From assembly GCA_018061265.1 (NCBI GenBank), contig JAGOUM010000038.1, positions 1-32,014 on the forward strand: DNA of 32,014 nucleotides. The letters are read 5' to 3'. Shown here one piece after another: positions 1-32,014 of the stretch. The DNA is from Rhodoferax sp. Its GTDB lineage: Bacteria > Pseudomonadota > Gammaproteobacteria > Burkholderiales > Burkholderiaceae_C. The position numbers and the translations under genes were made by a program. Positions within the stretch are counted from its first letter, which is position 1, and every line of letters begins with the position of its first letter. The notes beneath the pieces are model-generated. The model was not told the origin of the DNA, did not search any database, and worked only from the letters and a program-made list of their open reading frames with translations.

Positions 1-73
1 CGAGCATTTCCTTGGTGAGTTGCGGCAGGGCCGCTTTGCCGCTCGCCGCGGCTGTCTTGTCATTGCGAGGCAT
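1..73 (-). CDS. N-terminus of an unidentified leftward gene (partial)
   Basis: Only the first 24 codons lie in the window. On the minus strand an ATG at 73-71 opens a frame reading MPRNDKTAAASGKAALPQLTKEML with no stop before the edge. A good ribosome binding site (AGGAG on the minus strand, 79-83) lies 5 bases upstream of the ATG, which supports a real start. The short Ala/Lys/Gly-rich leader has no signal peptide or membrane segment, so a cytoplasmic protein is likely. I cannot assign a family from this stub. It is divergent from olsB, and the region between them carries Pho-like half-sites on both strands, so it may also be phosphate regulated. Confidence 0.6.
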   Translation of the reverse strand, partial: MPRNDKTAAASGKAALPQLTKEML

Positions 74-105
74 GAAAACTCCTTTGGTGGATTGTTATGC
101 CTTGC

Positions 106-155
106 ACACAAAATTTCTGACAGGCTCCGTGGGCACTGTGAAGCTGTGATGACAG
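106..155 (-). promoter_or_regulatory. possible leftward Pho boxes (two, weak)
   Basis: Read on the minus strand, 155-138 is CTGTCAT-CACA-GCTTCAC and 123-106 is CTGTCAG-AAAT-TTTGTGT. Each has one good half-site and one poor one in the 7-4-7 arrangement. A clear -10 hexamer at the usual 10-bp distance is missing (CATAAC at 99-94 is the nearest candidate). If real, they would drive the partial leftward gene. Confidence 0.35.
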
Positions 156-165
156 GTCTTTTTGT

Positions 166-221
166 GTGTCACCAAAATGCCATCAAAACGCCATTGAGGC
201 GTCATCTTGGCGAGCCAACAT
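166..221 (+). promoter_or_regulatory. tandem Pho box array upstream of olsB-plcP
   Basis: Four 7-mers follow each other at an exact 11-bp period: GTGTCAC (166-172), ATGCCAT (177-183), ACGCCAT (188-194) and GCGTCAT (199-205), with spacers CAAA, CAAA and TGAG. This equals two adjacent PhoB boxes (consensus CTGTCAT, 4 bp, CTGTCAY). Ten bases after the last unit is CAACAT (216-221), a weak -10. The array ends about 45 bp before the olsB start. Confidence 0.75.
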
Positions 222-251
222 AAGACACCCAATGAAAAAAAGGAGTCAGAA

Positions 252-1100
252 ATGAGAGAGTTGCCCAATCCAACGTTTGCACTTTCCCCCTTGGCTTTGC
301 CCAGGAGCTTGCTTCACCGATCCGCTGAATTTCATCAAGACACCCGGCCGGCAGCAACCTTACCGCTGGAGCGTGGTCCTCTGGTGGTGTCGTGGGCTCG
401 GCATCAGGATGAAGTCCGGGCGGTTCAACGCCTGAGGTATCGCGTATTTGCCAATGAGATGGGTGCTCGACTGAGTACCAGTCTGCCAGGTCACGACATT
501 GACCTCTTTGACAATTATTGTGAACACCTGATGGTTTGTGATCAGGTCACTTCTGAAGTTGTGGGCACCTACCGACTCCTGACCCCTGTGCAGGCGGGTC
601 GCGTCGGCAGCACCTACAGCGACCTGGAGTTTGATTTGACCCGTTTGCGCGGCCTGCGCGAGCGAATGGTTGAACTGGGCCGCAGTTGTGTACACCCCGA
701 CTACCGAACTGGCGGCGTGATCATGGCACTTTGGGGTGCGCTGGCCGAATTTATGGTGCGAAACAAACTCGACACCATGATTGGCTGCGCCAGCATTCCG
801 ATGTTGCACAACGGTATTGCCAGCGGCGACGTCGCAGCGAGTATCTGGAGGCAGCTCAAGATGACCCATCTGGCACCCATCGAGCACCAGGTCCGGCCAC
901 GTCTGCCTTTACCAGTTGAGCAACTGGATGGCAATCTGAATGTGGAACCTCCAGCGCTGATCAAGGGTTACCTGCGTTTGGGTGCCAAGATCCTTGGCGC
1001 ACCGGCCTGGGACCCCGACTTCAATACCGCAGACCTGCCCATGTTGATGCGCATCAACGATTTGCCAGCGCGTTACCGCAAGCACTTTCTCGGGGCATGA
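252..1100 (+). CDS. olsB: OlsB-like ornithine/amino acid N-acyltransferase (GNAT superfamily)
   Basis: The predicted 282-residue cytoplasmic enzyme transfers a 3-hydroxyacyl group from acyl carrier protein to ornithine, the first step of ornithine lipid synthesis. Family features visible: RLRYRVFANEMGA (about 61-73), DxDxFD and CEHLMV (about 82-95), VGTYRLL (104-110), the acyl-donor region VELGRSCVHPDYR (about 150-163), and IGCASIPM. The start at 252 is preferred over an in-frame one at 207 because AGGAG lies at 241-245 and the 207 start overlaps promoter sequence. The gene overlaps the following phosphoesterase by ATGA, so the two are co-translated. No olsA is adjacent. The tandem Pho boxes upstream fit known PhoB control of ornithine lipid synthesis in rhizobia and pseudomonads. 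Acyl-homoserine-lactone-synthase-like or other GNAT activity is the alternative. Confidence 0.85.
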   Translation: MRELPNPTFALSPLALPRSLLHRSAEFHQDTRPAATLPLERGPLVVSWARHQDEVRAVQRLRYRVFANEMGARLSTSLPGHDIDLFDNYCEHLMVCDQVTSEVVGTYRLLTPVQAGRVGSTYSDLEFDLTRLRGLRERMVELGRSCVHPDYRTGGVIMALWGALAEFMVRNKLDTMIGCASIPMLHNGIASGDVAASIWRQLKMTHLAPIEHQVRPRLPLPVEQLDGNLNVEPPALIKGYLRLGAKILGAPAWDPDFNTADLPMLMRINDLPARYRKHFLGA

Positions 1101-1963
1101 TGCGAGCCAGTTTTAACGCGTTAGGGGCCATGAGCAGCGACGGGGAGCAGGTCGATGGTGATGACATCGATGTCACAGCAACCGTCCACCATCGGGCCAT
1201 TTTTATCTCAGATCTGCACCTGGGCACGCCTGGTTTTCAGGCGGGTGCGTTGCTGGATTTCATCAAGCACCACCCGAGTGACTACCTTTACCTGGTCGGG
1301 GATATTGTGGATGGCTGGCAGTTGCGCAGGCGATGGTTCTGGCCTGAACTGCACAACGATGTGGTGCAGAAGTTGTTGCGCCGGGCACGCAAGGGTTGTC
1401 GCATCATCTATATCCCGGGCAATCATGACGAGTTTGCACGGCGTTACTTTGGCCATCAGTTTGGTGGCATTGAGGTGGTGGACGATGCCGTTCACTTGAC
1501 GGCCGACGGACGAAGCTTGTGGGTTACGCATGGGGATCGTTTCGACGGCGTGATCCGGGTCGCCAAATGGCTGGCCTACCTTGGCGACAACCTGTATGAA
1601 CTGACACTCAGACTGAATCGCCACCTGAACCATTGGCGCGCACGACTCGGGCTGTCGTACTGGTCACTTTCCGCGTATCTCAAACACAAGGTCAAAAAAG
1701 CGGTGATGTATGTCACTGACTTTGAAGAGGCGGTCGCCAATGAGGCACAGCGTCGTGGACACGATGGTGTGGTCTGTGGCCATATTCATCGTGCAGAGAT
1801 TCGCACCATCAACGGAATTCTCTACTGCAACGATGGTGACTGGGTTGAAAGCTGTACCGCGCTGGTTGAGTCAGTCAGTGGCAAGCTTGAACTGGTGTAC
1901 TGGCCCACCCCAGCTGTTGCGCAGCAGGTTAACAAACCTGTTTCGGTCGCAGTTATCACATAA
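1097..1963 (+). CDS. plcP: PlcP-like metallophosphoesterase (phospholipase C for lipid remodelling)
   Basis: A calcineurin-type metallophosphoesterase of 288 residues with the full metal-site set: SDLHLG (38-43), VGDIVDGW (67-74), PGNHDE (107-112), THGD (144-147) and GHIH (228-231). Automated annotation would probably call it UDP-2,3-diacylglucosamine diphosphatase (LpxH-like). The blocks YLVGDIVDGW, HNDVVQKLLRRARKG, IPGNHDEF, FGGIEVV, GLSYWSLS and NDGDWVESCTA are, from memory, characteristic of the rhizobial PlcP group, which cleaves phosphatidylcholine or phosphatidylethanolamine to diacylglycerol during phosphate starvation. Overlap with olsB (ATGA, 1097-1100) and the Pho box array make a membrane-lipid remodelling role more likely than lipid A synthesis. 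There is no signal peptide, so it would act at the inner face of the cytoplasmic membrane. Confidence 0.8.
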   Translation: MMRASFNALGAMSSDGEQVDGDDIDVTATVHHRAIFISDLHLGTPGFQAGALLDFIKHHPSDYLYLVGDIVDGWQLRRRWFWPELHNDVVQKLLRRARKGCRIIYIPGNHDEFARRYFGHQFGGIEVVDDAVHLTADGRSLWVTHGDRFDGVIRVAKWLAYLGDNLYELTLRLNRHLNHWRARLGLSYWSLSAYLKHKVKKAVMYVTDFEEAVANEAQRRGHDGVVCGHIHRAEIRTINGILYCNDGDWVESCTALVESVSGKLELVYWPTPAVAQQVNKPVSVAVIT

Positions 1964-1988
1964 AAAGTGGCTCAAGCGCAATGCCTGT

Positions 1989-2015
1989 CTATATTGATAG
2001 ATATATTAAATATAG
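1989..2015. terminator. AT-rich hairpin between convergent plcP and sixA
   Basis: CTATATT (1989-1995) pairs with AATATAG (2009-2015) around a 13-base loop. It sits in the 56-bp gap between two convergent stop codons and could act as a weak bidirectional terminator. There is no GC-rich stem. Confidence 0.3.
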
Positions 2016-2019
2016 CAAA

Positions 2020-2481
2020 TTAGAGCACTTCGGGTGATTGGACTGTCACCACGACGGTTTGGGACAACTCCTCACGCTGGCGGCTCCGTAACCACCAGAC
2101 CGCGCCCTTCTTCACCGAGCATTCACTGGCGTTTAATCCGATCAGGTGGGCAATGGTCTGCCCCAGCGTCGGTTGATGCCCGACCAGAAGCACGGTGCCT
2201 TTGGCATCCGGCCACTGTACCAACTCAAGAAGCTGGGCAACCGACGCACCAGGTGCCAATTCCTGGCGAATTTTGAACTTGCGGCCGAAGGCATTGGCGG
2301 TTTGCTCACATCGCAGAGCCGGGCTGACAAAAATGCGGGTGTTGTCAGGCAGCTGGCGGTCCAGCCAGGCGGCCATACGTGTCGCCTGCTTCTCACCGCG
2401 ACCGGTCAACGGTCTGGCCAGATCATTACATTCCTGTGTCCACTCTTGTGCTTCGGCATGACGCCACATCACCAGGTCCAT
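2020..2481 (-). CDS. sixA: SixA phosphohistidine phosphatase
   Basis: A histidine phosphatase superfamily protein of 153 residues, close to the usual SixA length. The catalytic RHA motif is at 7-9 (MWRHAEAQ), followed by RPLTxRGxxQA, the SPALRCxQTA block and LVGHQPTLGQ carrying the second catalytic His. SixA removes phosphate from His-phosphotransfer domains (ArcB in E. coli; nitrogen-PTS proteins have also been proposed). It is convergent with plcP and separated from it by 56 bp. The strongest Pho box in the window (2637-2620) points at it with a leader of over 100 bases, so it is probably induced by phosphate limitation. Its ribosome binding site is weak. Confidence 0.87.
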   Translation of the reverse strand: MDLVMWRHAEAQEWTQECNDLARPLTGRGEKQATRMAAWLDRQLPDNTRIFVSPALRCEQTANAFGRKFKIRQELAPGASVAQLLELVQWPDAKGTVLLVGHQPTLGQTIAHLIGLNASECSVKKGAVWWLRSRQREELSQTVVVTVQSPEVL

Positions 2482-2674
2482 GTCGGTTGCCTATTCTGTT
2501 AATTTGCAGCCATCTACAGCTTGTTTGGCGTTGGTGGCACCACGACGCAACCACTGGCGCTTTTCTTGACCGGGGTGATCGCCCGGACACCAACATGGGC
2601 ACCATCTTAAGGCGAACAGGTGACAGTTTTAAGACAGACCTGACTGCGCCACCTGCGGTGGGATCAGGCCGGAA
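2482..2674. other. intergenic leader region of sixA
   Basis: No confident gene. The minus strand carries the sixA Pho promoter at its far end. A reading frame of about 30 codons ending just before sixA lacks a start codon and was not annotated. Confidence 0.5.
2604..2637 (-). promoter_or_regulatory. Pho box and -10 upstream of sixA
   Basis: On the minus strand the box reads CTGTCTT-AAAA-CTGTCAC (2637-2620), 17 of 18 positions matching the E. coli consensus. Ten bases later is TAAGAT (2609-2604) as -10. This is the closest match in the window. The only gene downstream in this direction is sixA. Confidence 0.8.
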
Positions 2675-2893
2675 TCAGGTCGTTTTGGGCTTGCATTCGA
2701 AACAGAAAAACATCAACGCCGTGGGGTACTTTCTGAACGATCCATTGCTGCGCAATCGATGGTTCCCACACTTGATACAACTCATAGTGTGGCCCGACCC
2801 TCCGATGCTCTGATAGGGAGAGCCACTTTCCTTGGTCAGGTAGCGCAGACCACTGGAAGAAATCTGGGTTGTTTCAAATATTCTTTGCATCAT
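2675..2893 (-). CDS. small zinc-ribbon-like hypothetical protein
   Basis: A 72-residue frame starting MMQRIFETTQ. Its C-terminal half has two Cys pairs, CIKC (39-42) and CFEC (64-67), about 22 residues apart, with a Gly/Asn/Arg-rich linker. This spacing is typical of a zinc ribbon. No known family is recognised with certainty. It lies between sixA and glgC on the opposite strand to glgC, without an obvious Shine-Dalgarno sequence. Support is the well-formed Cys pattern and protein-like composition; a chance frame is the alternative. Confidence 0.55.
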   Translation of the reverse strand: MMQRIFETTQISSSGLRYLTKESGSPYQSIGGSGHTMSCIKCGNHRLRSNGSFRKYPTALMFFCFECKPKTT

Positions 2894-2961
2894 TCATGTC
2901 CATAAAACCCGACAGGCTAGTTGCTTCATGTGACTCGAATGTGTCAGTGTCGCCTCGACGA

Positions 2962-2995
2962 GTGTCATCGCAAGGTCACATGGTGGACGTAAAAC
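2962..2995 (+). promoter_or_regulatory. Pho box and -10 upstream of glgC homologue
   Basis: GTGTCAT-CGCA-AGGTCAC (2962-2979) followed after exactly 10 bases by TAAAAC (2990-2995). Transcription would begin near 3002, only about 18 bases before the ATG at 3020, leaving a short leader. AAAGAAGGG just upstream of the ATG may be the ribosome binding site. Confidence 0.6.
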
Positions 2996-3019
2996 CGAGT
3001 CAAAGAAGGGTTTGTACAC

Positions 3020-4327
3020 ATGACAACTGCTCAGGATCCAGATGCCCCCAGACGGACTTCCTCAGATCGTCGTTTTGTCAGTCAGCTGACGCGCAACACC
3101 TTTGCGATGGTGCTCGAAGGTGAGCGAGCCAGCAGCCTGCATGAATTGACCGACTGGCGATCCAAGCCTGCAGTTGCGTTTGGCGGCAAATTCCGCATCA
3201 TTGACTTTGCCTTGTCCAATTGTGTTAACTCGGGTGTGCGTCGTGTTGGTGTCGCCACTCAGTACCGGGCACAGAGTCTGATCCGCCACCTGCAACTGGG
3301 TTGGAGCTTTCTGGATGGCAGATTGGGCGAGTTCATTGAGATCATGCCGGCGCAGCAGCAGGTACACGAGTCGCAGTGGTACAAGGGCAGTGCCGACGCG
3401 GTCTACCAGAACCTGCGTGAAATTCGCCGGGCCGCACCGGCCTATGTACTGGTGCTTTCGGGGGACCACATCTACCGCATGGACTATGGCCGCCTGCTTG
3501 CCGAGCATGTCGAGCGGCAAGCGGATGTGACCATGGCGTGTATCAGGGTGCCTGCATCAGAGGCAGCACGTCATGGTGCCGTCAGGGTGGACGAACACCA
3601 GCGCGTCCTTTCGTTTGACCCCTGCAAAGGTGATGCAGCTGCATCACCTGCAGACGCGATAACGGCCCTGGTGGGCATGGGTATTTACGTTTTTGATGCG
3701 GCCTTTCTGTATGAGCAGCTGTTGCGTGACGCGCAGGACCCCAACTCCGGTCACGACCTGCGACGCGATGTTTTGCCCTACTGCGCCCGGCACCATCGTC
3801 TATACGTTCAGGATTTTGAGGACAGCCGCGTTGGAGATCTGGACAAACCCGCCTACTGGCGTGATGTCAACACCATTGACGCCTATTGGGCGGCCAACAT
3901 GGATTTGGTGCAGGTCACGCCACATCTGAACCTGTATGACAACGAGTGGCCGATCTGGACCTGGCAGCCGCAGAGCCCACCTGCCAAGTTTGTTCACGAT
4001 GACCCCCACAGATGTGGCGTTGCATTGGACTCGATGGTCGCGGGGGGCTGCATCGTGAGTGGCGCCACGGTTCGCCGTTCAATGCTGTTTGCGGATGTTC
4101 GTCTTCACAGCAACTCCTTGATCGAGGACTCGATGATTCTGGCCAATGTCCAGATCGGCATGGGCTGCACGCTCAAGAGGTGCATCATTGACAAGAACTG
4201 CAATATTCCTGACGGCACCATGATTGGGCTCGACCCAGTCGAAGATGCGCGTCGCTTTCATGTCACGCAAGGCGGGGTGACCCTGGTGACACGGGTGATG
4301 CTGGGCCAAGAGTTGAGCCTGCTGTAA
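3020..4327 (+). CDS. glgC: GlgC-family glucose-1-phosphate adenylyltransferase homologue with degraded active site
   Basis: A 435-residue GlgC-family protein: N-terminal nucleotidyltransferase domain (about 28-290) and C-terminal left-handed beta-helix (about 300-420). Normally GlgC makes ADP-glucose for glycogen. Conserved blocks are present: RSKPAVAFGGKFRIIDFALSNCVNSG, WYKGSADAVYQN, LSGDHIYRMDY, GMGIYVFD, YWRDVNT and the C-terminal EDARRF...TLVTR. The glycine-rich LAGGRGSRL signature, however, reads LEGERASSL (32-40), so the catalytic Arg (R32 in E. coli) is Ser39. The glucose-1-phosphate EKP motif reads DPCK (200-203). Lys49 (E. coli K42) is kept. The frame is intact and a Pho box lies upstream, so a regulatory or altered subunit is more likely than a dying gene. 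Whether a second, canonical glgC exists elsewhere cannot be seen. Confidence 0.9.
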   Translation: MTTAQDPDAPRRTSSDRRFVSQLTRNTFAMVLEGERASSLHELTDWRSKPAVAFGGKFRIIDFALSNCVNSGVRRVGVATQYRAQSLIRHLQLGWSFLDGRLGEFIEIMPAQQQVHESQWYKGSADAVYQNLREIRRAAPAYVLVLSGDHIYRMDYGRLLAEHVERQADVTMACIRVPASEAARHGAVRVDEHQRVLSFDPCKGDAAASPADAITALVGMGIYVFDAAFLYEQLLRDAQDPNSGHDLRRDVLPYCARHHRLYVQDFEDSRVGDLDKPAYWRDVNTIDAYWAANMDLVQVTPHLNLYDNEWPIWTWQPQSPPAKFVHDDPHRCGVALDSMVAGGCIVSGATVRRSMLFADVRLHSNSLIEDSMILANVQIGMGCTLKRCIIDKNCNIPDGTMIGLDPVEDARRFHVTQGGVTLVTRVMLGQELSLL

Positions 4328-4334
4328 AAGTGCA

Positions 4335-5291
4335 TCAGACGGTAGACACGGTCAGCAGCCATTGGCCCAATGCTTCAAACATGGCCTGCCTGGGAGCTGC
4401 ACCTGACAGCGTCAGATCATGAATGCCGTCAGGAACCGCTTTGACGCAAACGTGATTGCCCAGGCCGGGCGCCAGCCGGTGAATGTCTGCGACATTCAGC
4501 ACGGTGTCGCTGCGCATGGCCATCGGGTTAAATTGTTTTGGCCAAGTGCTTTGTTCGGCATGTAGCACCAAGACAGGGCAGGGGATAGCCAAGCCTTTGG
4601 CCACCTCGGTGTGCGCCAGATAAATGGCACGCAACCATCCCGCGTAGATCGGAAAGCCAGCAATCGGTTTCCATTCTCTGTTGTAGTCCCACTGGCCATG
4701 GTGTTCACGGTGAAGGCTTTGCCCATAGATTTCCGAGAGTTCGGGCAGTCGCAGGTGTGGCAGCCATCTCCCGATTGCCGCCAAGATGAGGACCAGAAAA
4801 CGCTTCTGCCAGGTTGGCAGGTTCAAATCCAGAAAAGGGCTGTTCAAAAAGACCGCGTTGATCATTGACCGATTTTTTCCGCGGTGGGCATACAGCGCTG
4901 CCACCAGTCCACCGGTCGAGTGGCCGTTGATCAGCAACCAGTCCATCAGCTCGTATTTGCCCAATACAGCAATGGCTGCATCAACATCCTGCAAGTACTC
5001 ATCAATGTCCGTGGTGAAATTGGGGTGCTGGTGAGGGCGCATGGCACGGCCATGGCGGCGTAAGTCCAAGGCGTAAAAATTCAATCCAGCCGCGTTGTAA
5101 AAGTCAGCCAGGTGCACCTGAAAAAAGTAATCCACGTAACCGTGAATGTACAGAACCGCCCGGCTTGACGCACTGGCACAGCGCCTGCGCACCAATACCG
5201 TGTCAACCAGTCCCTCCGGCGCACCCAGTCCTGACAGGGTTGACTGCTCAAAATTGGGTAGCAGATCGGGTGTCCAGGGTGTTTGGTCCAT
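4335..5291 (-). CDS. alpha/beta hydrolase (lysophospholipase / serine aminopeptidase S33-like)
   Basis: A 318-residue alpha/beta-hydrolase fold protein. The oxyanion-hole region is LYIHGYVDY (47-55), the DLRRHGRA block (76-83) is typical of lysophospholipase/monoglyceride lipase relatives, and the nucleophile elbow GHSTGG puts the catalytic Ser at 125. A late Asp (LVLHAEQS region) and the His in GIHDL near the C-terminus complete the triad. There is no signal peptide. It ends 7 bp from the glgC stop, convergent. Its role may be hydrolysis of lyso-lipids or mono-acylglycerols produced during lipid turnover, but this is inference. The start at 5291 lacks a clear ribosome binding site. Confidence 0.8.
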   Translation of the reverse strand: MDQTPWTPDLLPNFEQSTLSGLGAPEGLVDTVLVRRRCASASSRAVLYIHGYVDYFFQVHLADFYNAAGLNFYALDLRRHGRAMRPHQHPNFTTDIDEYLQDVDAAIAVLGKYELMDWLLINGHSTGGLVAALYAHRGKNRSMINAVFLNSPFLDLNLPTWQKRFLVLILAAIGRWLPHLRLPELSEIYGQSLHREHHGQWDYNREWKPIAGFPIYAGWLRAIYLAHTEVAKGLAIPCPVLVLHAEQSTWPKQFNPMAMRSDTVLNVADIHRLAPGLGNHVCVKAVPDGIHDLTLSGAAPRQAMFEALGQWLLTVSTV

Positions 5292-5345
5292 CAGGGGGGT
5301 AGGTATCTTGCGGGATCGTCATGGTATCAAGGCGTGAGGCACCGC

Positions 5346-5403
5346 TCGTCACGTCACTGACACCTGACGAAGTCACCAAATTGACACGTGTCCCGCCTAA
5401 ATT
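5346..5403 (+). promoter_or_regulatory. tandem Pho boxes and -10 upstream of membrane protein
   Basis: Two boxes: TCGTCAC-GTCA-CTGACAC (5346-5363) and AAGTCAC-CAAA-TTGACAC (5370-5387). Exactly 10 bases after the second is TAAATT (5398-5403). The gene starts at 5458, giving a leader of about 50 bases. Confidence 0.65.
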
Positions 5404-5457
5404 CACGGCACCGGCAAGTCGCCGGTTTGTTAACCACGCCCAACCCGGAGTCTATTC

Positions 5458-6069
5458 ATGCAGGAATTTATCGCGAAAGTCCGAACTTTGCAGTGGGACG
5501 ACCACCGTTACTACCACCAGTGCCGCATCAACCAGACGTTGCATCTGATCAGTGCCATCAGTTTTCTGGTCTCCTATGTATTGCTGTTTGTCAACCCGGC
5601 AGCAGCCGGTCTGGTCGGCTGGCTGGTCGGTATGGTGACCCGCCAATCGGGGCACATTTTCTTTGAGCCAAGGGGTTACGACGAAATCAATCAGGCCACC
5701 GACGAATACAAGGAGTCGATCAAGGCCGGTTACAACATGCGTCGTAAAGCGGTTCTGTTGATGGTCTGGGTGTCCATGCCGCTGCTACTGGCGCTGGAGC
5801 CCAGCCTGTTTGGCCTGATTGAACCGGCGCACGGTTTTACTGAGTATGCCCATGATGTCGGGCTGGTGTGGTTGGCACTGGGTGCGACGGGTGTATTGCT
5901 TCGCACGGTACACCTTTTCTTCTTGCGTGGACCAAGCTGGGGCCTGGCCTGGGCCACCAAGATTTTGCTGGACCCCTTTCACAACGTTGCCTGCTACTGG
6001 GAATCCCCTTTGGCGTTGATGCGGGGTCAGCGCTATGACCCCATCGAAGCGTCACAACGCTCACACTAA
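5458..6069 (+). CDS. small integral membrane protein, possibly Mpo1/DUF962-like
   Basis: 203 residues with about four hydrophobic segments (roughly 28-48, 50-66, 98-118 and 138-158) and a polar loop rich in charged residues around 72-92. The first two segments contain His residues (INQTLHLISA and RQSGHIFFEP) in a layout reminiscent of the Mpo1/DUF962 family, whose yeast member is a fatty acid alpha-dioxygenase; this similarity is by eye only. No catalytic role can be assigned. The start at 5458 (ATG, MQEFIAKV) is preceded by CCCGGAG at 5443-5449. Tandem Pho boxes upstream suggest induction under phosphate starvation, perhaps in lipid metabolism together with olsB/plcP. Confidence 0.75.
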   Translation: MQEFIAKVRTLQWDDHRYYHQCRINQTLHLISAISFLVSYVLLFVNPAAAGLVGWLVGMVTRQSGHIFFEPRGYDEINQATDEYKESIKAGYNMRRKAVLLMVWVSMPLLLALEPSLFGLIEPAHGFTEYAHDVGLVWLALGATGVLLRTVHLFFLRGPSWGLAWATKILLDPFHNVACYWESPLALMRGQRYDPIEASQRSH

Positions 6070-6141
6070 AACGGGTTGGCAACCGGAGCCAATGTTCGGC
6101 GCGGTTGCCACGCACTCAGTCCGCAGGTTGACATCGCTGCG

Positions 6142-6177
6142 ATGACATGCCGCTGCCATGCGGTTTTTCATCATACT
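6142..6177 (+). promoter_or_regulatory. Pho box and -10 upstream of phytase-like lipoprotein
   Basis: ATGACAT-GCCG-CTGCCAT (6142-6159), followed by CATACT (6172-6177) after 12 bases. The second half-site is good, the first has two mismatches. The gene starts about 45-50 bp downstream. Confidence 0.5.
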
Positions 6178-6219
6178 GAAACATACGGTCGCAACACTCC
6201 ACCCCTTTAACCCGTGGAG

Positions 6220-8550
6220 ATGACCTTGAAGAAAAGCCTGATTTCGATCGCCGTGAGTGTGCTGCTTGGCAGCAGTCTGATTGGCTGTGGTGGCAGCGAC
6301 GATGATGTGGTGGTGCCAGAAGTCTCGCAGCCCAACCCGGGCAAGTTCTTCAATCGGGTGTCGACCTTTGCAGTGTGCAACCAGGTCGGTGCCTCGTGTG
6401 AGTCGGCTGACACCACCGCCGCAGAAATTGTGGCGGCCAGCACCGACGGCATGACGCTGATTTACAGCAACAGCCCCAAGGGTGAAGTCGGTTTTGTTGA
6501 CATCTCCGATGTCAAGAATCCCAAGGGACTTGGTGCGCTGGCCATGGGTGGCGAGCCCACTTCGGTTACGGTGCTGGGCACACAGGCGCTGGTGGCGGTT
6601 AACACGCGTACCGACTTTGTCACCGTCTCGGGCAAGCTGGTGGTGGTGGAAATTGCCACGCGCAAGGCAGTAGCCAGCATCACGCTGCCCGGCCAGCCTG
6701 ATTCGGTGGCAGTCAGCAAGGATGGCAAGTACATTGCGGTGGTGATCGAAAACGAGCGTGACGAGGCTGTCAACAAAGGCGCCCTGCCGCAATTGCCCGC
6801 CGGCAGCCTGGTGATTGTCGACGTGGCAGGGGCACCGAGCACCTGGAAAACCCGTATTGTCAGCCTGACGGGACTGGAAGGCATGCTGTACCCCACCGAC
6901 CCTGAGCCGGAATATGTGGACATCAACGAGGCCAACGTGGCAGCGGTCACGTTACAAGAGAACAACCATGTTGCGCTGGTGGACCTCGCCACCGGAAAGG
7001 TCACCAAGCACTTCAGCGCCGGCAGCGTGAACCTGACGCAGGTTGATACCGTCGATCAGAAGCCGCATTTGATCGAGTTGACCCAATCGCAGGTGGGCCG
7101 CCTGCGTGAGCCCGATGGTGTAACCTGGATCTCCAAGACCCAGTTTGTCACCGCCAACGAGGGTGATCTGAACGGCGGCAGCCGCAGTTTCACCGTGTTC
7201 AACACCGACGGCAGCGTGGCCTACGAGGCTGGCAACTCGGTCGAGCACTTGATGGCCCGCATTGGCCACACCAACGACAAACGCTCCGATGCCAAAGGCA
7301 ATGAGCCGGAAAACGCCGAGTTTGGCCGCTTTGACGGCACCGACTACCTGTTTGTGGCCTCCGAGCGCTCCAGCGCGTTGGTGGTCTATGACCTGAGCAA
7401 AGCCAATGCACCCGCCTACAAACAGGTGCTCCCGGCTGGTTTGGCCCCCGAGGGCGTGCTGGCGATTCCGTCTCGCAACCTGCTGATTGCCGCCAGTGAA
7501 TCAGACGACCGCTCCATCCTCAGCCGCTCATCGCTGAGCATCTACCAGTACCAGACCGCTGCCGCTGCTTACCCGACCATTCAGTCGGTAAACCGGGCTG
7601 ATGGCACACCGATTCCGTGGGCCGCGTTGTCTGGTCTGGCAGCGGCTGCCACTGGCTCGCTGGTCTATGCGGTGGATGACAGCTTCTTTGGTGCCAACCG
7701 GGTGTTCGAGATCGACACCGCAAGCGCCCCCGCCAAGTTGCAAAAAGAAATCCGCATCACCGACCCCAACGGCCAGATTGCCGCGCTCGCAGCCAAGCTG
7801 CCCGATACGGCCAGTGCCGACGCGTTTGACGATACCGACTTGAAAGCCATGGTTAATGCCGACGGCAGCGTCAACCTCGACCCTGAGGGCATTTCGGTGG
7901 CCAGCTCGGGCGGTTTTTGGGTGGCATCCGAGGGCAGTGGCACGGTGGGTGATGCCGCCTACCCGGTCAAGACGGCCAACCTGATCTTCAAGCTCGGTGC
8001 CAGCGGTGTCATCGAGGACATCGTTCAACTGCCCGCAGAGGTCAATGGCAAACAAGTGCGCTTTGGTTTTGAAGGGGTGGCTGAAGCCGACGGTAAATTG
8101 GTCGTGGCGTTCCAGCGCGCCTGGAAGGGTGAGACCAAGCCGCGCATCGGCGTGTATGACCTGGTGGCCAAAACCTGGCAATTCATGTTCTACCCGCTCG
8201 ATGCCGTCAGCTCACCCAACGGCGGCTGGGTGGGTTTGTCAGACATCACGGCGCTGGGCAGCGGCAAATTCATGCTGGTCGAGCGCGACAACCAGGGCGG
8301 GCCAGACGCGCGCATCAAGCGCCTGTACAGCATCGACCTGACCGGAGTGGCCGACGGTGCCACACTGGCCAAGACGCTGATGCGTGATTTGCTCAGTGAC
8401 CTGAAGGCCCCAGGCGGCTCGGTGCCCGAGAAAATTGAAGGGGCAGCCCGCCTGGCCAATGGCAATGTGCTGATCGTCAACGACAACGATGGGGTCGATG
8501 ACAACAGTGGCGAGGTGCAGCTGCTCAATCTGGGCAAACTGGCCAACTGA
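6220..8550 (+). CDS. phytase/esterase-like beta-propeller lipoprotein
   Basis: About 776 residues with a lipoprotein signal peptide (KKSLISIAVSVLLGSSLIGC, lipobox LIGC) and an acidic stretch GGSDDD after the Cys. The N-terminal half is a beta-propeller of repeated VxVS.DGKYIAV-like strands. The C-terminal half (about 400-770) resembles the esterase-like domain of the phytase family (PF13449), with LDPEGISVASSGGFWVASEG, FGFEGVAEADGKLVVAFQ and KIEGAARLANGNVLIVNDND. It probably acts outside the inner membrane on phosphate esters; the substrate is not deducible. Start choice is open: GGAG at 6216-6219 abuts the ATG at 6220 but is ideally spaced for TTG at 6226, which gives the cleanest signal peptide (MKKSLIS). 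A GTG at 6214 has no ribosome binding site. Confidence 0.85.
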   Translation: MTLKKSLISIAVSVLLGSSLIGCGGSDDDVVVPEVSQPNPGKFFNRVSTFAVCNQVGASCESADTTAAEIVAASTDGMTLIYSNSPKGEVGFVDISDVKNPKGLGALAMGGEPTSVTVLGTQALVAVNTRTDFVTVSGKLVVVEIATRKAVASITLPGQPDSVAVSKDGKYIAVVIENERDEAVNKGALPQLPAGSLVIVDVAGAPSTWKTRIVSLTGLEGMLYPTDPEPEYVDINEANVAAVTLQENNHVALVDLATGKVTKHFSAGSVNLTQVDTVDQKPHLIELTQSQVGRLREPDGVTWISKTQFVTANEGDLNGGSRSFTVFNTDGSVAYEAGNSVEHLMARIGHTNDKRSDAKGNEPENAEFGRFDGTDYLFVASERSSALVVYDLSKANAPAYKQVLPAGLAPEGVLAIPSRNLLIAASESDDRSILSRSSLSIYQYQTAAAAYPTIQSVNRADGTPIPWAALSGLAAAATGSLVYAVDDSFFGANRVFEIDTASAPAKLQKEIRITDPNGQIAALAAKLPDTASADAFDDTDLKAMVNADGSVNLDPEGISVASSGGFWVASEGSGTVGDAAYPVKTANLIFKLGASGVIEDIVQLPAEVNGKQVRFGFEGVAEADGKLVVAFQRAWKGETKPRIGVYDLVAKTWQFMFYPLDAVSSPNGGWVGLSDITALGSGKFMLVERDNQGGPDARIKRLYSIDLTGVADGATLAKTLMRDLLSDLKAPGGSVPEKIEGAARLANGNVLIVNDNDGVDDNSGEVQLLNLGKLAN

Positions 8551-8794
8551 CCTTGGACAGGCGCAAGGCGCACGGCACAGTGCTGATCATTGCGCTTGTT
8601 CAATCCCGGTCATCACTTTATGAGCTACTTTATCCGTAGCTAGTGGCATTTATTCTGTATGGGCTGCAGGTCATTTCTTTATAAATATGCTGAGGTGGCG
8701 CGAGCAGACCCTGGGTTGAGCTAACAGTGAAGCATGGGCTAAAGGCTCGTTTGGCTTTGTTTGGATTGCCTTGCAAGTGGTTCATAAAATCTGC
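8551..8794. other. intergenic region with AT-rich Comamonadaceae-type repeat
   Basis: No gene seen between the phytase-like gene and the cpdB promoter. Around 8611-8690 is an AT-rich stretch with GAGCTAC, TAGCTAG and GGGCTGCAGG words, resembling the short dispersed intergenic repeats common in Comamonadaceae genomes. This is from memory and not checked against other copies. Confidence 0.35.
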
Positions 8795-8828
8795 GCTTCA
8801 CCTGACTGTCACATTGGCCTCGTACATT
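8795..8828 (+). promoter_or_regulatory. Pho box and -10 upstream of cpdB
   Basis: GCTTCAC-CTGA-CTGTCAC (8795-8812); the second half-site is perfect. Exactly 10 bases later is TACATT (8823-8828). Transcription would start near 8835, which rules out the upstream start of the open frame at 8771 and supports the GTG at 8858. Confidence 0.7.
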
Positions 8829-8857
8829 GCGCTGGCCCTTTACTATCAGGAGTTCTT

Positions 8858-10912
8858 GTGGTTCCCTTTGCCAAATTCAGATTTCCACCCCGGTCGCTCA
8901 TGACGAGTTCTCTTACCGCCGCATTCATTGCCAGCCTGGCTGCCTGCGGTGGATCAGACGGTGATGCCGCGCTGCCCGAATCAGCCACCGCCCAGTTGGC
9001 GGTTTTGGAGACCTCCGACCTGCACGCCACCGTGGTCAGCTACGACTACTTCAAGCTGGCCGAAGACAAAAGTGTGGGCCTGGAGCGCACCGCCACGCTG
9101 ATCAAGCAGGCCCGCGTTGACTTTCCCAACAACCTGTTGATCGACAACGGCGACACCATTCAGGGCAGCGCCTTGGCCGACTACCAGGCACTGGTCAGCC
9201 CGCTGGCCTGCAGCCAGAAGCTGGCCACCTACAAGGCCATGGATACCATTGGCTTTGATGCTGGCACGCTGGGCAACCACGAGTTCAATTACGGCCTGCC
9301 TTTCCTGTCGCAAGTGACCGGCACCAAGTTCAATGTCGATGGCATGGCCGCTGTGACCAGTCAACCCACCTGCACCGGCCCGGCTTTCCCGCTCGTGCTG
9401 GCCAACGTCAGCAGCAAAAAAGACGGAGCGCCGCTGTACAAGCCCTACACCATCATCAGCAAGAAGGTCAGCGCCAAAGACAAGGACGGCAAAACCATTG
9501 AGAGCACCGTCAAGGTGGCGATCATCGGCTTTGCGCCCCCGCCCATTCTGCTGTGGGACAAGCGCTGGCTTGATGGCAAGGTCGATGTGCAGGGCGTGGT
9601 CGAGGCCGCCACCAAATATGTGCCCATGGCGCGTGCCGAAGGGGCCGACATTGTGATTGCCGCCTCACACGGCGGCTGGGACACCAGTGCCTACACCGCA
9701 ACCATGGAAAACGCCAACTACCACCTGGCCAAAGTGGCTGGCATTGATGGCATTTTGATGGGCCATTCACACGCCGAATTTCCCAACGCAGCCTGCACCA
9801 CGGCCGCCTGCAGCGCCACCGGTGTAGACAAGGTGAAGGGCACCTTCCACGGCGTGCCCGCTGTCATGCCCAGTTACTGGGGCAAGGCCATCGGCGTGAT
9901 CAACTACAACCTGGTGGTGAAAAACGGCAAGTGGGCCATCGACACCAGCAAAACCGCCGTCAGCGTGCGCAAGGCCTTGCTCGATGCCGCGGCCAAAACC
10001 TATGTGGCAGTGGACCCAACCATTGCAGCGGCGATCAAGACCGAGCATGAGGCCGCCATTGCCTACGTGAAAACACCCATCGGCCAGTCAGACTTTGCGC
10101 TGTCCAGCTACTTTGCCGACATTGGTGATGTGACTGCCATCCAGGTGGTCAACGCCGCACAGGCCGACTATGTGGCCAGGTATGTGGCTGCCAACATGCC
10201 GCAGTACAAAGACCTGCCCGTGCTGTCGGTCAGCGCGCCGTTCAAGAGCGGTTTTGCCGGTGGCACCGATTTCACCGACGTGAAGCAGGGCGCGATTGCC
10301 ATCAACAACGCTGCTGATCTGTACCTGTACCCCAACACGGTGTACGCGGTGAAGGTCACGGGCGCTGGCATCAAGACCTGGCTGGAAAAGGCTGCCGAAC
10401 GGTTCAACCAGATCGACTCCACCCTGACCACGGCGCAGGCGCTGGTGTCCACCTTCCCCGGCTACAACTTTGACATGTTCACCTCGGCCGACGTGAGCTA
10501 TGAAATTGATGTGACGCAAGCCAAGGGTAGCCGCATCAAAAACCTGAACTACAAGGGGGCACCCATCAGCACCACGGCCGAGTTCATCATTGCCACCAAC
10601 AACTACCGCGCCACCAGCGGCACGCAGTTTGGCCTGACTGCTGCCAACACCATTTACGCATCGCCCGATGCCAACCGTGACGTGCTGATTGACTACATCA
10701 AAGCCCGCAAGAACCTGACGCTTGCCACCGATGGTTCGGCACGCAGCTGGCGTTTTACCAAGGTCACGACGGCCGGCCCGGTCACCTTCACCTCGGGCAG
10801 CGGCAAATTGGCAGTGGCGCAGACCGCCGGGTTCAGCAACATCAGCGTCGTCAGCGCGGATGATGGCAGTGGCAAAGGGCAGGGCGTGTACGCCATCGAT
10901 CTGTCCAAATAG
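8858..10912 (+). CDS. cpdB: CpdB-type 2',3'-cyclic-nucleotide 2'-phosphodiesterase / 3'-nucleotidase lipoprotein
   Basis: A 684-residue exported phosphoesterase that opens 2',3'-cyclic nucleotides and dephosphorylates 3'-nucleotides, releasing phosphate from RNA breakdown products. Metallophosphoesterase motifs: ETSDLHA, DNGDTIQGSALADY, LGNHEFNYG, ASHGGWD and GHSHAEFP. The C-terminal 5'-nucleotidase domain has NNAADLYLYPNT, the substrate-binding FNQIDST and the ending VYAIDLSK, very like E. coli CpdB. The GTG start at 8858 has AGGAG at 8848-8852 with 5-base spacing and lies after the Pho promoter, although the frame is open from 8771. It begins with a basic segment, then a lipobox LAAC and GGSDGD, so it is predicted to be membrane anchored, unlike soluble E. 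coli CpdB. Confidence 0.9.
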   Translation: MVPFAKFRFPPRSLMTSSLTAAFIASLAACGGSDGDAALPESATAQLAVLETSDLHATVVSYDYFKLAEDKSVGLERTATLIKQARVDFPNNLLIDNGDTIQGSALADYQALVSPLACSQKLATYKAMDTIGFDAGTLGNHEFNYGLPFLSQVTGTKFNVDGMAAVTSQPTCTGPAFPLVLANVSSKKDGAPLYKPYTIISKKVSAKDKDGKTIESTVKVAIIGFAPPPILLWDKRWLDGKVDVQGVVEAATKYVPMARAEGADIVIAASHGGWDTSAYTATMENANYHLAKVAGIDGILMGHSHAEFPNAACTTAACSATGVDKVKGTFHGVPAVMPSYWGKAIGVINYNLVVKNGKWAIDTSKTAVSVRKALLDAAAKTYVAVDPTIAAAIKTEHEAAIAYVKTPIGQSDFALSSYFADIGDVTAIQVVNAAQADYVARYVAANMPQYKDLPVLSVSAPFKSGFAGGTDFTDVKQGAIAINNAADLYLYPNTVYAVKVTGAGIKTWLEKAAERFNQIDSTLTTAQALVSTFPGYNFDMFTSADVSYEIDVTQAKGSRIKNLNYKGAPISTTAEFIIATNNYRATSGTQFGLTAANTIYASPDANRDVLIDYIKARKNLTLATDGSARSWRFTKVTTAGPVTFTSGSGKLAVAQTAGFSNISVVSADDGSGKGQGVYAIDLSK

Positions 10913-10925
10913 ACCGGTTTGATCA

Positions 10926-10965
10926 AAAAAGAGGCCCGACTGCCGACCGGCAGCGCGGGCCTTCT
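10926..10965. terminator. Rho-independent terminator after cpdB, probably bidirectional
   Basis: GGCCCG (10933-10938) and CTGCC pair with GGCAG and CGGGCC (10956-10961), giving a long stem with a small internal mismatch. The plus strand continues TTCTTCCC; the minus strand continues TCTTTTTTG, a better T-run, so it could also stop leftward transcripts from the 5'-nucleotidase gene. Confidence 0.75.
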
Positions 10966-11270
10966 TCCCGTTGGGTGATCGGAAGGTGGTTTGCCCTGCA
11001 GTGGCCTATGAAGTGCGATGTGGGTTGCCAGGTCGACTCCCCGACCTCAGTTAACGCAAATAGGCCAGATTGGTGGTCTGGTCAGGTCTAACAGCGATCT
11101 AAAGTTGATAGCAGTAAAATGTTACTGATATTGCGCTAGAACCTAATTTTGCTTCTAAATGTCCTGCAGGATCAAGTTTCGGTTGCCTGATCAATATCTG
11201 CATGGCATGGTCGGGTCAGTGCAATCGCCTGGGGAACTCTGGCCATCGCCTCTAACCCATGGGTGCGATG
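10966..11270. other. intergenic region between convergent cpdB and 5'-nucleotidase
   Basis: About 300 bp without a credible gene. It contains small hairpins, e.g. CAGTAA (near 11112) with TTACTG, and an AT-rich segment around 11090-11160. No promoter or Pho box was recognised. Confidence 0.5.
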
Positions 11271-13136
11271 TCAGGGCAGGGTGACACCCGCCGTGGTGAC
11301 GACCTTCTGATTCGAGTACTCGCTTCGGGCGGGACGTGTTATTGATCCTTTGGCCAGAACATAGTCCACAAAACTTTGCGTGTACAGCAAGTAGGTGTTG
11401 ACGTAACGTCCACTCGAATACACCGTACCCAGCGCGGTGTAGCCATCTTTGCCGCTGGCAATGAAGTCGTTGGTTACCAGCACGTAGGTCTTCAAGGGGT
11501 CAATGGCACTCCAGGCACCCGTGGTTTTGTTGCGGACTTGCACTTGGGTCAGTCGCTGGCCCTTTGATTTGCTCATGTCGACGTCCCAGCGCAGTCCGGC
11601 GGCATAGGGATATGAACCCGTGCCCCCCGACGGATTGGCGACAAAATTGTTCACCCCGTCCTCAATGGCGGCAAGAACCTCGGTGCCGGTCATCTCAAGT
11701 TCGACCAGCACGTTGGTGAACGGCAGCAAGGTGAAAGCGTTATTCATGTTCAAGCTGCCGGCAGCCAGCGGCACCCGCAAGCCGCCCGCGTTTTGCAAGG
11801 AAAAGTCAGCCCGCTTGGCGGCAAACAGGAACGCTTCTGCCACCACCTGCGCGATGTCGCTGCCTTTGGCCAGCGTATTGGCAGCCTCGCAACCGGCCAC
11901 ACCCGCACTGCGGTTGGTGCTTTCACCAGGCACACGGACCAGACACAAGGCTTCGCTCGCTGCACCGATGGGCTTGGCTTTTTCTGCGCTTACCTGGTCT
12001 GAATAGGTTTTGAGGGCGCTCAGCGCCGCGGCATCAGGCGTCAGCACTTTGACCGCTGGCTGGCTGGCAGCCAGTTTGGCTACCAGAGTGGTACGGTCAG
12101 CCTCGGCCAGGGTTTGCCAGGCACCAGCGGCGTCCTTGCGTTTGAAGCTGTCGCCTATCAGCAGTGTGGATTGCCCGGTGCAACTCGCCACTGCACCGGC
12201 CTCGTTGAACTTGACGTTCATCAGGCCGGTGGCTTTGGCGTACTCCCAGGCCTGGCCGATACAGACGGTCTCACCGGATTTGTTTTTGGTGACCGTCGGA
12301 TAGCTGCCTGAACCGCTCAGGCCAAGTGGGCTCACGTTACCCAGCAAGGTGTGTGAGTCGCCTCCAATGATCACGTCCACGTCGGTCAGCTTGGCTGCCA
12401 GCGCCTTGTCAGCCTCATAGCCCTGGTGGGTAATGGCCACAATGTGCCGCACACCCAGTGCCTTGAGTTCGTCAATGGTTTTCTGTGCCGATGTGGCCTC
12501 ATCACTGAAGACGGTGGTGTCGAGTGGCCGAGAGGAATTGACGGTTTTGCCCGCCACTGTGATGCCGATCAGGCCCACCTTCACGCCATCCACCTCCTGG
12601 ATCAGGTAAGGTTTCAACACGTTGCCCGCCAGCGGTGTGCCTGCCTTGGGTGTAATGTTGCTTGAAATCACTGGTGTTTTACACGTCGATTTGCCAAGTT
12701 CGTCAATAAAACCCTTGAATACTGCATCGCTGTCGTCAAACTCATGGTTACCTGGCGCAAAAGCGTCAAAACAGACCGTGTTCATCATCATGGCATCCGC
12801 TGCACCCTTAAAAAAGGTGTAGTACAGCGTGCCGGTAAGAGCGTCACCGGCGTGAATTTTCAGCAGGTTTTTCTGGCTGGCCAGCGACTTGAACATGGCG
12901 GTCTGGCGGGCAAAACCACCCAGCTCAACTTGCGTCGCCACGCCATCGAGCGTGAGTTCGGTGTTGGCAAAGGCATCGAGCTGTGAATGGTGGTCGTTGA
13001 TGTGGGCGACATTGAGTTCCAGCGGCTTGAACGTCGGTGCGTCATCGTCACCGCCACCACATGCGCTCAGCAGCACACCAACAGAGATTAGGAAACAGGC
13101 GCTCTTCGCGGCACGGGAGATGACGTTGAGTTTCAT
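11271..13136 (-). CDS. UshA/NadN-type 5'-nucleotidase lipoprotein
   Basis: A 621-residue bifunctional metallophosphatase/5'-nucleotidase that would release phosphate from extracellular nucleotides. N-terminal metallophosphoesterase motifs: HINDHHSQ, HAGDALTGT, PGNHEFDDSD, ITHQGYEAD and GGDSHTLLG. The C-terminal nucleotidase domain has NAGGLRVPLAAG and FTLLPFTNVLVELEMTG. The signal peptide ends in the lipobox LLSAC followed by GGGDDD. Two conserved Cys pairs in loops (e.g. TVCFD and STCKT) suggest disulfides. Convergent with cpdB and divergent from phoD. The ATG at 13136 lacks a strong ribosome binding site, but the signal peptide begins there properly. Confidence 0.9.
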   Translation of the reverse strand: MKLNVISRAAKSACFLISVGVLLSACGGGDDDAPTFKPLELNVAHINDHHSQLDAFANTELTLDGVATQVELGGFARQTAMFKSLASQKNLLKIHAGDALTGTLYYTFFKGAADAMMMNTVCFDAFAPGNHEFDDSDAVFKGFIDELGKSTCKTPVISSNITPKAGTPLAGNVLKPYLIQEVDGVKVGLIGITVAGKTVNSSRPLDTTVFSDEATSAQKTIDELKALGVRHIVAITHQGYEADKALAAKLTDVDVIIGGDSHTLLGNVSPLGLSGSGSYPTVTKNKSGETVCIGQAWEYAKATGLMNVKFNEAGAVASCTGQSTLLIGDSFKRKDAAGAWQTLAEADRTTLVAKLAASQPAVKVLTPDAAALSALKTYSDQVSAEKAKPIGAASEALCLVRVPGESTNRSAGVAGCEAANTLAKGSDIAQVVAEAFLFAAKRADFSLQNAGGLRVPLAAGSLNMNNAFTLLPFTNVLVELEMTGTEVLAAIEDGVNNFVANPSGGTGSYPYAAGLRWDVDMSKSKGQRLTQVQVRNKTTGAWSAIDPLKTYVLVTNDFIASGKDGYTALGTVYSSGRYVNTYLLYTQSFVDYVLAKGSITRPARSEYSNQKVVTTAGVTLP

Positions 13137-13186
13137 AGTGGTGAATTGAACGAGTTAAAAACAGCCGCTGACGCTAATTCGGCCAT

Positions 13187-13204
13187 ATGACGCCCGTGTG
13201 TCAC
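13187..13204 (-). promoter_or_regulatory. possible Pho box upstream of 5'-nucleotidase (leftward)
   Basis: On the minus strand GTGACAC-ACGG-GCGTCAT (13204-13187) has the right spacing with two mismatches per half-site. No good -10 hexamer lies 10 bases beyond. Confidence 0.35.
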
Positions 13205-13229
13205 AAGTGCCCTGCAAGGTGTATTGCCG

Positions 13230-13263
13230 GTTTCACGCCGCTGTCACATGCAGCGTCTACAAC
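13230..13263 (+). promoter_or_regulatory. Pho box and -10 upstream of phoD
   Basis: GTTTCAC-GCCG-CTGTCAC (13230-13247); after exactly 10 bases comes TACAAC (13258-13263). The implied transcript starts near 13270, so the ATG at 13297 must be used rather than the earlier in-frame start at 13198. Confidence 0.7.
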
Positions 13264-13296
13264 CAGACTCCTCACTTCACTTTTCAGGAATCTGGC

Positions 13297-14997
13297 ATGC
13301 AGACCCCTTCCCGTCGCAACTTTGTCATTCAACTGGCGGCATTGACCGCTGCGACCAGCACTGGCATGGTGCTGTCTGGCTGCGGCGGCGCGGACGACCC
13401 TGACCCACCTCGTTTTGACTATGGAGTGGCCAGTGGCGACCCGTTGGCTGACCGGGTAATTTTGTGGACCCATGCGCAGTTTGCGGGCTTGTCCGACGAT
13501 GTTGCGTTGACCTGGGAGGTCGCAAGTGATGCGGCATTTGCCTCGCTGATAGTGTCTGGCAACGCCCGTGCCACTGCGGCGGCGGGTCACACCGTTAAAG
13601 TCGACGCCAGCGGTCTGAGTGCCGGTAAGGACTATTGCTTCCGCTTCCGCTGGGACCAGCATAGCTCACCGGTCGGTAAAACCCGCACCTTGCCTGCGGC
13701 TGGTGCGACCAGTTTGGCGCTGGCGGTGCTGACGTGCTCCAACTATCCGGCGGGTTACTTTCACGTCTATGCCGAGGCAGCCAAGTCGGCAGCCAAATAC
13801 GCCGTGCATCTGGGCGACTTTATCTATGAATACGCGGCCGATGGCTATGCCAGTGCCGATGCTGCTGCGCTGGGCCGGGTCTCGCAACCGGCCACAGAAT
13901 GTATCAAACTTGACGATTACCGCAAGCGCTACGCCCAGTACCGCTCGGACCCTGATAGCAAGACTTTCCATGCCACGATGCCGGTGATCGCTGTCTGGGA
14001 TGACCATGAGGCTGCCAACGACAGTTTTGACAACGGGGCTGAAAACCACACCGAGGGCTCGGAGGGTCGCTTTACCGATCGTCGTGCCGCCGCCGTGCAA
14101 GCTTGGCATGAATGGCTGCCCGTGCGCGCACCAGATCCCAAAGATCTGCTCAAGATCTACCGCAGTTTTGATTTTGGCGGTCTGGTGGCCATGCACATGC
14201 TGGAAACACGGCTGATTGGTCGCGACAAACAAATCACATTCACCGATCTGCTCAATCCGGCGACTGCCGGTGCCGCCATGGCAACATTGGCCTCACCCAC
14301 GCGCAGCATGATGGGTGCTGAACAACTGGCATGGCTGCAGGGACAGTTGGCTGCTTCAAAAGCAACTTGGCAAGTGTTGGGGCAGCAGGTATTGATGGCA
14401 CGAATGGAGTTCCCGGTGAGTGTGCTGACCGCCCTCAATCCGGACAACGCCGGGGCCGATGCGGTGGCAGCCGGCCAAAAGGCGATCAATGATTACCTGA
14501 CCGCCAAAGCGACTGCGGCTCAAGCGCCAGCCTTGCTAACAGAGACCCAGAAAGCCTTGCTGAACCCTGCCATTAACCCACAACTTGGTTACAACCTGGA
14601 TGCGTGGGATGGTTACCCTGTAGAGCGCGAAATTGTGCTGGGTACAGCCAAACAGTTAGGCAAGAAACTGGTGGTGTTGGCGGGAGACACCCACAACGCC
14701 TGGGCAAGCCAGCTCACGTTGGTGAACGGTACGGTCGTAGGCTACGAGTTTGCGACCACAAGTGTGAGTTCTCCGGGCTTTGAAGAATATCTGCCAACAC
14801 TGACGCCGGACCAGTCCAAGGCGATTTTCTTGGGGGTTGTGGACGACTTGAAATATGCCGACACCTATCGAAGGGGCTTCATGCTGATGCAGTTCACTGC
14901 ATCCGAAGCCAAGGGTACTTGGCATTTCGTCAGTACCGTCAAGTCGCGCAGCTACACCGTGGATGCCAGCGCAACGCTTGCTTACTCGCCGTCATAG
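13297..14997 (+). CDS. phoD: PhoD-type alkaline phosphatase/phosphodiesterase, Tat-exported
   Basis: A 566-residue PhoD-family (PF09423) enzyme that hydrolyses phosphate mono- and diesters using Fe and Ca. Visible motifs: FDYGVASGDPLADRVILWTHA (about 31-51), the Fn3-like N-domain, LTCSNYPAGYFHVY, HLGDFIYEY, VWDDHEAAND and VLAGDTHNAW. The N-terminus MQTPSRRNFVIQLAALTA carries a twin-arginine motif (SRRNFV), and the h-region ends in LSGC, so it may be a Tat lipoprotein. Start 13297 is chosen from AGGA at 13286-13289, the Tat signal and the Pho promoter position. phoX1 follows after 63 bp with its own Pho box. Confidence 0.92.
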   Translation: MQTPSRRNFVIQLAALTAATSTGMVLSGCGGADDPDPPRFDYGVASGDPLADRVILWTHAQFAGLSDDVALTWEVASDAAFASLIVSGNARATAAAGHTVKVDASGLSAGKDYCFRFRWDQHSSPVGKTRTLPAAGATSLALAVLTCSNYPAGYFHVYAEAAKSAAKYAVHLGDFIYEYAADGYASADAAALGRVSQPATECIKLDDYRKRYAQYRSDPDSKTFHATMPVIAVWDDHEAANDSFDNGAENHTEGSEGRFTDRRAAAVQAWHEWLPVRAPDPKDLLKIYRSFDFGGLVAMHMLETRLIGRDKQITFTDLLNPATAGAAMATLASPTRSMMGAEQLAWLQGQLAASKATWQVLGQQVLMARMEFPVSVLTALNPDNAGADAVAAGQKAINDYLTAKATAAQAPALLTETQKALLNPAINPQLGYNLDAWDGYPVEREIVLGTAKQLGKKLVVLAGDTHNAWASQLTLVNGTVVGYEFATTSVSSPGFEEYLPTLTPDQSKAIFLGVVDDLKYADTYRRGFMLMQFTASEAKGTWHFVSTVKSRSYTVDASATLAYSPS

Positions 14998-15022
14998 GGT
15001 TGTCACGCGAGCCAGCCATCAT
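14989..15022 (+). promoter_or_regulatory. Pho box and -10 upstream of phoX1
   Basis: CCGTCAT-AGGG-TTGTCAC (14989-15006), one mismatch per half-site, overlapping the phoD stop codon. Exactly 10 bases later is CATCAT (15017-15022). phoX1 starts at 15061. Confidence 0.7.
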
Positions 15023-15060
15023 CCCGACATTGTTATTTTTCAACTTCAGGAGCCATTTTC

Positions 15061-16974
15061 ATGAAAACCACGCCTTTGATTGTCCTTAAATTGTCAGCCT
15101 TGAGCATTGCTGTCGGCATGACGCTCGCCGCTTGCGGCGGCAATGACGACCCGGCAAGCTTGACTTCGGTCGAGTTTACCGATACGCCAGTGCCCAGCAG
15201 CGATGCGGATATGTTGAAGACACAATCGTCGTCCAAGGCGATTTTTAAGTACTCGGATGGCACCAGCAAAGAATATCCACTGAGCTACACCAGCCTGTTC
15301 AAGAACACCGATGCAATCAGCACGGTGGGCAGCACCAAGTACGCCGCAGCGCAACTGTTTGACGTCAATATGAGTCCCATCATTGACCCCAACGGCGACC
15401 CGGTGGTGGCAGAAACGGCCGACTCCAACAGCCTGTTGAAGGTGGGCAGCAAACTGTTCCTGGTCAATCATTGGGAGTACGACAACATTCTGGCCAATGG
15501 CCAACAAGCTTACAAGGTGGCCAACTGGTACAGCCGCATGCCCATGAGCATGAGTCTGTCAGAGATTTCCCAGGGCAGTGACGGCAAGCTCAGTGTCAAA
15601 AGTCAAAAACCAGTGGACTTCTCCAGCGTGAACGGCGGCTGGATCTTCTGCTTTGGTTCACAAACGCCCTGGAACACTCACCTCGGGGGCGAAGAGGACT
15701 ATGACCTTTACTATGTGCCCGGTGAAAAGGCCTACACCACCACGACGGCCGGACTGAAGGCCATGACCGAGGTGTATTTCAAGAACACCAAAACGGCCAA
15801 TCCTTACCACTATGGTTACGCCACCGAAGTGGCGGTCAAGGAAGATGGGACCTACGGCGTCACCAAGCACTATGAAATGGGTCGCGGAACCTGGGAAATG
15901 GCCATCTACGCCAAGGACGGCAAGACCGCCTTTTTTGGTGACGATGGCTCTTATTCCGGCATGTTCATGTTTGTGGGTAACAAGGCCAACGACCCCAAGG
16001 CCGGCGGCAGCATTTATGCGGCCAAATGGACCCAAACCTCGGCAGACGGTAGCAATGCCGACACGACGGCCAACATCACATGGATCAAACTCGGCAGTGC
16101 CACATACGACGAAGTCAAGGCGCTGGTTGACAGCGGTCTAACGATTGGCGACATTTTCGAAACCTCGCTGACCGCCAAAGACGGCTTTGTGCCTACCCGC
16201 GCTGGCTCGGCCGAGACCATCTGGCTCAAACTCAAGCCCGGCATGGAAAAGGCAGCGGCATACCTCGAAACACGTCGCTACGCTGCCTACTTGGGTGCAA
16301 CCACCGAATTCACCAAAGGCGAGGGTGTGGCCATCAACCACGCTGACAAGAAGATGTACTACGCTTTGAGCTATATCCAGGGCTCGATGCTCGCAAATGA
16401 CGGCGGGCCGGTCGACCATATCAAGGTTAAAGGCAACAATGCTGGTGCCACGATGACATTTGACATGGCAAGTGCCGTCAAAGACACAGCCGGTGGCGCT
16501 ATTGCCTCCGACTACGTGCCGACCAAAGGCCACATCGAAGACAAGCTGCTGGGTCGTCCGATCACCGCAGACGCCAAAGGCAACACTGCCGATCCGGCCT
16601 ATACCGCCAACACCGACAACGTGTTCTTCTCGGAGAAGCTGCGTACCCTGTTCATTGGTGAAGACTCTGGCACACACGTCAACAACTTTGTCTGGGCCTA
16701 CAACGTTGATACCAAAAAGCTCAGCCGGGTTTTGAGCGTTGCTGCCGGGGCCGAGTCCACCGGCCTGCAAGTCGCGGAGGATATGAACGGTTATGCCTAC
16801 ATCATGAGCAATAACCAGCATCAAGGCGACTGGCTGAGCAGCCAGCCGGCGGCACTGACCACAAGTCTGAAAGCCAAGGCGCAAGAGCTGTATGGCGCAA
16901 ACAAATATGGCACCCTGAACTATTACCTGCAAGCCGATGTGGGTTACATCGGTGGCATGCCAGCGGTCAGGTAA
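15061..16974 (+). CDS. phoX: PhoX-family alkaline phosphatase lipoprotein, copy 1
   Basis: A 637-residue member of the PhoX/DUF839 family (PF05787), monomeric Ca/Fe phosphatases acting on many phosphomonoesters. The family block TPWNTHLGGEEDYD follows FCFGSQ (about 196-215); others are YHYGYATEVAVK, KHYEMGRGTWEM, ETRRYAAYLGATTEFTKGEGVAIN, NVFFSEKLRTLFIGEDSGTHVNNFVWAYN and the terminal SNNQHQGDW...GGMPAVR. The N-terminus is a Sec-type lipoprotein signal (LAAC, then GGNDD) without a twin arginine, whereas classical PhoX uses Tat. A CAGGAG ribosome binding site is at 15045-15050. The next gene encodes a diheme cytochrome; the same pair recurs in inverted order downstream. Confidence 0.88.
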   Translation: MKTTPLIVLKLSALSIAVGMTLAACGGNDDPASLTSVEFTDTPVPSSDADMLKTQSSSKAIFKYSDGTSKEYPLSYTSLFKNTDAISTVGSTKYAAAQLFDVNMSPIIDPNGDPVVAETADSNSLLKVGSKLFLVNHWEYDNILANGQQAYKVANWYSRMPMSMSLSEISQGSDGKLSVKSQKPVDFSSVNGGWIFCFGSQTPWNTHLGGEEDYDLYYVPGEKAYTTTTAGLKAMTEVYFKNTKTANPYHYGYATEVAVKEDGTYGVTKHYEMGRGTWEMAIYAKDGKTAFFGDDGSYSGMFMFVGNKANDPKAGGSIYAAKWTQTSADGSNADTTANITWIKLGSATYDEVKALVDSGLTIGDIFETSLTAKDGFVPTRAGSAETIWLKLKPGMEKAAAYLETRRYAAYLGATTEFTKGEGVAINHADKKMYYALSYIQGSMLANDGGPVDHIKVKGNNAGATMTFDMASAVKDTAGGAIASDYVPTKGHIEDKLLGRPITADAKGNTADPAYTANTDNVFFSEKLRTLFIGEDSGTHVNNFVWAYNVDTKKLSRVLSVAAGAESTGLQVAEDMNGYAYIMSNNQHQGDWLSSQPAALTTSLKAKAQELYGANKYGTLNYYLQADVGYIGGMPAVR

Positions 16975-16980
16975 AAAACC

Positions 16981-17008
16981 GTGCGGCAAGAGCCGCACTT
17001 TCTTGTTT
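16981..17008 (+). terminator. Rho-independent terminator after phoX1
   Basis: GTGCGGC (16981-16987), loop AAGA, GCCGCAC (16992-16998), then TTTCTTGTTT. It starts 7 bases after the phoX1 stop. The next gene would be reached by partial read-through or its own promoter. Confidence 0.8.
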
Positions 17009-17010
17009 CC

Positions 17011-17099
17011 AGGGTGGCTGCTCGGGCCACCCTGTGCTGTGAAAGCCGTCTCGCCAACAAAAAGGCGGGTCGACTTTCACAGGGTCTTGGTGACCCGCC
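17011..17099 (+). ncRNA. structured leader with mutually exclusive hairpins before cytochrome gene
   Basis: After the terminator is a perfect 8-bp hairpin (17011-17018 with 17026-17033). Then TGTGAAAG (17038-17045) pairs with CTTTCACA (17074-17081), enclosing CTCGCC/GGCGGG, so 17038-17081 folds as one long stem with loop AACAAAAA. GGCGGGTC (17064-17071), part of that stem, is also fully complementary to GACCCGCC (17092-17099). The two folds compete, or form an H-type pseudoknot if only the outer stem stays. The cytochrome ATG is 17 bases further on. No known riboswitch class is recognised. Confidence 0.45.
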
Positions 17100-17115
17100 C
17101 TGATCGTTCGAAAAC

Positions 17116-19152
17116 ATGAATCACATTTTCAGTTCCTGGCTGCTTCCCGCGGGCACCATGGTGTGCAGCCTGCCCTTCTTTTTTGTCGCTTGTGGCGGCG
17201 GCAGTGGTGGCACAGCGAGTGCGCCTGTTGTACCCGCTGCGGTGGCCAATGTCGCACTGATCGGCGACACCATCGACCGGGGTACCTTCGCCAACCCGCA
17301 CGCACATATCCCGGCACAGTGTTACATCGAAACCAGCCACGGTGCACAAAATGCCTGTTTGTTCTGCCACACCGATGGGGTTTCAGATCTGAAGCTGGGC
17401 AATAACAATCCGATGGCCGGCGGCAACCCGAATGTTGGCAACCTGCAGGCAAGTTATGCGTTTGGCGTGTTGCGTTACCCCTACGTGGTCAATTCAAGCA
17501 TCATGCCCTGGGTCAACACCTTGCAACCCGGGATATTGCGCGCGGCTGTTGAAGCAGCGGGCCATAAGCCTGGCACTTGGGACATGCAAAGTTATATTCG
17601 CCAGGACAACTGGCGCGCGGCGTTTGCCCAGCGCCCGGGCTCGGTGAAGGATTGGGATACAAAAGTCAACTCACCCTGGCGCTTGTTCCCGGCTTTGTCC
17701 CCAGACGATCTGCCGGCCAAAACGGATGGTTTTTTGCGCAGCACGGTGGAGCAGCGTGGCTACTTTAACGACGGGCTGGGCTGGAATACGGGCTGGCGTT
17801 CGGTCAACTTCATGCCCTACGGCATCTTTACGCCCCTGGCCGGCAGCGTCTCTGGCATTTACATCCGTTTGCCTGACACCTTTATGAAGAACTCGGCTGG
17901 TGAGTTTGACCTGGGCGCCTACAAGGCCAACCTGGACCGGGTGGAGCGCAACATTCAGGACCGACTGACCGGTGAAACCCGTTACAGCGGTGCGGCATCA
18001 TCGGTGCAGATTGTCCGGGGTCAATACCCGATCGGAACAGAGTTCGCCCATCCTCTGCACTATGTGGACGTTGCTGCTGACGGGCAAAACAGCAGCGTCA
18101 GTTCGTACCCCGGCAGTCGTGCGCGGAGGGTGAAAGAGATTCGCTGGATGGTCAAATCCCAGGACTGGTACCCTGATGAATTTGGCATGTCTCTCAAGGA
18201 CGAAGGCGCGCCGGTTTACGCCAGCCGCGACCAGGGCTGGATAGAAAACGGAGTGGGATGGATTTTGGGCGGCTGGATAGAGAACGCCAACGGCGACTTG
18301 CGGCCACAAACGCCCTCAGAACTGACCCAGTGTGTCGGTTGCCACTCGGGCAATGTGCGTCAGTCGGACGTGGGTCAACATGCCACCTACACCTCAGGGG
18401 TGGGCAACACCATCGATTCCACCTGGGCCATGGGACGCAAGTTCGCCGGCGACGCGGGCTGGCAAGAGATGAATTACCTGGGTTACCGGGCCAACCTGCA
18501 GGCAGGTGAGGCTGCAACCCCAGGAGATCTGACGGTGGCAGAACCGGTCAATCGCCAGCTCAACAGGGGCGAATTCCGTGTTTTCCTGGACTATGTGGTG
18601 GGTGCATCGCTGTATGGCGACATGCCCGATACGGTGGAGGGGTATTTGGCCAGCCAAATAACCCGCGCCCGGGGGTACGAAGCTGACTGGCCGGAACTGA
18701 AATCTGCCGTGGCGCAGCATGATGCGGCTGGGATAAAAGCCGTGCAGGCGCAGCGGCTGAGTTTGATGCGAGCATTTACCGCACGCGGCGCGCATCTGAA
18801 TGAGGCTGGCACGATTCGGCCCGAGCTGTTTTTGCCGACTCGCCTCAATGCACTGGCCGGTGCATCGCGCTATCGTCAGGTGGTGGTCACGCAACGCTAC
18901 GACTATGGCAAGGACGTGTTCCCCGAGACGCCGTTCACACTGCGCTACTTTCGCACAGCGGATGTTACCTACACCCACCAGGACGGCTCAGCTTACAAGC
19001 TGGGCGAAGTCATCACTGATCGACCCATCAACAACACCGTGGGTGACTTTGCGTATGGCATGGGCACCGAGCCAACACTGATCGATGAGGCTTTGCCGTT
19101 TTTGCAGGGGGGCACTTTTTTGCGCAACTATGTACCATTGCTCAAACCCTAG
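17116..19152 (+). CDS. diheme c-type cytochrome lipoprotein, copy 1 (paired with phoX1)
   Basis: A 678-residue exported protein with two CxxCH heme-binding motifs, CLFCH (81-85) and CVGCH (406-410), and a signal peptide ending VAC (Cys26) then GGGSGG. It is far larger than ordinary cytochrome c and does not match a named family I recognise. Conserved with its paralogue at 19184-21223: HIPAQCYIETSHGAQNAC.FCH, SYIRQDNW, NFMPYGIFTP..GSVSGIYIRLP, GTEFAHPLHYVDVAADG, RVKEIR and ASRYRQVVVTQRY. It lies directly after phoX1, so a redox role connected with phosphate-ester metabolism is possible but unproven. Ribosome binding site is poor; the structured leader may control translation. Confidence 0.82.
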   Translation: MNHIFSSWLLPAGTMVCSLPFFFVACGGGSGGTASAPVVPAAVANVALIGDTIDRGTFANPHAHIPAQCYIETSHGAQNACLFCHTDGVSDLKLGNNNPMAGGNPNVGNLQASYAFGVLRYPYVVNSSIMPWVNTLQPGILRAAVEAAGHKPGTWDMQSYIRQDNWRAAFAQRPGSVKDWDTKVNSPWRLFPALSPDDLPAKTDGFLRSTVEQRGYFNDGLGWNTGWRSVNFMPYGIFTPLAGSVSGIYIRLPDTFMKNSAGEFDLGAYKANLDRVERNIQDRLTGETRYSGAASSVQIVRGQYPIGTEFAHPLHYVDVAADGQNSSVSSYPGSRARRVKEIRWMVKSQDWYPDEFGMSLKDEGAPVYASRDQGWIENGVGWILGGWIENANGDLRPQTPSELTQCVGCHSGNVRQSDVGQHATYTSGVGNTIDSTWAMGRKFAGDAGWQEMNYLGYRANLQAGEAATPGDLTVAEPVNRQLNRGEFRVFLDYVVGASLYGDMPDTVEGYLASQITRARGYEADWPELKSAVAQHDAAGIKAVQAQRLSLMRAFTARGAHLNEAGTIRPELFLPTRLNALAGASRYRQVVVTQRYDYGKDVFPETPFTLRYFRTADVTYTHQDGSAYKLGEVITDRPINNTVGDFAYGMGTEPTLIDEALPFLQGGTFLRNYVPLLKP

Positions 19153-19183
19153 GCTCTGGCTTGGTGGCGCCTTGCACGGCTTT

Positions 19184-21223
19184 TCATTTGTTCTCAAACC
19201 TTAGTGGCGTGCTTAACAGCGGCACATACCTGGGGTTGTAGGTGCCACCCTGTGCAAAGTCGCTTTTCTCGTCGATCAGAGTAGGCACGTTGCCCACCAA
19301 ATAAATGTCAGCCGCCGGGTTGCTGCGGTGCACCGAGCGGTCGGTGATGACTTCGCCTTGGTGATAGGTTTGCCCGTCCAGGTGTGTAAAGGAGTTCAGG
19401 CTGTCGCGCAGGTAGGTGAAGTTGACCGGAGTCGTGGGAAACACGTCCTTGCCCAGGTGATATCGCTGGCTCACCACCACCTGACGGTAGCGCGATGCTC
19501 CGGCCAGTGCATCAGTCATTGGCGGGTACAACAGGGCACCGCGCACCCGGCCATGCGCATTCAGATGCTCGCCACGCGCCGTCAGGTCGCGCATCAGGCG
19601 CTGGCGCAGCGTTTGCGACTCGGTAAACGCTTGTGGGCTGCGGGTATTGATGGTGGGCCAATCCGCTGAGTAGCCGCGCTGCGTGCGGATGGTTTGCGCC
19701 AGATACCGCTCAATGGCAGCCGGCATGTCACCATACAGACTGGCACCCACCACGTTGTCCAGAAAGTAACGCAATTCGCCCTTGCCTTCGCCCCGATTGA
19801 ATGGGTCGCCCATTTTGGCCTGCCCTGGGGTGGCCTGAGCGCTGGTATTGGCAACAGCCTGATAGCCGAGATAGTCCATCTCTCTCCAGCCAGCTGAACC
19901 TGGCCACTTGCGGGCCATGGCCCAAGTGCTGTCCACCGTGTTTCCAGTCCCCGAGGTGAAGCTTGGGGACTGTTCCGTGCGCACGACGCCACTGTGGCAG
20001 CCAATACACTGGGTTAACTCCTGCGGGGTTTGTGGGCGCAAGCTGCCGAGTGCGTCTTCAATATAGCCTGCCAGGTACCAGCCGACCCCGTTGTCTACCC
20101 AGCCCTGGGTGGCATGGCCATAGACGGGCAAACCTTCTTCTTTCTCACCGGGGCGGAAGTCTGCATGGTGAAAGTCCTTCCATTTCATCATGTAGCGAAT
20201 TTCCTTCACGCGCTGCGCGCGGGTGCCCGGAAATCGGCTGATGTCGGGGCGGCTACCGTCAGCAGCCACGTCGACATAGTGAAGTGGGTGGGCAAATTCG
20301 GTGCCGACCGGATATTCACCACGGCGTAGCGGTACCTTGTGAGCTTGGCCAGTGAACCGTTGCCCGTCTGCCGGGGTCAAGCGGTCCTGAATAGCGCGCT
20401 CCAGCAGGTCCAAGTTGCGCTGGTACACCCCCAGGTTGAACTGCCCGCTGGCATCACGCATAAAGGCTTGCGGCAGGCGAATGTAAATGCCCGAGACACT
20501 GCCGGTCATGGGCGTGAAGATGCCGTAAGGCATGAAATTGACCGCTCGCCAGCCGGTCAGCCAACCGGCATCGTCCTTGAAATAACCGCGCGAGGCCTGC
20601 GGGCTGCGCACAAAGCCGTCAGCCTGCGCGGGCAGGTCAGCCGGAGCCAGGCCGGGAAACAATCGCATCGGATGGTTGACCGCACTGTCCCAGTCTTTGG
20701 CGCTGCCCGGGCGCTGGGAAAAAGCGGCGCTCCAGTTGTCCTGGCGCACATAGCTGGCCACCTCGGAGGCTCCCCAAGCATGTGGGTCTTGCCCCAGCGC
20801 CCGCACGGCGGCCAACAGTTTTTCTGGCTTCAGGGTGTTTTCCCAGGGGTTGACCACTGAGAGTGGCTCAAAGGGCCGGTGCGGCGCAAAGCTGTATTCA
20901 AGTTGCAGATTGCCCAGGCGGGGCTCAGCCCCCGCCTGTGGCAGGTTGTTGCCCAGGCCCAGCTCGTAAACGCCGTTGGTGTGGCAGAACTGGCAGGCGT
21001 TTTGCGCACCGTGCGAGGTTTCGATGTAGCACTGCGCCGGAATGTGCGAATACGGATTGTCGAATTGCGCCGGATTGAAAAAGTCGCCCACCAAAGCGTG
21101 CGCCGAGCCGCCTGTGTTGCCTTTGGCACCTGGCAAGGCAGTCACGCATGCGGTTAGCACCACTGCTGCGCTGGCGACACCCAGAATTGGCCAGACCAGC
21201 GGCTTACTGTTTGATTGTTTCAC
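19184..21223 (-). CDS. diheme c-type cytochrome lipoprotein, copy 2 (paired with phoX2)
   Basis: 679 residues, paralogue of the preceding gene and convergent with it (31 bp between stops). Heme motifs CQFCH (77-81) and CIGCH (406-410) lie at nearly the same positions as in copy 1. Signal peptide ends LTAC (Cys26), followed by VTALPG rather than the GG-acidic tail. The GTG start at 21223 has AGAGGAT about 7 bases upstream on the minus strand. It follows phoX2 after a strong hairpin terminator, as copy 1 follows phoX1. Function unknown; the two Cys-x-x-Cys-His sites and export are the only firm facts. Confidence 0.82.
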   Translation of the reverse strand: MKQSNSKPLVWPILGVASAAVVLTACVTALPGAKGNTGGSAHALVGDFFNPAQFDNPYSHIPAQCYIETSHGAQNACQFCHTNGVYELGLGNNLPQAGAEPRLGNLQLEYSFAPHRPFEPLSVVNPWENTLKPEKLLAAVRALGQDPHAWGASEVASYVRQDNWSAAFSQRPGSAKDWDSAVNHPMRLFPGLAPADLPAQADGFVRSPQASRGYFKDDAGWLTGWRAVNFMPYGIFTPMTGSVSGIYIRLPQAFMRDASGQFNLGVYQRNLDLLERAIQDRLTPADGQRFTGQAHKVPLRRGEYPVGTEFAHPLHYVDVAADGSRPDISRFPGTRAQRVKEIRYMMKWKDFHHADFRPGEKEEGLPVYGHATQGWVDNGVGWYLAGYIEDALGSLRPQTPQELTQCIGCHSGVVRTEQSPSFTSGTGNTVDSTWAMARKWPGSAGWREMDYLGYQAVANTSAQATPGQAKMGDPFNRGEGKGELRYFLDNVVGASLYGDMPAAIERYLAQTIRTQRGYSADWPTINTRSPQAFTESQTLRQRLMRDLTARGEHLNAHGRVRGALLYPPMTDALAGASRYRQVVVSQRYHLGKDVFPTTPVNFTYLRDSLNSFTHLDGQTYHQGEVITDRSVHRSNPAADIYLVGNVPTLIDEKSDFAQGGTYNPRYVPLLSTPLRFENK

Positions 21224-21276
21224 CGTCTTATCCTCTTGCTTGAATACTTCAAATTAAGGAGCTCCCTCCCCATATA

Positions 21277-21311
21277 GAAAAAGGGCTAGCCTCTGAAAAG
21301 ACTAGCCCTTT
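21277..21311 (-). terminator. Rho-independent terminator after phoX2
   Basis: A perfect 10-bp stem AAAGGGCTAG / CTAGCCCTTT (21280-21289 with 21302-21311). On the minus strand it is followed by TTTTTC. It sits between phoX2 and its downstream cytochrome, mirroring the terminator after phoX1. Confidence 0.8.
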
Positions 21312-21331
21312 GGGCTGGTAGCTGTTAACGC

Positions 21332-23224
21332 TTAGCGTATGGCAGGCATGCCACCCAGGTAACCCACCGGCGCGTTGAACTTGTCAATCTTGGCCGACAG
21401 CGCCGCCTTCAGGTCGGCCGGCACTGATGACGGCAGGTCACCCCAATGCTGGTTGTTGGCCATGATGTAGGCGTGACCGTTCAGGTTGTCCAGCACCTGC
21501 AGACCCGTGTTTTCAGCACCTGCGGCTGAGCTCAGGATGCGGGTGAGTTTTTTGGTGTCAACGTTGTAGGCCCACAGGTAATTGTTGACGTGCTCCCCCG
21601 AGTCTTCGCCAATGAACAGCGTGCGCATCTTTTCCGAGAAAAACACGTTGTCGGTGTTGGCAACTTTGCCCTCAGCGGCGGTGTTGCCCTTGGCATCCGG
21701 CGCTTTGAGCGGCTCACCCAGCAATGCGGACTCCACATACATGTTCACCGCCACATAGTTAGACGAAATGGCCGCGCCCTTGGCGTCCATCTGGCCGCCC
21801 TTCATGTCCAGGCTATAGGTCGCGCCAGCGCTGTTTTTGGCCAGGCGAATGTGATCAACCGGCTCGCCGGTCATGCTGGTCATGCTGTCGCGAATGGACG
21901 AAATGGCCATGTACAGGCGCTTGTCTTTGTCGTTGACGGCCACGCCTTCCATTTTGGTGAACTCGGTGGTGGCACCCATCAAGGCGGCCATGCGGCGGGT
22001 TTCGAGGAAGGCAGCCGCCTTTTCCTGGCCTGGGTTAACTTTCAGGCACTCGTCAGCGGTGGAGCCGCTGCGCACCCGGGTGTAACCGGCTTCGCAGGCG
22101 CCGTTTTTGGGTTGCACAGCCGAGAAAATCTTGTAGAAAGTACTGCTGTCAGCCAGCGCCTTGATCTCGGTGCTGTTGCCGTGGCCCAGCTTGACCCACT
22201 TGAGGTTGGCGCGGCCACCGTCTTTGTCAGAGGTTTGCTCCCACTTGGCGGCGTAGATGGTGCCAGCGTCGAGCTTGCCCGGCTGGTCGGCAACAAACAT
22301 GGCCATCAGACCGTGGGTTCCGTCGTCACCAAAGTACACCGTTTTGCTGTCGGGCATGATCTTGCCCATTTCCCAAGTGCCACGGCCCATGGCGTAGTGC
22401 TTGGTGACCTGGGTGCTGCCATCGGGCTTGACCGCCACTTCGTTCAAATAGCCGTAGTGGTAGCGGTTAGCCAGCTTTTCGCCCTTGAAATACAGGTCGG
22501 TCATGGCTTGCAGACCGGCGGAGGTCTTGGTGTGATCCTTGGTCAGCGGGTTGAACTGCAGGTCGTAATCTTCTTCAGACCCCAGATGGGTGTTCCAGGG
22601 GGTTTGTGAGCCAAAGCACGGAATCCACAAGCCGCCCACGGCAGAAAAATCGATCGGGCGCTGTTTGAGCAGACTCATCTGGCCAGAGTCATTCTGCTTG
22701 AGCTCAGACAACAGCATGCCCATGGGCGCGCGGGCATGCCAGTCTTTCACCTTGGTACCCACCGAGCCATCCGACAACAACCAGTCGTATTCAAGGTGCG
22801 TCACCATGAACAGCTTGTCGCCCACTTGCAGCAGGCTATTGGCATCAGGGGTCTCGGCCACCAGAGGTTTGCCCTTGGGGTCCATCAGGGGTTCCATCTT
22901 GTAGTTGTAGAGCTGACCGGCCGGGTGCATCTTGCCGCCGACTTCGCTGGTGGCATCTTTCAACGAGAACAAGGTGTTGTAGCTCAAGGGATACGTCTTG
23001 ACGCTGCCGTCCACGTAAGTCACCTTGACCGACGAGTCTGTGTAGGTCTTGCTCATTTTGTCGATTTCGGTCGCCACAGGCGCAGCGGTTTCGGTGAAAT
23101 CAACACGCTTCACGGCAGCCGTACCGGCACCGCCGCCGGTGGCACAGCCACCCAACATCAGCGCGGTGGCAGTCGCCGCGGCGCTCAAGGAAAAATAAGC
23201 TTGACGAGAGAAAAACATAAACAC
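21332..23224 (-). CDS. phoX: PhoX-family alkaline phosphatase lipoprotein, copy 2
   Basis: 630 residues, paralogue of the PhoX at 15061-16974 along its whole length. Shared blocks: FTETAAPV, YPLSYNTLFSLKDA, ETPDANSLLQVGDKLF, CFGSQTPWNTHLGSEEDYDL, YHYGYLNEVAVKPDG, KHYAMGRGTWEMG, TTEFTKMEGVAVND, NVFFSEKMRTLFIGEDSGEHVNNYLWAYN, AGAENTGLQV and GGMPAIR. The signal peptide ends in the lipobox LGGC (MFMFFSRQAYFSLSAAATATALMLGGC) and has no RR pair. One insertion relative to copy 1 carries CEAGYTRVRSGSTADECL, a probable disulfide loop. AGGAG precedes the ATG on the minus strand. Under its own Pho box. Confidence 0.88.
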   Translation of the reverse strand: MFMFFSRQAYFSLSAAATATALMLGGCATGGGAGTAAVKRVDFTETAAPVATEIDKMSKTYTDSSVKVTYVDGSVKTYPLSYNTLFSLKDATSEVGGKMHPAGQLYNYKMEPLMDPKGKPLVAETPDANSLLQVGDKLFMVTHLEYDWLLSDGSVGTKVKDWHARAPMGMLLSELKQNDSGQMSLLKQRPIDFSAVGGLWIPCFGSQTPWNTHLGSEEDYDLQFNPLTKDHTKTSAGLQAMTDLYFKGEKLANRYHYGYLNEVAVKPDGSTQVTKHYAMGRGTWEMGKIMPDSKTVYFGDDGTHGLMAMFVADQPGKLDAGTIYAAKWEQTSDKDGGRANLKWVKLGHGNSTEIKALADSSTFYKIFSAVQPKNGACEAGYTRVRSGSTADECLKVNPGQEKAAAFLETRRMAALMGATTEFTKMEGVAVNDKDKRLYMAISSIRDSMTSMTGEPVDHIRLAKNSAGATYSLDMKGGQMDAKGAAISSNYVAVNMYVESALLGEPLKAPDAKGNTAAEGKVANTDNVFFSEKMRTLFIGEDSGEHVNNYLWAYNVDTKKLTRILSSAAGAENTGLQVLDNLNGHAYIMANNQHWGDLPSSVPADLKAALSAKIDKFNAPVGYLGGMPAIR

Positions 23225-23244
23225 TCCTGAGGATAGAACGGCGC

Positions 23245-23278
23245 ATTATTTCGTTGTCATGTGTCAATTTTTTGACAA
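23245..23278 (-). promoter_or_regulatory. Pho box and -10 upstream of phoX2
   Basis: On the minus strand TTGTCAA-AAAA-TTGACAC (23278-23261), then exactly 10 bases, then AATAAT (23250-23245), a 5/6 match to TATAAT. The gene starts 21 bases after the -10. Confidence 0.75.
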
Positions 23279-23385
23279 TGGCGCGTCTGCCATCCGGCCG
23301 AACTCATCATCGCCCATGGTCCATTGGCTGTTTGTCCCGCGACAGCGCCATTGCCCACAGTGGCATGAAACCGGAGCCTGCGTTG

Positions 23386-24273
23386 TCAGGTCAATTCCAG
23401 AAGCAGTGGCTGGTGGTCAGAGGCACGACTGTCTGCGTTGACGCTCAGAGTTGACCTGCGCGCTGCCAAGGCGTCGCTGATCCAGACATAGTCACAGGTG
23501 ATCGGCTGTGGACCGTACAGTCGGTCGTAGAGCCGGAATGTGGGTGCATGCGGCATCAAGTTGTGACACACCCTCCACGCATCGTGCCAACGATAGGATC
23601 CATTCTCAATAGCAGCAACCACATGTTCCGATTGCGCTGTAGCCCAAAAAGGCTCCTGAATCGCAGCGTACTCCGGGGCACCTGGCTCGAAATTGAAGTC
23701 ACCGCATAGCAGGGCCTGCGTGGTGTGTGGAACGCACCTAAAAGGCGTGGTTTCATTCTCGGGTTTCGGTGGCTGCAATGCCAAGGTGCATGCCTGTGCC
23801 TGCAGTTCGCGCAAGGCACATGTTTGCGCCATGCGTTGCCCGGCTGAGTAATACTCCAGATGCGTCGTCATCACCCGCAATGTGCCCAGCACAGGGTCAA
23901 CAATGGTGACGCTGCTGCACATCCGCGCCATGCTGGGTACGGACGGGTCAGCCGGCCATGGCAAGGGGTAATGTTGCACGTTGACCACAGGCAGTCGGGT
24001 CGCGATCAGGTTGCCAAAACGCTGTCGCTGCCCTCGAGTGCCAAATCCGTCCACCGCAGCGCCGAAAAACACCTGATAGCCTGGCAACAGGGCTTGTAAC
24101 TGCGCGGGCTGGTCACCAGGTTCGCCTGGCAGGCCGTCAAATCCCTGCGAGATCTCCTGCAGGCACAGGACGTCAAAATCGGCCATGGCGCGCGCTTCGA
24201 CCACGATGCGCTCGGGGCTGACGACGCCGTCGGTGCCACAGCACCATTGGGTATTCCAGGTGATCAGTTTCAT
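23386..24273 (-). CDS. endonuclease/exonuclease/phosphatase (EEP) family phosphodiesterase
   Basis: 295 residues of the EEP superfamily (PF03372). Motifs: ITWNTQW (3-9), CLQEI (metal-binding Glu, about 36-40), THLEYY, GDFNFE, CDYVWIS and the terminal SDHQPLLLEL with the catalytic Asp-His. No signal peptide, so cytoplasmic. Its ATG overlaps the TGA of a ugpE remnant (ATGA, 24273-24270), which shows it was once the last gene of a ugp operon, where E. coli has ugpQ. I infer hydrolysis of imported glycerophosphodiesters or a similar phosphodiester. It is now cut off from the working ugpE by about 3.3 kb, so its present promoter is unclear. Confidence 0.85.
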   Translation of the reverse strand: MKLITWNTQWCCGTDGVVSPERIVVEARAMADFDVLCLQEISQGFDGLPGEPGDQPAQLQALLPGYQVFFGAAVDGFGTRGQRQRFGNLIATRLPVVNVQHYPLPWPADPSVPSMARMCSSVTIVDPVLGTLRVMTTHLEYYSAGQRMAQTCALRELQAQACTLALQPPKPENETTPFRCVPHTTQALLCGDFNFEPGAPEYAAIQEPFWATAQSEHVVAAIENGSYRWHDAWRVCHNLMPHAPTFRLYDRLYGPQPITCDYVWISDALAARRSTLSVNADSRASDHQPLLLELT

Positions 24274-24700
24274 TTGATGCCGGCTCGCATAAAGCTTTCA
24301 ACAAACTGGCGCTGAAACAGCAGGAACGCCAGCAACAGAGGCGCACCGCTCATCAGCATGGCAGCGGTGATGATGATGGACCAGTCGATGCCCTGGTCGG
24401 TGGCAGAAAAAACCTGCAAGCCCACCGCGAGCGGGCGCGCCTGTTGGCCGTTGGTCACGATCAGCCGTCACCGGACATTATTCCAGTTAAAGCTTAGGGG
24501 TCAAGCAAGAATAGCCTGGACAAAGGAGTCGTGATGGCAAGTGCAAGGCGCGGCGCAAGCCGCGCGGTGTAGCAGGCTACACAAGCGGTTTGCAACAACG
24601 CATTGCGCTTGTCAGCACGGTCGAACTGTTCAAGTTATTCTTGCTTTGCCCCTCACCGACATCAGCGCAAATGCGGTACAGCTTGACCGGAGCTGGGACC
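24270..24700 (-). pseudogene. decayed C-terminal remnant of ugpE, split by a MITE
   Basis: The minus strand 24494-24270 aligns with the last ~75 codons of the intact ugpE at 27559, ending in FQRQFVESFMRAGIK. The Trp codon of the intact copy (NFLWPL) is TGA here (24470-24468). Homology is interrupted at 24495-24653 by a palindromic element and resumes at 24654 (matching 27781 onward) with an apparent one-base frameshift, fading near 24700. By eye about four bases in five agree, so the duplication is not recent. Confidence 0.8.
24495..24653. mobile_element. MITE-like palindromic element (about 159 bp)
   Basis: Terminal inverted repeats AGGGGTCAAGCAAGAATA (24496-24513) and TATTCTTGCTTTGCCCCT (24636-24653) match at 16 of 18 positions. 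The interior is also imperfectly self-complementary, with GTGTAGC/GCTACAC at the centre. Comparison with the intact ugpE shows the exact insertion: ...AAAGCT is followed by CACCGAC there, whereas here the element lies between them. It has no coding capacity and would need a transposase supplied in trans. Any target duplication is at most 1-2 bp. Confidence 0.75.
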
Positions 24701-24849
24701 TGATTGTCTGCCGCGCTGAAAGCCAAAACGGTGCAAATGGCGGCCCTCGCAGGCGGGAAACAGTCCAAAAGCGAGCTGAAGTTGACTGAATTGGCCCAAC
24801 GCGGCAATGCTATAAACGCCGACTTGAGAACACAACAAGGAGGACGCCT
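24701..24849 (+). promoter_or_regulatory. leader of M1 aminopeptidase gene
   Basis: TATAAA at 24811-24816 is a plausible -10, but no -35 is well spaced (TTGACT at 24782 is too far). AAGGAGG at 24837-24843 is an excellent ribosome binding site for the ATG at 24850. No Pho box was found, unlike most promoters here. Confidence 0.45.
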
Positions 24850-27507
24850 ATGGGCTACAAGAACTTCTGCCGACCGCGCGCATTGTCCGTTTGCCTTTGG
24901 CTGGCGGGTGTTGTCGCACTGTTGCCTGTTGCGCTGCCGATCGCCGCTGCAGCACCTAGCGCGCAGCACCAGATTACCACCCAGTTGCCCACAGGCGTCG
25001 TGCCGCAGCATTACCGGCTGCAGCTCTCACCCAACGCGGCCGAGCTGCGGTTTTCGGCGCAGTTGGAAATCGACCTGAAGGTGCAGCGCGCGACCCGCAG
25101 CATCACACTGCACGCGCTCGATCTGGCGTTCTCGCGCGTGGCGAGTCCGGGCTCGGGGGTGGCGCAGGTCACGCTCGACCCGGCTGCGCAGACCGCCACC
25201 TTCCGGTTTGAGCAGCCTCTCGCACCTGGGCGACACACGCTCACGCTGGACTACACCGGCAAGATTTACAAGCAGGCCGCGGGCTTGTTTGCTTTGGACT
25301 ATGAAAGCGGGGGGGGCACGCGCCGCGCACTTTTCACCCAGTTTGAGGCGGCTGATGCGCGCCGCGTGATCCCGTCATGGGATGAACCGGCGTTCAAAGC
25401 CACCTTTGATGTCAGCCTGACCGTGCCCAGCGGTCAGACCGCGGTCAGCAACATGCCTGTGGCTGCCACCACACCGGCGGGTGAGGGCCTGCAGACAGTT
25501 CGGTTTTTGACCTCGCCCAAGATGTCGACCTATTTGCTCTCGCTCAACGTCGGTGATTTTGAGCGCAAGGCCGAACGGCAGGGCGCTACCGAGCTGGCGG
25601 TGGTGACGCGCGCCGGCGAGCTGGCCAAGGCCGACTTTGCGCTGGAGGCGGCGCGCCAGTCGCTGGATTGGTACAACGATTATTTTGGTTTGCCCTACCC
25701 CTTGCCCAAGCTCGACCACCTCGCTGCACCGGGCCAGAGTCAGTTTTTTGGCGCGATGGAAAACTGGGGTTCGATTTTTTACTTTGAGTACGCGATGCTG
25801 CTCGACCCGAGTTTCTCGACCCAGCGCGACCGCCAGGGGGTGTTTACCACGGTAGCGCACGAGACCGCGCACCAGTGGTTTGGCAACCTGGTGACTATGG
25901 CCTGGTGGGACGACTTGTGGCTCAACGAGGGATTTGCCTCGTGGTTGGCGGGGCGTGCGGCAGAAAAGTTTCACCCCGAGTGGCAGGCAGAACTTGGCGC
26001 GGTCGAGGCGCGCAACTGGGCCATGCGCCAAGACGCGCTGGCCACGAGCCACGCCGTGGTGCAAAAGGTGGCCACGGTCGAGCAAATGTCGCAGGCGTTT
26101 GACGGCATCACCTACAGCAAGGGTGAGGCTGTGATCCGCATGCTTGAGGCCACACTGGGCGAGACCGCCTGGCGCGCCGGGGTGCGCGCCTATATGCGGC
26201 AGCACGCCTATGGCAACGCCACCTCACACGACCTGTGGCGTGCGCTGGAGGTGGCAGCGAAGCAGCCGGTGCGCCGTATGGCGCGCGACTTCACCGAGCA
26301 ACCGGGGGTGCCGCTGATCACCCTCAAAGCCGCAAGCTGCCGCAATGGCCGCACTCAGGTTGACCTGGTGCAAGGCGAATTTGCGCCCGACCGACCCACC
26401 AAGACGGCGCGGCGCTGGCAGGTGCCGGTGACGCTGCAGTTGGCTGGCGGCGCAGAAACGGTCAAAACGCTGGTGCGTCAGGGGCGTGCCCGGGTCAGCT
26501 TGCCTGGCTGCGGCACGGTGGTGCTCAACGCCGGGCAGAACGGTTACTTTCGCAGTGCCTACGGCGCGGAATCGATGACGGCGCTGAGCACTGCATTTGG
26601 TCGACTGCCTGCGGTCGACCAACTCGGCACCCTGCACGACACCTGGGCGCTGGGGCTGGGCGGGGGCATGGCCCCCACTGACGCACTGCGCCTGCTGGCC
26701 GCGCTGCCGGTTGACGCCGACCCGCAGGTGTGGTCGGCCGCACTCAACATTGCCGGCGAGGTCGACCGTCTGTACCTCGGCATGGCGGCCGAGCAAGCCC
26801 AGTGGCGAGCGCGCATGATCGCGCTGTTGCAACCGTTGTTGCAGCGCTTGGGTTGGTTGCCGAAGGCCGGTGAGACCGACCCCACGGCCAATCTGCGTAA
26901 CGACCTGATAGGCACGCTGGGTGACTTTGGTGATGCTCAAGTGGTTGAAGGTGCACGCGAGCGGCTTGCCGCCGAGACCAGCAACCCCGCCGCAATACCG
27001 GCCACATTGCGGCGCACCGTGCTGGGGGTGGTGGCGCGCCATGCCGATGCCACCACCTGGGAGAGTTTGCGCGCCCGCGCCAACGCTGAGAAAAATGCCA
27101 TGGTGCGCGACGAGTTGTTTGAGCTGCTGGGTGCGCCGCAAGACACGGCGCTGGCACAACGTGCGCTGGAGCTTGCGCTGACCGCCGAGCCTGGTGAAAC
27201 CACCAGCCCGTCGCTGCTGCGCCGTGTGGCCTGGCGCCATCCTGATCTGGCCTGGGACTTTGTGCAGCAGCATCTGCCAGCGGTTTTCGAGAAACTGCAA
27301 ACCTCTGAGCGCAGCAGCTTTGTGCCCCGGCTGGGTCAGGCCTCGGTTGACCCGGCCATGATCGACAAGATCAGCGCATATGCCCAGACGTACATTCCCC
27401 CAGATGCCCGGCGCAAGGCAGAAGAGAGCATTGGCACCATTCGTGAGCGGCTGCGTGTTCGCCAAACCCGCTTGCCACAAATCACGGCCTGGATGGCGCA
27501 GCGCTGA
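24850..27507 (+). CDS. M1-family zinc aminopeptidase, exported
   Basis: 885 residues. An N-terminal signal peptide (hydrophobic 13-34, cleavage after AAAA) leads into the M1 beta-domain. The exopeptidase signature GAMEN is at 301-305, and the zinc site HETAH at 337-341 with the distal Glu in LNEG (360), exactly the HExxH-x18-E spacing of gluzincins. The C-terminal half is the ERAP1-like helical domain. It removes N-terminal amino acids from peptides, probably in the periplasm. The gene is on the opposite strand to the ugp operon and lies inside the duplicated ugpE/EEP junction. It has no Pho box, and its GC-rich codons differ from neighbours, so I infer it was inserted here. Confidence 0.92.
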   Translation: MGYKNFCRPRALSVCLWLAGVVALLPVALPIAAAAPSAQHQITTQLPTGVVPQHYRLQLSPNAAELRFSAQLEIDLKVQRATRSITLHALDLAFSRVASPGSGVAQVTLDPAAQTATFRFEQPLAPGRHTLTLDYTGKIYKQAAGLFALDYESGGGTRRALFTQFEAADARRVIPSWDEPAFKATFDVSLTVPSGQTAVSNMPVAATTPAGEGLQTVRFLTSPKMSTYLLSLNVGDFERKAERQGATELAVVTRAGELAKADFALEAARQSLDWYNDYFGLPYPLPKLDHLAAPGQSQFFGAMENWGSIFYFEYAMLLDPSFSTQRDRQGVFTTVAHETAHQWFGNLVTMAWWDDLWLNEGFASWLAGRAAEKFHPEWQAELGAVEARNWAMRQDALATSHAVVQKVATVEQMSQAFDGITYSKGEAVIRMLEATLGETAWRAGVRAYMRQHAYGNATSHDLWRALEVAAKQPVRRMARDFTEQPGVPLITLKAASCRNGRTQVDLVQGEFAPDRPTKTARRWQVPVTLQLAGGAETVKTLVRQGRARVSLPGCGTVVLNAGQNGYFRSAYGAESMTALSTAFGRLPAVDQLGTLHDTWALGLGGGMAPTDALRLLAALPVDADPQVWSAALNIAGEVDRLYLGMAAEQAQWRARMIALLQPLLQRLGWLPKAGETDPTANLRNDLIGTLGDFGDAQVVEGARERLAAETSNPAAIPATLRRTVLGVVARHADATTWESLRARANAEKNAMVRDELFELLGAPQDTALAQRALELALTAEPGETTSPSLLRRVAWRHPDLAWDFVQQHLPAVFEKLQTSERSSFVPRLGQASVDPAMIDKISAYAQTYIPPDARRKAEESIGTIRERLRVRQTRLPQITAWMAQR

Positions 27508-27534
27508 GGCACCCCGGCCATACGCCTTGGCGGC

Positions 27535-27562
27535 ATTGGGTGTTCCAGGTGATCAGTTTCAT
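27535..27562 (-). pseudogene. 5' stub of a second EEP phosphodiesterase gene
   Basis: Overlapping the ugpE stop by ATGA, a frame reads MKLITWNTQ, identical to the first nine residues of the EEP protein at 23386-24273. It then diverges abruptly near 27535. The stub marks the right-hand breakpoint of the M1-containing segment. Confidence 0.8.
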
Positions 27563-28404
27563 TTGATGCCAGCGCGCATGAAGTTTTGGACAAATTGACG
27601 TTGAAACAGCAAGAATGCCAGCAGCAGGGGCGCTGAACTCATCAATGTGGCGGCAGTGATGATCGACCAGTCTATGCCCTGGTCCACCGCTGAAAAGATT
27701 TGTAGCCCTACCGTGAGCGGGCGCGCCTGCTGGCTGTTGGTCACAAGCAGTGGCCACAGGAAATTGTTCCAGTGAAAGCTCACCGACACCAGCGCAAACG
27801 CCGTGTAGGTTGGTTTGGCCAGTGGCACATAAACGCGCCACAGGGTTTGCAGCGCGCTGGCACCCTCTGCCCGGGCCGCATCGTCCAGCTCTTTGGGAAT
27901 GCCCATGAAGGTCTGGCGCAGCAAAAATATGGCAAATGCCGAGGCAAAGTACGGCAGGCCAATCGCCCACAGCGAGTCCACCAGGCCAAGCTGCGCCATG
28001 GTCTTGTAGTTTTCCACCACCAGAATGTCGGGCATCACCATCAGTTGCACCAGCACCAGTGCAAACATCAGGTTGCGGCCACGAAACCGGTAGCGTGCAA
28101 AAGCATAAGCCGCCAGCGTGGCCAGTACCAGTTGCGCGGCCAAAATCATGCCGACCAGCAGCGTGGTGTTGAAAAAGTAGCGCGCAAAAGGGGCTGCCGC
28201 CCAGGCACGCCTGAAGTTGTCCAGCGTCAGCGGCGCGTCCAGCGCAAAGCGGGTGGCGTATTCGGCGGGGTGAAACGCAGTCCACACCGCATAGACCAGT
28301 GGCAGCACCCACAGCAGCGCCAGCAGCCAGGCGGCCAGGGTGTCGAGCCAGCCGGACTCGTTAAACAGCAGTCGCTGGTGGGGTGGGTGAATCAGCCTGC
28401 TCAC
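27559..28404 (-). CDS. ugpE: UgpE-like ABC transporter permease
   Basis: 281 residues, six predicted membrane segments, and the permease EAA loop DDAARAEGASALQTLWRVYVPLAKP (about 160-185), which contacts the ATPase. It is the second permease of a carbohydrate-type ABC importer, here assigned to sn-glycerol-3-phosphate/glycerophosphodiesters from the operon set and the Pho context. Start overlaps the ugpA stop by ATGA (28404-28401), indicating translational coupling. It ends FQRQFVQNFMRAGIK, the same ending as the decayed copy near 24270. Confidence 0.88.
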   Translation of the reverse strand: MSRLIHPPHQRLLFNESGWLDTLAAWLLALLWVLPLVYAVWTAFHPAEYATRFALDAPLTLDNFRRAWAAAPFARYFFNTTLLVGMILAAQLVLATLAAYAFARYRFRGRNLMFALVLVQLMVMPDILVVENYKTMAQLGLVDSLWAIGLPYFASAFAIFLLRQTFMGIPKELDDAARAEGASALQTLWRVYVPLAKPTYTAFALVSVSFHWNNFLWPLLVTNSQQARPLTVGLQIFSAVDQGIDWSIITAATLMSSAPLLLAFLLFQRQFVQNFMRAGIK

Positions 28405-29279
28405 TGGTAATGCACCTTGCGGTCGCCTATAAAAAACTGTAGCAAGGCGATGCTCGCCAGCATCGCGACCAACACCACGGTGATGGCCGCTGCGTAGGCA
28501 GTATCCCAGAAGCTAAAGCCAACCTCGTACAGGTAAAACAGCAGCAGCGTGGAGGCATTGTCCGGCCCGCCGCGCGTCAGTACAAACAGGTGGTCCACCA
28601 TGCGAAAGCCGTTGATAAACGCGTTGACCAGCACAAACAAGGTGGTCGGCATCAGCAGCGGCCACTGCACCCGGCGAAAAAACGTCCAGCGCGAAGCCCC
28701 CTCAATGGCCGCTGCCTCGCGCAGGCTGGGGTTCAGGCTTTGCAGCGCGGCCAAGTAAAAAATCATGAAAAAACCGGCTTCCTTCCATATGGCGACTGCG
28801 GTGACAGCTCCCAAAGCCGTAGCGGGACTGCCGAGCCAGTTGTGCGACGGCAAGCCCAGCGCGCCGCTCACCTGCTCCAGCAAGCCGTATTGCGGGGTGT
28901 AGAAAAACAGCCAGATGTTGGCCACCGCAATCATCGGCAGCACGGTGGGCGTGAAGTAAGCCATGCGCAGAAACGCCCGGCCCGCCATGCGCTCGTTGAT
29001 CCACAGTGCCATCAGCAACGCCAGACCGATGGACACCGGAATGGTGACACCGGCAAACCACAGGTTGTTTTTCAGCGCCTTCCAGAACACCGGGTCGGCC
29101 GCCATCAACTGATAGTTTTCCAGCCCCACCCAGACGCTGGGCCGCGCGCCTTTGGGTGTGGAATAAAAGCTGTCGATCAGCGTGGCGGCCACCGGCCAGT
29201 GGGTAAAGGCCAGCAGCAGCAACAACGCCGGCAGCAGCATCAGCCAGACATAGCCAGTACGCAGTCCGTTGGATGACAT
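28401..29279 (-). CDS. ugpA: UgpA-like ABC transporter permease
   Basis: 292 residues with a hydrophobic first helix (YVWLMLLPALLLLLAF, about 10-25), five further helices and the EAA loop EAAAIEGASRWTFFRRVQWPLL (about 192-213). This matches the first permease of the UgpAE pair, which forms the channel for glycerol phosphates. It lies 53 bp after ugpB and overlaps ugpE, consistent with one leftward transcript from the Pho box upstream of ugpC. Related sugar importers of the MalF type are the alternative. Confidence 0.88.
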   Translation of the reverse strand: MSSNGLRTGYVWLMLLPALLLLLAFTHWPVAATLIDSFYSTPKGARPSVWVGLENYQLMAADPVFWKALKNNLWFAGVTIPVSIGLALLMALWINERMAGRAFLRMAYFTPTVLPMIAVANIWLFFYTPQYGLLEQVSGALGLPSHNWLGSPATALGAVTAVAIWKEAGFFMIFYLAALQSLNPSLREAAAIEGASRWTFFRRVQWPLLMPTTLFVLVNAFINGFRMVDHLFVLTRGGPDNASTLLLFYLYEVGFSFWDTAYAAAITVVLVAMLASIALLQFFIGDRKVHYQ

Positions 29280-29332
29280 GGTGGAACGGGCGATATCGGC
29301 CGCAGTCTGGCGAATGTGCAGCCGTACTTCGC

Positions 29333-30637
29333 TTACTTGTAAGCGCGCAGGATGCGCTCAGCCTCGGCTTGCGCATCCTTCATGGCCTGCGCTGCGGTCT
29401 TGCTGCCGGTCAGCGCTGCCTGCAAGCCATCGTTGAGCGCCTTGGTCACGCGCTGGTTGTCGTGGGTGGACAACTCGGCCACGGCCACCGGCAACTGGTC
29501 GCACGCCACCAGTGCGGCGGGAAAGCCCTGGCCATACTGCTTGAGCGCTGGCGTGTCATACGCTGCCGGCGACACCGCTACATAGCCGGTATCAATGCTC
29601 CACTGCGCAGCGCGCTCGGGCTGCGTGACCCATTTCACAAACTCAAACGCGGCTCGCTGCTGCGCCGGGGTGGATTTTTTGAAGATGTAGAAATTGCCGC
29701 CGCCGGTGGGTGAGCCCTTGCGTGCATTGCCTGGAATCATGCCCACGCCAAAGTCAAACTTGGCGTTGGTCTTGATGTTGGTGAGGTTGCCGGTGGTGGT
29801 GAAGATGATGGCCGCCTTTTTCTCGAAAAAGTCTTTCGGGGTGGTGCCCCACTCGACCACGCCGGGCGGGTGTATGCCGGCCTTGCCCAGGTCCACCCAG
29901 TATTGCAAGGCTTCCACCACTTTGGGGTCGTCAAACTTGACGGTGGTGCCTGTCTCGTTGGCCAGCATCGCACCGTTGGTGGTGCTCAGCGTCTGAAACA
30001 ACCAGTACGGAAAGCCGCTGGACGGAATTTGCACGCCCCAGGTGTTGACCTTGCCCGTGCTGTCTTTTTGCGTCAGTTTGGTCGCTGCGTCTTTGAGTTC
30101 GGCCCAGCTGGCGGGGGCCTTGTTGGGGTCCAGCCCGGCTTGCTTGAACAAATCCTTGTTCCAGTACATCACCACGGTGGAGCGCTGAAACGGTATGCCC
30201 CAGGTCTTGCCGCCGGTCTGGCTGTTTTGCATGAACGCCGGGTAAAAGCCTTTGAGCCAGGCCTGGTCTTGGGCGGTTTTGACAAAGTTGTCAAACGGTA
30301 CCACCGCGTCTTCATCGATCAGCGTGAACATGTCGGTGGACAGCAGCACCGAGGTGACCGGCGGCGTGCCCGACTTGTGCGCGGTGAGCGCCTTGACGAT
30401 GCTTTCCTGGTAGCTGCCAGCGTAGATCGGTGTCACCTTGATGTGCGGATGCGCTTTCATGAAATCGGTGGCAAAGCCGTCAATCACCTTGGTGATGGGG
30501 CCGCCAACAGCCACCGGGTAGAAGAATTGCACTTCCACCGGGTTTTGTGCATGAATTTGGCCTGTAGCGCATGCCAGCATTGCGCTAGCAGCTATTAACT
30601 TCAGAGTCGTCAGTTGCATAAAGGTTTTTCGTTTCAT
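29333..30637 (-). CDS. ugpB: UgpB-like periplasmic substrate-binding protein
   Basis: 434 residues of the extracellular solute-binding protein family 1. Signal peptide MKRKTFMQLTTLKLIAASAMLACATGQIHAQ with a cleavage site after HAQ. Mature regions FYPVAVGGPITKVIDGFATDF, YAGSYQESIVKALTAHKSG and GGGNFYIFKKSTPAQQRAAFEFVKW resemble UgpB-type binders of glycerol-3-phosphate and glycerophosphocholine. The start at 30637 has AAGGAAA about 7 bases upstream on the minus strand. The gene follows ugpC after only 32 bp. Substrate is inferred from context, since the family also binds oligosaccharides. Confidence 0.88.
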   Translation of the reverse strand: MKRKTFMQLTTLKLIAASAMLACATGQIHAQNPVEVQFFYPVAVGGPITKVIDGFATDFMKAHPHIKVTPIYAGSYQESIVKALTAHKSGTPPVTSVLLSTDMFTLIDEDAVVPFDNFVKTAQDQAWLKGFYPAFMQNSQTGGKTWGIPFQRSTVVMYWNKDLFKQAGLDPNKAPASWAELKDAATKLTQKDSTGKVNTWGVQIPSSGFPYWLFQTLSTTNGAMLANETGTTVKFDDPKVVEALQYWVDLGKAGIHPPGVVEWGTTPKDFFEKKAAIIFTTTGNLTNIKTNAKFDFGVGMIPGNARKGSPTGGGNFYIFKKSTPAQQRAAFEFVKWVTQPERAAQWSIDTGYVAVSPAAYDTPALKQYGQGFPAALVACDQLPVAVAELSTHDNQRVTKALNDGLQAALTGSKTAAQAMKDAQAEAERILRAYK

Positions 30638-30669
30638 GGTAAGTTTCCTTATGGTCGATGGTTGAGGTT

Positions 30670-31686
30670 TCAGGGAATTCGCAGGCCTTGGGCATCAAAG
30701 CCATGGCTGTGACCGGTGTCCCAGCGCAAGTGCACGGTGTCACCTGTGCTGGCGGGGTGCTGGCCGTCCAACCGCACCAGCAGGGTTTGGCTGCCCAATT
30801 GGCAGCGCAGCACCAGGTCGGCGCCGAGGTATTCGACGCTTTGCACCTGGGCGGCATGGCCGTCGGGGTCGATTTGAATGGCCTCGGGGCGCACGCCCAA
30901 GGTAGATGCCACCACGGGAATGGAGACCTTGCTGCCAGCGATGCAGCCGTTTTCCAGCGTCAACAGGTTCATTGGCGGCGTGCCGATAAATCGTGCGGCA
31001 AAGGTGCTGGCCGGGCGGGCATACAGCTCGCGCGGCGCGCCCACTTGTTCAATGCGGCCACGGTTGAGCAGCACCACCTGGTCAGCCATGCTCATCGCTT
31101 CGCTTTGGTCATGCGTGACATACACCACCGTCAGACCCAGCGTGCGCTGAATGTCGCGCAGCTCGCGGCGCATGTCCTGGCGCAACTGGGCATCCAGATT
31201 GGACAGCGGCTCGTCCATCAGGCAAACCTTGGCCTGGGCCACCAGCGCCCGCCCTAGCGCCACGCGTTGCTGCTGTCCGCCCGACAGCTGGCTGGGTTTG
31301 CGCTGCAGCAAGTCGCTCAAACCCAGCAAGGCAGCGGCTTCCTTGAGGCGGCGCGCGGTTTCGGCAGCCGGTGTCTTGCGTATCGACAAGCCAAAAGTGA
31401 TGTTGTCAGCCACATTCAGGTGCGGAAACAAGGCGTAGTTCTGAAATACCATGGCCACGCCACGTTGCGCTGGTGGCAGGGCCGTCACATTGCGCCCATC
31501 CACCCACACCGTGCCGCTGCTGGCGGTGTCCAGCCCGGCAATGATGCGCAAGGTGGTGGACTTGCCGCAACCCGAGGGGCCCAGCAGCACACAAAACGTG
31601 CCTGGCTGAATGCGCAAATCCACACCCACCAACGCATGGCTGGTTCCCCAGGATTTGCAGATACCGGTCAGTTCAATGGCGGACAT
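30670..31686 (-). CDS. ugpC: UgpC-like ABC transporter ATPase
   Basis: 338 residues. Walker A GPSGCGKST (36-44), signature LSGGQQQRVALGRAL (about 134-148), Walker B VCLMDEPLSNLD (about 155-166), H-loop THDQSEA, and the C-terminal TOBE/regulatory domain typical of MalK/UgpC (about 235-335). It powers the importer. It is the first gene of the leftward operon, a different order from E. coli ugpBAECQ. A Pho box array 25-50 bp upstream implies induction by phosphate limitation. The start lacks a strong ribosome binding site but fits the family's usual N-terminus. Confidence 0.9.
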   Translation of the reverse strand: MSAIELTGICKSWGTSHALVGVDLRIQPGTFCVLLGPSGCGKSTTLRIIAGLDTASSGTVWVDGRNVTALPPAQRGVAMVFQNYALFPHLNVADNITFGLSIRKTPAAETARRLKEAAALLGLSDLLQRKPSQLSGGQQQRVALGRALVAQAKVCLMDEPLSNLDAQLRQDMRRELRDIQRTLGLTVVYVTHDQSEAMSMADQVVLLNRGRIEQVGAPRELYARPASTFAARFIGTPPMNLLTLENGCIAGSKVSIPVVASTLGVRPEAIQIDPDGHAAQVQSVEYLGADLVLRCQLGSQTLLVRLDGQHPASTGDTVHLRWDTGHSHGFDAQGLRIP

Positions 31687-31703
31687 TCCGCCAGCTTAGA
31701 GAC

Positions 31704-31737
31704 CCAATATGACGCAGCCGCGACAAAAACTTGACAG
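31704..31737 (-). promoter_or_regulatory. Pho box array upstream of ugpCBAE
   Basis: On the minus strand three 7-mers at 11-bp spacing: CTGTCAA (31737-31731), TTGTCGC (31726-31720) and GCGTCAT (31715-31709). Ten bases after the second lies TATTGG (31709-31704); ten after the third, TAAGCT (31698-31693). Either could serve as -10. Confidence 0.65.
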
Positions 31738-31739
31738 AC

Positions 31740-31990
31740 TGGTTTTAGCCCTTCTGCTGTGGCAAAACCCGGGCATGACATCTTCAAATTGCACAGCGGT
31801 GCGAAGAATGTCACGTATGCGAACCCAATGTGGCGTGGATGTGGAACCTCGCATTCGCAGGAGTGACTTTGGTGCCTGGACTGATCTCGTTTAGGTTTGT
31901 AGGATGCCTGCCCGCGATCACCGACCTGCGTAAATTCACGCAAGCCTGAGGGCAGGCGTCGTACAAGCCTCGAGGGAGGAAACCGCGGAA
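31740..31990 (+). other. intergenic region with a long inverted repeat near the right edge
   Basis: No confident gene. GATGCCTGCCC (31903-31913) pairs with GGGCAGGCGTC (31950-31960), enclosing a smaller hairpin TGCGT/ACGCA (31927-31931 with 31938-31942). It is followed by GGAGGAAA (31976-31983) and an ATG at 31990. This could be a structured leader of a rightward gene whose body lies outside the window. No known riboswitch class was recognised. Confidence 0.4.
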
Positions 31991-32014
31991 TGCAGCGCCG
32001 CAGCCAGATTCGGC
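31990..32014 (+). CDS. possible start of a rightward gene (partial, uncertain)
   Basis: ATG at 31990 opens a frame MQRRSQIR to the window edge, with GGAGG 11-14 bases upstream. Eight codons are too few to judge; the main support is the ribosome binding site and the hairpin leader. Confidence 0.2.

Follow-up and report, generated by a model that had tools for sequence, protein, structure and literature searches.

Two phoX-cytochrome pairs in Rhodoferax

The window (the whole stretch of DNA analyzed, 32,014 nt) covers positions 1 to 32,014 of the forward strand of contig JAGOUM010000038.1 from Rhodoferax sp. (GCA_018061265.1). It contains two genes for PhoX-type phosphatases, each followed by a gene for a diheme cytochrome, within the following layout.

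207..1963, plus strand: GNAT acyltransferase (PF13444) and calcineurin-like phosphoesterase (PF12850/PF00149), which we take to be OlsB-like and PlcP-like, respectively
6214..14997: phytase/esterase-like protein (plus), two 5'-nucleotidases (plus and minus), and PhoD (plus) (PF13449, PF02872/PF00149, PF09423)
14989..15006, plus strand: Pho-box-like site CCGTCATAGGGTTGTCAC 5' of phoX1, overlapping the end of the phoD-like gene
15061..16974, plus strand: phoX1, Sec/lipoprotein-type PhoX, 637 aa (PF05787, 59.9 bits), with a lipobox-like LAAC and no Tat motif by pattern
16981..16998, plus strand: hairpin with T-rich tail 3' of phoX1 (terminator scan)
17010..17034, plus strand: second hairpin in the phoX1/cyt1 gap (folding and hairpin tests)
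about 17037-17082: third hairpin in the phoX1/cyt1 gap, after the second
17116..19152, plus strand: cyt1, diheme cytochrome, 678 aa, CxxCH at 81 and 406, lipoprotein by lipobox pattern
19184..21223, minus strand: cyt2, diheme cytochrome, 679 aa, CxxCH at 77 and 406, lipoprotein by lipobox pattern
21280..21311, minus strand: 14-bp hairpin with T-rich tail in the phoX2/cyt2 gap (terminator scan; gap fold z -3.6)
21332..23224, minus strand: phoX2, Sec/lipoprotein-type PhoX, 630 aa (PF05787, 66.9 bits), with a lipobox-like LGGC
23261..23278, minus strand: weak Pho-box-like site TTGTCAAAAAATTGACAC 5' of phoX2 (motif scoring)
27559..31686, minus strand: Ugp-like glycerol-3-phosphate ABC transporter genes (best NCBIfam matches UgpE, UgpA, UgpB, and UgpC, all below cut-off)

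By comparison with locus L020, the true start of phoX2 may be the in-frame ATG at 23218, two codons downstream. The layout bears out an earlier note on this DNA, which described a rightward phoX1-cyt1 and a leftward cyt2-phoX2 joined tail to tail, the order Pho box, phoX, hairpin, cytochrome in each half (the phoX2 site being weak), and cytochromes of 678 and 679 residues with CxxCH at about 80 and at 406. The same note read the region as an 8-kb inverted paralogous duplication. The tail-to-tail order stands, but the mirror image is only partial at the DNA level, because the twelve mirrored stretches (26 to 297 nt, 71 to 88% complementary) sum to only about 1.3 kb per half. The halves share 57% (cyt1/cyt2) and 55% (phoX1/phoX2) protein identity. 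In trees of 42 pairs and by identity, the closest relatives of the two halves are separate single pairs at other loci, L007 for one half (cytochrome 77%, PhoX 87%) and L020 for the other (cytochrome 83%, PhoX 92%). A recent in-place duplication is therefore ruled out, and "paralogous duplication" was an overstatement; judged by their nearest relatives, the halves are two different old lineages. Among the 50 loci described below, the double arrangement occurs only in the window's own record (L006), and the single phoX-cytochrome pair is what recurs.

Conservation and regulation of the pair

Two cytochrome peptide patterns retrieved 67 stretches, of which 50 were confirmed as cytochrome loci. 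With adjacency defined as same strand and PhoX upstream, phoX lies directly 5' of the cytochrome gene in 47 of these 50 loci (window counted). Gaps, counted from whichever PhoX piece is closest to the cytochrome, range from -95 to 199 nt in 46 of these 47 loci, the exception being L033, whose cytochrome ORF is over-extended; small mechanical ORFs occur inside two gaps. A class survey of 369 genomes, with a query built from the 50-locus sequences, found PhoX adjoining the cytochrome at 16 of 22 loci and four loci without PhoX alongside (G262, G516, G275:C5, and G420:C13), and a phylum survey found the two adjoining at 5 of 6. The window's genome is counted in every survey, and in the genome surveys with alignment queries the best three or four candidates per genome were scored, so that copy counts are lower bounds. 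The earlier note would have given up a functional link had the cytochrome occurred mostly without phoX; the three surveys gave the opposite picture. Thus its interpretation holds in one part, as a link between phoX and the diheme cytochrome that extends beyond the window and is well supported by gene neighborhood, and fails in the other, in-place duplication.

Every other neighbor family is confined to 8 or fewer of the 51 loci examined, and the order and strand of the pair are kept across Alpha-, Beta-, and Gammaproteobacteria (taxa by record titles), even where cytochrome identity falls to 28 to 32% across the superfamily. The main clades of the cytochrome and PhoX trees (42 pairs; quick method with SH-aLRT only) agree, and distances in the two proteins correlate with r 0.92, a raw figure with no null and no species control. 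Three rows (L004, the second piece of L044, and L046) were dropped from the signal and distance analysis of PhoX in the 50-locus set. The distribution is patchy, with the pair in 2 of 250 genomes in a family scan (window's own included). A plasmid search returned three Pseudoalteromonas records only; one is annotated with PhoX and a "hypothetical protein," and ORF searching reveals the pair in a second (L111).

Pho boxes and hairpins were scored with in-house scripts and mononucleotide shuffles, the Pho-box consensus being an assumed one. The site 5' of phoX1 is matched in score by 1% of 200 shuffles and the weaker one 5' of phoX2 by 7.5%. Pho-box-like sites precede 26 of 46 phoX genes, compared to 23 of 209 control ORFs (p 1.6e-10; ORF starts are mechanical, and the controls may include ORFs that are not genes), and occur in 4 of 52 regions upstream of the cytochrome, without enrichment there. 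The phoX count omits the second piece of L044 as well as rows whose upstream region is short or contains N. By its upstream Pho box, phoX would belong to the Pho regulon. Each of the two phoX/cytochrome gaps of the window has a more stable fold than any of 200 shuffles (z -5.9 for phoX1/cyt1 and -3.6 for phoX2/cyt2), and a plain terminator scan of the region gives no excess (8 sites versus 9.0 in shuffles). Across loci, a hairpin is found at 44 of 49 phoX 3' ends versus 21 of 74 co-directional control gaps (p 6e-12). Tested gap by gap at 5%, it is absent in 4 of 45 (L016, L026, L042, and L050), four further gaps being too short for the test (L015, L017, L033, and L054); in a Rhodocyclaceae-type clade (L015, L016, L017, L050, and L054) the strong hairpin is absent or the gap too short. 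The best explanation is that phoX and the cytochrome gene form one Pho-controlled unit.

A divergent PhoX beside an unassigned cytochrome

Both window PhoX proteins exceed the PF05787 gathering score (24 bits). An AlphaFold2 model of phoX2 (pLDDT 90.5) has PhoX 4a9v as its best PDB match (Foldseek; E 1.3e-17, TM 0.58/0.62), with 17% identity in the structural alignment. The fold and the ligand columns are common to Pseudomonas fluorescens PhoX (4a9v, 3zwu): columns C, EE, E, DD, and E of the paired PhoX align with classical PhoX and are invariant in 47 rows. We take these to be the Fe/Ca ligands (the exact list is partly presumed), which the paired PhoX thus probably keeps. Two nearby positions differ in all 47 rows, with Lys in place of the Arg that lies two positions ahead of the last Glu column and Trp in place of the His before the middle Glu.

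Signal types were called by simple sequence patterns. Neither window PhoX has a Tat motif, and both have a lipobox-like motif. In the class survey, a Tat motif occurs in 1 of 16 paired versus 14 of 24 unpaired PhoX (p 9e-4), the sole paired case (G375) lying in the stretch before the likely start; in the 50-locus set it occurs in 1 of 47 (L016). The survey list omits G425 (partial), G411 (contig edge), G281:C333 (fragments), and the 360-residue-type matches G394:C61, G405:C51, and G515:C24, and adds G498. The 13 classical PhoX loci examined in this survey have twin-arginine signals and no cytochrome alongside, and the paired PhoX differs on both counts. We conclude that it is a divergent subfamily, defined by alignment and signal patterns, with the ligand columns kept and without the classical Tat signal. 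Non-Tat PhoX without an adjacent cytochrome also exist (G292, G491, G384, G531, G262, G281, G601, and G452, with the G487:C76 fusion as a further relative); except in G262 and G487, their genomes have no cytochrome match among the best three candidates per genome. Sec export alone therefore needs no such partner. A heme-motif search for a MauG gene beside unpaired non-Tat PhoX, over one or three ORFs on either side, revealed no two-CxxCH ORF. At L140, a neighboring ORF has a single CxxCH.

The cytochromes are harder to place. The earlier note assigned them to no known family, and both indeed fall below every Pfam and NCBIfam cut-off. Most full ORFs are about 635 to 760 residues long (530 to 628 in a distant branch), and a sequence search of the PDB found no relative. 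The region of heme 2 weakly resembles cytochrome P460/c'-beta (PF16694, gathering 27 bits), which scores 19.7 and 14 bits in the window cytochromes and at most 23.8 in ten further members. A scan of 46 members gave weak matches for 36, located ahead of and around the second CxxCH (best E 2.9e-4). With hhalign, P460 gave 69% over 75 columns (E 4.4e-5) and 57% (E 1e-4) versus 0.85% and 15.6% for controls, although the better E value is only about tenfold below that of MauG (5.9e-4). P460/c'-beta structures were the top five PDB matches in a fold search, all weak (E 0.51 to 0.90, probability 0.12 to 0.20). P460 proteins are short and bind a single heme close to the C terminus, whereas the paired cytochrome has an extra heme toward the N terminus and continues for about 270 residues beyond heme 2. 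Residues H312, K340, E341, R343, and K347 ahead of heme 2 are invariant in a 20-row superfamily alignment; K347 lies in the likely region of the Lys-heme crosslink, which we take to be a P460 trait.

Other assignments found no support. MauG and diheme cytochrome c peroxidases (PF03150) likewise have two c-type heme motifs and a neighboring exported-enzyme gene, but hhalign matched them over the CxxCH stretch alone (29% over 20 columns, 28% over 16), and PF03150 does not appear in the family lists of 46 members at E values of 0.1 or lower. OmcA/MtrC decaheme models score 13.9 and 11.2 bits against an NCBIfam cut-off of 209.3, and only two hemes are present. An SAF-domain match in cyt1 (19.2 bits, below cut-off) was disregarded, as it occurs in 1 of 46 members. 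The cytochrome locus G275:C5, which lacks phoX, follows a phosphate-selective porin and has FMN-binding and PepSY-like genes downstream (the latter below its cut-off); in Pseudoalteromonas, a PepSY gene lies near the phoX-cytochrome pair.

Possible roles of the cytochrome

A comparable partnership is described in Flavobacterium. In the passages available from two papers, the gene for a lipoprotein PhoX shares an operon with a MauG-like gene (pf03150), phosphate depletion induces both, and phoX deletion lowers inducible activity in the native host (PMC8812569, PMC8115612); the PhoX alone is inactive in Pseudomonas putida, for which the authors also consider poor folding or localization (PMC8812569). 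The genes are Fjoh_2478 (phoX) and Fjoh_2477, the latter tabulated as cytoplasmic (PMC8115612). As in the window, a divergent lipoprotein PhoX is thus found beside a cytochrome gene, but the Flavobacterium partner is CCP_MauG (PF03150), whereas the window-type partner is larger and no homology to MauG was found. The portions of open-license literature searched describe the Flavobacterium pair, and none of them treats a window-type cytochrome beside phoX. Elsewhere, Tat export has been suggested, speculatively, to allow iron uptake by PhoX and PhoD in the cytoplasm (excerpt of PMC4223295).

The presence of phoX beside a two-heme gene in many distant bacteria suggests that this PhoX needs a heme partner for extracytoplasmic activity. 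As the best reading, the diheme cytochrome may quite possibly act as a dedicated partner in PhoX maturation or redox chemistry, completing the ferric cofactor outside the cytoplasm. At low phosphate, phoX would be strongly expressed and the cytochrome gene less so, through read-through past the hairpin. PhoX would be exported unfolded by Sec; its two-Fe(III)/three-Ca cofactor therefore could not be loaded in the cytoplasm, unlike in the proposed Tat route. At the same membrane, the diheme protein would finish the cofactor by withdrawing electrons from freshly bound Fe(II) or, alternatively, would restore Fe(III) after reduction, with heme 1 as electron relay and the P460-like heme 2 as catalytic site. 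Like a maturase, it would be required in less than equal amounts. The suggestion of the earlier note that the cytochrome keeps the PhoX iron in the right redox state would fit Sec/lipoprotein export of an Fe-Ca enzyme and, by analogy, the Flavobacterium pair; the other role proposed there, an oxidative reaction on organophosphorus compounds, is also conceivable. Against a maturase, ferroxidation in air is not known to need a dedicated protein. In a broader and still more tentative form, the new diheme family could be a periplasmic or outer-membrane maturase for Sec-exported PhoX, assembling Fe(III)-Ca outside the cytoplasm, a solution that would have arisen at least twice with unrelated cytochromes (P460-like in Proteobacteria and MauG-like in Flavobacterium).

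The cytochrome might instead oxidize PhoX residues with peroxide or oxygen (crosslink or hydroxylation), as suggested for Flavobacterium, with activity depending on the product. The same partnership there, and the inactivity of that PhoX in P. putida without the MauG-like gene, speak for such a modification, as do the invariant residues ahead of heme 2. MauG carries two hemes, an equal count. We nevertheless consider this unlikely, given that homology to MauG was not found beyond the CxxCH stretch (hhalign; PF03150 scan of 46 members) and no target residue in PhoX was identified. It is similarly improbable that the cytochrome is a separate Pho-regulon redox enzyme feeding PhoX, either by reducing ferric-phosphate minerals at the outer membrane so that phosphate is freed or by oxidizing a phosphorus compound to a phosphomonoester for PhoX to cleave. 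The lipobox-like motif, the porin and FMN-binding/PepSY-like genes around G275:C5, the PepSY gene in Pseudoalteromonas, and several record titles from what we take to be iron- or sulfur-metabolizing genera would suit such an enzyme, but a substrate-feeding role would not predict a partner that is nearly always the divergent non-Tat PhoX and beside classical PhoX at 0 of 13 loci. It is highly unlikely that the PhoX-like protein has ceased to be a simple phosphatase and forms, together with the cytochrome, a bipartite redox enzyme built on a propeller: the 17% identity to 4a9v and the Arg-to-Lys and His-to-Trp replacements would allow it, but the metal-ligand columns are kept, phoX is preceded by Pho-box-like sites more often than control ORFs are, and the window neighborhood is rich in phosphatases. 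Mere co-transfer on a mobile phosphate island without common function, though compatible with the patchy distribution and congruent trees, is scarcely credible when the immediate order persists down to 28 to 32% cytochrome identity while other neighbors change.

PhoX is a major phosphatase of soil and water with a rare Fe-Ca cofactor. If one of its branches needs a heme partner, phoX gene counts would overstate phosphatase capacity wherever the partner is absent. A role of the cytochrome as maturation partner, if true, would explain failed heterologous expression of lipoprotein PhoX, represent a new kind of extracytoplasmic metal-cofactor assembly that can be tested with two genes, and assign a role to a cytochrome family of which neither window member passes a Pfam or NCBIfam cut-off.

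The two phoX-cytochrome pairs and their neighbours

The window is a single contig of a Rhodoferax metagenome assembly. Four open reading frames make up two pairs that meet tail to tail:

15061-16974, + strand, phoX1
17116-19152, + strand, cyt1 (diheme cytochrome)
19184-21223, - strand, cyt2 (diheme cytochrome)
21332-23224, - strand, phoX2

The four-gene layout described in the earlier note is present. Both PhoX proteins score above the PF05787 cut-off of 24 bits (59.9 for phoX1 and 66.9 for phoX2), and they are the only matches to that family in the window's genome, the assembly of which is 89.5% complete. The cytochromes each contain two CxxCH motifs; neither reaches a Pfam or NCBIfam cut-off or has a relative in the PDB by sequence search.

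Phosphate-scavenging genes are abundant around the pairs (phytase-like, two 5'-nucleotidases, and PhoD). The window also encodes a GNAT acyltransferase with a calcineurin-like phosphoesterase, and Ugp-like transporter genes with NCBIfam scores below the cut-offs. Direct repeats at 24245-24685 and 27534-27812 (76-82%, about 3.1 to 3.3 kb apart) comprise the end of a ugpE-like gene and the first codons of an endonuclease/phosphatase gene, with an M1 peptidase between the copies; this arrangement resembles an old duplication whose remnants have decayed.

Conservation and origin of the pair

Scanning genome contigs with the cytochrome yielded 50 loci. In 47 of these, among them the window's own record, phoX sits immediately upstream and is read in the same direction. 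Cultured carriers include Rhodovulum euryhalinum DSM 4868 (L043) and Rhodovulum bhavnagarense DSM 24766 (L042). The exceptions are L013 and L021, which have no phoX, and L034, where the cytochrome starts at base 67 of the contig. The gene preceding the cytochrome in L013 (4955-5674) encodes SCO1/SenC. Among 53 tabulated cytochrome open reading frames (the 50 loci plus L004, two in the window's record L006, and one in L046 that is split), the CxxCH motif occurs exactly twice in 48 and once in the remaining five, which are truncated or split. By title, the records are mostly from Proteobacteria, and the few that name Planctomycetota, Desulfocapsa, or a cyanobacterium may reflect misbinning in metagenome assemblies.

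In the class survey, the cytochrome occurs in 19 of 369 genomes (22 loci) and adjoins PhoX at 16 loci, 15 of them in the order phoX-cytochrome. The 16th, in genome G498 (L124:5952-9431), has the reverse order and a different PhoX (497 residues, 57.5 bits), which escaped the main PhoX profile. Two further cytochromes lie at contig edges (G338 and G411), and four class-survey loci have no PhoX neighbour (G262, G516, G275:C5, and G420:C13). The full-length cytochrome of G275:C5 (L060:1-4741) sits behind a phosphate-selective porin (PF07396) and precedes DUF2325, FMN-binding, and PepSY-like genes, the last below cut-off. The phylum survey, which shares three genomes with the class survey (the window's own, G595, and G262), found the cytochrome in 5 of 299 genomes, with PhoX adjacent by coordinates at five of six loci; the family survey found it in 2 of 250, one being the window's own. 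The neighbourhood check proposed earlier thus places the cytochrome mostly beside phoX. Because PhoX of any kind occurs in 112 of the 299 phylum-survey genomes and the cytochrome in five, the cytochrome accompanies a minority branch of PhoX. Two genomes (G784 and G595) encode a paired PhoX plus another PhoX of higher score.

Other neighbours were clustered over 51 loci, with Pfam run on one or two representatives per cluster, and beyond phoX no cluster exceeds 8 of the 51 loci. Those found in some loci include acyltransferase (6), GNAT (6), glycosyltransferase (5), and calcineurin-like phosphoesterase (4) genes, which would correspond to OlsA/OlsB, Agt, and PlcP of lipid remodelling under phosphate starvation.

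The earlier note had read the two halves as an inverted paralogous duplication. They are 56.6% (cytochromes) and 54.5% (PhoX) identical to each other, and each has its closest relative in a different single pair, which is L007 for half 1 (phoX1-cyt1; cytochrome, 77.1%; PhoX, 87.4%) and L020 for half 2 (cytochrome, 83.4%; PhoX, 92.4%). Local duplication is therefore rejected. In quick trees of 42 pairs (one per gene, SH-aLRT support), half 1 falls in a 16-row clade with support of 100, and half 2 groups with L020 (support of 100) inside a larger clade with Competibacteraceae; both gene trees agree. The window's record is the only one of the 50 contig-scan loci with two pairs. Two old lineages of the pair have been joined tail to tail here.

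Export signals and regulation

Among 47 paired PhoX N-termini from the contig scan, one (L016) has a Tat-like motif and 31 have a lipobox-like motif. Of the class-survey PhoX proteins, 1 of 16 paired and 14 of 24 unpaired have a Tat motif (p 9e-4); in the single paired case (G375), it lies ahead of the likely start. All 13 classical PhoX proteins examined carry a twin-arginine motif, which a regular expression detected in 12 and visual inspection in G494. Unpaired non-Tat relatives (G292, G491, G384, G531, G262, G281, G601, G452, and a fusion in G487:C76) tell against a simple rule linking export to the partner.

The G491 PhoX (L113:7381-10236; 952 residues) has an N-terminal extension of about 320 residues relative to phoX2 and no cytochrome neighbour. 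In G487:C76 (L143:5072-13999), one open frame of about 3,000 residues, reaching the end of the fetched stretch, fuses domains of PhoX, endonuclease/exonuclease/phosphatase, PhoD, and 5'-nucleotidase; the window encodes phosphatases of these kinds in separate genes. PhoX-profile matches about 360 residues long at L146:3583-4662 and L147:3698-4780 directly adjoin another exported-protein gene, the product of which resembles a phosphate-binding protein at its N-terminus.

Pho-box-like sites within the best 5% of shuffles precede 26 of 46 phoX genes, 23 of 209 other open reading frames (10/67 and 13/142), and 4 of 52 cytochrome genes. A strong hairpin follows the phoX stop codon in 44 of 49 cases versus 21 of 74 co-directional control gaps (p 6e-12); other controls gave 10/53 (convergent genes) and 14/49 (cytochrome 3' ends). 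Hairpins lie inside 41 of 45 phoX-cytochrome gaps tested, and the window's two such stretches have folding z scores of -5.9 and -3.6. A plain terminator scan of the window region showed no excess (8 sites versus a shuffle mean of 9.0), and the hairpin enrichment therefore rests on the phoX-cytochrome gap and phoX 3'-end comparisons. Together, the Pho-box and hairpin data suggest that phoX would be expressed first and strongly, and the cytochrome second and more weakly.

Structure and possible role of the cytochrome

The phoX2 model (pLDDT 90.5) matches Pseudomonas fluorescens PhoX (4a9v; E 1.3e-17), and the paired PhoX profile aligns with that of 12 classical PhoX proteins (99.4%, E 1.2e-21). 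Cys, Glu-Glu, Glu, Asp-Asp, and Glu columns, invariant in 47 rows, align with classical PhoX and are the probable metal ligands. For the cytochrome (pLDDT 83.4), none of 78 PDB matches to the model reached E <= 0.001, and the top five were P460 or cytochrome c'-beta chains (E 0.51-0.90). Pfam P460 matches 36 of 46 members weakly. By hhalign, the cytochrome aligns with P460 at 69% (E 4.4e-5, 75 columns) and 57% (E 1e-4, 38 columns), versus 0.85% for PhoX and 15.6% for MauG, each aligned with P460 as a control. MauG aligns with the cytochrome at 29% and 28% (E ~6e-4). As that match is confined to 16-20 columns at CxxCH, the P460 likeness appears the better one, although not decisively. In a superfamily alignment of 20 rows, two of which are truncated, there is no variation at C69, the first heme motif, H312, K340, E341, R343, K347, W382, or E389, and almost none in the second heme motif; this suggests a catalytic heme pocket and not a bare electron carrier.

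A PhoX with a cytochrome neighbour is already known from Flavobacterium. Our search of open-licence literature found no report of this family of cytochromes, of its association with non-Tat PhoX in Proteobacteria, or of the Pho-box/phoX/hairpin/cytochrome layout. According to PMC8812569 and PMC8115612, the gene for a lipoprotein PhoX of Flavobacterium shares an operon with a MauG-like gene (pf03150), and phosphate regulates both; this PhoX alone was inactive in P. putida, although its deletion in the native host reduced inducible phosphatase. Those authors named faulty folding or localisation as another possible cause of the inactivity, and they tabulate the MauG-like protein as cytoplasmic. 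The partnership is of the same kind as the proteobacterial one, but no MauG homology was found in the proteobacterial cytochrome.

Our preferred reading is that the cytochrome would mature the cofactor of PhoX or maintain its redox state, based on the Flavobacterium partnership and on the speculation of the PMC4223295 authors that, with Tat export, PhoX and PhoD can acquire iron while still in the cytoplasm. That route is closed to a PhoX exported by Sec, whose cofactor the cytochrome may serve instead. The main rivals are MauG-type modification of PhoX and a redox function of the cytochrome's own in acquiring phosphorus.
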